A stretch of 64,000 nucleotides of DNA from Sinohyriopsis cumingii (lineage: Eukaryota > Mollusca > Bivalvia > Unionida > Unionidae): the NCBI GenBank assembly GCA_028554795.2, contig CM068829.1:136655579-136719578 (forward strand), in the 5' to 3' direction. This document shows positions 1 through 64,000 of the stretch, in pieces. The notes under the pieces were generated by a model. That model did no database searches, was not told the DNA's origin, and was given only the letters and a program-made list of their open reading frames with translations. The translations under genes and the position numbers were made by a program. Numbering within the stretch: position 1 is the stretch's first letter; each line of letters begins with the position of its first letter.

Positions 1-94
1 CAACGTGATTAATAGGTTTGTGATATTGGACACTATACAAGGCGTGTTGGTTTGGTTTGGTGTTTTACGGCACATTAGGTTATTTATTGCCTAG

Positions 95-206
95 GCAATT
101 CGAGTAAAGTGCCTTGCCCATGTATACACCACAGTAGCTGACTCGGGTTTGTCCGATTGTAGGATTCGAACCTGTACCCTTTATGTTTTGAGCCAGGCAC
201 GCTAAC
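95..206 (-). mobile_element. tRNA-like SINE fragment
   Basis: Read on the minus strand, a pol III B-box-like sequence (GGTTCGAATCC) lies at about 163-173, with an A-box-like GGGTTAGCGTGCCTGG at the right. The piece abuts the hAT-like element that begins at 208. It is a fragment; no tail or target duplication is visible. Confidence 0.45.
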
Positions 207-207
207 C

Positions 208-542
208 CAGGGGTCTCAAACACGCGGCCCGCCAAGCCGTATCCTTTGGCCAGAATATGATTGGCGTCACACAGTGCCGTAGAGAGCGATCACGGGTCCT
301 GTGATAAGAAACAAACGATCCTCTAGTAGTTCTTGTTCAAACAAAAATTTTCTTTTATAAAATTAGAACGTTTTGTTCAGACCGGGCACCCTTATTGGCC
401 AGGCCCCGATGATACATATCCGGTTGCTCCCCTCTCTTGTCGGCCCTGACGTCACAAAGTGTCATGAGAGATAACAAAGGTGGCGCGCCCTTGGGCCATC
501 GAAAATGTCCTCATGCGGCCCTCACGGTGGTTTGAGACCCCT
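208..542. mobile_element. hAT-type non-autonomous element (MITE)
   Basis: The left end reads CAGGGGTCTCAAAC and the right end is its complement (GTTTGAGACCCCT). The subterminal GCGGCCC motif is also repeated in opposite orientation on both sides. CAGGGGTCTCAAAC termini are typical of hAT elements. No transposase ORF is present, so it is non-autonomous. An 8-bp target duplication is not evident. Confidence 0.7.
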
Positions 543-1612
543 ACACGGCGTGTTGGACAGTGTATGTAGGTAAAGAATGGTAAAGCGCCGGGTAATGATT
601 TGTGCTCAACAACTTTCAACTATGTACCAATGTACCCTCAATGACCCCCCCCCCGCCCAGTTTGAACACAGATGATGTAATCGTAGACCCCAGACATTAT
701 TGAAGACAACCACTTCGAACAACCTAACAATATGTTCTCAATGTAAACGTCCCGTTATACCAAAGCGTCATATATTACTACTAACTTGTCATCGAGCCTC
801 CAATGTGATGACGTAAAATAGTATTGAATGAGTGCTTTTGATATAGACAGGCAGACATACAGACAGGCAGACAAACAGAAAGAGAGAGAGAGGAGAAAGA
901 GAATTACCTAACACTTCCAATCTTTACGGTGTCATCTTGGACTGTTCAACCTGCGTCCAGTCATTTCATATCTCATTCAAAGTCGATATCACTATAACAG
1001 TTAGTCTTTGAAAACTTCCTCGTTGCGACTAATCATAGTATGTCTTATCTTGTATTATGTAAAATGTATTCGAGATCAATAGGGCTGGTATAAATGTTAT
1101 AAAAGTCTACCTGAAACATGAGACCTCTTGTATTACCTCGTGTATTACCTGAAACGTATCAGTAGTACAACTGGTGGGGTGTACTTAATCTGTACATGAC
1201 ACTGATATAGGCTCCAAAACATACTGCGTGGTAAATACATTAATGATAAATCACGGAAAGTATTTTTTATTACTGGTTTATATTGATATTGTACTGGTTT
1301 ATATTGCTTTTCTTACCGCTTTATTTTTTTGCTACTGTTTCATATTGTTTTTGTTACCGTTTCGTATTGTTTTTGTTACTGCTTTATGTTTTTACTGCAT
1401 GTTTTGTGTTTGATCTTGTTCATGTGGTTTCTGAGACAAAATGTTTATCCTGGGGTCAGAATTTTCCTATCCTACACAAAACATGATGAAGGATTCATTT
1501 CTTCACACTACTGTATGAAAACCGAAGGTCGACGTAAAGATGGCATTTTGTGAAAACTGATGCAAAACACCCACTAACATTTTCTTACCTTAAGATACAG
1601 CGTCAAATTACG
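543..1612. other. no gene recognised
   Basis: This stretch holds a C9 tract near 648, a degenerate CAGA/GA purine tract at 846-895, and a T-rich stretch at 1260-1410 that leaves spurious open frames. I see no splice-flanked exon or TE domain. Confidence 0.5.
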
Positions 1613-1712
1613 TACATACATACATACATACATACACGTACGTACGTACGTACGTACGTACATACATACATACATACGTACATAGATACGTACATACGTA
1701 CATAGATATATG
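1613..1712. repeat. (ACAT)n/(ACGT)n microsatellite
   Basis: Tetranucleotide tract: ACAT units, then a run of ACGT units, then ACAT and ACGT/AGAT mixtures. The ACGT core is self-complementary. Confidence 0.9.
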
Positions 1713-2175
1713 TATTGCACAATGGATTTACGCAATATTACATATGTGAGCAGATCAAATGATAAAGTCCGCTTTTATCTATGCAGTTAATCCAGGTAGA
1801 CAGAAGAAAAAAAAAATGGAATAGTCACGAAGGCAACCTTAATATAGAATTTATTTACCTATCAATAATATCAATGAGAGTAAAAAGCAAAATTAAATAA
1901 AAAGTATAACAATGGTTTATTCGACTCGAATTTACACTAAAGAAGCCACACATGTGTCTAGGTCGATCATTGCAATACGGCCTGTTAGCGGGACACTTCA
2001 ACCATTCCTCGTGTAAGTACGCAAATGTGTAGCAAGTACTGTGCATCGTGATCATTGTGAAAGAGTGGAAATCGAGAAGTCTTTGCTACTCTGCGTATCA
2101 TGCTTTGAGTAGAAACAGCCCATGTGTCAGCATGAAGATCACGTGTGAGCTAAGACAGAGCTATCCTGCATCCAT
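1713..2175. other. no gene recognised
   Basis: AT-rich sequence between the tetranucleotide microsatellite and the 33-bp array. It contains an A9 tract at 1808-1816. Open frames here are short and have no supporting features. Confidence 0.4.
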
Positions 2176-3052
2176 TTTTCCACACTGGAAAACACGATCA
2201 TGCACTAATGTTCCACACTGGAAAACGTGATCATTCACTAATTTTCCACGCCGGAAAATACGATCAAGCACTAATATTCCACACTGGTAAACACGATTAT
2301 GGTGTAGTGCTCCGCACTGGAAAACATGAACATGCACTAGTGTTCCACACTGGAAAACACGATCATGCACTAATCTTCCACACTGGAAAAAATGACCATG
2401 CACTAATGTTCTTCACTAAAAAAGAACGATCATGCATTAGTATTCCTCACTGTAAAACACGATCATGCACTAGTGTTCCACACTTAAAAACACGATCATG
2501 CACTAGTGTTCCACACGGGAAAACACGATCATGCACTAGTGTTCCACACTGGAAAACATGATCAAGCACTAGTGTTCCACACTGGAAAACACGATCAAGC
2601 ACTAGTGTTCCACACCTGAAAGCACAATCATGCACTAGTGTTCCAAAATGGAAAACATGATCATGCATTAATATTCCACACAGAAAAACACGATCACCCA
2701 CTAATGTTCCATAACGGAAAACATGATCATGCAGTAGTGGTCTACACTGGAAAAAGCTACCATACACTAGTGTTTCACACAGGAAAACACAGTCATGCAC
2801 TAGTATTCCACACTGGAAAACATGATCACGCACTAAAATTCCATACTCTAAAACACGATCATGCAATAGTGTTCCACACTGGAAAACATGATCATGCACT
2901 AGTGTTCCACACCAGAAAACATGATCATGCACTAATGTTCCACACTGGAACATACGATTATGCACTAGCGTTCCACACCCGAAAATACGATCATGCACTA
3001 GTGCTCCACTCTGGAAAACACGATCATGCACTTGTGTTCCACACGATCAAGG
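2176..3052. repeat. 33-bp minisatellite, about 27 copies
   Basis: The unit carries CACGATCATGCACTAG, then TGTTCCACACTGG, then an A4 tract. Its period is 33 bp with point changes between copies. Because 33 is a multiple of three, the array stays open for long stretches on both strands (2208-2561 and 2638-3060 plus; 2447-3031 minus) and gives 11-residue peptide repeats. No start context, splice site or promoter supports translation. Confidence 0.92.
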
Positions 3053-3974
3053 ACAATTAGGGATATTGGAAGAAGTGCTTTATATTTTTTTTAAAGATAC
3101 ATTAACAAAATGAAGATTCGTTACGCAATCGTTGGTATATTTTATAAAACAATGACGCGTTTACTCTCTATAATTTAAATAGATATTTCTTTGAGCTGTA
3201 CTTTATGATTAAATGACGGGGAAAATACACAATTGAAAAGTGAGATGGACACTCAGATTATTCACAATTTGATTTCAGTCCGTGATCCAATTTGAGATAT
3301 TCAATGATAGTGGAAGCTGTTACGTCGGATCCCGTTTACATTTTGATCTCACTGAACTATATGGAGGGAGATTACCGAATCAATTCAGCAGTTGGCAAAT
3401 TACAAGATACAGTTACGCAGAAGGAAGTAGATCTAAGCACTCGCAAGCAGCCATTTACAGTTTGCATAAATGAAGAATAGAAAGTTCATGACTTGAAATA
3501 TGAATGTAGCACTTCCAAACAGCCATTTACAATCTGCATCAAGGAAGAACAGTCTTTTTTTTATCTTTTTGTACATTAGGGGCTGGGAGTGGAGTGGGCG
3601 AGTTACGATTAATTTTTAAACTCTACGCATGTACAGCACAAATTTATCGTGTCTCGCTAAAGATCTGGTAAAGTCTGTGACGTTTCATCCCGTGTAAAGG
3701 AGATTGGAAGGGATCAAGTTTCTAGACAACGGTAAATACGACAAGGCATTGATCTCCAAAGGATATATGGATTGTTTCCTAAGGAGGCTGATATGTTCAC
3801 TTTGAAACTGTTCTGACTGAATAGCAGATACGTTAAAACAGCAGCAATATTTGACCCGAGTCCAGATAAGATAAATAGAAGACTACTAGAGTTGGCTGGT
3901 TGGGTTAGTAGGTGAATTACTTGTTTCAACATAATTAGTGGCTATGTCATGCCAAGGAAATGGAAGCAAAGGAA
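3053..3974. other. no gene; short duplication near 3.45-3.55 kb
   Basis: A roughly 45-bp sequence containing AGCCATTTACA and TGCAT appears twice (about 3435-3480 and 3508-3553), imperfectly. No other coding or TE signature was recognised. Confidence 0.4.
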
Positions 3975-4085
3975 TTTCCTAAAATCACGCCAAGGCAGCC
4001 GGCCCGGGTTGGCTTCGGCGGGTATCGAACCCACGATACCTTAGAATAACAATCAGACATCCATCTAATTGAACTGCCCGGTATC
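3975..4085 (-). mobile_element. tRNA-like SINE
   Basis: On the minus strand a B box (GGGTTCGATACCC) follows an A-box-like AGTTCAATTAGATGG at tRNA-like distance. The CCGGGCCGGC segment after it resembles the start of a SINE body. No complete body or tail is seen, so it is truncated. Confidence 0.55.
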
Positions 4086-4347
4086 ATTACCACACAGCTG
4101 ATGATTTAATATGGTGGGTAAAAGTGAATAAAATGACAACGAAGCCCTACATTATATGAATTCGTGAACCGTACACTGATTATTAAATAGCATTCAACAA
4201 ACAGAACTAAACTGATTAATTCAGTCCAATTGATTAATTTCACTAGTCAACAACTTGGAACATCTGTCATCGATCTAAGTGTGTACCGTATTTGCTCGCT
4301 TGCGTCCACCTGTATATTGTATAAACCATAATTTGCAGTCGCATAAA

Positions 4348-4350
<3 letters not shown>

Positions 4351-4409
<59 letters not shown>
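4351..4409. repeat. (TA)n microsatellite
   Basis: Uninterrupted TA dinucleotide run of about 59 bp. Confidence 0.95.
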
Positions 4410-4411
<2 letters not shown>

Positions 4412-5082
4412 TGTACTTGACCTTTGTCCGTTATTGAGGGTTGAGTTTAGGCTTTCCTGATTGTTGTCATGGTTTTTAAATATGTAGTAACAATTTAGTT
4501 TAAAGCCTAACATTGTTTACGAGCTTGCTATGTTCTGGAAGCGAACACGATGAAAATATTTTGGAATTTTTCCAGTAGATTCTCAGAAAATGCTATTGCG
4601 ACATAGGTCAAATGGGGATTATACTTTTTTAAAACGTTTTTGTAAACATAACATTCATTCCTATTTTAAGTTTAGTCTGTATTGTGTTCAGATGTTATTT
4701 CAGAGTAATTATTTGTTCAAATTATTCATTGGAATTAAAAACGGGTGATTGACTTTGCGGACTAAAACACTATTTAGGTATTATTGAGGACTCATTCAAA
4801 GCCATATTGTATTGTATAATTGTGGTACATAATACACGCAAGACTATTGGTACCTCAACACATTCAAGACTATTGGTACTTTATCACATTCAAATCTTAT
4901 TGATACATCATCACAATCATAACTATTCAGATTCATTCAGAACAGTCTACACCTTAGGAATCGTGATAGGATATTTAGGATTATTTTGGTATTTAATTCA
5001 GAATACTGTAAGGTTTTCGTAAAGTTTCACTTTGTAACCTTGTTATATAAATTGTTTGTTGAATTGTACTTAAATTGCTGGG
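4410..5082. other. no gene recognised
   Basis: A weak tandem motif (CACATTCAAGACTATTGGTAC and variants, about 30 bp) occurs three to four times at 4835-4930. Nothing else was recognised. Confidence 0.4.
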
Positions 5083-5120
5083 AGTCACTTCTTACTTAAG
5101 ACTTAAATTCGTTACAGAGA

Positions 5121-5201
<81 letters not shown>

Positions 5202-5204
<3 letters not shown>

Positions 5205-5313
5205 TGGTACCTCGGGTTACGAACGCCTCAGGTCACGAACAATTCGGGTTACGAACAACAACTTCGAAAATTTTTTGTCTCGGGTAACGAGCAGTGCCTC
5301 GGGTTACGAACGA

Positions 5314-5349
<36 letters not shown>

Positions 5350-6132
5350 AAGGTTTAACGTTGGAGACAAACGATCGCGTACAGTACAAACGAAGGCCAC
5401 GCAGTACTAACTCCCAACACCACTCCTCTGCTTCAACCCATGGACCAGCAAGTGATCTCCAACTACAAGAAACTGTACACAAAAGAGCTCTTCTCAAGGT
5501 GTTTTCAGGTCACTAATGACACCGAATTGACTCTGAGAGATTACTGGAAAGACCACTTCAACATCCTCCACTGCATCAACCTCATTGACAAGGCCTGGAA
5601 TGATGTCTCCACCGTTGAGGTTGATGCAGTGGAGGATGTTGAAGTGGTCTGCCTGGAAGAAAGTTTGGCCATCGTGCAGTAAACCTGATGAATGATAACG
5701 CGATGGCCCACTTCAGAAAGATTCTCCAGCAAAGGAAGCGACAAATTTCCCTTGATAGTTTCTTGGTGCAGAAAGATTCCCAGTTGGCTGCCAAGAAACA
5801 GCAACAAGAAACTCCTGAAACTAATGATTCAGAATAGCAAACAAAGTGACAAATTTCCCATGATCGTTTTCTTGGTAAGAAAGATATACTAAATCTTTTC
5901 TTTATTTTACATTTAATTTATTTGGTTGTTTTCTTTCTCTTTATTTAATACGTGAAGTACACATATTCTTTGCGTTTTGTCAGGTAAACGACCGGATGTT
6001 AATAAAAAAGAACGATTCTTTCATATTGAAACGGATTGTCTCTATTTCATTGATTTCAATGTTTCGGGTTACGAACGTTTCGGGTTACGAACCGAGTTCT
6101 GGAACGAATTAAGTTCGTAACCCGAGGTACCA

Positions 6133-6135
<3 letters not shown>
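5202..6135 (+). mobile_element. Tigger/pogo-type Tc1-mariner element, internally deleted
   Basis: The element begins CAGTGGTACCTCGGGTTACG and ends with the exact complement. TA lies on each side, as expected of Tc1/mariner-superfamily insertion. The subterminal motif CGGGTTACGAAC is repeated several times near both ends, as in Tigger elements. At about 0.93 kb it is far shorter than an autonomous copy and retains only the 3' part of a transposase frame. A GA microsatellite (5315-5349) sits where the transposase 5' region would be. Confidence 0.9.
5416..5830 (+). pseudogene. Tigger transposase C-terminal remnant
   Basis: The frame opens on NTTPLLQPMDQQV (about 5416-5454), the conserved region around the last catalytic Asp of pogo/Tigger DDE transposases. 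It continues through TELTLRDYWKDHFNILHCIN, also typical of the family, and stops at 5682. A second frame at about 5700-5830 reads HFRKILQQRKRQ...SLDSFLV, resembling the Tigger C-terminal tail, so a frameshift or deletion separates them. The N-terminal DNA-binding domains and first two catalytic Asp residues are missing. It cannot encode an active enzyme. Confidence 0.85.
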
Positions 6136-6227
<92 letters not shown>

Positions 6228-6286
6228 GATAGATACATAGATGGATAGATATTGTAACGAATTTAGGTCTTAAGTAAGAAGTGACT

Positions 6287-7629
6287 GAAATTTCACAAGC
6301 CCGGATTACACTTTTCATATGCCCCAAATGTCTCGTTTTTAAATACTATTTGTCACGCACCATTAAATCGAGCATCTCTTTGATTTAATTATTGGCTTGT
6401 TCGAGGTCATTAGCGCGTCTATGCAAATTAGCACAATGGGCTCTCCCACTGCAGTCTTCAAGCACTTCTCACTAGCTATTATTAGCCAGTTAAGTAATAC
6501 GCGAAACGTTGATTTATACCTGACCTCTTTGCTCTTTAATTACCTCTGTTCAAACTGCCCAAAGGAGAGATTTATATAAGCTTCAATTATTACTTTTATA
6601 GTTTATATGATATATATAACGGGCATATACTGTTACTGGTGTTTTTTTTTTTCTTCTATTTTCGAAGATTACTGACAATTGTTTTCTCGAAACAGGACCG
6701 TTTCAGGGGGTTTGGGAGTACACAATCGTGTTTTTAGCATGATATGCCGTGTTACAATTTGGTTAAAATCAAATCTCAACATCACACAGGAGAGTGGCGC
6801 TCTGATTTTAATCAGATTGCACTCGGTTATGGCAGGTATGTCAACATCTTGAAAATACATTTCCGAATTTCATCACCGCGATCCAAGTTTTCTCTGACAA
6901 AATTGATTCAATTATGACAAGCCCGACGGGCACCTCTTTTAGAATACAGGACGGGCCCGATATAAACTTAGAGGGGCCCGGCCGTCTGGCTATCTGATTT
7001 TTTTTGCACTGGGTTTGTTTCTTTGCTTTTTGGTAAAAGTATTTATTCACTTTCAACTTTTCAAAACATTTTAAATGGTTTCCATGTTTTCTTGGAAATG
7101 AATTTTTATCAATCTCGGATTCAGTGAAGACGATTTAATAAATGAAACACGTATAATGTTTTGTTGTTTTATAAACAATGATAGGCTTATAATGATCAAT
7201 TAAATTTTAATTCGTTTCAAACAGACTACGTCGTAATTTTGCATCTGCGTCTCCGATAGTGTGATAGTTTCGATTCCTACCGCTGAGCACGATAGATGTA
7301 AATCTTGGAAAGAGACGATAAGAAAAAGACGAAAATTATCCTATCATTTAAGAGCTCTATATCAATGCAACATCATGAAAGTTTATTAAGGAATACGATA
7401 AAACTCAGTTCTTACATAAAAGCGCCTGTGCGACCTTGTTGGTCTAGGCGTGTGAATGTGTATCCACATCGAATTTCACCCGACATTGATGACCCACCGT
7501 TCTTTTTACAATTATACTTTTACCGAGCCAAGCCCAAAGCAAATCTATGCATTTCAAATCGTGTATATTGGTTCAAAACACGGAGTTCTGTTTTCCAGTC
7601 ACAGAAGAGAGACAATTTCTGAGTGACAA
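6287..7629. other. no gene recognised
   Basis: Ordinary AT-rich sequence. A small GC-rich patch at 6920-6990 with repeated GGGCCCG may be a TE scrap. Open frames up to 105 codons (7305-7622) lack any supporting context. Confidence 0.4.
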
Positions 7630-7835
7630 TGTAAGACAATGTAAGATGGACTCTCTTACCCCATGCGTCGTATTCACTCAGTCTTGTCATGATCCATCGA
7701 ATTCAGTTTTGACCTAATGTATCGTAGTCACTCAGAGTCTTGATCCGATGCATCGTATTCACGCAGAGTTTTGACCTGATACATCATATTCACCCACGAC
7801 CTTGTCATCATGCAACGTATTCACTCAGAGCGATA
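7630..7835. repeat. degenerate minisatellite, about 36-bp unit
   Basis: Five to six imperfect copies share a 'GAT(C)CATCGTATTCACTCAGAGT' theme followed by TTGTCATG or TTTTGACCT. Confidence 0.65.
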
Positions 7836-8850
7836 GAACTAATGACGCATGCAAAGGGCTCATTTGCTCCAATGTATTTTTATGTGTGTATCCATCAAAA
7901 TACAGCACTGGATCAGGGTTATTGCATGTATTTTATTATCAAACATTTGGTAGTTGGTTTATTCCACCCCCATCCAACCCACTCCCACACCGAAAACATA
8001 TATGGTCTATCTCAAACTACAATATTCAACGTACCACATCGGCGCGTTCTCTACGGAAACTTCAAGTTGCAAATGAAAATTTTAAGTCTTTTCTTCCCCA
8101 TTTTAATTTAAGAACAATTATCGTGTTTGTTTTTGTCTTTTATTAACGTCCACCTATTCTCTATGGCATGATAAAACCCTTTTCCTTCTGGCCTTGGCTT
8201 AAACGACGCGTCAAGATTCGGCGAATGTTGATAGCCGAATAGAAACAAACAAGCATGTACGATCCCAATATCCTGCGATGACCTGTCAGAGTGAGCTGGA
8301 TGTACACGTGCGATTCCATTGATGTCAGGCGTATTCGAGTCCCTGAACTGCTTAACCCTCTTCTCCCCAACCCAACGCTGTACCACCACCACCACCCCTA
8401 AACAACCGGACATTTTCACACAGTAAGTTTTCTTTACAGCTAGACGGTAAATATTCTGTCCTGGAAACGCTTTACATGCAGGAGTTTTCCCCCTGGCCCC
8501 CCCCCCCCTTACGCTCGTTTCTTTCAGCTCGTCTCTATAAGTATTTGGTACGTGACTTATCTACTAATAATTAATCATTTAATAATGACGTGTGCAGACT
8601 TTCAACGGAGAACATGTGGAAAATTTGGAATCCTCTTGCACATACTCGTTCCTCGTTTACCTGCAGACTGTTTAACACCGAAATCCGTGTTTGGTCCCTA
8701 TTACTTTCTACAAACCTATGGAATTAAAAAATAAATTTCTTTGATAAAACTTGAAAGTAAACAATATGTGATGAACATTTTATGTGACTGGTCAGAAGTG
8801 AGTGACTTATACGGTGTATTCCTTATACAGATCAAACTGACCTTTTGTGC

Positions 8851-8891
<41 letters not shown>

Positions 8892-9445
8892 TATGCAACA
8901 TATAGCAGTTTTAATAGATAAAATACCAAGCAATATATTTCCGTATAGTGTATTGCATGATGAGGTACATATTGAATACAAGTTGGCACCGAACATGACT
9001 ATAAGAACACTCGTTTTTCCTTGCTGCTCATTAGTACACATTTGTTGTAGTTTAAATTTTGTCGAATTTTCATTTTCTTCCAACGCCCCATGCATCTGAA
9101 AATATTTCCAATGAAAAATATATAAGAAAAGAAACAAAATCTTGTGCCAGAGCCAAAATAAATTACTCATTGCTCAATGTATTTAATAGCTTAAGTTTAA
9201 GCTAAATTAAATCGCTAGGTGATATATTTTCATCTTTCATTTAATTTTTGTTCCTGTCTTGAAGTCTCGTGGTGATCATTTACAGTATTGCAATAATACC
9301 GCAAACGGATACTTTTTTCAGAGACTTCGGCTCTGTCGCATTTTTATGTGTGCATTAGGTATATGTGTGCATTAGGTTCAAACCCTCTTAATAAGAATGG
9401 TAAAAAATATGTTTTACCATGTAATAATCATGAAAACTAGCACAT
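7836..9445. other. no gene; GA microsatellite at 8853-8886
   Basis: It contains a C10 tract near 8497, a (GA)n run at 8853-8886, and a doubled GTGTGCATTAGGT around 9350-9378. No exon or TE domain was recognised. Confidence 0.4.
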
Positions 9446-9800
9446 TAGAATTGTTGAACATCAATCGATATGTAGATGGCCAAATCACAGCCTATGCTTA
9501 TAGTACCAATCGATATGTAAATGGCCAAATCACATCTTGAACTTAGCATCAATCGATATGTAAATGACCAAATCACAGCTTGAACTTAGCATCAATCGAT
9601 ATGTAAATGGCCCAATCAATGCCTGTACTTGTTATCAATCGATATACAAAATGGCCAAATCACATCCTGTATTTGTTATGAATCGATATACAAAATGGCC
9701 AAAATCACAGCCTGCATTTGTTATGAATCGATATTCAAAATGGCTAAAATCACAGCCTGTACTTTTTGTCAATCGATATACAAAATAGCCAATACCATTG
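9446..9800. repeat. 43-48-bp minisatellite, about 8 copies
   Basis: The unit contains ATCAATCGATAT, then AAATGGCCAAATCACA, then GCCTGTACTTG. Early copies are about 43 bp and later ones 45-48 bp, through small insertions (ATGTAAATGG to ATACAAAATGG). The sequence thus changes direction of drift along the array. Confidence 0.85.
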
Positions 9801-10255
9801 ACCTTTTTATCTGCATGTCATTTTCTTGACAACACTCACGTTTACTTTGATTTTAATAGCAAAGATGGCAGCTTTTGGATGAAACTTGGTAAAATTACTC
9901 TTGCATCAGCTCAAAGGAAATATTTAGGCTTGTTTTTCCTTCAAAACATGATATTAGAAATAGATGGTTTGAAATTTAAAATTAAAACAATTCCATCTTG
10001 ATGCAGGATATGTACATCGTCATTGAATGGCAATTCGGTGTTATTAATACCCTATGACGACTGGTTTAGGAAGTTTTAGTGAGATTATTTCTTAAACAAT
10101 TATGTTGCTGTTGTAACTGTCCAAAAATCAAAACAGATTGCCAGTGAACGATACAGTTACTGTAAAAAAAGAGTAAGGCATTCATCATATTCATGTACGA
10201 ATGTGTGTGATTTAGATTTTTAACGTAGCTTTAACAATTTTTCAGTCATATCGCT
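9801..10255. other. no gene recognised
   Basis: AT-rich spacer between a minisatellite and a SINE. An open frame at 9798-10001 has no supporting evidence. Confidence 0.4.
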
Positions 10256-10516
10256 ACGATGTCTGCAGTGAGGCAGTTTATAGTGATGTCTAGCACTGAG
10301 GCATCATGCAGCAGACATGTAGCATTATGTCCCACCCAGTCACATTATCCTGACACCAGGCCGACCAGTCCTAACACTAACCTTCTTAATGCTGAGCGCC
10401 AAGCGAGGCAGCTGTTAGTACCATTTTTTAAAGTCTTTGGTATGACTCGGCCGGGGTTCGAACCTGCGACCTCCCGCATCCGAGGCGGAAGCTCTAACCA
10501 CTAGGCCATCAGAGCG
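10256..10516 (-). mobile_element. tRNA-headed SINE (family 1), full-length head
   Basis: On the minus strand the head at about 10516-10440 has an A box (TGGCCTAGTGGTTAGAG) and a B box (GGTTCGAACCC). The body carries GGACTGGTCGGCCTGGTGTC, GACTGGGTGGGAC and an inverted GCATAATG/CAT-type segment. The same body recurs at 40441-40662 and 62700-62812. The head folds like a tRNA cloverleaf, but this is a SINE and not a tRNA gene. Confidence 0.85.
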
Positions 10517-10544
10517 GTGTGAAAGAATGTGAAAGGCATTTCTA

Positions 10545-10862
10545 TTTTGCATGAAGAAAGTGTAAGGCATATATCGTATTCATGTATGAAAATGTATCAT
10601 ATTCATGTTTAAAGCATATATCCTATTCATGTAAGAATGTGTAAGACATATATCCTATTCATGTAAGAATGTGTAAGGCATACATCCCATTCATGTAAGA
10701 ATGTGTAAAGGCATATATCCTTTGAAAGAATGTGTAAGGCATATATCCTTTGTATGTAAGAATGTGTAAAGGCATCTATCATTTTTATGTAAGTATGTGT
10801 AAGGTATATATTCATGTAAGAATATGTAAGGCATATATCATTGTTATGTAAGGATGTGTAAA

Positions 10863-10944
<82 letters not shown>

Positions 10945-11495
10945 TATGTAAGAATGTGCAAGGCATATATCCTTTGTATGTAAACATTTGTAAGGTATAT
11001 GTCCTATCCGTGTACGAATGTGCAAGGCATATATCCAATTCATGTAAACATTTGTGAGGCATATAATCTATTCATGTAAGAATGTGTAAGGCATTTATCC
11101 AATTGACGTAAGAATGTGTAAAGCATATATCCTATTTATGTAAGAAAGCATGTAGGGCATATACCCTTTTCATGTAAGAATCTGTAAAGCATATATCCTA
11201 TTCATTTTATAATGTTTAGTGCTTGTATCCTATTCGTGTAAAAATGTGTCATATATCCTATACATTTTACATAAAGTGCAGCGAATATATCATAGCTGTG
11301 TAAAAGTATGTAAATTATATATTGTATTCATGTGAAATTAAGTGCATATATCCTATTCATATAAGAAAATGTGTAAATCTTAGCTCCTATTCATGTGGAA
11401 TAGAGTGTAGGGAATACGTCTTATTCATGTAAATAATAGTTAGACATATATCCTATTCATGTAAGAAAACATGTAAAGCATATATATTATTCCAG
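10545..11495. repeat. degenerate 32-37-bp minisatellite interrupted by (TA)n
   Basis: More than twenty imperfect copies of 'CATATATCCTATTCATGTAAG' plus 'AATGTGTAAGG' span almost 1 kb. A pure TA tract occupies 10864-10939 and may have grown from the ATATAT inside one unit. Divergence between copies is high, so the array is old. Confidence 0.85.
10864..10939. repeat. (TA)n microsatellite
   Basis: Pure TA run inside the degenerate minisatellite. Confidence 0.95.
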
Positions 11496-11838
11496 TAAAA
11501 GAAAAATTAACCCCGAAAAGCATTTTGAAACTGATAACTCAAACACACGTTTTGAAAATTAGTGAAAATGATATTTTGCATACAAGGATCATTTAAAATC
11601 CGCAAATTACGACAAAATCAATTTAAAATCTTAAGCATCGTGTATGAGAACTTGTCACACAAGTCAGTAATGTTAACGTTTTCTGCAGAATTGTTACTGT
11701 TTGTGGCAATGTAAAACTTGCAAAAATTTGAATAACACGATTTAAAAAAATTATCAGCTAGTGAACACAAGAGATATGACGATTGAACAAATCGAAAAAC
11801 TCTGAAAACTTTAAGAAAAAAACTATTTTCTTCTCAGT

Positions 11839-13962
11839 CTAGTTTTCTACAGAAAACAGTGTCTTACTAATTAAAACATCTTCAACGCATATGTCTTTCA
11901 CGCATATGTAACCAGGTGGGCATGGTTCTGCGCATGATCTCTGGAATCTCCTTGTCACGAAAGCACCTTCAAGCCTCCTCGGGGCAGCAGATGCTAATGA
12001 AAAATTGTATACGTGAAAAATCAGTATCTGCCTGAAGGAAACCAAAGAGCAATTGTATCAATTTAACTGTGTGGACAGCCAGATTACAGTGGCGCAAGGA
12101 AAATGTCACCATTTCCGTTCCGTTATCTTCGAAGCAAATTTATTTTAGTAAGTTATATTAGGAACATTAACAAAATATTCTGAAAAAGATGTCATGTTCT
12201 TACTTCTGTAAAAGCCGAGACTGTGAACCAAGAACAGTGCAAAGATAAAACAGGGAACGGGGATTGTGAATGATCAACTCAAAAAACTATTGTGATTTCA
12301 CGATGTGTACAAGAGGCAAAGATTACAAACTAATTTTAATTTTTCGCTTCTTTTCCAAGGTGTGACGAAAGATAAGACTGAATAATGAGGTAATTTTGTA
12401 AGATCGTAATTGCTGTTGAATAATTCATCACTTGTTCAGTAATTGATCTACACTACAAATTATACAGTTTTGGCATCCAGGTTCAGCATATTTACATATT
12501 CTTTATTAATAGTTTCAGTATTACTCACGAACAAAATTGCAATTGTTAAGTAGATCATCTTTACTCACTAAATATAAAGACTTTGTAATTGTTTTATTTA
12601 TCTATATTTTAAACCGATTTTGGGTAAAATATGGGTTTTATATCGTACAGTTTCGGTCTCGTCCGTCGTTCATCATTAAATGACCCTCCCTTTTAATGCA
12701 TATCGGATCTGATCGTTCTTCAACACAAGTTTTGTTTCTTCTGTTGGGTATCGTTTCTACTATTCTGAGATACAATTATAGAGTGGAAAACATGACCAAA
12801 CGCAGCAAGTCTGAGAAACTGTCAAGCGTTTTCGAGATCTATGAATCCATTATTCAAGGTGAGCTACAATGACAATTACAACGCAGCAAAATATATATTT
12901 GCATTAGGACCATATCCTTTTAAATAAGAATCAAAGGATACTATCCTGACATACCCGACTAAGCAGAAAACTGTACATTTTGAACTACCTATACAGCCTC
13001 GAATCAAAGGATACTGTCCTGACATACCCGACTAAGCAGAAAACTGTACATTTTGAACTATCTATACGGCCTCGAATCAAAGGATACTGTCCTGACATAC
13101 CCGACTAAGCAGAAAACTGTACATTTTGAACTATCTATACGGCCTCGAATCAAAGGATACTGTCCTGACATACCCGACTAAGCAGAAAACTGTACATTTT
13201 GAACTATCTATACGGCCTCGAATCAAAGGATACTGTCCTGACATACCCGACTAAGCAGAAAACTGTACATTTTGAACTATCTATACGGCCTCGAATCAAA
13301 GGATACTGTCCTGACATACCCGACTAAGCAGAAAACTGTACATTTTGAACTACCTATACGGCCTCGAATCAAAGGATACTGTCTTGACATACCCGACTAA
13401 GCAGAAAACTGTACATTTTGAACTATCTATACGGCCTCGAATCAAAGGATACTGTCCTGACATACCCGACTAAGCAGAAAACTGTACATTTTGAACTACC
13501 TATACGGCCTCAAATCAAAGGATACTGTCCTGACATACCCGACTAAGCAGAAAACTGTACATTTTGAACTATCTATACGGCCTCGAATCAAAGGATACTG
13601 TCCTGACATACCCGACTAAGCAGAAAACTGTACATTTTGAACTACCTATACGGCCTCGAATTCTAAAATCGGATCTGACCCAGTCTTATACCACAATGCA
13701 ATCTGCTAAAAATTGCCTGGGTACAAATAATCAAATGCGTTCCTGTGTCATGAAATACCCATCCGAAACCGCTTCCTCTTCGCACCGGTTTCGGTCATTT
13801 GCCTGCTGGACACGAACTGTTTCTCATGTTGCAAAATATATTTCAGGTAGCGTAACTGTTCCTTAGAAGTTTTGGAATGTTTCATATGTTTAATCATCTA
13901 TGTATCTACATTTCTACTATCCATCCATCCATCCATCCATCCATCCATTCTTTCATCCATCC

Positions 13963-14029
<67 letters not shown>

Positions 14030-14846
14030 CATCCATCCAATCATCCATCCATCCATCTATCCATCTAATCTTTCTATCTATCTACCTATCTATCTATCCA
14101 TCCATCCAGCGATCCATCCATCCATCTATCCATCCATCCATACATACATACATCTATCTATCACCCACTGAAGAGTGTTTTGTGCAGTTGAGCGTCTCTG
14201 CTTATGAGTCCATTACTAACTTAAGTCATTTACTAGAGAAATTAAAAATGTATACAGCCAGTAAATGTGAAGAAAAAAAATGCAGTGTCAGGTGTAAAAA
14301 TAAGTTTCAGACCTTGAGAATGAAAGCAGCATAAAACAGTGTTTTATGTTTGTTTTGCGGTGATGGGTTTTGCTCCCTGCTCAAAGTAATTGAAAATGGG
14401 GAGGTGAGAGGAATAACGACTTCATCTGGTTAACTGTTCCACTGTCATTTGGGTTGTTGACTATTCAACGGATTTTAAATCAAAATATATGGGGGCCACG
14501 AATCGAATAATGCTACAAACATCGACTAAGCAAGGCGTTTCTCTTTTTAAAACTCTTATATCAATATCACTTTAGAATATGGAAAAATAAACCTCAGTGT
14601 CTAAAAGTACAGCGAAATAAGGCAAGAATGAATCTGAGCAAGCGACTGAGTTTAAATTAAAATTGTTGTTAAAGCATTTTTAAGTGCTGGAAACATCACT
14701 ATCAACACATCACTATCAACACATTATTATCAACACGTCACTATTAACAGTACTAGCCTCGACAATATTATAATATACGGGATATAGAAAGAAAACTTAC
14801 CTGTGAGGAGAAGAGCTAAACCAACCACAATCAAAACAACTTTCAT
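11839..14846 (-). CDS. small secreted four-cysteine peptide, two exons
   Basis: Exon 1 is 14846-14801: ATG, 15 codons with a lysine then a hydrophobic run ([15 protein letters not shown]), then a consensus donor ACAG|GTAAGT. Exon 2 is 11993-11839, after an acceptor TTTCATTAG. Both boundaries are phase 1 and join in frame, giving 66 residues. Residues 1-19 look like a signal peptide with likely cleavage after an Ala. The mature part is basic (two Arg-Arg pairs) and ends in a C-x3-C-x5-C-x4-C motif containing CPPGYIC. Size and layout fit secreted defence- or toxin-like mollusc peptides, but no named family is recognised. A second donor-like TTA|GTAAGA at about 11865 could add a third exon and alter the C-terminus. 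The 2.8-kb intron holds the 73-bp satellite and an ATCT/ATCC microsatellite. Confidence 0.6.
11994..12927. other. intron sequence of the four-cysteine peptide gene
   Basis: AT-rich intron of the minus-strand gene, between exon 2 and the 73-bp satellite. No additional exon or TE was recognised. Confidence 0.45.
12928..13657. repeat. 73-bp satellite, exactly ten copies
   Basis: Each unit begins GAATCAAAGGATACTGTCCT and ends TATACGGCCTC. Units start at 12928, 13001, 13074 and every 73 bp to 13585; 730 bp is exactly ten units. Copies differ at only a few sites (CTATCC/CTGTCC/CTGTCTT, TATC/TACC, CAG/CGG), so the array is recently amplified or homogenised. It lies inside the intron of the four-cysteine peptide gene. 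Confidence 0.97.
13917..14163. repeat. (ATCC)n/(ATCT)n microsatellite
   Basis: Alternating blocks of ATCC and ATCT tetranucleotides. Long 'YLSIYLSI' and 'HPSIHPSI' open frames here are by-products. Confidence 0.95.
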
Positions 14847-17437
14847 GGTAGTTCTGAGAACAAAATGATCTTCGTTCCTTCTCAGGATATGACTGAGGTC
14901 AAAGTGACTGAAGACGTTTGGTGTCCGTGACGTTTATTCCATGCACATTTATTTATGTTGAAGAGAAAAAAAGATCGATATCTTCATTTCTGACATCTTT
15001 ACGAAGGTGTTAGCATTAATTAAGAACACATATTATTAAGTAGTAACATGTGTTCAGGGGATTACACAAACATTACAAGGTGACAAGGTAGATTTAATTA
15101 ATTTATTGTAATGTGTATAACGAAAACCTATGCATAGAAGGATAGCATGTCAATATTAATTTCGCACATAATTATTTCCATCTCAGAAAGTGCGTCATAA
15201 TAAAATCAATGAAATAGGATACATTCGTGCTCAAGGTGAATATTGTTGTGCCAAAGCAACATCTTAACTTTCTGCACTCGTCGCACATTGATTTTTATTC
15301 AGTTTCCTTTCAGTTTCGGGAATGCGCCATCTTAATACCTAATTAAATCCAGTGCGTTTATTTAAATTGCCAGAGATACTATGATATACTCTGTCTGTTC
15401 GTCTGTCCGTATCTCCACCTGGAGATGTCCTAAATTTGGTACAGAGGTTGTCCTTATGATGACCATTTCCATGAAGGGAATGTTGGTTTTGTTTGGGTCT
15501 CTTGCGGAGAAAGTGTCGTATGCTAACAATTGATGTTATATTAACATTTATTAACATGATTGACCAAACTTCAAACATACAATCATAGCACTGCGACAAA
15601 AAATATGCGAAAAGGGTATTCTGTTGTGATTCCTGGATCATGGTCGGAGGGAAAATATTCAGATTTACCATGTTTATCCACGGCAGTAGCTTTAGCACTG
15701 GTAGCGTTGTTGTTGTAAAGATTGTATGTAGTCGAAGAATAAGTTTTTGGGCCGGCTCCAGCAGAATAATCAATATGCAACACTTGTGATATCGACATTA
15801 GCGGCATTAGTAGAGTCTAGAGTGGAAGTAACTTTCGATAAATTAAACAGCAGCTCTAAAATTAAAAAAATGGTAGCGTTAGTGGTAGAACTTGCATATA
15901 GAGTGGTAGTTGCGAATTTGGGCGGTGGTGACGTTGATAGTAGTAGTAGTAGTAGCGTCATTTATCAAGAAGCTTCAAAGAATACAAGTAGAAATATCAA
16001 TTCCATTTTATCAAATAACTACCAAGTGCAGAAGTAGAAATATAAACTACATGTTATCAAATATAGATGTCAGTGCAGTCATCATTATCGCTACTCGTTT
16101 GATCTTGCCGTCGAATGGAAGCAGCATTTTTCTAATAGTTGAATACATTCCTAAACGAAAATTATGCTGATCCAATCTCCTGCATGTCGGATGTGGCGGC
16201 AATATGATAACCTTGTTTTCGTTTGCTTTTCATTAACGGATGGTTGTATCGACATGGAGCCTCACTGAAGGACCTCTTATCACATGTTGCTGGTCTTGAA
16301 TGAAAATGATGCTCATCAGACGTTCAACACAGCGATAATCTTCGAAAAATTTATATCATTGCACAAATGATTGTGGTATCAAAATATAATTTGCAATACG
16401 AAAATCATTACGATATAATATAAATATTGCCAATATGATTACAACGGAGACACGAGATCAGCCATCTGGACATAGAACACAATTAATTTTACTATATGTT
16501 CTCTACATTTGTTTCTCAATACTGACCTTTCCACTGTGTGACAATCAATGCGAATCAAATGTTAATCTAAAATACCTTCAAAGATGACTTTACGGTGAAG
16601 TTCTTGTTAAAGGTTGTCCTGTTCTTTTTTTTTGAGATGCTGGAATGTCAACATAGCAGCATGTAAACAGAACACAGATTTCACTTCCGGATCATCACCA
16701 AGGCCTTATTACTTACTGTGTACTGTCGCCGAAATACACACAGACAACAACACCCTGAGCTCATATTATCTAGAATAAACACTTACCTTTAAATCCCTAC
16801 CAAAAATGCATAAATAAAACTCTTCTATCACCACCAAAATGAGAGAGGAAAAAATGTTCTAAAAATAGACTAGAACTACATTCGTGGGTACTGAGCTGGA
16901 AGTATTAATTGTGAAGTGATTCCATCTAGAACACCAAGCTATTGCTGATCCGTAACGGTTGGAATTAATGGCATGGTGTTTTCAATAAATTAATAACATT
17001 GCCTTTCCACTGAAGGACTTCTCATTTCCTGCAATTAGTCTATATGCTATTACTGCCCCTTGATCTCTTCGTAGGACTTACAATTATGCAATTGTCGTAT
17101 TTGTTATATTTCCTTTTGTGGATAGTGATGCTAACATGATTTTTTGACTAAATAATTTTTAACGTCTGTGGTTGGTCCTCACTAGAAAATATGCTGATTG
17201 TACCTCCAATACGCCGCCACTGTCGCCAACTTAACAAAACCTAAACTGGAGCTTTTTAGCGAAATAAAAGTTTCATTGAATGACTTTCTATACCATACAA
17301 TAGGTCATTAATGCAAACGACGCCCTCCGACATACAAATATATCCGCTATTGGCAGTGATGTCAAAAATATTTCTGTTGCTATTCCTGCTGGATAAATGA
17401 TTGAACCTACTTGCGTTTCTCACATGCAGACACATAC

Positions 17438-17478
<41 letters not shown>

Positions 17479-17629
17479 ATATTCGTTTCATTACTACGTA
17501 TATCCCTCCTAAATAGAATGACGCATCGACATTTTTTTATAAGATGTAGTGATGATCTTGCCACAGCAGACATCTTGAAAAACATCTATCGCAATTCCTC
17601 TTTCACGGATAGTCTTATCGACAGGACCT
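14847..17629. other. no gene recognised; (CT)n at 17443-17474
   Basis: This is the 5' side of the four-cysteine peptide gene. ATAAATAAAT near 14947-14956 (read on the minus strand) could be a weak TATA box about 100 bp upstream of its ATG. It also contains AGT trinucleotides at 15940-15957 and a CT tract. A donor-like AAAG|GTAAGTG on the minus strand near 16787 has no open exon attached. Confidence 0.35.
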
Positions 17630-18290
17630 TTTATTAGAAGACCTTATTCTTTTCTTTCATAAGAACACCTTCTTTCTGTCTTTAATTAGAACACTTTTTA
17701 TTTCTTAACACTCTCTTTCTTTCTTTAATTGAAACACATTCTTTCTTCTTTTTTAGAACACTTTCGTTCTTTCTTTAATTAGAACACATTCTTTCTGTGA
17801 TGAGAATAACTGTCTTTCTTTAATTAGAACACATTTTTCCTTTGATAGAAACACCTTTCTTTCTTCAATTAGAACATCTTTCTTTCTTAACACCTTTCTT
17901 TCTTTAATTAGAACACATTCTTAGTTTAATTAAAACACTTTTATCTTTAGTTAGAACATCTTCTTTACGTAATAAGAACACCTTTATTGTATAAGAACAC
18001 CTTCATTCTTTAATTGAACATCTGTTTCTTTAATTAGAGCGCCTTCTTTCTTTAATTGTACCACCTTTCTTTCTTTAATATAACATCCTTTTTCTTTAAT
18101 TAGAACACCTTCTTTCTTAATTTTACAAACCTTATTTCGTTAATAGAACACCTTCTTTCCTTAGTTTAATTAGAGCACCTTTATTCTGTCTTCAATTGGA
18201 ACACATTCGTTCTTTAATTAGAACACCTTTCTTTCTTCAATTAAAACACTTTCATTCTTTAGTTCTTCTTTCTTTAGTCAGAACACTTTC
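17630..18290. repeat. pyrimidine-rich degenerate minisatellite, about 25-bp unit
   Basis: About 25 imperfect copies of 'TTTCTTTCTTTAATTAGAACACC'. The strand asymmetry is strong (plus strand C/T-rich), interrupted regularly by AATTAGAACA. Confidence 0.88.
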
Positions 18291-18334
18291 TTTCTGGCTT
18301 CTAGTCATCCTCAACGAAATTCATAATATTGCGG

Positions 18335-18560
18335 ATCTAACATCCAGCAGAACTGCCATGGCAACCGTCATGAAGTTCTCATGAGATGGATGGTAATATA
18401 TATTGATGCAAATCGATCAGTTTGCAAATATAAATTAGTTTCAGAGTTTCCATCTTCTAATCTGGATCGAGACTCATCCAGCAGAGATGCCATGGCAACG
18501 GTCTTGCAATTCTCGTGAGCTGAATGTTAAGAGATATTGATAGGAGTCGGTTTGTCTGTC
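18335..18560. repeat. tandem duplication of about 137 bp
   Basis: The sequence CATCCAGCAGAACTGCCATG with its flank GGCAACCGTCATG...TTCTCATGAG recurs as CATCCAGCAGAGATGCCATG ... GGCAACGGTCTTG...TTCTCGTGAG about 137 bp later. The copies differ by substitutions. Confidence 0.7.
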
Positions 18561-18689
18561 ATATAAGTCAGTATATCCATCTAGCAGTATAGATCCAGCA
18601 ACTCCAACGGTTTTTTTTTTTATCACTGTTGTTGTTGTTGTTGATTTGCTAACAATTTAGATTCCGACATCAAAAATTTAAATTGGATT

Positions 18690-19370
18690 CATCAGAAAAG
18701 TCTGATATATTCCTAGATACCCGAACCATGTTACAACATGAACACAGTGAACCTGACATTTATTGTAAACCAAGCTAATTTACATCAATGCATCTTACCA
18801 TCCAGCTGTCATCCTAAACAGGCAATTAAAAACCTTCCGTTCGGCCTGTGAGTTCGCATAAATCTTACCTGCTTAATCGAAGGGACGCTACCCAGATGCC
18901 ACAGAAATTGTACAAAATTTGTCCGGAGATACTAAAGCATTATTGACTAATTTGCACATCTAAACGAGCTTTTCCAAGAGGCACATATGGTTGCTTATCG
19001 ACGACCAAAATACATGACCAACTTGCGCGTACCGAGCTTAACTTAAAAATCAGTACGGAACAGAAAAATACAGATGTCGAGTTGGACGTCATCTACTATA
19101 TCTGAAACAACTACTTGCAAGTATCCATCAAAAGGACTTGCGTCTTCATAAATGTAATCTACATCCTGTTGTGCAATATCTATGCCATACAATGCGACGG
19201 AGATGCGGTAGACTTCAGAATAACAATGAGCAACGACAGAAGCACACCAGAGATAAAATCAACACAAAACTCTTCAACATTTCAAATCAGCCCGACACTA
19301 TGTCCAGTCCTTGGAAATGATGCTCATATTGGATATTTCAGATTTGGATTAAACAAAAAAATCTAGTCGA
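18690..19370 (+). pseudogene. Penelope-like element fragment: RT thumb and GIY-YIG relic
   Basis: Broken frames read FLDTRTMLQHEHSEPDIYCK, then a 'SCHPKQAIKNLPF' block, then 'RGTYGCLST', matching the order of the RT finger/thumb end of Penelope-like elements (FLD...YxKPT...SxHP...RGY). Further on, a frame near 19205-19310 has 'DFRI.MSN.RS..RDKINTKLFN', like the GIY-YIG endonuclease tail (RxxxHRxxI). Several stops and frameshifts separate the blocks. Assignment rests on motif order and not on a search. Confidence 0.6.
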
Positions 19371-19970
19371 AAATGTATTTGATTTAACCGACCTTTTGCA
19401 TGTTTTATGCATACTTGCTCAGCCTCACTCTCCTCTAGTGATATCAATTTAGGATGGGGATTTTAATAATGTTTTAATTATTGTTAGGTTTTTACTTGTG
19501 ATCTTTAACCATGTTGGGTCTTCTGAGTAGGTTATTCTTTTTAAGTCTTTTGCAGTTCTTATATTTTTACTTTGCATCTCATAGCCTTTAATCTTATAAT
19601 ACTTTGTGATCAGTTTATCTTACCATTTCTATTGTTTGTCCTGGTTTTGATTTCCTTTTTCAGTTCTATGTATTATAATACATCTTTATTTAGAGCATTG
19701 TATTTTATCGGTGCGATGTAGCTACTGTTGTGCTGAAGTGCTGTTAGAAGGATGTATCTTCCAATGTAACTGTGTTTTTTATATTGGGTGGGGTGACGGT
19801 TAAATGGTTCATCGTCTTTGTTTTTTTTTTATATCTAGTACATTGCATTCACATTGTTAGATCTTTCCCTTAATCAGCGCCATTGACCATTGTTGTGCTC
19901 ACGTGCCGTTGACGCTAGTGTACATATTTGTACATAACCTCCATCTATTCTTCTAACACAAATAATTTCT
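19371..19970. other. no gene; T-rich sequence, possibly TE 3' flank
   Basis: This AT-rich stretch separates the Penelope-like relic from the gypsy element. No LTR matching the right side of the gypsy element was recognised here. Confidence 0.35.
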
Positions 19971-20351
19971 TTATTGTTGTGGCAAGTATCCGAGATCATA
20001 AACTAAACGATAATTTGACATTTGTGTCCCGTTTATTGAGTTTACATTGAGAGCATGATGTAATGTAGCAATACATATTTGATACATTTTAGGCTTAGAG
20101 TATTTTTGTTTGATAGCTTGATATGTTCTTTGGACACCTAAATGGTAAGACAGAAGGACATTGTGTCTCAAATTTGTTGGTAGAGCAACTTGTTGTATGA
20201 GTTGATCTGAGGAAGCTTCGTGTTTTGCTCGAGGCTGGAAAATATGATGCAAGACACCACTGATATGTTTATAGTGACTTGCTTCATACGGAATAGCTTT
20301 TGTGCGACAAGTATTTTCTGGTAATATTCCTTGCTCTAAGTAAACATACAT
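19971..20351 (-). pseudogene. gypsy integrase N-terminal zinc-binding region, truncated
   Basis: The frame contains 'VALPTNLRHNVLLSYHLGVQ' then 'RTYQAIKQKY.KPKMYQ', the pattern just before the catalytic core of gypsy integrases (L..vL...H..GH.G..kT...i...y.wp.M). The second half of the frame no longer resembles the family. The usual Gly-His after the first His is partly lost, and no D,D-35-E core follows. Confidence 0.75.
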
Positions 20352-20463
20352 GTCCTTGAAATCAAGGCACTCGCGCTGATATTGGGCGATATCTGGTATA
20401 TCTGAAGAAGGATCACTGGATGTGCTATCATTGGTGTGTACTGCAAATATAATTTAGATATCT

Positions 20464-22212
20464 TTATAAGTGTAGTATAATGTAATTTCTGTTAATTCTT
20501 TTTATAGACTGAACAGCTGGCTCTGATTGATCAGTCTGCGTGTCTATGTAATCTGGAGATTTATCTGCTTCACTGTATATGTTATCAGTTTGTTCATAGT
20601 GTCGACGTGAAAGTGCATCAGCATTTCTGTTTTGATGACCCGGAGTGTATACGATGTCGAAACTGCAATCTTGCAACTGAAGTGACCAACGAATTAATAT
20701 GTTTGAAGTGTGTTTGACTGTCTTAAGCCACACTAGTGCTTTGTGATATGTAATGGCAGACAATTTCTGATGTGATAGGTAAACATGATATGTTCTGATA
20801 CCTTTCAAAACAGCTAAAGATTCTTGTTCAGTAACTGACCAATGCTTTTCGTTGTCTGTTACAGCTCTTCCACCATAAGCAATAACACGTTCCTTGTCAT
20901 CTCTCCCTATCTGAGACAGAATATATACTAGAGCGGTGCCTCTAGCATCACATGTGGGCCTAAATGGTTTGTTAATATCTGGATAAACCAAAACAGGCGC
21001 TGAGGTCAGAGCTTTCTTAAGAGTTTCACATGCTTTTTGACACGTATCTATCCAAAGGAATGAACTGTCTTTCTTCACCAATTTATTAAATGGTGTTACT
21101 ATAGTAGAATAACCGTGAACAAATTTCCTGTAATAATTGCACAAACCTAGAAAACTCCTAACATCTTTCTGTGTTTTAGGAATATGAAATTGTGTAACTA
21201 TATTTATTTTAGATTAATCTACTTTGATTCCTTTTGTCGAGAATGTATGACCAAGACAAACAACTTCAGATGCTGCAAATACACATTTTGAAGGTTTGAG
21301 TGTCAAGTTTTTTTGACGTAAACCATCAAATATGAGTTCAAGATGTTTGAGGTGGTCTTCAAATGAATTGGAAAAAATGATAATGTCATCAATGTATGCA
21401 AGACATGTTGACCATTGTATACCCCTAAGAACATGAATTAAAAAAACACAATAAGTGGTGGGTGAATTTTTAAGTCCATACGGCATTACATTCCATTGGT
21501 AAAGACCACGTGATGTTATAAATGAGCTCTTATATTTCGTGTGTGGGTAAAATTTAACTTGCCAAAATGCTGAACTCAAATCTAAAGTACTGAAAAGACA
21601 TGGTTGAGTTTGTCCAACTACATTGATGACATCTTCTAATCGTGGAAGAGGGAAGGTCATCGGTTGTGTCACCTGATTAAGTTTTTTATTGTCAATAACA
21701 AAACGATATTCACCATTTTTCCTTTTGACCAATACGACCGGGGATGCATTACTAGATGAACTGGGTTCAATTAGTTGATGTTTTAATAATTCCTCTACCT
21801 GTTTATCAATTTGTTTGTTGTTGTGCGGTGCTGCACAGTAAGGTTGACAACGAATCGGCATGGAATCACCTGTTTCTTTTCGGTGGGTGAATACTGTAAT
21901 ACTTCCCAATTCGTCTAAGTTAACAGACAAAAACACCCCTATGTTGATTAAAAAAAATGAGTGAAGTTCCTGTTTTTGGTTTTCTGTCAAATCTGAAGAG
22001 TGTAAATCAAAATTAATTGGTTCTTGTGGTTCACTAGATTGTGTATTCATGATGTTAGGTGTGTCATTCCTGTCAATAATGTCCTCATTGATGGTAAATA
22101 TTGTTTGTGGGTGTAGGACGTCCTCACATGCTAATACGGTATTGGCACGTACATGCATAGTCATTGGAGTTGAGTTAACAATTTGTAAAAAGTTCTTTTT
22201 GGCAACTGTCAA
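20464..22212 (-). pseudogene. gypsy reverse transcriptase and RNase H
   Basis: The RT part (22212-21214) has FVIDNKKLNQVTQPM, PLPRLEDVI, LDLSSAFWQVKF, YQWNVMPYGLKNSP and the catalytic AYIDDIIIFS, all in family order. One in-frame stop at about 21211 separates it from the RT connection (LGLCNYYRKFVHGYS). The RNase H domain follows (FRPTCDARGTALVYILSQ, VTEQESLAVL, YTPGHQNRNADALSR). In RNase H the usual TDH before KAL is changed to TYH, which removes a catalytic Asp. The same frame continues across the stop, so decay here is mild compared with gag and integrase. Confidence 0.92.
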
Positions 22213-22276
22213 AATTGTTCTAGCTGGAAGAATTAAAAGTTTGGCATGTTATAAGACGGTTCAAGTAAAACAGATG

Positions 22277-22845
22277 TTAATTTTGGGATCTTGCTGATAC
22301 ATACTGCGATCGTGCATATTGAGTTAGGCTGAAGATCGCAAATTTCTTGATACGTACCAGACCAGACTGATCCTGAATTAAATTTATAGTTGCCGTATCA
22401 TCTAGCAAGGAGACAGTTTGCATATCTACATTCACGACAGCTTTGTATTTTGTCAAAAAATCTATTCCCAAAATTACCGAATGATGTTCAGCTGGTACAA
22501 TATAGAATGAAGAGAGACGCATATGCCTGTTATTTTCAAATTAAGTTGAACTAGACCTGAAGCACTATGATGTTCACCACCGACTCCTACAATTTGGGAA
22601 ATATTTGATTTTTTAAACTGACGTAAATTTAAGCCTGCACGACGAAGGAAATTTTAATTAATGGCCGCAATAATCGCGCCTTTGTCTGCAAATGCACGTG
22701 CTGGTTTGTCTCTAACAAAAATCAGAACCAGGATTTTGTGAATGGGTGTGACTAAGGTAATTTGTGGCTGTTGATCATACTCACGACAGGTTTGTGTCCT
22801 CTCGTGAGATGCGCATTTCTGTTGTTTTCGGGTTGTCAAGCACAC
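22277..22845 (-). pseudogene. gypsy protease remnants
   Basis: One frame has PARAFADKGAIIAAIN (about 22700-22654), the flap of a retropepsin with the D-T/S-G-A active site changed to D-K-G-A. A second frame (22522-22277) has HSVILGIDFLTKYKAVVNVD, the ILG(I/L)DFL block near the end of gypsy proteases. A frameshift lies between them. Confidence 0.75.
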
Positions 22846-24156
22846 ACGCGAAAAGTGACCTATCTTGTGACAAAAGTGACATTATACATTGCGTGCGCGA
22901 CAGACTGAACGTGACGTACATTGTCCGCCACACCCAAAATAAGGAGTGGGATGACGACTTTGTGGTTGTGGTTGTTAGAACGTATGTGAGTAGTTATGAC
23001 TAGTTTAATTGTTTGGAAATGCTGGTGGCTGTGCTTGAAAATTTGTATTTTGTTTGTAATAAATACCACGCTGTTGGTAGTTTGAATGTTGAGGGCGAAA
23101 TTGCTGTTTAGTGGCATTAATATGTACATGTGTTTGAGGACACGAATTGATTTATTGGATTTGTTTTGAGTTTGCAACCTTAAGTTCATTTTTGAGTTGT
23201 TTTACTTCATCTAAAATTGTGTTAAGGGCAGACAGGTAAGTGTTATCAGTAATGGCAATGGAAATTTCGGCGATTTGAAAAAGGCGACTTAGTCCATATC
23301 TGATTTAGAAGACCCTTGCTGAATTTGCCAAATATATTGATGTAAAATGATATCGTCATTGTGAAGTCTACATTTAAAAGCTGTGACTAGAATGTGCCAA
23401 TTATTTGTAACAGTATCTAGTACGGTATTGTACCAGATGTTAGCATGCTCATGAAGATGAAAGGAAAAGCATTCTAAACTTTAGCTTCTGACAATTCATA
23501 AAACTCATCCATTGTACTAAATGATCTGACCATTTAACAAGATTATGAGACTGATCACCATTAAACACATCTAATTTGATAGCAGAAGAAATACCTGTTT
23601 GTGAGAATCGGTTGTTTCCAAAAATATTAGCACTCCTATAAATATGTTCTGGCGCAGTTAAAGTTACATGCACTGAATTAGACGGCTGAACCGGAAATGT
23701 TCTAGTTTCTGACACAGCAGGCAAAGTTTGTGTACTGTTCCGTGGGTTTGCCGTAAAAACGGTACTTTTTTTAGTTACAAGCACTGACGAATTCGTCAGA
23801 AACGTTGGCTGTAACTGGCTAGAACATACGAACGTTTCTGGTCACATCAGTTGGGCGTTGGATCACTGGTGTTAGACTGGGCGTTTGTGGTTTAGGTCAA
23901 TTGAACCGTGGTCAAATGGAGGCTGAATCACAGGTTCGGACCTAGGTGTGGACAAGGTACTGGTTGAACTTGTTGAAATGGTCTGCAAGGTGGTCGGTGG
24001 TGGGTAGATTGTCACTGTCGATGTGTAGATGGCTGCTGCACCATCCAATAAGAGCGAAGTTGTAGGAATCAGGGATCTGTCTTCTGAATATGGTGGCGTT
24101 GTTACTTGTGGAGTTGATGTAGCATAGCTGAGCGGCATGAAGTCTGATGGTCGCAA
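22846..24156 (-). pseudogene. gypsy gag remnants with CCHC knuckle
   Basis: A frame near 22890-22845 contains CHFCHKIGHFSRVC, a C-x2-C-x4-H-x4-C zinc knuckle. The upstream frame at 23784-23449 has IKLDVFNGDQSHNLVKWSDH, like the gag capsid opening (kl..F.Gd...l..W...F). The most N-terminal frame (24156-23872) is Pro/Thr/Ser-rich. At least two frameshifts break gag. Confidence 0.7.
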
Positions 24157-24198
24157 GAGTTTCTATGCGAGTCTTTTCCGTAGATCATCATTATGCGA

Positions 24199-24402
24199 GG
24201 TGACACCCTTGTTCATGAATTTATCTACTCCTTGTTTATTCTCCATCAACTGTTATGATAAGGTTTTCATCATGAGCTTCTTCTCATCTCTTGCTATGAG
24301 AAGGGATAAAACATAAGTCAATAAATGACTTTGCCCATGGTTAGAGAGAGAGAGAGTGAATGAGAGAAGAAGGAGTTCAGGCTGTCTAACAAGGGTGTCA
24401 CC
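24199..24402. repeat. 15-bp inverted repeat, 174-bp spacer
   Basis: GGTGACACCCTTGTT at 24199-24213 is the exact complement of 24388-24402. It sits between the gag start and the LTR-like segment. It may be the trace of a small insertion or a leader structure. Confidence 0.6.
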
Positions 24403-24446
24403 AATAACCGTGTAGATACGGCTACATCTTGGGGAATGAGGTACGG

Positions 24447-25100
24447 AATCGCTGTAAGGAAAGACAGAGCTGTTCTGACTCGAGGAACCAACTTTTTATT
24501 GATATATATAAAGTTACATTCTAAAGATACATTTATCAAGCCTTTATATTTAACATACACGAAATACATATAAAAGTATACATTCCCGTCAATCTTACCA
24601 ACTTCATTTGTATAGTTTCTGCCCTTTAGAATGTAATACAGATAGTTAAATCTCGATTACTTCACGAAATCCAATGAGTATAAAATTAAATAGTTGCGAT
24701 TAATGCAACAATCATTTTGAAGAAATGTATTTTACTAAATTTAAAATAGAAAACTAGTTTGGAATCGGTTACTAAAACATTATTCATTATGACTTAAATA
24801 ATCTTTCATTTCCAAATTAAATCTAGACATGAAGTTGGATTCAAATTCATCTTTCACAATAATACATACCATAAATACAATTAGACATTCCATTATTATA
24901 ATATAAAATATAAAAAACTCACAAAAATGTTGGAGAAATTAGAATTTTTAGGTTAAATTCTCAAGTGCCCATTCTTTAAAGAAGTTTACAAACACAGGCG
25001 ATTCTTACCTGTAAAGAAAAGACAGATCTGTTCTGACTCGAGGAACAAACTAATTCTACGTAAGTCTGGTTCTCTATTTATACAGTTTTTGCTTTCGCTC
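24447..25100 (-). promoter_or_regulatory. LTR/leader-like segment with TATA box and 42-bp direct repeats
   Basis: On the minus strand a TATA box (TGTATAAATAGAG, about 25073-25085) lies about 30 bp before GTTCCTCGAGTCAGAACAG. That sequence recurs about 560 bp downstream (24492-24450), just after an AATAAA at about 24498. The first copy ends in TTTACAG|GTAAGA (donor-like) and the second in CCTTACAG (acceptor-like). The arrangement suits an R region at both ends of an LTR-like unit, or a leader intron. The interval between the repeats is very AT-rich and has no ORF. Confidence 0.55.
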
Positions 25101-25893
25101 AGTCCAGTCAGAACAATACTCTCGAGCTTTCCCAGGGAAATCGTGTGAATCATCTGCGTAACTCATCCATTATTGATTTAATAATTTCCCTGTTCAGCAG
25201 CTTCCTCCAAATCTTAATTGCTGACGTTTAGATACAAGCGAAATGTATTTTATGGATATCTGCACCTGCTCGTAAAGCGCGATCTTTATAAAATAGCATG
25301 CAATTGTTTTACACAAATAGATAAAATGTATCTCAGTATATTTTAGTGGAAAATTACTTTCAATATAATTTAATGAAAAATTACTTTTAATACAATTTAG
25401 AGAAAATTTCAGTCTTAATTCTTTTGCTTCAAAATTCTGTCCTAATAATAATAATGTACCGATATAGAAGGCTCCATATGGAACACAGTCTCTACACAAT
25501 GACGCTGATAGCTAGGTCACTCTAAACAAAATGCCGCTATTATGTTCATAGCTTCCATCAACTCTCGTCTGCCTTTGTCATAAAAAAATGAACCATTTTA
25601 TACGCATATGATTATTTCTTGTTATTTTATTATTTTCCTTTAGTTTAAGACCTTTTCATTTTTCTAGATAGTTTTTCTTGTTGTGCATGTGTCACTCGTT
25701 GCAGGTCAAGTGTTTTGTTTTTGGTGGGGAAGATTTCAAAATTTGAAAAGGGCCCTTACTTTCCTCGAAAGGTCACAAAAGCAAAGTCTATGTCTATTTA
25801 TTCAAAGTGTGCATAATACCCAATAACGTGCGCAAGAATAAAGTGATGGGAAAATTTCAAGTGGCAAGTGACTGTGTATAAGTTTGTGTGTGC

Positions 25894-25941
<48 letters not shown>

Positions 25942-26193
25942 TGTATAGCCTGGAAGGGAGCTGCTGGACCTACCTCCCCCTATCTGGCCCTGCTCATTCT
26001 TCATTGAGGAATGCCTTCCCTTAGACAAAAGGAAGAAATTTAACACTGTACGGTCAGCATGCATTCGTACTTAAAAAATTTCAAAGGAATTCATTCTTAA
26101 ACAGTTTTCTATACTTTCTCAAAGTTACAATCAAAGTTTAAAAAGTCTACGGAAAGAAACATTGCAACTAGTATCCTAGGTATATTTAAATCC
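25101..26193. other. no gene; (TG)n at 25888-25939
   Basis: Three short imperfect repeats of 'GAAAATTACTTTCAATATAATTTA' occur at 25345-25405. A TG microsatellite follows near 25.9 kb. No coding evidence was seen. Confidence 0.4.
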
Positions 26194-26490
26194 TTGTGTA
26201 AAAATACTTTAGTTCAAACGTGAGGATTTAGGTCAAAAAGCCTTGTGTAAAAATACGTTAGTTCAAACGTGAGGATTTAGGTCAAAAAGCCTTGTGTACA
26301 AAAACGTTAGTTCAAACTTGAGGATTTAGGTCAAAAAGCCTTCTGTACAAATACGTTAGTTCAAACGTGAGGATTTAAGTCAAAAAGCCTTGTGCAAAAA
26401 TACGTTAGTTCAAACGTGAGGATTTAGGTCAAAAAGCCTTCTGTACAATACGTTAGTTCAAACGTGATGATTTAAGTCAAAAAGCCTTGT
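26194..26490. repeat. 49-bp minisatellite, six copies
   Basis: The unit contains AATACGTTAGTTCAAACGTG, AGGATTTAGGTC, then AAAAAGCCTTGTGT. Copies are over 90% alike by eye, suggesting recent expansion. Confidence 0.92.
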
Positions 26491-26633
26491 GACATAAAGG
26501 TCAGGATATTACCCTGTTAAAGAATTAAATGCGAGAAAGATTTCAAGTACAAATTGTGTTGCTTTGTAAACTAACGTGTTACTATAAAGTTAAAAAAATT
26601 GAAATGTAATCGTTGTCGTCATATCAGCATTGC

Positions 26634-26636
<3 letters not shown>

Positions 26637-26676
<40 letters not shown>
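26637..26676. repeat. (TTA)n microsatellite
   Basis: Perfect TTA/ATT trinucleotide run. Confidence 0.95.
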
Positions 26677-26677
<1 letters not shown>

Positions 26678-27489
26678 CTTTACTACCTGGAAAAATTTGA
26701 ACAGAATGCTGTTAGTGACACTGCGGATAAAGAATTTGATAAATATATATGGAACAGAGAAGAAAGGCTATCTTTTATCCAAAGTCACCAGGCTCTATAA
26801 CATCTCAAAAAGGTGGATGTGATTTTAACTTTTATCAAGCATAACAAAACTCAGTGGATGAATCGAAACAAATACCGGTATTTATCACGATGCAGCAAAC
26901 TCAATGAAAAAATATCCAATGAAAACAAAACCTAGCTGTGGCATCTCCATGAATTGACTCAGATTGTAAAGCCACTGACAGCAAAGCCTGAATATATCTT
27001 AGACAGTTCAGATTAAAAGGCACAATTGAATCACTTGAAGTTTATAAATTGTGTAGAAATACGTATAAACTTCTTCCTAAAGGCTAGCAATAGCAATATT
27101 GAGCCTGTTATCTGTATTATACTCGAAAAATATACAACTTTTCTGGCTCCTGGTAGAGAATAAAAGTACTTCTGTGCAAAACATTACCTCCAAATTGGTA
27201 AGAATTTTTTATATCAGTATTACATGTTTCTAACTCTGTTGGCCTGTTACAGGAAATGACGACATTCAAATTGGTAACGATAATGTAAATACTACAATAA
27301 TTGAAGCGGAGGTCCGCCTGTCACTCAGCCTGACAAAGTTGAGGGAATATGCTTTATCCTATGAGGCGCCATAGCGGACAATAGCTGCTCCAATCAGAAC
27401 ATTGCCGTTGAAATATTAAGTTAACATGTCAGGGATTACAATTTCACAGATTGTATCAAAAATACTTGTCCTTAAACTTGCATTTTCTA
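26677..27489. other. no gene recognised
   Basis: Plain AT-rich sequence between two repeats. Open frames are below 70 codons and show no family resemblance. Confidence 0.4.
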
Positions 27490-27930
27490 GGTCGTGATTT
27501 TAGATTGTGTCTGTTGAATTAAACAGTAGTGGTTGAAAGTTATATTTTCTATGCAGGGGTTTTAGATTGTGTAGTTTGAATTGCACGGCGATGGTTGGAA
27601 TTTCAATGCCATACGTCGAGAGTTCCTAATTTAAGTGTTGGTTCAAAGAGTTTATGTTAAAAGTTCCATTTCATATGTTGAGCATTTAGATTTCTTTTGT
27701 AGAATTAAACAGAGCTGGTTGAAAATTCTATGTCCAATGTCGAGTTTTAAATTCTGTCTTCTGAATTACACGGTGGTTGTTGACATTTTGATGTCATGTG
27801 TCGAGAGTTTCAATTTAACATGTTCAATCTGATTGATTGCGCTGAAAGGTACATTTTGTATGTTGAGTTTTTAGATTGTATCTGTTGAATTACACAGCGG
27901 TGCTTGGCCATTTGATTGTGCTTGTCAGAA
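27490..27930. repeat. degenerate 61-bp minisatellite, about seven copies
   Basis: The theme is 'TTTTAGATTGTGTCTGTTGAATTACACAG', then a GGTTG motif, then 'TTTCTATGTCGAG'. Recognisable starts lie near 27496, 27558, 27620, 27683, 27742, 27803 and 27864, a period of about 61 bp. Divergence is high. Confidence 0.75.
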
Positions 27931-28779
27931 CTGCTATTTTGATATGGTGAAATGATGTGTTGGTGTTAAAAGTAACATAACACAATGTCCATTTTAACAA
28001 TTCAAAATAACATCGAGTATTAAGATACATCATTCGTGTATTTAATTACGAGGCGCCATTACATTTCATGCTTTTACAGTTTGAAAGTTGCCATTCACAG
28101 GTCGAGAATTACTCTGAATTTCTTCGCTAGAGGTCCCTCTCGTGAACGGACAGCGTTTGTTTTAAACAAGGAGGCTGCTTCTCATTGCTGTGAAATTCAA
28201 CAGATGAAATCTAAATACTCGCCATATGAAATGGAACTTTCGTGAAAAATTGTTACTTACAACGTGCAAATTAGAGAATATAATTTTAAACCACCACTGT
28301 ATAATTCAACATATAAAATCTAAAATCTTGATCTAGAAAATGGAACTTAATTACATGCAGTTTGATCCAACACGTGATATTGGATTTCTCGACATACGAC
28401 ATCGAAATTTCAACTGCAACTTTCTCATTGGACCAGCTTTTGTCCGCTACGGTGCCTCATATTATCCAGCAGTTCTTTACCTGCACGGGCAATACAATGC
28501 ACCAATATTAATAATAGTATGTAATACACTTTTCGATATTGGACATATATGGAGAATATTGTTCAACGGTTATCACTGTACTATTTCTGACGAAAAGTGA
28601 TGCCAAATATACCATCCAACCACAGAAGTATTTAGGTCATTCTAAATAATAGGATAACTGAATGGGTGGACAAAAATAAATTACTTTGCCAATAACATGC
28701 ACTTTTTAGAACGGGTTATTCTACAATACATACTGTGTTTATAGTGCATGCATTTATCTGTAAATATTTAGGAAAACAT
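27931..28779. other. no gene recognised; 86-codon frame at 28340-28600
   Basis: The frame at 28340-28600 has an aromatic-rich composition and a YYPAVLYLHGQYNAPILIIV segment, but no promoter, splice sites or family resemblance. It may be chance or a TE relic, since LINE sequence follows. Confidence 0.3.
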
Positions 28780-29535
28780 ATGGGTAGATTTATGCAGTAT
28801 TTATCGACAAAGAAAAAGCCTTCGATTGGGTAGAGAGAAAGTTCTCATTTTGTATATAGATTCCTGGTATATCTCAGCCTGCTCCAAATACATTTGTCTG
28901 AAATAAATCAGGAATAATGAATTTGTTAAAATACAGAATACAAAATATAAACGTGTTTTGAAATATTTACCGAGAAGTCTAAGACTGTAGGAAGAAGAAT
29001 ATCCTGAACAATTTAAAACTAAGATGGGAGTCACATTGTGATTGCTTGGCTACCAATGTAAACAAACTAAATTTGCGTATAGATGTGACAATAATTGTGA
29101 TTGCTTGGCTAACCATGTAAGCAAAACAAATTTACGTATAGATTTGGCAATAGTTCGGGCACTCTGTGTTGAATAATGAAAATATGTTTCTTGGAATGTT
29201 CAGTCAGATATGCGAAGATATTTTTTGACCAAAACTTCAGGAAGAGATTAAACAAATCGAACGATTGCTTCTCTTTAGGTAATTGAGAATATAATTCGCA
29301 TGTCAAAGATATCTGGAATTAATGAAGATAGAGATTTATTATTATATAATCACTATGATTAGAGCGGGGAACATGCAAATCAGGGGTAACACAATAAGAT
29401 ATGAAAATAGTTTTAAGAGATTTTGCAAAAAGTTTAATGTTCATATCGAAAATGAATTGCATTTTATTACTGCTTGTCCACTGTATGGAGAATTAGGAAA
29501 ACACGTATCCACCTTTGGATATAACCAATAACCTC
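28780..29535 (+). pseudogene. LINE (non-LTR) remnant: RT motif and C-terminal region
   Basis: A frame near 28795-28850 reads AVFIDKEKAFDWVERKFSF, matching the 'AVFIDFEKAFDWVER' block of LINE reverse transcriptases. About 500 bp on, 29350-29531 reads MIRAGNMQIRGNTIRYENSF, then CKKFNVHIENELHFITACPLYGEL, the usual LINE C-terminal motif (iE.E.HF...CplY...R). Between them the coding sequence is lost apart from a 63-bp duplication (ATTGTGATTGCTTGGCTA, 29034 and 29096). Both pieces are on the plus strand, so one internally deleted element is likely. Confidence 0.7.
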
Positions 29536-30386
29536 AGAAAAACGTCGGACTTTCTCACAAAATCATACCAGGAACGTTCTGATGACCAATTTAGCAATGT
29601 TTACTATAAAAGCCTTAAATATTAGAGAAGCGTTTTAGTGAGAATCAATTCATGTAGTAAATTTCAAGAAATAATTTATTTTCTAAGTTTAAAGTGAACT
29701 TACAATATAGTGAATTAAATTATAAATAACCCTAAAAGTTCTATAACAAGACCAAATGTATGAAGTTCAAATTCCAAAGTATTCTTTTTTGAATTCACTT
29801 TAATTCCATATTAGTTTTTCAGTCCAAGAATATTACTGAGCACATGGTAATCCCAATGAAAAACTGAACACATCAATAAGAACGACTCTGTTTCAGATGT
29901 TAAGGCAAGAATAGATAATTGTTTAGATAAACATGATTATATTCCCTCTACCTGACCTAAGTCGCACTTACCGTTTTCTGAAAATACTCTGTCTCATAAT
30001 GGAATTTTCCATTCTTATAAGTTTTTAGTGTCAGAATCAAGATTATCTTTAACTTGACTTCAAAATAAACATGTTTACATTAAAACTGATCTGACTTAAT
30101 CCACACTAACAGAGAAAGATTTTGCTATGCATTCTGTTGTTTACAAATTAAATGTCACTGGTCAGGTACACAATGAACTTGATTTTGGACAAAGGTCAAG
30201 TACAAAATACATATATGCATAAAATAAGTCATTAAGAAAAGCCAATGAGAAATTAAATTCATTAATGATAACTTGACATTCATAACACTTATCGATGTTG
30301 ATCTGTTGCACACTAAAGGATCTTTATGTACCGTATGATGTACGAATAAGTGCTATGAGTCAGTGGAGTTTATTACAAAAAACATT
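29536..30386. other. no gene recognised
   Basis: AT-rich sequence following the LINE relic. It may include LINE 3' UTR, but no tail is recognisable. Confidence 0.35.
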
Positions 30387-30445
30387 ATTATTATTTTTAT
30401 TATTATTATTATTATTATTTGATTATTATTATTACTATTATTATG

Positions 30446-30483
<38 letters not shown>

Positions 30484-30532
30484 ATTATTATTTTTATTAT
30501 TATTATTATTATTATTTGATTATTATCATTAC

Positions 30533-30583
<51 letters not shown>

Positions 30584-30584
30584 G

Positions 30585-30623
<39 letters not shown>

Positions 30624-30633
30624 TATTGATGTT
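30387..30633. repeat. (TTA)n microsatellite complex
   Basis: TTA/ATT trinucleotides with periodic interruptions (TTTGATTATTATTATTAC, ATGTTT) that recur. The interrupted array has itself been partly duplicated as a higher-order unit. Confidence 0.95.
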
Positions 30634-30734
30634 GATGTTTTTGTTGTTGCTGTTGCTGCTATTATTTCCAGGAAGAGGGACATCAGAGGTATTGAGCTTA
30701 TGGTATGGAGCTATAGTTTATAGTTAACTTTGGG

Positions 30735-30806
30735 TGATCACTTTGAACATGGGGTAAATCAGGTTAACATTGGGCAAATCAGGTTAACATTGGGCAAATC
30801 AGGTTA
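30735..30806. repeat. 20-bp tandem repeat, three copies
   Basis: AACATTGGGCAAATCAGGTT occurs twice exactly, and once as AACATGGGGTAAATCAGGTT. Confidence 0.85.
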
Positions 30807-31084
30807 AAGATTCTCTTTCTTTTTATATCATAAGAGACGTATTGATCAAAGATGAAGTGGATGATGTAAGTTCCTTTTCCTTTTTAAATTCGTACAAACG
30901 TGGATATATAGTTATGCAATAATTTAATGGATATTTCAATACAATGGGCATGGTGTTATAACGGGATAAGAATGAAATCGGCTTTCAGTATTGCATCCTT
31001 TGAATATGTCGTTTTGTTTTCCTTTACTAAATCTGTACAAAAGTGGTAAGTTGACTATCATTGAATATTTAAGTAGATTGAAAA

Positions 31085-31665
31085 ACATTTCATATACACA
31101 ACGACTGTGTCCTTTTGGACATATACCGAAGCTGAAAAGATCCCATATACACAACGACTGTGTCTATTTGGGACGGATACCGATGATAAAAACATCCCAT
31201 ATACATAACGACTGTGTTCTTTTGGACAGATACCGATGATAAAAATATCCCATATACACAACGACTGTGTCCTTTTGGACAGATACCGATCGAGGAAACA
31301 TCCCATATACACAACGACTGTGTCCTTTTGGACAGATAATGAAGATGAAAACATCCCATATACACAACGACTGTGTATATTTGGACAGATACCGAAGATG
31401 AAAACATCCCATATACACAATGACTGTGTCTTTTTTGGAAAGATACCGATAATTAAAATATCCCATATACACAACGACTGTGTCCTTTTGGACAGATAAC
31501 GAAGATGAAAACATTCCATATACACAATGGTTGTGTCCTTAAGGACAGATACCGAGGATGAAAACATCCCATATACACAACGACTGTTTCCTTTTGGACA
31601 GATACCGAAGATGAAAACATCCCATATACACAACAGTTTTGTTCTGTTGGACAGATATTGAAGTG
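31085..31665. repeat. 53-54-bp minisatellite, about 11 copies
   Basis: The unit contains CATCCCATATACACAACGAC, TGTGTCCTTTTGGACAGATA, then CCGAAGATGAAAA. Single-base length changes between copies shift the frame. No copy carries a stop in some minus-strand frames, giving apparent ORFs of up to 220 codons that are artefacts. GTCC/GGAC inside the unit forms a small hairpin (TGTCC-TTTT-GGACA). Confidence 0.93.
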
Positions 31666-31933
31666 AATAACTTTGTATCGTTAGATGACTAATATATACA
31701 AGACCTTGATACGATCTCATATTCTATCAAATAGTTGCACTTATTATGAACTTTACAACTTCAGGCAAAGATCGTGTAATAATATAACAATAATACTGTA
31801 TGATTTTGAACTAGATTTGGAGAAATCATGGAAGACCAGGAAATCATGGTATATATTATAGCACGATATCACACGAATATGTCGCCTGGTAAGGTAATTT
31901 GAGCCAACAAGCGAATGAGACAAGAATAAAGGC

Positions 31934-31964
<31 letters not shown>

Positions 31965-33716
31965 CTCGATTATTACTCAGATGACATCTAATGCCCGGTA
32001 CATAGCATAATTTTGAATTCGTTAACACGCAGGAGTAAAATTTGAAATGAATTATTTATCTATATTTTCTCATTAACGTTGCAGAATAACTTCCTTTCGA
32101 TGTATGAATGTAACAACAAAGGTGAAAAGGGACACATACAAGGGGTTAACACTCTGTGATCATGCAAATTCACAATTGTAATCCTGGCTATATAATTAGC
32201 TGCTTTTAATGTTTTTATACTTAGGTTTTTTCTTCTTAATTTGGTACAGAAGCATGTTTGTTTGCACGAACTGCATGCTTTGTCTTACATGATCTAGGAT
32301 ATACGAAAATGTTACATCATAAGACGGGGGCGATTGACCCCAAAACCTCAGTTCTTATTTGACACTGCATGAGATTACACTTTTTGATGTAGTACGTGCA
32401 ATGCGTTAACCGGATGTTGATGTAGGTACATTTGTTTATGCCAAACGACCAAATGGGCTACTACGTGATCACATAGAAACCGGAAAAACAACAACAGCGA
32501 CACGGCTGTTCGTGTCTTGAGGAAAGAGGCTACAAACACGTAACTATTAATTTTCATGTAATCTTGTTCTAACGCGGAAAGCATCTTCATGAAACGTGTA
32601 AAAATAAATGTTTATTAGTGTTTACATATACATCTACTACCCTGTTCACAATCGCGGAGAGTTTCATTAAAATGCTCTGCACAAATTAGCTGGCAAAGAT
32701 TTGTACACGTTTGTCTTAAATATAATTCCAAATCTGTTTGGCACATGTAGTTTAAACCGTGTTATGGACACAAATCATAATACAGAGTAGTCTTCTAGTG
32801 AGAGAAAATAATTTTATATAATCACCTCCATTGCTTTATACAGTGATATCTCCTATATTTTTGGAGGCTGTTTGAAGTATTGTATCGTAATAAATACAAT
32901 GTGCATAGTATTTTGATATCTGAAGACAGAGAAAACATACGCCATTCTCATATTATATTTTTCATACTTAACAGACATATTTATGTTACATCTTTGCCTC
33001 ATATTGAAATTTTTGGTATTGAGCATGGGCAGTATATATAATTAAAATTGCCTAACCAAAAACAATGGGACTGAAATGCTATAATTGTATTTGCTATATA
33101 GATACGTTAGGTTCTTCCATTCAACTCTACTTCATCACTGCCTTCCTTGTGGGATATGCATAAACTTACAGGGCATCATAGGTAATAATTTCTTACCCCT
33201 TCCGTAATTATATTTTTCCTTTTATTTCTGCTTCCATCTGCTTCCATCATACTCTTCCTTATGCAGATATGAAACTTTCTCGTGGGTACTATGAAAACAT
33301 GAGACTTTTCTGTCCTAAAACAAACCGTTTCATCAATTCATATGCAGAATAACCTCTGGAAAAAGACCAAAATATTAGGTTGGAATCAACGATTAAACTT
33401 ATGTTTTTTACTCATCTAAATCTTAAGTTACACGGCGTGATAAAAATATTTTCGTATTATCCCCAGCAATTCCATTAAATAAGATTAACTTGTGAAACAT
33501 TTTGTTTTCTTCTTTATTTTACAGATCTATCATTTTTATCTTCTTTAACAAAATAAACTTATAAATAACAGCAAACTAAACTATTTCGATCCACATCTTT
33601 GCAATCGTAGCCAGTTCAAACATGTTGTTTTAGTTGCACGATCTTTCTAAATCACAAGCTCGTTTGAAGATGACGGTAAAGTTTGTTGACCTCCCAAGGT
33701 TCACGATACAATCCGC
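31666..33716. other. no gene recognised upstream of the 33.8-kb gene
   Basis: This holds a TTA run at about 31935-31960 and ordinary AT-rich sequence. A short tract at 33.2-33.25 kb repeats CTGCTTCCATC. Nothing was recognised as coding. Confidence 0.4.
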
Positions 33717-33724
33717 TATAAATT
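33717..33724 (+). promoter_or_regulatory. TATA box of the Gly-Asn repeat protein gene
   Basis: TATAAATT, 74 bp before the ATG at 33798. This leaves room for a start site near 33745-33750 and a leader of about 50 nt. Confidence 0.55.
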
Positions 33725-33797
33725 ACGAGTTCTATGATACCAAACAGGAGAGAAAAAGAGAATTCGTCCACAAAAGATAACAGTGGTTACTTCAAGT

Positions 33798-35485
33798 ATG
33801 AATGCTTGCATTTTGGTTTTGCTTATTGTATTATATGTGTTCAGTCCAGAAGGTAAGTGAAATAATGTTCACTGATAAAGAAATAAATATTTGTTGATAT
33901 TAAAGAAAGCAGAATATTCGACATTGCCGAATTTATTTTATTGTTCAGTTAAGTAAAAACGACAAATATATTATATTTCAATTTAGACCACAACTCCAAC
34001 TTTTTAAAGAATGAACTGTTTCTGACACAAATATTTTTTTCTTACAAAGGATACAAGTTGTTCATTTTATTTTAAAAACGGTTTCATTTTTGTTATTTGG
34101 TGATAAATAATATTTTACCGGTTTGCATATTCTAATAATGATGGTAACGATAATGACGACGATGATGATAATAATGATGATGGCTATATGAAGTTGATCA
34201 TGATATCGCGTTTTAATCGTCGTAGTTTTAGTGGTAGTAGTAGTAACAGTAGTAGTAGTAGTAACATTATTAGTAGTAGTAGTGGCGGTAATAGTAATAT
34301 TACTATCATACGAGTTTTCTTCATATTTCATATTGTCATCTATTTATTACTGCAGTTATATGTAATGTATTACTGCAAGTTATATGTAATGCATTACTGC
34401 AAGCTCTATGTATTGTAAAACCCGTCGGCTTCGATGTCATCGTCATTATATATGTCCACTCTAAATGGTCGTGTTCGATTAAACACACATTGAATTGGGA
34501 TTTTTTTCTGTTCCAGTGACCGGACAGGATGCGGCTGGAAACCACGAGCAGGACAATGACCTTTTAACGAGGTTGTTCCGCGTCGAGAGGCAGGTGGGAG
34601 ATGATACTGCAGAGAACGGTTTTGGAAACGGAAATGGAAATGGAAATGGCAATGGAAATGGACATGAGGGATCAGGTATCTTTTATTTGTTTGCAGCGCA
34701 ATAATTTCCTAAATGTTCTAGCAGATATGTGTCTTCAACATTTGTACTGCGTAAGTTTTGCTCAGAATTATATAATCAGGATTGTGCTGATGTGTTTATC
34801 TTATAAAGTTTGGTAAAAATGTTTTTATTCAGGGCTTATTTCACTGGTGTATATTGCAAGAGTGAAATATACAGCATGAACAATATGGTTACTGTGGAAC
34901 ATTTGACTTCGTAAGTGTTGTTATTTGGCATCATGTTTTTTGCACGTTCTCATTAGAAAAGAAATTTCGATGGTAATACTTGCTTTGCTATACAAACAGA
35001 ATGACACAAATTAAAAAAGTGCTGGAAAATACATTTAAATAAGGGGAAAAGATTTCCAAGGTTGGAAAATAATGGTGTTACCCAACTTCGAAAAGAATAT
35101 AATTTAATATTGAATGCATCTACCTCTAATGTCAATTGTTTATTGTACTGGCTCACTTTTATTTTCTTGTAAACAAAATATTTATATTTAGAATCTAAGG
35201 AAAAAGCACTAGTTAAAATTCATTGTATCCTTATTGCATTGTTTATGATATTCGAAGTTTATTTATTTTATAGTTCTGGTGAGCCAAGTGGTTGTAGAGA
35301 CAGTAACGAAATATTTCGTTACGACTAAGTATCAGATGTTGCCCTTGAACTGTACATTGAATACGAATGAAACTATAATGATTTGCACTTCCTGTTTCTA
35401 CCCGACATTCGCATACGGAATTGTCTTTAAGGTCATTGCCATATATGTCTTATGTTATGGTCGCTATGTTGGTTTCTGGTCCTAG
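33798..35485 (+). CDS. secreted protein with Gly-Asn repeat and C-terminal cysteine domain, three exons
   Basis: Exon 1 is 33798-33852: a hydrophobic leader MNACILVLLIVLYVF ending at AAG|GTAAGTG. Exon 2 is 34517-34675, after TTTTTTTCTGTTCCAG and before CAG|GTATCT. Exon 3 is 35274-35485, after TTTATTTTATAG, ending in TAG. Every junction is phase 1, so the three exons join into 141 codons without a stop. After the signal peptide comes an acidic Gln/Asp/Glu stretch with an R-V-E-R site that could be a furin-type cleavage. Next is a (GN)n tract coded by a GGAAAT hexanucleotide repeat. The last ~70 residues are hydrophobic, with four cysteines (C-x10-C-x2-C-x18-C) and terminal aromatic residues. 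A secreted prepropeptide is the likeliest reading; no known family is recognised. Confidence 0.7.
34200..34295. repeat. (AGT)n-rich tract in intron 1
   Basis: AGT/GTA trinucleotides with interruptions. An ORF across this tract is a by-product. Confidence 0.8.
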
Positions 35486-37705
35486 TATAAATATTAGAGT
35501 ATTTGCGTTCACCAGAAAGATAATAAGACCGAACGCTATTTTTGTGTGATAATATGGGTTTTTTCTTCAGTTTTGACAATTTCAGGTAGGGTATTATATA
35601 TGAGAATAAAATTAAAGAAAAGATTTACAAAAATAAAATATAACATAATTAAAAATATGAAAATATGACATTTAATTTGGATAAGTATTGTCAATTAGGC
35701 AAAGTGTAAATCGTTTCTTCTACAAAGACGGAAGCAGTTAATTTAAGTAACGTTTTTAATCATTACAAATAATTTGATTAAAACTACTGTATTTATGCGA
35801 TTTTCTTCTTCCGAGAGAAGGGGTCCAGGCGAACTGTTCACAAATATTGCGTGCGTGTGCACTGCCCATCTCATTAGAAATGTGACAATGGTATTAGCCA
35901 TTAAGTCTAGTCACTCTAATCGATATGTGTCTGCATCCGAACATCCGTCCCAAACGATATCTGCATATTCAAAAAGAGGCGTTATATATAAGAAAAATCT
36001 GCAGTTTTCACAACAGTTTGTGTTCCATCGGAGAAATAACCGGTGAACCAGTCAATCACATATGATTCGAAGACATATCTTTTAAGTTTGAAAGGTTATA
36101 CTTCTTAACGACAAATGGAAGCAAGTACCGCAACAACAAAAAACGAAATGGAAACACAATTCAGGTTAATCAAACAGAAAATTACAAGATTATTTATTAA
36201 AGAAACAAGTCGGTTCTTTTCCATCAGTAATGATGTTTCTTCAGCCCTTGCCTTGATATTTGCCACGATATATATGTCAACAACCGACATCTTCTATTTA
36301 TATTCAGGGCTGCTTTAGCGTTAACTCCACCAGTGGAGCCCTCTGTTCTTTTAAAGAAAGTTCATTACTTGGCATGTTTGGTTCATTTGATAGTTAAATT
36401 TTAATACAGATGATGTACATGGTTGTGTTTTTATATATTTTTTTCTTTCTTTAATTGTCTTATTTATGTGTGAATAATCCGTTTCGTTTGGTAAACTTCA
36501 CATAAATATCGCACATTTTGTTTGACATATATGTCTTTCGTATTTTGTTTGTGTCAATTGACATTTGTATTTGATCGATGTTTGTATTCGTTTGTGGTGT
36601 TTAATTCCTCATTCCACTATATTCATTTTCACGTGACGTTTGTTGGCCTCTTCGAGATTTTCTTGTTGCATTTAATGTTATTTTGTTTCATTTATCTTTA
36701 TTACATTTATTTAACTTCATTATCTTTCATTTACCTTCATTACCTTTCATTTACCTTCATTACCTTTCATTTACCTTTAGTTAGTTTCATTCATCGTCAG
36801 ATTAGTTTCATTTGTTTAGATTGCTGTATTACACTATTTGCATCACATAGATTTTGCTTTCGGTTGTGTCTCATTTCTTTTTGTTTTGCTGAATATTGAT
36901 TTTTTTTCTTCGCCTGAGTCTCTTTAATTTACAACCGTGTTTCTTTTATTTTTAGCTCTTATTTTGTTGTATCTGAGATTTATATATTTTCTTTTAATTT
37001 AATATTTTATCGGGCTGAGTTTAGATCAATACATATGTAATTTTATAGCGCCTGTAATAGAAAAAAACGTACCACTATTTTAATGTATACAAACAATCGC
37101 TGATATCATGGTAAAAATATTGATCACGAAAAGTTTGTTCCAATAATTTTGTAATCGTTTTAAAGTATTTTTTAAATTTATACTTTTTGAAAATTAGTTT
37201 AGAATTTATAAAAGTGTATTTCTCGCTAGTCGTTGTACTCTGGCAAGGCATGCCGCTTTTACAAACAAAACAAAACCCAGCAAAAAGTTAGTAGTATGAT
37301 AGCCGATGATTAACAGCAACTTTCGTGCTGAGCTGGCATATAACAATATACATGCCATCGAAGGCATATATGCAAGTATAAATATATAGGTATGTAAATA
37401 TAAAGAAAGTGCCAGGCTATTATCAACCGTCCTCTTTAAACTCTTGTTAACTGGCAAAACATCCGCTACTTGACATTTAATCTGGCAATTAAATGAAAAC
37501 TGTAACAAGTGACAGCAGTAAAAGAGGGACGAGCATGGAAGACGTTGAAAACGTGAAACAATGTACATAGGATGCAAGAAATGCTCACATAATCGTAAAA
37601 ATGATCATTTTTATTCGGTGTTTTGTCTACATTTTAGTCGGTAGCTGTCTATTAGATACCGGAAATCATTAATGATGATAGTTTTAAACGAATGTCTGGT
37701 AGACG

Positions 37706-37708
<3 letters not shown>
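35486..37708. other. no firm gene; small ORF and T-rich pentad repeats
   Basis: AATAAA at about 35605 could serve the upstream gene. A TATA-like TATATATAAG at about 35984 lies 130 bp before a 67-codon frame (36115-36318), with no other support. At 36710-36800 'TCATTTACCTTCATTACCTT' repeats imperfectly. The rest is T-rich. Confidence 0.35.
36115..36318 (+). CDS. hypothetical 67-residue protein, doubtful
   Basis: The frame starts MEASTATTKNEMETQF, then a charged helix-like stretch, then a hydrophobic segment (SSALALIFATIYMS) that might be a membrane helix. A TATA-like sequence lies about 130 bp upstream. There is no splice site, poly(A) signal close by, or family resemblance. It could be chance in AT-rich sequence. 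Confidence 0.15.
   Translation: MEASTATTKNEMETQFRLIKQKITRLFIKETSRFFSISNDVSSALALIFATIYMSTTDIFYLYSGLL

Positions 37709-37770
<62 letters not shown>
37709..37770. repeat. (TA)n microsatellite
   Basis: Uninterrupted TA run of about 62 bp. Confidence 0.95.
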
Positions 37771-37772
<2 letters not shown>

Positions 37773-39274
37773 TGATAAAGATTCGATCGAATCAAACAGC
37801 TGCCCGAGCTTAGCTTGATAGTCCACTTTTTCTCCTATTTCCAAGAACCTCAAGTTGTCAACTGAAAGGTTCTTCAACCCGCAAATGTTACCGGTATTTT
37901 TCCTAATCAGCTAAGAACCACACATCACTAAACGCTAAAAATATCAAACTTGCATGGTCTTTCTTTTTCACAGTTTTATGATTGCAGTAAGCTTTCGAAG
38001 CTGAATAGTATTACTTCACGACATGCAATGCACACTACGACCCAAACACCCATCACAAATAATTATTCCTATCTCAAATTACTAAGCACGTATACCTAAC
38101 ACACTGAGAGAATTCCGTAAGTTAAAAAAATAAGGAGGGTCACTTTTACGAAACTAATCCATGATGTAACAAAGCCTCGTGAATGCTGTACGTTATGACA
38201 TTAGCTCATTGAAATTGGGAAATTTATCGGATTCAATAATATCCTCCAAACTCCAGCTACCCATAATCAACAAATAATAGCAAAATGTAACACGATTTAA
38301 AAGGAGACGTAAATACGAATATCATATACCCTAGAATAACTCGGACGATATGGAAAAGGAAACTGAAAATCACAGAAAGGAATCAATTAAACGGAGATGT
38401 AAAAAGCCTAAATTGGAATACCCCAGATGACTAGACAATACACTGAAATATGCAAGAGAGTAAACGTGCAATGAATTATAATTTAGCTAATGTACGAAAC
38501 TGTATGATAACTAAATAAAAGATAAGAAAGATAAAGATAAGAAAATTCTTAGATTGAACAGGTAACTTTGTAAAAGAAGAATGACCCATGTACAGTTGTT
38601 GAACATGACAGAAAACTTGGGAAACTTTGATCAGAATTAATTACTTGAATGCTGTGGATGATGCTTTTGGTTTTCATTCGTCTAATCCCAATTCTACTTT
38701 CTGGTAACCTAGGCTAAACTTCGCGAATGTTGCGTCTTCTCATGCTGATACCAATATGTATTGTTTCTATGTAATGGTTGCTAGGGGTTACGTCTGCAAC
38801 AACTTTTCTAGAGATTAGCTATTTACTGTAGGTATCAAATAGCTGGGATGGCAACATATGAAACACACAACAGAGCTCATAAATAATGGAAACACCACAA
38901 GATAAACATCTGGACCCGACTAATCCGGCGCAACATTGTGCTACGCATATTTACCGGTAATATCAAACCTAATTTTAAAAAAAAAGAGCTAATGCGTAAA
39001 TAGGATCAAATGATTTATTCCTTCTTGGTTCAGTTTTTATATCACATAAATGGTTGGTTACTTATTGATGTTTTCCAAAGAGGCAATGCTCTTTTTATGA
39101 TAAATTATTATGCCAAGTTAGACGATGCAAAGATTGAATCATTAAATAGAACCATGTTAATATTTCTTAGTTGAATTACCGAATATCATGGCGAAGGGCG
39201 GTGGAAACGTAATATTCTGTCCCAAAATACAAATGTGAGAATGTAATTTTTTAGTATTCTTAAACCAAAAATAT
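37771..39274. other. no gene recognised
   Basis: AT-rich sequence with no ORF over 60 codons in the stretch and no TE signature seen. Confidence 0.45.
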
Positions 39275-39575
39275 AAAAGGTCGATGGAAAATGTCTTCTA
39301 GAGAATAAAATATAGTACCAGTGACAGAAGTCGATGGAAAGTGTGTTCTAGAAAATACAATATAGTACCCGTGACAGAAGTCGATGGAAAGTGTCTTCTA
39401 GAGAATACAATATAGTACCCGTCACAAAAGTCAATGGAAATTGTATTTTAGAAAATAAAATATAGTACCCGTGACAGAAGTTGATAAAAAGTGTGTTCTA
39501 AAAAAAAATAAATAAAATACTTGTGACAGAAGTTGATGGAAAGTGTGTCCTAGAGATTAAAACATAGCACCTGCG
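39275..39575. repeat. 50-bp minisatellite, about six copies
   Basis: The unit contains GTCGATGGAAAGTGTCTTCT, AGAGAATACAATATAGTACC, CGTGACAGAA. The last two copies are degraded. Confidence 0.85.
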
Positions 39576-39689
39576 GCAAAAGAGATAGCCGAAAATCTGA
39601 AGCAAAACGAAGAAACAAACTTGTGATGAACCTTGAGTTTAGTCTTGATTACAAAGGTAATGTAACTTACCACATGGCATTGTGTGTAT

Positions 39690-40205
39690 GATGCCCACTG
39701 AGTTAAAAAAGTGACCATAGGGCAATATGCTTATAATGTCCACTGAATTATAACAGTGACCAAATGGTAAAGTGCTATGTCAACTGATTTATAATAGTGG
39801 CTGTATGGCAATCTGCTTATGATGTCCACTGAGTTATACAAGTGACCATATGACCATGTGCGTATGATGTCCACTGAGTTATAATAGTGACCATATGACC
39901 GTGTGCGTACGATGTCCACTGAGTTATATAAGTGACCATATGACCGTGTGCGTATGATGTCCACTGAGTTATAATAGTGACCATATGACCGTGTGCGTAC
40001 GATGTCCACTGAGTTATAAGAGTGACCATATGACCGTGTGCGTACGATGTCCACTGATTTATAATAGTGACCATATGACCGTGTGCGTACGATGTCCACT
40101 GAGTTATAATAGTGACCATATGACCGTGTGCGTACGATGTCCACTGAGTTATAATAGTGGATATATGCCAATGTGTTTATGATGTCCACTGAGTTATAAT
40201 ATTGT
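39690..40205. repeat. 45-bp minisatellite, about 11 copies
   Basis: The unit contains GATGTCCACTGAGTTATAAT, AGTGACCATATGACCGTGTG, CGTAC. The edge copies are the most diverged and the central ones nearly identical. The period is a multiple of three, which creates a 199-codon minus-strand frame of 15-residue repeats; this is not taken as a gene. Confidence 0.95.
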
Positions 40206-40440
40206 TTTTGTAAAATGTATATAAAATTCTCACTTAGATTCAAGAACCTCAGTTCCTTACACTCAGGTTGGTGTATATCGTGGTTAACTAATTTCAGCTT
40301 TGTCGGAACCGCATTATTTCCTAAAATCATATATTATTTATCGACTTTTATACAGGACGTGACAAATGAATTGATGTGTACTACAATTATTACACGTTAT
40401 GTTAAATTGGCTGTGTGCTATAATTATTATACATTATGTT
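40206..40440. other. no gene; start of a ~50-bp repeat split by a SINE
   Basis: Copies of 'CGTTATGTTAAATTGGCTGTGTGCTATAATTATTA' occur at about 40388 and again at 40663 and beyond, on the far side of the SINE. The insertion is therefore within a short tandem repeat. Confidence 0.55.
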
Positions 40441-40622
40441 GTCGTGGGTTTGATTCCCGGCCGGCCAAGTCATACCAAAGACTTAAAAAAATGGTACTAA
40501 CAGCTGCATTAAGAGGTTAGTGTTAGGACTGGTCGGCCTGGTGTCAGTATAATGTGACTGGGTGGGACATCGTGCTACATGTTTGCGGCATAATGCCCCA
40601 GTGCTACATTAAAAAATCCAAA

Positions 40623-40662
<40 letters not shown>
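40441..40662 (+). mobile_element. SINE family 1 with 10-bp target duplication and (CA)n tail
   Basis: The 5'-truncated head retains a B-box-like GGGTTTGATTCCCGGCC. The body has TGTTAGGACTGGTCGGCCTG and GACTGGGTGGGACATCG. The tail is a pure CA run (40625-40663). ACATTATGTT flanks the insertion on both sides (40431-40440 and 40663-40672), a clean target-site duplication. Confidence 0.92.
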
Positions 40663-40666
<4 letters not shown>

Positions 40667-40769
40667 TATGTTAAATTGGCTGTGTGCTAAAATTATTAAA
40701 CATATGTTAAACTGGCTTAGTTTTAATTTATATTATTAGGAGTGGAATTCAAAGCGTGTAAAAGTGAAA

Positions 40770-41395
40770 TCCGTATGTCCATCTTACCTAGACTGCTAAT
40801 TTTGTATGTGTTAGATGGCAATAAAATATTCTGCGTCTGTCTTTACATAGTCTACTAAATCGTGACATGTTCAATGGCAATAAAATATTCCGCTTCTGTC
40901 TTTACACATTCTACTAAATCGTGACATGTTCAATACAATATTCCGTGTCTATCTTTACAAAGTCTATTACATTGTGACATGTTCCATGGCAATAAAAGAT
41001 CACCATCTCGCCTTACTTAATCTATTACAGTTCAATGTGCTCAATGGCTATGAAGTATACGGCATCTCTCTTTACTTAGTCTACTACATTTTGATGGGGC
41101 CCCGAGTGGCCAGGTGGTCTAAAGCGCTCTCCGTTACGGATCACTGCCATCTCACCTCTGTCTGCGTAGGTTCGAGTCTCGGATTCAGCCAATGTGGGTA
41201 TTTGAGAAAGCTTGCCAGTAGCTTCTCGTGGGTCGGTAGTTTCCGGGGTTTTCCCGGGTTCTTCCTCCACCATTAATACTGGCCGCCATGTATAGCCTAT
41301 CGTGTGCTTAAAAATGGCGTTAAACCCTACAACAACAATAACAATATTTTGATGTGTTAGATGACAATTAAATAATCCGCTTTCTTACATCAGTT
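40770..41395. repeat. 60-bp minisatellite split by a SINE
   Basis: The unit contains TCTACTAAATCGTGACATGT, TCAATGGCAATAAAATATTC, CGCTTCTGTCTTTACA. Five copies precede the SINE at 41097. The array resumes at 41346 with TTTTGATGTGTTAGATGACAAT. Confidence 0.88.
41097..41345 (+). mobile_element. tRNA-Leu-like SINE (family 2) with 9-bp target duplication
   Basis: The head has an A box (GTGGCCAGGTGGTCTAAAG) and a B box (GGTTCGAGTCTC). The body reads GCTTGCCAGTAGCTTCTCGT and GGGTTCTTCCTCCACCAT. The tail is TTAAACCCTACAACAACAAT. ATTTTGATG occurs at 41088-41096 and 41346-41354, the target duplication. A truncated relative lies at 44640-44885. Confidence 0.93.
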
Positions 41396-41972
41396 CTGTT
41401 TTCAGTTTGTTTATTTTTTGCCAGGCTCCCATGTCACATTGTTCTTAGTGTCAGTTAATACAGTCATCACTGTCAAATCTTAAAACGTTGTTATCCAAAA
41501 TGTATCGTATGGAATAGTTTTCTCTTCTCTCTAAATATTTTCGAAGTGTTGTTGTTAATTGCATCGTTAAACTGAGTTTATGTTCATAAAATATATGACA
41601 AATTTGCCTCGTTTCTTTCTTCTTCATGTTATTTGCAAATTCACCGAGTTTCGTTGTTTCTGCATTTCATATATTCCTTCTATGGTTGTCAATGTCCTTT
41701 TCTATATCCTTTATAGAGTCATTACACCTTATAATTTCGTTTAAGGTTTTATTCTATTATCGTCTCTTGTTGTCGACTGTCGCACTTAAAAGTTTTCATT
41801 TAATTGCCGGACTATATTTACAGTAGCATAAATTGGTAATAGCTTTCCAGTAAGAATACTGACGATAACCAGGCATTTTTTTTTTCTGCTCACATACATT
41901 CATAATATCGAGGTCTTCACCGTCTAACTTCTTAAAGCGGTTGGTAATCTTCAACTATCTTACGACTTAAGG
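41396..41972. other. no gene recognised
   Basis: T-rich sequence; a 66-codon frame at 41626-41826 is unsupported. Confidence 0.45.
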
Positions 41973-42155
41973 CAGTGGTTCCCAAACTCCGTGTCGCGAC
42001 CCAAGCCAGAGTTAAAAGACGTTCTGGAAGGTGTCGAGGATTTTGTTTTAGGGTGGCAAAACTTATAAAATTGTGGAAATAGGGCCGAGTGGCTCAGAAA
42101 ATTTTTTTTTTTAGGGTCGCGGCCAAAAAAAAAGGTTGGGAATTGGGAATCACTG
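41973..42155. mobile_element. hAT MITE with 8-bp target duplication
   Basis: The left terminus is CAGTGGTTCCCAAACTC and the right terminus is its complement, with one short insertion (GTTGGGAATTGGGAATCACTG). ACTTAAGG (41965-41972) and ACTTAAAG (42156-42163) form a nearly perfect 8-bp duplication. At 183 bp there is no room for transposase. Confidence 0.9.
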
Positions 42156-42163
42156 ACTTAAAG

Positions 42164-43689
42164 TAATGTTGTCTGTTTAGACAGACATAGGTTGTTAGTC
42201 TGAAATTCAGTTTATATATCACCTTATATAAGCAAAGTTTCCTTGCACATCAGACTACAGCCAGGACTATATATTGTAAACAACGTTCCAGCCTTCCCCC
42301 AATCATTGGACACACAATTTCGGCATCCTTTGTGTTGTAGGTTAAGTCAGTTTTGCCTTTTTGCATTTTTTATTACGGAAGTTTACCAATTAAAACTGAC
42401 AGTGCTAAATCGACGGTTCAAAATCCTTGATAATTGGTTACCTAGCGTTATATTTCTTTTGAATTTCTTGTAAAATGTAACGTTTGTTGAAGATTATTGT
42501 TGAAATAAAGGTGCAAAGATAATGGCGTTGCGAGGGAAGAGAAAGTTTTATCAAATGATTTATCTTAAACTTATGATTAAGATCGTATCTGATTAGTGTG
42601 AAGTAAGATAGGGAAATTGTAAACTGAACAACCCCAGTATTTTTGAGACGATTGCAATATCTGAGAAAATATGTATTAATTTCTGTCATCATTTTAGCCA
42701 TTGTACGATATCATTTTTGTTTTCTACCTAACACCTACATCTTGTTTGGTTTGATTTCACAAGATATAATTTTTTAACATGATGGATCGGTTAAGCATCA
42801 AATGGTGTTTTAAATAACTATCACTGCCTTTCAGATCCCGAAGAATTCTAATCCTACTAGATTTCTGGATGTTGGAACATGTGAGGCAGCAGAAAATGGA
42901 GCATCCATTATTTCCGCATTTAACAACCAATATTACGTATTTCCTAATCACCCAACATGTTGATGCCCATTTAAAAATAACAATATGCTTCATGTATTCT
43001 AGGATTTTCCAAATTATTACATATCTGTACAGTCATGCTTACGTCATCCATTTAAAGTGACAAGCCTAAAGGACGCATACTCTTGCACATCATGTCATTT
43101 GTTTTCGTATTGTCTGGTTCTCAAATTTTGGTGTTTCTGTGAAATATAAAAGTGGACTTACTTAACTGTAAAAACTGTCGACAGAAATAAAAATTGAATG
43201 TTAAAAGCCTTTACGTTGTCTTTGATGCCCCTGAGCAGATACAAGGTACTTCATTCTGAAAGCGAACTTTTAATAATCGTTTCGTTTTGCAACATTATAT
43301 TAGACATGCACGATCGGTATATACATATATTAAACTTGGCAACTTTGATCTTCATCGAGCAGAATAACAGATAATGTAGGTTTTCAATATTTTCTTCAGT
43401 CCTGTAAAACCTAATATGACACGGATGACTGTGAAGTTCTATATGACCCACTGTTATGCGTTGGGATGGGATGCTCCCAATATTTATTTGAATTACTGTG
43501 GAATTCCCACCCTGGCTCGTTTTGCAGGAAGTGAAATTAGTGATAGAGAGAGGTAAAGCTCCGAGCCCCCAGTCAGCAATACCGACAATTAAATTATTAA
43601 GAACATAAAGGTGAAATTCAAAAAATAACAATTTAAGACAAATTAAACGATATTAATTTCTCAACCAATCTTCTTCCTTTCGACCATGT
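42164..43689. other. no gene recognised
   Basis: The longest frame (minus, 43631-43251, 126 codons) has unremarkable composition, no splice or promoter context and no family resemblance. Confidence 0.35.
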
Positions 43690-44590
43690 AACAACCTATT
43701 TCGTCACGGGATTATATTGTGAGATGACTTTCCCCTGTACTTGGTTTCTACTCATATGTGTTTACTCCGCTAGTTCCTTTCCTCCTTCCGGCGTTCTCCG
43801 TACTCCGATTCTTCCTATCCTCTTCCCCTTTTGTCTTCTTTTCTCCTCCTCCTTCTCTTTCTCTCTTTCTCCAGCAACGAGGCTTGTTCTCCGCCTACTT
43901 CTATCCTGTCTCCCTGAGACTCGGGACTTGACTACCCGGTAGTTCTGTCCCCAAAAGCTTCCTGCGATACAAGATCCAAAAGTTACAATTTAATTCAACA
44001 ATTGCAAAATCTAGAATATCACATAAATAAATACACTAGTTTACCACGAAGTAACTAAATAGCGAATTACAATATTAATTCTGACGAGCGAGCAATCTAC
44101 ATAATCATAGCTCATTTCTCAAGTACGCATGTAAATTAAACAATACAAAGGTAATTCTACGTACTAACGATTCTAGTAAGTAAATATACATACTGCACAT
44201 AATTACAATTACAATGCCGTAACATTCTGCAACAATCGAGCAAATAACTCACTGACCTTTACGAAGCTTTCTGTCCTTGAATGTACCAAGGTTTTTCCCG
44301 CCAAATCACGAGTGGCTTCCCGGAGTTATTGCTACAACTTGTCAGCACGATGCTTCAAAATGACTAATTCGTTCCCAGCCCAAATGACTGTTAAATTCTG
44401 GATCGAATTGATGGCCCCACCCTTTCTCAGTTCTGATTGGATATTAATTCTACCCCAGTCGGTTTAGATTAACAGACGAGCCTCAGGTCATCTGTCAACG
44501 CGGGGAGATTTACAACAGCATCGAGGGTCCTTTGTTCTAGCACAAAGCTTCCAACGTCTACATGTGAGTTTCAACACCTAACGGAGCGGC
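43690..44590. other. possible solo LTR or leader-like segment; no ORF
   Basis: It starts near TGTAACAACC and includes a CT-rich block (43780-43880). On the minus strand a donor-like AAAG|GTCAGTGAG at about 44258 lies at the edge of an AT-rich stretch, much as in the 24.4-25.1-kb gypsy leader. No clear termini or duplication confirm an LTR. Confidence 0.25.
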
Positions 44591-44639
44591 TCTTGTACAA
44601 ACGCGAATCGCCACGACAGTGCAGGGTCGACATACTCAT

Positions 44640-44885
44640 GGCGCTAACCCATTCCTTTGCTCCTGACTTACGTAATCGCGGGCAGGCAAACGTGACAATG
44701 ACTGACATCTACTCATGGGTTCTGCTCTCTGCTCGTCCAATGTGGAAAAATGGGGGAGGGGGGAGTTTGCCAGTAGCTTTTCGTGGGTCGGAGGGTCTAC
44801 CCTAGCTCCTTCTCCACCAGCTATGCTGGCTGACATGTATTACCTGTCGTTTGATAATAAATGGCGTAAAACTCACAAAAATCGC
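44640..44885 (+). mobile_element. SINE family 2, second copy, damaged head
   Basis: The body shares TTTGCCAGTAGCTTTTCGTG, then GGTCGGAGGGTCTACC, CTCCTTCTCCACCAGC and an ATAAATGGCGTAAAAC end with the 41097-41345 copy. The tRNA-like 5' half is poorly preserved. Confidence 0.75.
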
Positions 44886-45347
44886 AAATCATGTTTTCTT
44901 TCCTTCAAATTAAATATTGTTTCAGTTAGCATTTTGTTAAGAGTTTGTCAAGGAGCAAGATGAGATGTTAATAACTGGTTTTCAGTCGTATTGCTGTATC
45001 TTGCAAATGATAAAATGTAGTCATTATTAAACCCGACTTATACAGAATAGGCTTATATCATATAATTCACCTTTGTCTGTCAGTACGTTTTTCTGTCATT
45101 TATCAATTAAAATGTAGAGAATAAAGCTTTGAGATCCTTTGCATACAAAGCACGGACAAGAGCCAGCAAATATGTTTGATAAAGATATTTGCATGTAATT
45201 GTGTATTGAAACATATTTAGTCATGCCAACAATACAAATTAGTAGGTCAGGTCAAGGTAGAAATACATTTAAAAATAACATAATGACTCAGGGGAGCAAA
45301 CTATTACCAACACACATAAACTTTGCAGTACACGAGTATCTCCCCCT

Positions 45348-45390
<43 letters not shown>

Positions 45391-45645
45391 CCCCCCTCTC
45401 TCTCTTACACAGTATCGTAGTTCCTCTACGTCCTGTATGCGAATAGTTTTGCATGAAAAAGAGAAAAATGGACAAACGGCCTTTAATTTTAGTTGGTGCA
45501 AGGTAATGAATCAAAGGTAAACATTTTGTTCGTTGTGGAATTTGAACCATTGACGTTTCTTGCCTCTAAAATAAAGAACATGATAGTCTTAATAAATTTG
45601 TCTGCGTTGCCATGGTTTTATTATTAAACAGTGACGCATCCTACG

Positions 45646-45711
<66 letters not shown>

Positions 45712-45839
45712 TTCATTTCGTTCAAAACCGTAAATATACTAAAAACTCGAATAGATATAACTAGATCAATATTATTTATTTCAATGAAGCCGTAGATATA
45801 CTATACATTCCTGTGGATCAAAATGCTCAGGATATTTGA
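44886..45839. other. no gene; (CT)n 45353-45388 and (TA)n 45648-45709
   Basis: A CT microsatellite and a long TA tract are the only structured sequences here. The left end of the Polinton should lie in or near this stretch, but no terminal inverted repeat was recognised. Confidence 0.45.
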
Positions 45840-48330
45840 CCTCTCAACCATGTCTGGACAAAGGACAACCACGAGTGCATTGCCCTGCTTGTCAGGGTAC
45901 TTTTATCAACCCTGACTGTTGCCAATAACATCCGAAGAAGCAAGGTTCACAGAGAAAAGTGCTTGTCAACTGTTGTGATTGTGCCCTGCTTGTGGACAAA
46001 GCATGCGTACAAATAGTGCAAAGGAACACGTATGTTCAGAAAAGAAACAATGTCACATTTACCGCCAAATCGAAACTTAGAACACGAATGTCAGATTCGA
46101 AAGTACCATTCCCAGCTAGAGGAGGAAGATGACCAGAAGAAAGGCAATTTCATCTTTTTCGATTCCAAATGCATGCAAGAGACCGGTTTTCACATTCATA
46201 ATTTCTGCGTGGCTCACTGAGCGTGCGAGAATTGCATCCAAGGGCCTATCTTTAATTATTGCCATCACTTCAGCTAGATTCCTGGAGAACGTGACACAAT
46301 CTTTCGCGGACCGAACACGCTATCCGATTTCGCCCGATGGATCTTAAACCCCATGGACGAGACGTGGAGCCAAGAGGGCATCTAACGTGACGGAGATTGT
46401 CATCACCATGCCAAGGTGATGGCTCAAAATTTCTCAGGATACGATGGACAGGTTATTCTCAGATACTATATGGAACAAAGTACCGAACATCCGAAAGTGA
46501 CTTTGAACGCAGCCAAAATCATTTCCATGCAAGTGGGTCAAGTACAGTTTAAAGATTCGATGAGCTACTTGGTCATGCCTTTGTGTCGAATGCCTAAACC
46601 GTTTGGAATGACAAAAATGACCAAAGGTTATTTTCCACACTTTTTCAATACAGAGGCCAATCAACATGTATTTCTACCCATTTGCATGAGGTTCACGACT
46701 ACAGTCCCAACAACATGCGTCTCGAACAACGAGAAGCTTTCTACGCTTGGTACCAGACTCATGCCTCAGACACTTTGCCTTTCAGGAATAAATGTATTAG
46801 TATTGTCGTTCCGACGTGGACATTTTACGGAAGTGCTGTGGAAAATTTAGAGAACTGTTCATGGAATACGGAGGGATGGATCATTTGAAAGAAGACTGCA
46901 CCATTGCCAAAGCGTATTCTTTAGGGTACCGCCAAAGATTCACACTCGAAAATACCCTGGCTGGCATCAACCCTCAAAGGACGAACTTTGTCAAACGTCA
47001 ATTCTCGGTCAAAGCCCTACGTTGGCTACATAAATTGTGCGACAAGGAAGACAAATGGATCCAATGTGGCCGCAACGGGGAGGCGAAAAGACTATCGAAA
47101 CATATTCGGTGGATGGTTGGGACTTAAAAAAACCTAAGATCGTCTACGAGTTTAACCGCTGCTTATTTCACGAATGTCCCCTCTGTTACTCTGAACGTGA
47201 CACTAAAAGTCAGTTTTTACAATTGACCATGGACGAATCGTACTAGGCCACTTGTCAGAGGTGATTGAAATTAGAACAGCAAGGATACCAAGTGATGGAA
47301 ATGTGGGAACACGAGTCCAATAACCGTTTGAAAACCGATCCCGAGTTCAAGTGCATCGTGGAAAGTTACAAGTTGGTGGACCCACTGAACCCGCGGTACA
47401 GTTTGTACGGGGGACGGATGAATGCCACCTATTTGCTGTACCAAGCCGACGAGGAGAAAGGATAGTAAATCCAATACCTGGACGTGTGTTCGCTGTATCC
47501 TTACGTGTGCAAATATTGTCACTTTCCCACAATTGTTGACCAAACACATCGACGTGTTTCCCCTGTGCCGTGCTTGTGCTGCAACGTGCAACCAAGACCG
47601 ATCCCGTCAGCATACCCAGGGGGAACGCGCCTTGACAGAAGCGTGGGTCACGGGGAATTGTTTCAAGCTCTGGTCATGTTATGCCAACTGTTAGAAGTGT
47701 ACGAAATTTACCACTTTCTCAAGGCAGAAAAATACCACAAGGGTGACCAGACACAGAAAGGCATTTTCGAAGACTAGGTGGATGCCTATTTGAAACTGAA
47801 ACAAGAAGTCAGCGGCTATCCTTCCTGGTTCCAAACTCCAGAAGACCAAATGAAATTCAAAGAAATTACTAGGAGCAAGAAGGCATCACTTTAGGCAACC
47901 TGGAGAAAAACGAAGGAAGGCTATTGTTTGCCAAAGCGATGTAAAATTATTTGTTGGGTAAAATGGCACAACGACCATGTTTACCCAATGCACGGTATTT
48001 TACAGAACCTTCCCGTTACTTCCACATGATTCACCGAGTGTAAGGTGAAATGAATAGCTCTCAATTATCGCAACAGTCAAGTGGTGAATATAAGCGTATT
48101 GAAAGAAGCTTTCGAGTCTGGACAGGATGGAAACTTTAAAGTGACCACCTACGAACCGCACATGTACGTTTACCCACACACCATATCGTCAGTCGTCCTT
48201 TGGGAAATGTGTATCAAATCGTGTACCAGAAGCGAGTGAGACTTCCCAATCCCTTCACTTTGCCGTACTGACACATGGATATTGGTCAGCATATAAAAAA
48301 GGACAACGTCCAAGACCGATAGTTCATTGT
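45840..48330 (+). pseudogene. Polinton protein-primed DNA polymerase B, heavily broken
   Basis: The N-terminal part has Cys/His-rich zinc-finger-like sequence (45855-46070) followed by 'EHECQIRKYHSQLEEEDDQK' and FIFFDSKCMQETG. That is the Exo I region; the family's D-F-E appears here as D-S-K. Further on come AQNFSGYDGQVILRYY (Exo II) and DSMSYLVMPLCRMPKPFGM, then KGYFPHFFNTEANQ, all typical Maverick polymerase. LKLEQQGYQVMEMWEHE lies at 47263-47313. 'NYLLGKMAQRP' (about 47946-47979) is the degenerate N-s-f-W-G-K-f-Q-R palm motif. The catalytic D-T-D-S region was not found. Many stops and frame changes rule out function. Confidence 0.88.
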
Positions 48331-48355
48331 AACTACCAAGACCAAGCGAGAAACA

Positions 48356-49000
48356 TGAATACTTTTAAACAGACATCATTTAAGTTTAGTGATTCACAAG
48401 TAGAGTGCAATGCTGTGCCTTGCGATGAGAGCGATGCCGTACACGGTGACCTCTGCATTTAAATAAAGTGTCATGGGAAATTTGGTATGACTACTACTAC
48501 TACTATCACTACACCTGCCATGGAAAGTGATGCTGTCCGCGTCTAACCTGACGGATGCGAAGGCGATGCTACTCGTTACAGAACACCTTTTCACTTTACT
48601 GGTTTTAATGGTGGATGACATTCTTCACGTAACACAATACATCTACCAACCTACAGATGTCATGTAACCCTAAGTAAACTCCTGCGGATTTCATTGTGCC
48701 CTCATCGAAATGACCCCGTGAAAGACGAATATTACAAGGATGCTTGGCAGGGACTTGCCAGAGCAAAATCTCAATTTTTGACTGTAGAAAGTTTGTGTCG
48801 AGAAATTCACAAAAGCAAAGTCAAAAAGTCAACACATTTGTCCGATTTCTCTGGATCAAGTCTGAGTTCATTCGGTTATTCCGCTTTAGACCGTTTACAC
48901 TAGAAAATTTTATTGACATTCTTGATGGATAATCTGAATAGCAGTGGTCAGAAATTACTCACTATTTCCATTATTTCGCTCTAGGATAAGAGTTTGAATA
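48356..49000 (+). pseudogene. Polinton-associated small ORF remnants
   Basis: Frames begin at an ATG at 48356 (MNTFKQTSFKFSDSQ) and again around 48694-48903 (DPVKDEYYKDAWQGLARAKS). Several stops intervene. These lie between polymerase and membrane/ATPase genes. I do not recognise the family; position is the only hint of origin. Confidence 0.4.
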
Positions 49001-49094
49001 AAATAAGGACAATTAGAAGTAACGTACAATCAGCTCTGTGCAGAAAGAACACTTTTTGTCTCCGACAAAAACAGGTATAAAAACGGGATACCGT

Positions 49095-49265
49095 GCCACG
49101 ACTTTTATCAGTGGTGATACAACAGATTCCGTGGAAGGAAATCGATGAGAATATTCAAACGGTGGAAGATTACCAACACGTATTACGAGAACTGTGTCCC
49201 ATGAATTATGGTCGACATGTGGTGTGTGTCTTATTGACTTGCTTATTGTGATTTTGTTTACTAGT
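49095..49265 (+). pseudogene. Polinton-associated single-pass membrane ORF, partial
   Basis: The frame reads IPWKEIDENIQTVEDYQHVL, then RELCPMNYGRHVVCVLLTCL and LWFCLLVDSL, then stops. The hydrophobic run near the C-terminus could be one membrane helix. Function unknown. Confidence 0.4.
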
Positions 49266-49337
49266 CGATTCCTTGTGAACCCTTTACGAACAGTACCTAC
49301 CACCGAATAAAACATGAAAGTGGTTCCCTTTAATGTC

Positions 49338-49795
49338 CACTAGAGACTCCTTTTGTTAAAAGCCTTGCGTTTTCATCTGAATATTTCTCGACCTCTACTG
49401 GAGAAAAAGATTCGTCAACTTTTAGGTACTGACGATGTGTGCGGCAATGTGTGTGTAGCTTGTGACTCACACCCTCATAGGACAGATATACGTGACTGGA
49501 AAAGTTGGGGTTTAGAGGCTTGGACCAAAGAAGTGGCCAATTATGCCCAAGAGTTGTGATCCTAAATTTAAACGTCCTGTGAAACAAGTAACTTTTATAC
49601 CTGTGTTAGTGACATTGCTAGAACAAGAACCAGACACCGAGGACAACCACTGCCTTCAGGACAGGACTCCAATAGACATTCCCGAAACACCATTCCGGGA
49701 GAACATCTGTGTGACTGTACCCAATGTAGAGGCTTTAAAAACATTATACACTGTTCATATGACACTATTGTTACCAAAATCATGTTGTAAATGAC
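49338..49795 (+). pseudogene. unidentified Polinton-region ORF remnants
   Basis: A frame at 49353-49559 (KALRFHLNISRPLLEKKIRQ, then a Cys-rich CGNVCVACDSH) is followed after a stop by other short frames up to 49795. The C-x4-C-x2-C pattern may be a zinc-binding motif. The adenain-like protease expected in Polintons could not be aligned here. Confidence 0.3.
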
Positions 49796-50094
49796 TTGTT
49801 TATATTCCAATCTGATCTTTTTGATGTACATTTTATCGCTGTACTTAACCATTTGGTTTTTATGTACTTTTGTCTTTTGTGTTGGTCCATTTAAAAAAAC
49901 AACAATAAACGTGTCCTGAAAAGTATAAAAGCTGTTGTTTTGTTTGTCTTCGTGGCAAAAGAGACATTCTCTGCACTATGGCTACGTTTGCTCCCTAACC
50001 TACCTCTTCCGCCACTTTCAAAGTCATTGACAAACACTGAGATCATGCCAGTTGGGAGGCCTTGTACGTTAGCCATCCATTTAACATGTAAATT

Positions 50095-50530
50095 CCGAAC
50101 CTAGCGGTTCAGGCAAAACCAAATTTGTCAAACGTTTGATCGAAAATAAACATCATTTGATCGATCGTCCACCTCAACCGATCGTGTGGTGTTACAAAGA
50201 GTGGCAATCGGCGTACACTCTCTTGCTAGAAAGTCAAGGCGATTTCAGGCGAAAAACATTTCTATGTTGCTGGTGATGCCAGCCAAAACCAATTCGGCAG
50301 CCGTTCTTCCTCATTGGATGAAACAATGGGAACACACGTCTCCGAAAATTTCTCTTCTAGCGGTGACACCCTCCTCATCTTTAGCTGCAGTAGCGGCTGC
50401 TCACAAAGTAACTACCTCCAACATCAAGGTCCAAGAGAGATCGGGTATGTTACAGAGTTTCCTGGATTTGTCAAAGCAAGAACTGTACCGATTTAGTCCG
50501 TAGCGAACCCCTACACAATGTGTAATGCCT
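50095..50530 (+). pseudogene. Polinton packaging-type ATPase (P-loop) remnant
   Basis: The frame at about 50095-50265 reads PSGSGKTKFVKRLIENKHHL then DRPPQPIVWCYKEWQSAY. This is a Walker A (GPSGSGKT, first Gly replaced) with the W-C-Y strand typical of Polinton A32/FtsK-like ATPases. Downstream the frame is broken, and no clear Walker B (LxxDDL) is left. The family is thought to pump DNA into capsids. Confidence 0.75.
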
Positions 50531-50603
50531 GTCATCAAGTTGATACGACTTAAAGACACTCAGTGGCGACGTATTTAAGTATAAAAAAGACCTGCTGTTA
50601 AGG

Positions 50604-51030
50604 ATGGGGATTAATGTATTTGAACGCCCAAAGATGTCCCCTAAAAGGTGTGCACACCACTCTCTGACTAAAAGAGGAAAGAAAAGAAAAGGGATTCCTC
50701 TTCGTTTGGCCACACAATGGGACATCTTGTTTCTCCTGTCCGGAGCTCCTCCACCCATGCGAAAACATCTCATTCAAACAGCCTCCAAAGACATCGTCTA
50801 TAACATGTGTGATTGTAGCCTGAATGTCTTGAAAGGCACTATACCTTTGTCTAAACATCAGATAGAATGATTAGCCTAGGATCAACACGTTCTTCGCCAA
50901 ATGGTCCAAAAGAAAATACCCATTCCTCAAAAGAAAATGGTGTTGCTACAACGCGGAGAAATTTCGCCATGTTGTTAGGACCCTTGATGAAAGGAGTATT
51001 GGTAATAATGCTGGGAGGACTCATGGTAGC
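50604..51030 (+). pseudogene. conserved small basic Polinton protein
   Basis: The frame 50604-50870 has CAHHSLTKRGKKRKGIPLRL, SGAPPPMRKHLIQTASKDIV and LNVLKGTIPLSKHQIE, then a stop. The same frame resumes with HVLRQMVQKKIPIPQKK and a Gly/Leu hydrophobic end ('LLGPLMKGVLVIMLGGLM'), with a frameshift inside. A short Lys-rich protein of this type is recurrent in animal Polintons and in host copies derived from them. Function is unknown to me. Confidence 0.6.
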
Positions 51031-51145
51031 AAGATAAACAGGACCAAGAAGATAAAAGGGACCTATGGAGTTAAAGGATCTCAGATGTGACTATTAAAAT
51101 CCAATGTAAGGACGAAAACTGACTTTAGAGCCTTACAAACGATAG

Positions 51146-51589
51146 ATGGAATTCCATCATTGGCAAGAACAATGGACCCCACATTTGCCACCCAATCCTC
51201 ATTTGACCAAGATGTACCGGTTACAACACGAAATTAAATCGTTGATGAATCTGAACGACTTGAGCGAACCAGAGCAATCACAATGGTACAGTCAACTGTT
51301 GAAACGACTGCAACTCGTTCACCAGAAAGCTGTAGACAAAACAGCTCAGCCGACTCTGAAAGATATTCAGACCCTGATGAAAAGTCCAACACTACCACTA
51401 CGCTTTGTGACTAAGACAGAAAAAGGAGAAGAAGAAGAGATTGAAACTGTACCAGAAAAAGTACGCAAGTTAACAACACCACCTACATCCATATTTAGAT
51501 GGATTAAAAAGAGGAGAAGAGAAAAGGAAAGAGATCCTCCTCCTCCTCGACACATATCGCTGGACGGACACGTAAAGCATTACAAGTAA
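51146..51589 (+). CDS. conserved Polinton small protein, intact 147-codon frame
   Basis: This is the only sizeable uninterrupted frame in the Polinton. It starts MEFHHWQEQWTPHLPPNPHL, then has a helical Gln/Leu-rich region (LSEPEQSQWYSQLLKRLQL), a Thr/Pro linker, an acidic EKGEEEEIE tract and a basic KKRRREKERD tail. The 'lsd.e....Y...l.r' pattern recurs in small Polinton structural proteins. It sits between the basic small ORF and the integrase. Its integrity could be chance given its modest length. Confidence 0.5.
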   Translation: MEFHHWQEQWTPHLPPNPHLTKMYRLQHEIKSLMNLNDLSEPEQSQWYSQLLKRLQLVHQKAVDKTAQPTLKDIQTLMKSPTLPLRFVTKTEKGEEEEIETVPEKVRKLTTPPTSIFRWIKKRRREKERDPPPPRHISLDGHVKHYK

Positions 51590-51659
51590 AGAAAATACCA
51601 CACGAAAAAAAAAGAGTAGCTTCAGTGAACATTGGGTGACCTATTAACAAAAATGTAGA

Positions 51660-52500
51660 AAGTGTTAGCCAGCATTTACTACAATCCAGGTCATCATACA
51701 GCTTACGGAGAAATTGTATCGTACTGTCAAAACCCGATGAAAAGTTTCCGTTTTCCTCAAGTGCAACATTGGTTACAAGAACAAGCCTCGTACACTTTAC
51801 ACAAACCCATTTGACGAAAAGTTTCCAGAACTTGCACCTGAGTGAAGAGCATCGATCATCAGTGGCAAGCCGATTGAGCTGTTGTCGCTCATTTGGCCAC
51901 CTACAATCTTAGCTACAAATATTTGTTTTGTGTCATCTATGTCATTTCCAAATATTCCTGGGTCAAACCATTGACTTCCAAATCGAGCAGTGAGTTAGTG
52001 CGAGCCCTCACACTGGTGTTGAAATAGCAAACCGACAAAGGCAACGAATTTTTAAACCAAGCGTTCCAAAACAACTTATAGAAACGTGATATTCATTTCT
52101 TCACCAATGAGAATCCCGAAACCAAAGCCAGCATCGTTGAACATTTTCAACGCACCTTGAAAGAACGGGTGTGGAAATATTTTAAGCATCAAGACACTCT
52201 CAGGTACATCAACGTCTTAACGCACTTAGTAGAAGCTAACAACCAATCTTAGACGTGCACCCAAGACGTGACTCCAGACAACGAAGTGACCGTCTTTAAG
52301 CGTCTGTTTGGTACGTTCCCAATGGTGGCTGTACCAAAGAAAAGTGGAGTGTTGGCCACAGGAGAGTATGTGCGCATTGTTAAAAGCAAACGCACTTTCG
52401 ACAAAGGTTAATTACCCATCTAGACCACTGAATTGTTTCTTGTCATTGGCAAGTGCGTGGCCGTCATCCCGCCGTCCGCGTCGCAAGTCATCAACTATAA
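51660..52500 (+). pseudogene. Polinton retroviral-type integrase with preserved D,D,E but many stops
   Basis: One frame runs the whole length, interrupted by about eight stop codons. DHQWQADxAVVAHLA (Asp codon at 51872), then the second Asp in QTDKGNEFLN (52034), then ETKASIVEHFQRTLKERVW (Glu codon at 52139), give D-x53-D-x34-E. YKYLFCVIYVISKYSWVKPL lies between the first two. A C-terminal SH3-like segment (VLATGEYVRIVKSKRTFDKG) follows. Decay is by substitution and the frame itself is intact, unlike the polymerase. This enzyme inserts Polinton ends and makes 6-bp duplications. Confidence 0.9.
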
Positions 52501-52515
52501 ACATAAGTAACCATC

Positions 52516-52790
52516 ATGTCCTTCAACTCGGCCTTAACCGCAATGACCACTCCTTCACCGAGTTCTTCTCTGCAAGATCTACAAAAGCAACCCTTATGTG
52601 TGTGGTGTGGAGAACGTATGCCTAAAATGTGAAACGCCTTTTTTAGTCATATCCTTGTGGGGTATTGTGTCATCGGTGCAGCCATTGTCCATTAGAGTTT
52701 GCAACTAGGAGACAAACAATTGTGGACCATTTTACTAGGCGGTTGCATCGGGTACCTTCTTCCCAATCTTTTCCAGAAATAATCCTCGAA
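52516..52790 (+). pseudogene. Polinton-associated membrane ORF with CxxC
   Basis: The frame starts MSFNSALTAMTTPSPSSS and has LCVWCGERMPKM (C-x2-C). After a stop comes a hydrophobic hairpin-like region (SHILVGYCVIGAAIVH, then a second stop, then WTILLGGCIGYLLPNLF). Two membrane helices are plausible. Position between integrase and penton supports Polinton origin. Confidence 0.45.
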
Positions 52791-52916
52791 CGGGAACAAC
52801 GACAGCCGTGCGTCCAACGTCAGTCACAACTCCAACAACAACAATCACTACATCAATCCTCTATTAGACACTCCTTTGGCTTCCAGTAACTCCTCGGACA
52901 GCAGAACACTGGAATT

Positions 52917-53800
52917 ATGAACAACAACAACATCCAATTTTACTTAACGCTACCCAGTGACAGTTCCATTGAGGTGTTTCCCAACAACACTTTGTATTGC
53001 TATTCGGCCAAATTACATCAGGCCCTCCAATTAGATCACGACATTCAATGGCAAGTGGCTTTGGTTGAAATAATTTACCCTACACAATTAAAAGACATTC
53101 CTGAGAAGCAAAACACTTTCTAGGTCGGAAACCTGAACGTCCAATTGCAAGAAGAACTGAATAAAATAGGGTTTTCAGGTGACACAAAGTTAGCAATCAA
53201 TTCATCATTCAGCATATACATGTTGTAAATTCCGTCAGGTTATTATTTGAGTGGTGAACATTTGATGGACAAAATTACTGACAGGTTCGAGGCAGCGTTT
53301 GGAAAACCCCTGAACAGAGCCAAATAAATGTTAAGATTGAGTACCATAAAGTGGCCCTTCGCATACTGATGAAATTGAAGGATACCGACATGTTGTCCAT
53401 CAGGTTTAATGATGTTTGAAATTTCGGGTGGACATCAGCAGATGGTAACACAGAATCGGAACCCGAAGATCCATAATATGGAATTTTACAGGGAGTTTGG
53501 GTCCCCTGTAGAACTGAACAAAGGACTCAGTTTAATCTTTGTGTACTCCGATGTGGTGGAGTTACCGTTACTGTATGTCACTTCTTTCAAGGTGGATTCT
53601 ACCACGGCCAGTTACAGGGAAGGTAGAAATACGACATTCACCACGAATTTGTACATCACAATTTACCCGTCAGTAAGTCGTATTTCGATACTGTCAACAT
53701 TACGACACAAGGAGATCCGTTCTCCAAAGAAAAGTCGCGGTCAAACGAGCTGTAAGACATTTATCCCGTGTATAGAGGAGTCGCTCGACAGCGATGACCT
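52917..53800 (+). pseudogene. Polinton penton-like minor capsid protein, broken
   Basis: The first frame (52917-53123) has FYLTLPSDSSIEVFPNNTLY then QWQVALVEIIYP, the strong N-terminal signature of Polinton penton-type single-jelly-roll proteins. After stops, 53490-53560 reads NKGLSLIFVYSDVVELPLLY, and another frame at 53660-53730 reads SKSYFDTVNITTQGDPFS, matching the C-terminal part of the same protein. At least two frameshifts and several stops are present. Confidence 0.8.
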
Positions 53801-54018
53801 GGTTTAGGAGATATGTTTATATCGGCCTTTCGTTCGGCAGCTTGGCCTTGAAACCGATGGTGACACGGGGATTGCACGATTTGAAAGATGCCGCATTGAC
53901 GAACGGCAAACAATTTCTCCAAAGTGTCATCATCGACAAACAATCCAGACAGAACTGCTTCAGCACTCACTATCCCGAAATTGAAAAACGAAATAGGAAG
54001 CAGAATCCCGGATAACCG
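53755..54018 (+). pseudogene. adenovirus pX/pVI-like core protein of Polinton, truncated
   Basis: A frame reads DIYPVYRGVARQR, a stop, then PGLGDMFISAFRSAAWP. The neighbouring frame continues LKPMVTRGLHDLKDAALTNG and KQFLQSVI. The order YRG..RQRG.GLGd.F...R...P resembles the small basic core/minor-capsid proteins next to the penton in Polintons. The Polinton sequence ends abruptly at about 54018, where LINE sequence begins. Confidence 0.6.
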
Positions 54019-54720
54019 TTGAATATACACAGCAGAATTCTGGGCCATATTTGAAGCAGTAAAGACAACATATCAACAGACATTTCATAAAATAGTAATA
54101 ATAAGCAACTCACTTAATGTGCTAAAAACACTGGAAACATGCAACTCAAAGTGGGGTGAAAACCTCCTACAAGAAATCTGCTTGCTACTCAACAACATGG
54201 AAAAACAAGACCAAATTGTAGAATTCATGTGGGTTCCGTCGCATATAAACATCCCAGGTAACGAAAAGGCCGACCAAGCAGCAAAGAACGCACTAAGCGA
54301 ACTTGAACCATACCATATCGTTACAGCGTCCCAGAATTATAAAGCATGATAACCAGACAAATTGCCTCTAAATGGCAAACCCAGTTGGATAGATGCCCCA
54401 AAGGACATACGCTGTACTCGATTAATAAAACAGTGAGTCGCAATACCAAAGCACCGAAAACCACTATTAAATATCATCAACGGATCATGAACCGAATCAA
54501 TACGGGAAATACATACCTTGCAAGCAGCATGGGGAAATATGTCCTGGCTAATTGTGGATTTGGAGCAAAATGCCCCAACTACGTCGATGATGAAGATCTC
54601 CGGCATGTTTTCAAAAATATGCCCGAAATATGACGAACAATGGAAATAATTACCCACTTCGTTAAAGAAAATGTGCTCGTCATATACCTACCCGGAACGT
54701 CTTTACCAAACTAATCCCAA
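54019..54720 (+). pseudogene. LINE RNase H domain and C-terminal fragment
   Basis: The frame from about 54021 reads IYTAEFWAIFEAVKTTYQQT, then IISNSLNVLKTLE and EFMWVPSHINIPGNEKADQA. That is the RNase H domain of non-LTR elements (TAE...SDS...WVPSH.gi.GNE.AD). The central SDS is changed to SNS, losing a catalytic Asp. The next frame (54346-54633) has KHTLYSINKT-like and 'CPNYVDDEDLRHVFKNM' motifs of the C-terminal region, where H-x-F/L usually precedes the last Cys. It is 5'-truncated and fused to the Polinton. Confidence 0.8.
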
Positions 54721-54894
54721 CCCCAGTCAAACAAATGATGCCATATTAATCTTCCTTAAGGAAATTGTCAAAATCAACAAAATCAATAAAATATATTCCA
54801 ACCCAATTCATTATACTCAGACCGGTTTGACATCACACATCCTATATATAATTAAAATTAGTCACTTATCCAATCAATATCATTCAATTTCATG

Positions 54895-55660
54895 CGTTGA
54901 AACAGGTTGGAAAGTGGTTCCGGAGGCAGTATACGGTTTACAGCCCGAGTTGGGGAGAGTACCACCAGTGCGCGGGTCGATGCTGCACAGAACCCATCAC
55001 ACACTACGGTACCCTGGGTGATTAAATAAGCAATGCAGTTTAGATTTAGAAGTAGGACTTAATCAATACTCATCCATAAAACATCTAATTATTACATTAT
55101 CGGACATCCTTCTTAGGGCGGCTGCGTATGAAATTAGGGTCGGGGGTAGCATACGGTTTACAGCCCGAGATGGGGCCAGTACCGACAGTGCGCTGGATTA
55201 TGCTGCACCTGCCTCTATTGCCCACTTCGGCGCCATGAGTCGTCCAAATATATAATCCATTAAGCAATGCAATAGGTGATCGGTAATTAAGTAACTATCA
55301 TACTCATACTAACATCAGTCTGCTCTATCAGTACATGAATCATCCTATAATGCATTAAGACTGGCTAATAAAAATAGGTATTATAAGGTGGATTAAATCC
55401 CACCCATCGGGGCCCGTTGCACAATGCGGCAACAAATTGATTCATAAACTGATTAGAAATTAAAGTAACAACCCAAAATTAGACCTATAAAGTGGCTAAA
55501 GATCCAAAGCCTTAAAGACAAGGTACACAGTGTGGCACCAAATTACATAATTAGGAAATATGTCCTTAAAACATTAGAATTATAAGTTGACTAAATCTCA
55601 GTCATCAGGCACCCTTCACACGGCGGAAATACTAATTATTATAATAGAAACTAGAAACAT
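54895..55660. repeat. divergent tandem repeats upstream of the histone-stem-loop units
   Basis: TACGGTTTACAGCCCGAG with its ~100-bp context recurs at about 54930 and 55152 (spacing about 222 bp). Shared downstream blocks are AGTGCGC.GG, ATGCTGCAC and TTAA..AAGCAATGCA. Then three ~100-bp repeats follow (about 55383, 55491, 55588), each a '(T/A)TAA(A)GT(G)GNCTAAA' start and an ACA.(T/G)GCGGCA-like end. They share no recognisable TE domain and lead straight into unit A. Confidence 0.6.
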
Positions 55661-55806
55661 TATTCGATTAAATACCTTCTCCCTTAAATAGACTTGGAGA
55701 TTCATCATGCCATCTATATCTTTATCTTATTCTATAAACAGCACAAATGATTTTTCAAGTTATAAATACGGCAAACGACGTCATTTACTATACGGAAACT
55801 GGGGCA

Positions 55807-55813
55807 TATAAAA
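55807..55813 (+). promoter_or_regulatory. TATA box of unit A
   Basis: TATAAAA, in GGGGCATATAAAATCGATCC. Unit D has TATAAATA at the same relative place, about 230-290 bp before the leader hairpins. Confidence 0.5.
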
Positions 55814-56001
55814 TCGATCCCGGATGTACGGCGCATTCCTTCCATTGAATCGGACCCACCTTTGCCACCTCCAGACATGTATCATATAAGTGAGTGCGTG
55901 TGGACCATTCCCACTCGCAACAAGTCACGTGAGACATCAATGTCTCGAAATCGGACTAATCAAATAGCACTTCCATTTTTCCCCCCTCGAAAAAAATCAG
56001 T

Positions 56002-56046
56002 TATTCCCAAACGGGAATATAACTAGTCGTAGATGCCCGTAAGGGC
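56002..56046 (+). promoter_or_regulatory. leader hairpins of unit A
   Basis: Hairpin 1 is TATTCCC-AAAC-GGGAATA (perfect 7-bp stem). Hairpin 2 is GCCC-GTAA-GGGC (56035-56046), with a GNRA-type loop. Unit D has the same loops with a different hairpin-1 stem, and unit C has both positions with wholly different stems. Confidence 0.6.
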
Positions 56047-56160
56047 TAACTTGACTTTAATTGAAACGACCGAACGACCGTCCATTCGCGTCAATCATCA
56101 TTAGTCACGTAGAATCAAGCGAACAGTGCACGTCGTGGTGGAACTGAACACTGCAACACA

Positions 56161-57019
56161 ATGCGTGGCGCCAAGATGACTGCCCGCTATTGCAGTTATT
56201 CCTGCACCAGCCCTAAGGGCCATTAAACCTCTTGGGAAGAAAAATCTACCAACTGGAGTTTGAGAGCTGGAGCAAAAAGAACCACTCTACTTTTAACCTG
56301 GGATAACAACACTGAGCGAGAGGACTTGTATATCAGGAATTGGGAGACTATGGTTTAGTTTGAAATAATATTAGAAGGAGACGTAGGGAGAGGAGGAAAG
56401 CTGCTCAAGTGAGAACGGCAAACCACTCGGATACACCCCCTAGTAATTCAAGCAGTAAACCGAGAAACCTAGAGTAGATACAGACCCCCAAATGTTGCTT
56501 AGAAGAACAACAATATCCACCCAGACCAATACTCAGCAGGAAGGAGGAACTGATATAGCCTCAAAGGATGCTACTACTGAAACCGAGATACCGCCAGAAA
56601 CTGAAGATCAGAACTCAGAAGAAGGAGCTGTAGCGGAAGAAGAAAACTCTGATGAGGACAATGGAGAGGAGGTTACGCTTGAACAACGATATGAAGAGTT
56701 ATGAATACAGGAAACCCGAAGTGATCATAAAAAGGCAAGAAACATTGTTAGTTATGTAATGTACGTGGCGTGGAAGTCACTTAGAACAAAGATGAAACCT
56801 ACCCCACGGCAATGGTTGTTTGCACAGTGTATCCTTTCAAAATACTACTCAAAAACATACCAAGAGTACCCGCTACCTATCCTTGTGGACTATGCAGCCG
56901 AGTTGTCACACATATCCGGGTATGAGGCATTTCCCGACGACACATATGAGGAACAACACATGGCGGCAGAAACTTGGTACCACGAGAACCGCCAAAAAAC
57001 CTTCCGACTTCTGACATAA
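56161..57019 (+). pseudogene. unit A family protein, broken
   Basis: An early frame has RTTLLLTWDNNTERED, alignable with TTLLLIWKETAE of unit C. A middle frame (56492-56704) is Thr/Glu-rich and very acidic (NSEEGAVAEEENSDEDNGEE). A C-terminal frame (56759-57019) has YVAWKSLRTKMKPTPRQWLF, then YQEYPLPILVDYAAELSHIS, then YEEQHMAAETWYH, and ends with TAA two bases before the stem-loop. Frame shifts and stops separate the pieces unless introns are involved. The C-terminal domain matches unit C around Y.x.P(L/I)PIL....EL...G. Family unrecognised. Confidence 0.45.
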
Positions 57020-57020
57020 A

Positions 57021-57084
57021 AATCCTTCTTAGGGCTGCAAAAAAATGCCTCCTTCCGAGGGATTCCATTTTGGCTTGGAATCCC
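57021..57084 (+). terminator. histone-type 3' stem-loop (degenerate) and second hairpin, unit A
   Basis: The first stem-loop is AATCCT-TCTT-AGGGCT, with one A-C mismatch. Twenty-two bases later comes GGGATTCCA-TTTTGGCT-TGGAATCCC, a perfect 9-bp stem. Positions match unit C, whose first loop is TCTC and whose second stem is entirely re-paired. Confidence 0.6.
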
Positions 57085-57171
57085 AATTCGAGTAAGTCAT
57101 TACACTGACTTGATCACTTAGACCACCACTTCAAAATTGTAATCATGTTACCTTATAGTGACCAAGCTTTT

Positions 57172-57188
57172 TATGTCGCTTAGACATA
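57172..57188 (+). promoter_or_regulatory. third downstream hairpin, unit A
   Basis: TATGTC-GCTTA-GACATA, a perfect 6-bp stem. Unit C has GGTC-TTTTA-GACC at the equivalent place (60224-60236). Confidence 0.5.
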
Positions 57189-57359
57189 TCAGTAATTAAA
57201 ATTAAAATTAAAATTGTAGAGCATTCCAAATGTATACTATGTACTAGTATTAATTGATTAATTAGGACGTACAAAATCTTTTTAAGACTGTTTGATTTGA
57301 TCGAATTGCACAGGTGGCTTACACATAATTGGCATTTTTATTGTCCATTAGTACAACTG

Positions 57360-57770
57360 GACTGAAATTGCTTAAATACGGGCTGACATTTTGGGGAGTA
57401 CACGACATCGATGGCCGGCTTGCCCAGTTACTTTCTTCCTTGCCTCGGTCGGACATCGCACACTCACGGAGATGTGGAACCATTTCAACCCGTCAAATAA
57501 CCTGGTGTCCGGGTGTGACGTTGTATGTGTTGGGTCCATTCCCACTCATGACGGCCCTTCAAATCAGATCGTTAAGGACTTATTAATCATACGACTTGAC
57601 GGCCTAATAAAACAGTGTCCTATGAACACATAAATGTCTTGGGGATAAGGGACTAATTCCTTCCCCCAGGAGTAATTAAATTGCCAGCCGTGCTTGCATA
57701 AATCGTCGATAGATTCGCACCAACCTGGAAATAAAAACAAATTATTAATAAGGCAACTAGGAACATAAAT
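57360..57770 (+). promoter_or_regulatory. orphan leader B, cut by a microsatellite
   Basis: It contains GTGTTGGGTCCATTCCCACT, then AATTCCTTCCCCCAGGAG and an ATAAATCG block that align with unit C's leader at 58393-58580. A stem-like TGCCAGC-CGT-GCTTGCA (one mismatch) stands where unit C has TCCTGC-TGT-GCAGGA. No coding sequence follows; the CA/TA microsatellite begins at 57780. Confidence 0.5.
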
Positions 57771-57779
57771 GGGGGAGAA

Positions 57780-58032
<253 letters not shown>

Positions 58033-58551
58033 TCATCTACCTGCTACTAACACTCTCAAACCTACCATGTTTCCTCTCTAATTACTAAAAGCATTAAATA
58101 ACACAGAACCTCTGTCAATTCAGCAAATATTCAGAACAGTTCAGAAATATGCTCAATTATTCTAAATTGAAAATTCATGTAAGACGACAACTTTAGATCA
58201 ACACTCTGGACTAATCAACGGACACCTTCCTGTGGATTGGCGCCTGCCCTCCCGCCCACCTCCTCTCATGCCAAGGCCGGACATCAATTAACATCGTGCA
58301 ATGCGCACCTTAATTTTTACCAAAAGAAATCATGAGTGGGTGTCGGTTCCAATCCCACTCATCCTCACAATTGGTACTAGCTTACTTAAACATGAGTGCG
58401 TGTTGGGTTCATTCCCAGCCATGACACCCCACCATTTAGATAGCATAAAACAATATGTCTCGCTATCGGACAGCTTATTTATCAGCACTCCTTGAGTGTA
58501 TAAACGCCTGGGGTGTGTGGCTCCAATTCCTTTTCCCAGGAACAATTAGCA

Positions 58552-58594
58552 TCCTGCTGTGCAGGAATAAATCAGACGCACATGCACTCCGTGC
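58552..58594 (+). promoter_or_regulatory. leader hairpins of unit C
   Basis: Hairpin 1 is TCCTGC-TGT-GCAGGA. Hairpin 2 is GCAC-TCC-GTGC, preceded by ACAT and followed by GAA exactly as GCCC-GTAA-GGGC is in unit D. Confidence 0.55.
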
Positions 58595-58699
58595 GAACGC
58601 CTCTATAACCCAAGTAATCAATCAATCAATTCTCCTCAACATTTTCTGTCGTCGACTAACGAAGCAGTAAGCAACACATGACGCATTAAGGGAGTCAGC

Positions 58700-60059
58700 G
58701 ATGGAAGCCATATTCCCACAACAATCGTTGAGTGCGATAAGGGGGTTAAACCTTTAAATCGCCACAGGATGGAGCTTGCGTGTTCAAGCAAACCGTACCA
58801 CGCTATTGCTAATATGGAAAGAAACAGCAGAAACAATTGGAGAGGTGCCAACATAAGAAATTGGAGAAATGTGCACCGAAGAAGGCCGACATCAAGAAGA
58901 GAAAATGAGGCACCACAGCTGGAGCAAAATTGACTACAGCAGAATACATACATCCAGCTGCAAGTGACACCCAATGTCGGCACCATAACGACTTCTATCC
59001 ACGGAATGATGTTCACAACTGCTAAAGCACCTCGAACTATCCAACTGGAAACACGAACAGTTGAAACCTTTACCAGAAATGAAAACGAGGCTCAAGAGAG
59101 GGTCATGGAGGTAAACGCAAGTCATAGACTAAGTGGAACGGAGTCAATGGCAATTCAGGACACCCTAAGGGATGATTAAAAGGATACGATTCCTATAATT
59201 ATCCCAGTACCTCTGCATGAAATCAAGAATCTAAAGGAATTAAGAAGATCCGTAGCAGCATCATTACCAATCATAGCCCAGAAAATGGACATGGGTTTAA
59301 CAACCCTAGTGGTAGCTACACTGACATCTCCTACTGCAATACCCCCCAAATTACCTAGCGGGAAAATTGCTGGAAGTAAACCTACTAGGTAATTCACAAC
59401 AACAACAATAACAAAAACTAAAACCAGTGAGCCTTTCATGAAACAACCTACCACACTCTCAAGAGAAGCAACTACATCAGACCCAACAATTACTGGTGCC
59501 TAACAAAAAACCGAAACAACGCCAGATAAAAGCAAAAAACAAATTTCAGCTGCGAACAAAGATACCAAAGAAACCAAAGACACAAACAAGAAGTGCCCCA
59601 ACCAAGACTAACCCAGCCACAACTCATACAGACGTGAATAACTATATGGCCGACTAATTTGACGAATGGGGCCTTTCCTACCTTCTACAAAATAACAACG
59701 CAGCTACATATTTCAATGACGCACTCCGGACAATACTAGAGGCCCACCAAAAAATCTACTACGATGGAACACCAGAAAGAAATGCCTGAAAAATATTGAA
59801 GATGCTAAGGAAGAAATCGTAGACATTAGCACCCGGGGAGAATATTTTTTATGACTGCCCAATACCAATCTTGGCGATGCTGATAAACGAGCTTCTGAAC
59901 CAAGGAGTGAAGTCCAAGACAATCAAAAGACACCATCAATGGAAACTCCGGGTCTTAGGCGACCTGTACGGTATTGATGGATACGCAGGACGAAGAAGGG
60001 AAAGCTTCAGCCCTCCAAATATCATCCAGCCGTTCCTGTATCCATTCTCCGAGGAGTAA
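58700..60059 (+). pseudogene. unit C family protein, broken
   Basis: An early frame has TTLLLIWKETAETIGEVPT, a stop, then EIGEMCTEEGRH. From 58964 one frame continues for about 660 bp with only a few TAA stops: a polar start, IPIIIPVPLHEIKNLKELRR, then a Thr/Lys-rich low-complexity linker. After shifts, 59640-60059 reads FDEWGLSYLLQNNNAATYFN, DALRTILEAHQKIYYDGTPE, 'FYDCPIPILAMLINELLNQG' and LRVLGDLYGIDGYAGRR, ending in TAA at 60057. The C-terminal domain pairs with unit A. Likely a decayed gene of some 400 residues; function unknown. Confidence 0.45.
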
Positions 60060-60063
60060 CCTC

Positions 60064-60129
60064 AGCCCTTCTCAGGGCTAACACAAATTGCCATTTTATT
60101 CAAGAGATTTCAATTTGGCTTGAAATCTC
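60064..60129 (+). terminator. histone-type 3' stem-loop and covarying second hairpin, unit C
   Basis: The first is AGCCCT-TCTC-AGGGCT, a perfect 6-bp stem with a 4-base loop and A/C-rich flanks (CCTC before, AACACA after). CAAGAGATT at 60101 resembles the purine-rich histone downstream element. The second hairpin is GAGATTTCA-ATTTGGCT-TGAAATCTC (9 bp). Compared with unit A the stem changes at paired positions while TTTGGCT in the loop is constant. Confidence 0.65.
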
Positions 60130-60521
60130 GACTTGATAGTACTATGATAATCTAATATGATCCGTTGACCACCGTTTTAAATTAAAACCACAATACCTAA
60201 CTTAACATTCGAAAATTTCATATGGTCTTTTAGACCTAAATTTCTTTCAATTTCAAGTATTAATGCACACTACGTGCTTTTAGAAATAATTAAGATAGGA
60301 AAATTTAAAAAACTTAAAACCGAGACTCTAAGTACGAGTGTTGCTAACATAGAATTGGTAATAGGGAATACCCATTATATAAGTAACTGGGTTGAATTTG
60401 GTAATATCAGTTTTGGCGTTTCAGATACGTTCCGGCCGCGTTTGGACTTCTCCTCCGAGTCCCTTCCCTCCCTGCTTGCTTTGACATTTAAAGACGAGTA
60501 TGTGGGCAGACTCCAACTCGT

Positions 60522-60529
60522 CTATAAAT
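60522..60529 (+). promoter_or_regulatory. TATA box of unit D
   Basis: TATAAATA in CGTCTATAAATAAGGTGCCC. Confidence 0.5.
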
Positions 60530-60806
60530 AAGGTGCCCCTAGGAACGTGTACGCACGGAGCTGGGGTGACGTTATAAGACCAGTGCCCAATCATGTGAGA
60601 CGTCTTACCATGCAGTTATACCGACACACAGACAATTATTTACCTTGAGTGCGTGTTGAGTCCAATTCAACTAGAGATACCCTTTCATATGGGTCGAAAG
60701 GAACTTATTGTCCCACGACTTATTCGCTACTCAATAAGCTCTCGATGAGTGCACTAATCCGTTGCCGGAAGTGGCACCATTCCTTCCCCCTCGAAACAAT
60801 CGATCA

Positions 60807-60858
60807 GCCCCAAACGGGGCACAAACTGGTCGTACATGCCCGTAAGGGCGAATACGAC
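60807..60858 (+). promoter_or_regulatory. leader hairpins of unit D
   Basis: Hairpin 1 is GCCCC-AAAC-GGGGC (60807-60820). Hairpin 2 is GCCC-GTAA-GGGC (60838-60849), itself enclosed by GTCGTA (60829) and TACGAC (60853), giving a 6-bp outer stem, a 3x3 internal loop (CAT/GAA) and a 4-bp inner stem with a GNRA loop. Confidence 0.65.
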
Positions 60859-60913
60859 TTAAATCAAAGTGACCGACCGATTCGAGTCATTCTACACGGA
60901 ATAATCAAAGAAG

Positions 60914-61126
60914 ATGGCTTCAAATCAGATTGACGTCATAACGATATTACAAGAGGCTATATACGATCTTGGGATGGTGAAAGAATTCATCATGAAATTG
61001 AGGTATGGTGTCTATACCATTCACAGAGCCAAGATGGAGACAGACAATGCAAAGAAGACGAAGGAAAGATTAAAAGAGCTGCTGAAAAAGTCAAGTAGGA
61101 CAAGGAGGACGAAGAAGACAGAATAA
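60914..61126 (+). CDS. unit D basic protein, 70 codons
   Basis: The frame begins MASNQIDVITILQEAIYDLG, directly after AAGAAG (good context). It continues helical (MVKEFIMKLRYGVYTIHRAK) into a Lys/Arg/Glu coiled-coil-like tail. The stop at 61124 is followed in the same frame by 70 more Lys/Glu-rich codons that run into the stem-loop, so the stop may be a later mutation. The high basic charge is consistent with nucleic-acid binding, but it is not a core histone: no histone-fold motif is seen. Family unrecognised. Confidence 0.45.
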   Translation: MASNQIDVITILQEAIYDLGMVKEFIMKLRYGVYTIHRAKMETDNAKKTKERLKELLKKSSRTRRTKKTE

Positions 61127-61293
61127 GTGACGAGAGCGTGGAACAAGAAAATAGAAAAATATGAGGGGAACGAAAAAAGGAAAAAAGAGGAGGAGGAGAA
61201 AGAGGAGAATAAAAATAAGAAGAATGTAGAAGCGAAAATAAGAAGTTGGCAGACAAAAGAAAAGATCAGAAGACAAACAAGAAGGAAACCAAA

Positions 61294-61332
61294 GGCCCTT
61301 TTCAGGGTCACTCATATCCCTCGTAAAGATTT
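61294..61332 (+). terminator. near-canonical histone-mRNA 3' stem-loop with downstream element
   Basis: GGCCCT-TTTC-AGGGTC (61294-61309) has a 6-bp stem (one G-U), loop UUUC, CCAAA immediately before and AC immediately after. This matches the metazoan replication-dependent histone consensus, apart from the G-U pair and ACTCA in place of ACCCA. GTAAAGAT (61324), 14 bases after the stem, resembles the U7-binding downstream element. Such signals normally direct cleavage without polyadenylation. Confidence 0.7.
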
Positions 61333-61345
61333 GCTTGCTTGCCTA

Positions 61346-61734
61346 AATTTGTTTTAGTCGATTGTATAGTTGTGTGATAGATTGATGTTCATCCATCTAT
61401 GTCTGCATGTTGTATGTGTTATAGTTGTCTATGTCCCCTCAGTCTCGCTCCGCCAAGCGTTCTAGGTTTTTTCCCGCTGTTTGGTCCGATTTAGGTCAGC
61501 CCCTTGTTACATAGCTACCAATGCTCAGTATCGTGACGTCACCTCACTTGTTCCGTTCCTATTTTCCCTAGACTCGTAAAAGAAACGTATTGGATTCATA
61601 AGTTAGATACTTTGTATCCTAATGGCCTTAATGCCAAAAACTATATACAATTGTAAAAGTTTTTAAAATTGATATATTGTATATCCTTTATAACAGTATA
61701 ATTGTATGTATCAATGTTTGTCTCTATTTTATTC
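61346..61734. other. no gene recognised
   Basis: Flank of unit D. It contains a TATAGTTGT motif repeated at 61363 and 61420. Nothing coding was recognised. Confidence 0.4.
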
Positions 61735-61930
61735 TATTAATGTCCCAATACATCAACTCCACTTTCCCATGTCCGTATACTGTCCCAACCTTTGTCAGTA
61801 TATTCCTTGTCCGTATATCATCCCAGGGTGTTTTTGACTGAGATTTCCATTGTCTGTATAAATCTTGTCCGTATATCGTCACAGGGTGTTTTGTAATGCT
61901 AATTCCCATTTTCCGTATATCGTCCCTATT
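61735..61930. repeat. short degenerate tandem repeat, about 62 bp, three to four copies
   Basis: 'TTGTCCGTATATCATCCCAG' with 'GGTGTTTT' and 'ATTCCCATT' recurs at about 61768, 61808, 61868 and 61910. Confidence 0.7.
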
Positions 61931-62442
61931 ATTACTTAGATCACAACTTAAATAGGTTACAAAATTTGACTAGGTCGTGAGAAATCACCCCAAAGACTAG
62001 TTATGACATTTCAAGATAAATCGACTAGTGTCCGAATGAATGAGTGCAATAATTGCAAGCTGTCTAATTTGTGTTTTTTCTACTTATGCATTGCAAAGAA
62101 CTATTCTAGTAGTTAAAGAGCCGTGATATTTCGTTTAACATATAATCAGAATGCGATAGTGTTTCTCATTATATTCAACATATAAGCGATATTATTAATT
62201 TCCAACAACAGAGTCACTTATAAAGTTTGATAAGAAAACGTTTGAAATGTTATTGCAATTAATTTTCTGTCTTTTGTTTTCATTGTACCCTTTCCGCCTT
62301 CTGGGTGCTATACCCCTCTTCCAGCAGAACAACAAAGTTTCGTAAATTTCCATCCAGCGGTTAAGGAAGGGATAACGGGCACATAAACGGACATAGGTGG
62401 TATCACAAATATAACCGACCACAGTTTTTTTTTTTTTTTTTT
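61931..62442. other. no gene recognised
   Basis: AT-rich sequence ending in a T18 tract (62424-62441). No evidence for coding. Confidence 0.4.
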
Positions 62443-62635
62443 AAGAGGGAAGGAGGTATGATGTTTAACTTCGACTACTCCATATATGTGAAGATATTGT
62501 GGCCCATTTCCTGGATCACAGACAAAGCGATATGTAAGCGAAAAAATTATGTGGAGATGCAAGAGCGCCTGAAGCGGGTCTTATTCTACGGATCCACTGT
62601 TCGAAGAAGCTTAAGAAAAAGCAAAGAGAGGTCAG
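62443..62635 (+). CDS. possible orphan internal exon
   Basis: The exon is open throughout, preceded by an 18-T tract and AAG, and followed by GGTCAG|GTATGT. It contains an ATG pair (GGTATGATG). The deduced peptide has MFNFDYSIYVKILWPISWIT, then a basic helix (QERLKRVLFYGSTVRRSLRK). It ends S(G) in phase 1, like exon 2 of the 33.8-kb gene, which ends GGGATCAG|GTATCT. No matching first exon was seen. Confidence 0.3.
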
Positions 62636-62699
62636 GTATGTTGATTTGCTTCGATTAACAAAAGTGAACTGTTCTTTTCAGGGCCACACAGAACTCTAT

Positions 62700-62812
62700 A
62701 AAATAATTAAGGGATTAGTGTTAGGATTGGTCGGCCTGGTATCAGGATAGCGTGACTGGGTGGGACATCATGCTACGTGTCTGTGGCATGATGCCCCAGT
62801 GCTAGACGTCAC
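62700..62812 (+). mobile_element. SINE family 1, 5'-truncated copy
   Basis: It starts at GGGATTAGTGTTAGGATTGG and continues CGGCCTGGTATCAGGATAGC, GACTGGGTGGGACATCATGC, GCATGATGCCCCAGTGC. No tRNA-like head remains. Confidence 0.85.
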
Positions 62813-62843
62813 TATAAACTGCTACACTGCAAAATTGTTAAAG

Positions 62844-63430
62844 CTACGTTAAAAGTCGAAAATACACACACATACAAATGTGTGTTGAATTTATTGAGTT
62901 CGGCCGTCGAGACGACGATGACCACTTTAGACATCCAGTGTTTGAGTGATGTTTTATGGGTCTGTGGGTGCGCAGGTGGCTGAATATACGGATGTGTACC
63001 CTGAATAATCTATGGCAGTGTGTACAGGGGAGCCACTGGCTCAGGTTTTCCTGGCCTGACTCCGTTTTTTTCTGCACAAGCTGTCGTGTTGACCTCGCAA
63101 GCTTCAGCGCCATTTCCGATGGAGGAACACCACATGCCACTGTTCTGAGTAGCCTACTCGCACGTGTCAGTGCCAATGCCAAAATCCTTCAATGACGTCT
63201 TCAATGTGTCCTTGTAACGTTTCCTCTGCCATCCTTTGGAGCTTTTTCCTTGTTCTAGCTTGCAAAAAAAGAGTATTTTTGAAAGCAGGTGGTCTGGCAT
63301 GTGAGCTACATAGCCTGCGCATCGTAACTTCGATTGCATCAGGATGGTGTAGAGCAAATTCATTAGTATCCGAGATAGTTGTGTATTATTCAATGATATA
63401 CCGATTTTCGTTTCCTTATTCAGTATCATA
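62844..63430 (-). pseudogene. LINE C-terminal remnant with C2H2 finger
   Basis: The first frame (63429-63154) reads KLRCAGYVAHMPDHLLSKIL, then EQGKSSKGWQRKRYKDTLKT and SLKDFGIGTDT. This is the 'RWAGHVaRMpd.RlpK..l.geL..GkR..GgqrKRyKD.lK.sLk' block common at the 3' end of animal LINE ORF2. The next frame (63182-62844) contains CTHCHRLFRVHIRIFSHLRTH, cut here as C-x2-C-x12-H-x4-H, the terminal C2H2 finger of these elements. A frameshift joins the two. Confidence 0.88.
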
Positions 63431-63724
63431 CCGATTCACTTTACCTTATTCAGAAGTATACCGATTTATTGTCAATATATTGACAAAAAATGAACAAATA
63501 CTTTTGTCACTTAAAATCGTACAATTTATTAAACCCATTTAAAGCATTATATTGAAAGCAATCTTATTTCCTATTGATTACACGCATTTTGTTTGATTAC
63601 CCAGAGACAAATCTTGCTTACTAGGCATTAAACTGTTCTTATGTCACTTGTATTTGATTATGCTATTTTCTACATTATTATTTTGTCCACAAACATATTA
63701 CATTATTTCGTTATCCTCAGGCAG

Positions 63725-63892
63725 ACGTTAAATTTAATGGAAGAAACTATAATGATTTGCATTAAACCTTATTTCCGAATTCAGGCTGCAGGATATTACG
63801 AAAGCATATTGTGGCTATCGATTATTTTAAAATTTAATGTATGTTATGTTTGCAGATGCTTGTTTCGATTTTGGTCCTTTCTGGAGGGGTGA
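63725..63892 (+). pseudogene. exon-like sequence resembling exon 3 of the 33.8-kb gene
   Basis: The frame has LNLMEETIMICIKPYFR where the 35.27-kb exon has LNTNETIMICTSCFYPT, then similar spacing to a Cys/aromatic end (VCYVCRCLFRFWS versus VLCYGRYVGFWS). It is preceded by a pyrimidine-rich CCTCAGGCAG acceptor. The junction phase does not fit the first gene, so this is a diverged or broken paralogue, or a chance match. Confidence 0.35.
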
Positions 63893-64000
63893 TTAGGTGA
63901 TGGTTATGGTGGTCGTGGTTTTATTTTGTATCTGTTTTGTATGTATTACGTCGATTACCGACTAATGCGTCTATTATTCAATAGTTTCAGATGTATTTTT
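63893..64000. other. no gene recognised
   Basis: T/G-rich window end; nothing recognisable. Confidence 0.4.

What the first reader, a model, noticed from the sequence alone, without database searches (positions are those of the whole stretch)
55780..61345. Tandem family of units sharing TATA promoter, structured leader and histone-like 3' end
Units A, C, D and orphan leader B repeat the same order of parts head to tail over 5.5 kb: GAGTGCGTGTtGG(G)TCCATTCC block, CCTTCCCCC block, two leader hairpins, an unrecognised protein, and a 3' stem-loop within 2-5 bases of the stop in A and C. Coding parts are diverged while RNA-level signals are kept. It could be a previously undescribed multi-gene mobile or viral element, or a fast-evolving host gene family regulated like histones.
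Basis: partly seen in the sequence, partly recalled or inferred. Interest (0 to 1): 0.88.

Follow-up and report, generated by a model that had tools for sequence, protein, structure and literature searches.

The report
Promoter-splitting element in viral gene array
A two-kilobase mobile element of an unknown protein family lands at the predicted start sites of virus-derived genes, duplicates the start site and brings its own TATA box, which would keep both itself and the gene it hits switched on, and many of those genes carry a histone-type RNA ending signal.

Summary
In the window's genome (2.9 Gb, unnamed) the units are dispersed repeats. A and C are copies of a mobile element with fixed ends (56103-57712, 58648-60879). 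The 'leader' (two hairpins, TATA) is the element's 3' end; 'orphan leader B' is A's own 3' end. D is a different gene; in a better-kept locus its type lies in a row of small genes behind the protease gene of a Maverick/Polinton-like element. Near-identical young copies carry an intact 307-codon gene. In 11 of 12 copies read, an exact 11-16 bp repeat flanks the element; in the 10 where it could be measured it starts 18-30 nt behind a TATA-like box of the target, and 16-21 nt behind the element's own 3' TATA. Uninterrupted targets exist. So each insertion likely takes over the old promoter and gives the target a new one. D-type genes end in a near-canonical histone stem-loop, mostly with a U7-type element. 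The protein has no relative found. RNA copying, transcription starts and histone-type processing are inferred, not measured.

The parts
45812..53954 (+). Decayed Maverick/Polinton-like gene block (DNA polymerase B, ATPase, core, integrase, minor capsid remains); left limit 45812 recurs as limit of similarity in two other loci
   Evidence: DNA_pol_B_2 hit 4.9e-05, 22.8 bits under cut-off 25.8, on 46386-46847; pieces beside the units in 6 of 7 other loci; open homologues in L018 and L022 with rve, chromodomain, Pox_A32 and DNA_pol_B_2
53990..54890 (+). 3' part of a LINE-type element with RNase H domain; ends in a TATATATAA stretch and CATTCAATTTCAT; possible but untested partner element
   Evidence: RNase_H 2.6e-10, RVT_3 1.3e-05; sequence
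55107..55119 (+). Possible stem-loop of an upstream unit; same 13 letters as in A
   Evidence: chance not excluded (0.61 expected in window)
55885..56102 (+). 3' end of an upstream element ('leader A'): GAGTG block, hairpins H1 and H2, TTTAAT, (GACCG)-like tail, then the TSD-like ATTCGCGTCAATC (56084-56096) and a short 5' tag
56103..57712 (+). Mobile element copy A (broken); fixed 5' end AGTCACGTAGAATC
   Evidence: Similarity begins at 56102-56104 in 6 of the 7 best other matches (L024-L029); the seventh, L030, is alike on both sides of it. For window plus L024-L029, 300 nt to the right are alike in 21 of 21 pairs, to the left in 2 of 21
56161..57019 (+). Broken ORF of A (stops, frameshifts); N-terminal WSLRAGAKRTTLLLTW-type stretch, basic and acidic middle, predicted helical C-terminal domain (56705-57016)
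   Evidence: three pieces 45-73% identical to the intact 307-residue protein
57022..57037 (+). Decayed histone-like stem-loop of A, right behind the stop
57059..57084 (+). Second 3' hairpin of A, loop ATTTTGGCTT, compensatory to C
   Evidence: 2 of 8 pairs changed on both sides, 0 of 2000 shuffles
57500..57712 (+). 3' end of element A ('orphan leader B'): GTATG block, CCTTCCCCC, hairpin remains, CATAAATC; then TSD-like ATTCGCACCAACC (57713-57725)
58388..58647 (+). 3' end of a further element ('leader C'), with TATAA (58604-58608) and (ATCA)n tail; body lost
58648..60879 (+). Mobile element copy C (broken)
   Evidence: Present as one piece 58648-60880 at 84% in L013; similarity ends at 60880 also in L019 and L021. 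In three other places (L002, L003, L006) similarity runs on into D, as in the window
58701..60059 (+). Broken ORF of C, homologous to A at the N terminus
   Evidence: z 7.5, 0 of 150 shuffles; 51% over 37 residues to the intact protein
60064..60079 (+). Histone-like stem-loop of C, AGCCCTTCTCAGGGCT, 4 nt behind the stop
   Evidence: Rfam Histone3 17.6 bits, not significant alone (E 2.1)
60104..60129 (+). Second 3' hairpin of C
60640..60879 (+). 3' end of element C ('leader D'): GAGTG block, H1, H2, TTAAAT (60859-60864), GACCGACCG tail
60880..61345 (+). D: start region ATTCGAGTCATTCTACACGG and body of a Maverick accessory gene (ATG 60915), ORF broken; uninterrupted start region of the same gene type in L005
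61289..61333 (+). Histone-type 3' end of D: CCAAAGGCCCTTTTCAGGGTCACTCA plus purine-rich downstream element GTAAAGATTTG
   Evidence: Rfam Histone3 29.4 bits (cut-off 34), E 8.2e-05 in 21 kb and 2.5e-05 in 6.5 kb; no hit at gathering score

Best explanation
The array is a stack of insertions of a mobile element of about 2 kb with one gene (copies A and C in the window), each sitting at the predicted transcription start of a virus-derived, likely D-type gene inside a decayed Maverick/Polinton-like element. Shown by sequence in young copies: the element has fixed ends, a short variable 5' tag, a single ORF, two predicted hairpins, a TATA box and a short (ATTC)n-type tail at its 3' end; insertion duplicates 11-16 bp of the target right behind a TATA-like box; uninterrupted targets exist. 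Inferred: the old TATA box and first copy of the start site then drive the element, while the element's 3' TATA box and the second copy of the start site drive the displaced gene, so neither loses its promoter and a later element can land on the same site (as in the C11 tandem). Copying most likely goes through RNA by reverse transcription primed at the target with a borrowed enzyme, the 3' hairpins serving as the handle. D-type genes are predicted to make poly(A)-less messages cut behind a histone stem-loop with U7, which would tie them to S phase or germ cells.
For: Dispersed copies: 42 confirmed matches for D (40 of 1992 first-look candidates scored), 48 for A (40 of 672 scored), 150 for the A protein domain (150 of 2516 scored). 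Intact: 22 of those 150 rows show an open frame of exactly 314 codons without stops; L051/L052 are 98.9% identical from the 5' boundary on, units of 2073 and 2066 bp. Exact flanking repeats of 11 bp or more in 11 of 12 copies; TATA spacings. Uninterrupted sites for the MCSK and MPAAS genes. Two copies in tandem at one site on C11. Fixed 5' end of the window's own subfamily. 3' end order H1-H2-TATA-tail in window copies and young ones. Maverick genes beside the units in 6 of 7 loci; in L018/L017 the order is MCP, protease, MCSK, MNTR, MPAAS, D-type, all on one strand. 19 distinct histone-type stem-loops in 51 held loci (264 kb), 0 in one shuffle.
Against: No reverse transcriptase in the unit and no partner found (the RNase H search did not complete). 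Only 1 of 6 older copies of A's subfamily has a left flank that is clearly a promoter or element end. C1:95 has no located 5' end (7-letter match only); in C9 the element's box reads TGTAAT. Two of the 12 copies share flanks (one event). My TATA-like pattern for targets was loose (TATAA, TTTAAGA, ATAAGAA or CATAAA). In the window itself the duplication is decayed (A: 10 of 13 letters alike; C: none recognised). L013/L014 has no type-1 Maverick match but a second virus type. The young copies have AATAAA between stop and stem-loop and loop UUUA, and a subgroup of A-type copies lacks the stem-loop (L034, L040, L043-L045, L049, L050). No transcript data at all.
Confidence: 0.76

Rival explanations
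1. Gene cassettes of Maverick-like viruses are exchanged by DNA recombination at similar promoters; there is no transposition of single units.
For: Junctions lie at similar promoter motifs; several targets share the start motif CAGTCTAACCATC; modules recur in different orders; some copies share neighbours on both sides, such as L030 with the window.
Against: Exact target duplications of 11-16 bp, uninterrupted sites, variable ATTC tail length and 5' tags; recombination would not duplicate the start site.
Confidence: 0.12
2. A DNA-based mobile element (circle, or an enzyme such as the Maverick integrase) inserts at start sites.
For: Promoter plus ORF in circular form would be a working gene; rve integrase is near.
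Against: No inverted termini seen at the read ends; tail of variable repeats; duplication length varies 11-16 bp; Polinton integrase duplications are recalled as 5-6 bp.
Confidence: 0.15
3. A host gene family expressed like histones and multiplied in tandem.
For: Histone-type 3' ends, TATA boxes, tandem order.
Against: Many dispersed copies with fixed ends; neighbours are integrase, protease, polymerase and capsid-type genes.
Confidence: 0.04
4. The histone-like stem-loop is only a DNA or RNA motif of other use, not a processing signal.
For: A/C-type versions have UYUU or UUUA loops and a second hairpin instead of the purine element, young A copies have AATAAA before it, and the full-length element RNA would have to run past it.
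Against: The 10 accessory-type sites all have loop UUUC, and 8 of the 10, by eye, have an AAAAGA/GAAAGA-type stretch at about the distance known for histone genes.
Confidence: 0.2

Closest known systems
HeT-A / TART / TAHRE telomere retrotransposons of Drosophila (PMC5537684, passages seen)
   Same: Head-to-tail arrays in one direction; sense promoter in the 3' UTR that reads the next copy (HeT-A, TAHRE); HeT-A codes only for a Gag (recalled)
   Different: Here the sites lie inside chromosomes at predicted gene starts with target duplications, the tail is (ATTC)n instead of poly(A), the 3' promoter would serve unrelated target genes too, and the protein has no known relative
Site-specific non-LTR retrotransposons (R1, R2 and others; recalled)
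   Same: Fixed target, target duplication, 3' RNA structures
   Different: No reverse transcriptase in the unit; the target is the predicted Pol II start of several unlike genes, not rDNA
Ty3 of yeast (recalled)
   Same: Inserts at transcription start sites
   Different: Ty3 is an LTR element at Pol III genes; this has no LTR, sits at TATA-box genes and would rebuild the promoter
Maverick/Polinton elements and adintoviruses (PMC11071296, passages seen; otherwise recalled)
   Same: PolB, rve integrase with chromodomain, packaging-type ATPase, protease-like and capsid-type genes; small accessory proteins
   Different: Accessory genes here end in histone-type 3' signals and are hit by the start-site element; neither turned up in the literature searches made
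Replication-dependent histone genes
   Same: Stem-loop with CAAA and ACC-type flanks and purine-rich downstream element
   Different: Encoded proteins have no histone match in Pfam

Membership tests
Maverick/Polinton | protein-primed family B DNA polymerase | tested here: met
   DNA_pol_B_2 85.5 bits in L022; 22.8 bits, under cut-off 25.8, in the decayed window copy
Maverick/Polinton | retroviral-type integrase | tested here: met
   rve 53.7 bits and chromodomain 32 bits in L018; window copy decayed, DNA similarity only
Maverick/Polinton | A32/FtsK-type ATPase | tested here: met
   Pox_A32 29.3 bits, cut-off 22.8, in L022
Maverick/Polinton | adenain-like protease and double jelly-roll capsid | tested here: inconclusive
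   Peptidase_C5 16.1 bits under cut-off 21.3; MCP and minor capsid of L018 named from recalled sequence features, no Pfam hit
Maverick/Polinton | terminal inverted repeats and 5-6 bp duplication | not tested
   element ends were not sought
Non-LTR retrotransposon | own reverse transcriptase | tested here: not met
   one long ORF (307 codons) in the 2073-bp unit; the other ORFs of 80 codons or more in the held 1979 bp are antisense; Pfam best is Augurin 18.1 bits under cut-off 27
Non-LTR retrotransposon | target duplications of variable length, repeat tail, no terminal repeats | tested here: met
HeT-A-like | promoter in the 3' end and head-to-tail arrays | tested here: met
   sequence only: TATA 16-21 nt before the duplicated start; C11 tandem
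HeT-A-like | location at chromosome ends | tested here: not met
   e.g. C1:105.2 Mb of 193 Mb, C10:95.9 of 124 Mb
HeT-A-like | Gag homology | tested here: inconclusive
   no Pfam family above cut-off and no protein match; sensitivity limited
LTR retrotransposon | long terminal repeats | tested here: not met
   5' and 3' ends of young copies differ
Replication-dependent histone gene | histone stem-loop | tested here: met
   D: 29.4 bits, under gathering score 34, E 8.2e-05; 10 accessory-type sites with loop UUUC in held loci
Replication-dependent histone gene | histone fold protein | tested here: not met
   no histone family for window D pieces, MPAAS, MCSK or MNTR
Cyclin fold (lead from model of A C-terminus) | fold match | tested here: inconclusive

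The most novel reading that the evidence does not exclude
A categorically new insertion strategy: a gag-only retroelement that recognises RNA polymerase II start sites of viral genes with histone-type messages, splits the promoter between TATA box and start, copies the start site and supplies a fresh TATA box, so that each insertion turns one gene into two working genes and builds growing, co-expressed arrays; the element thereby rides on and reshapes the accessory gene set of Maverick-like viruses, which in turn borrow the histone message pathway for S-phase expression.
Probability: 0.5. Interest if true: 0.95.

Novelty: new variant of a known kind. Interest (0 to 1): 0.88.

Why it matters
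Mobile elements that hit promoters normally break genes. Here the sequence shows insertions that would rebuild the promoter they enter, at many places and recently, since young copies are nearly identical and open. That makes start-site choice by a Pol II-targeting element directly testable. Separately, poly(A)-less histone-type messages are thought of as a privilege of histone genes; an array of virus-derived genes with stem-loop and U7-type element would be a new user of that pathway.

Tried and rejected
Cyclin-like fold for the C-terminal domain of A: suggested by Foldseek rows, not upheld by VIA-align or Pfam. Leader as 5' UTR with a pyrimidine-rich start (my own earlier reading): dropped when the fixed ends placed the hairpins upstream of the TATA box. 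tRNA-type B box in the GAGTG block: an impression by eye, not tested. Host gene array: see rivals. Rfam weak hits on the AT microsatellite: low complexity. Weak Pfam rows under cut-off were not taken up: DUF4820, SpoVR, NRDE-2, POLO_box and Auto_anti-p27, NRBF2_MIT, Augurin. Relatives of A, C and of the intact 307-residue protein among about 5.8 billion proteins: none. IMG/VR: no relative of the A or C pieces, no exact leader or stem-loop pattern. Phage records with D: none. PDB sequences with A and C pieces: nothing credible. Literature: the nine searches listed no paper whose title or abstract start is on histone-type ends in Maverick genes or on a start-site element of this kind; of two papers passages were seen, of the rest listings only. 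Never answered: the DNA search with unit C and the protein search with C, neither repeated; the RNase H partner search; the junction search; the 3' end searches; the D protein search; the genome-wide stem-loop count.
Full report
The four 'leader' blocks are homologous well beyond chance, except that A-B alone is weak; two hairpins in A, C and D show compensatory changes; A and C share about 240 bp behind the stop; and histone-like stem-loops stand right behind the stops of A and C. D ends in the best histone match: Rfam Histone3 29.4 bits, below the curators' 34 (so not listed) but E 8.2e-05 over all families, covering stem-loop and the purine-rich downstream part. All three ORFs are broken. 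A and C share an N-terminal stretch (z 7.5, 0 of 150 shuffles) with dN 0.45 and dS 1.55 over 22 codons, so the protein was under selection.

Where it lies. The window belongs to a 2.9-Gb genome of unnamed origin. In 6 of 7 neighbourhoods fetched around D or leader copies (7 of 42 matches, my choice), pieces of the window's 45.8-54 kb block lie within about 20 kb of the units (in one of the six only 254 bp; in L021/L022 the units come before the polymerase; the seventh has none). Open relatives name that block: rve integrase with chromodomain, Pox_A32-type ATPase, viral DNA polymerase B, and an adenovirus-protease match under its cut-off. In L018/L017 the order on one strand is core, integrase, minor capsid, major capsid, protease, then four small genes: MCSK, MNTR, MPAAS (named here after their first residues) and a D-type gene (the core and capsid names are recalled). 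The window copy lacks recognised capsid and protease genes between its minor capsid remains and the array, and carries a LINE fragment there.

Two kinds of unit. D-type genes and the other small accessory genes are resident genes. In 51 held loci (264 kb, overlaps not removed, loci fetched because they match the units) 19 distinct stem-loops of the form RGCCCTTYTYAGGGYY occur, none in one shuffle of the same loci; 10 of 19 lie 1-39 nt behind an ORF of 60 codons or more, 4 lie 43-82 nt behind one, 5 have none. Ten belong to accessory-type genes: all have loop TTTC, and by eye 8 of 10 carry an AAAAGA/GAAAGA-type stretch some 12-17 nt on, which is what U7 snRNA pairs with in histone pre-mRNA (recalled); L003 and L007 look decayed there. 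Nine belong to A-type units, 8 with loop TYTT and one with TCTC. A- and C-type units differ in kind: they have fixed ends. Of the seven best other copies of A, six start at window 56102-56104; L030 is alike on both sides and shares the window's upstream piece. For the six plus the window, 300 nt to the right all 21 pairs are alike (z 98 or more), 300 nt to the left 19 of 21 pairs are not. C's similarity runs from 58648 to 60880 and stops in L013, and stops at 60880 in L019 and L021; in L002, L003 and L006 it runs on into D, as in the window; in L004, L005, L007 and L008 only D matches, from 60880 on. So each unit runs from about 30-60 nt before its ATG to the end of the next 'leader': the leader is its 3' end.

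Young copies. The A protein domain has 150 matches (150 of 2516 first-look candidates scored); 22 rows show an open frame of exactly 314 codons without stops (307 from the ATG in L051 and L052). These two copies are 98.9% identical from the 5' boundary on, measure 2073 and 2066 bp, and have different flanks on both sides. I read the junctions of 12 copies. In 11 of 12 an exact direct repeat of 11 bp or more flanks the unit (for C11b the computed 29 letters include the neighbour's tail, and I read the repeat proper as the 16 letters CAGTCTAGCTACCCAT; C1:95 gave 7 because its 5' end was not located). Two rows, C1:105235 and C1:105345, share their flanks and are one event. The repeats are CAGTCTAACCATC, CAGTCTAGCCATC, CGTTCAAACCAT, CGTTCGCACCAT, CATTGGAGCCCA, CAGTCTGGCTAC and the like; mismatched left-right pairs share 8.1 letters on average against 13.3 for true pairs (several targets share the motif). 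They start 18-30 nt behind a TATA-like box of the target in 10 rows; C1:95 and C11b gave 8, the latter because of the 29-letter match. The element's own box (TATAAT in 11 of 12, TGTAAT in C9) lies 16-21 nt before the repeat in 10 rows, 25 in C1:95. Right of the repeat follows the target's short 5' UTR and ATG: MCSK in three copies, MPAAS in two (one event), MASNHLDK, of the window-D type, in two; in the other five the target gene was not identified. Uninterrupted versions of the MCSK and MPAAS promoters stand in L018, and that of a window-D-type gene in L005, the same place on C11. On C11 at 26.27 Mb two young copies follow each other with the repeat present three times.

Reading the window with this key. 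D's start region is ATTCGAGTCATTC, in the uninterrupted relative CATTCGCGCCATTC. Left of A stands ATTCGCGTCAATC, right of A's end ATTCGCACCAACC (10 of 13 alike): likely a decayed duplication of a D-type start. C's 3' end abuts D's start directly; no duplication around C was recognised. So an upstream element, A, a lost one and C were likely laid down at starts of D-type genes, and the 'tandem family with shared promoter and leader' is the row of their 3' ends. In each there is a TATA-like box (TTTAAT, CATAAA, TATAAC, TTAAAT), behind H1 and H2 where these survive, and then a short tail; the young copies fold into the same order with unlike letters.

Mechanism. Shown: fixed ends, duplications, position behind TATA-like boxes, own TATA at the 3' end, intact young genes. 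Inferred: transcription of the element from the old promoter and of the target from the new one; RNA copying (variable tail, variable duplication, short 5' tags resembling the 3' tail, no terminal repeats); borrowed reverse transcriptase; histone-type processing of D-type messages. A conflict remains: if the element's own message were cut at its stem-loop, the 3' half could not be copied. Its loop is mostly UYUU, or UUUA in the young copies, which also have AATAAA just behind the stop; it lacks the purine element, and one subgroup lacks the stem-loop. So read-through is plausible but untested.

Comparison. HeT-A works most alike: sense promoter in the 3' UTR, head-to-tail rows (PMC5537684, passages). 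This is not a member: places are inside chromosomes, tail and targets differ, no protein relation was found. Novelty claims rest on the searches named under Tried and rejected.

Noticed in passing
L013:1976-3118 (-) and L020:667-4008 (+): A second virus type beside the units: 381-residue protein with Pfam DJR-like_dom (71.5 bits) in L013; similar genes and a protease-like ORF (no Pfam hit) in L020. They lie left of the units in L013 and right of them in L019/L020.
   Followed up: partly
window 54900-55885: Stretch with a doubled 68-bp block (54921, 55141; 82% alike) that also precedes A-type bodies in L030 and L048; perhaps a further element.
   Followed up: partly
L048:1828-2035: A piece of the same LINE (79.8% over 208 bp) sits inside an A-type ORF.
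   Followed up: no
window 10443-10516 (-), repeats at 10291-10454, 40461-40606, 62706-62870: tRNA-Pro-like sequence next to a dispersed repeat of about 165 bp: looks like a tRNA-derived SINE.
   Followed up: no
window 19974-22248 (-): LTR-type retroelement remains: reverse transcriptase (RVT_1 116.9 bits) and an integrase zinc-binding match just under its cut-off.
   Followed up: no
L034, L040, L043-L045, L049, L050: A-type subgroup with another sequence behind the stop (ATTGCCTCTTAGGGGAGAAATCCC-like) instead of the stem-loop.
   Followed up: partly
window 12928-13661: 73-bp tandem repeat, copies about 98% alike.
   Followed up: no
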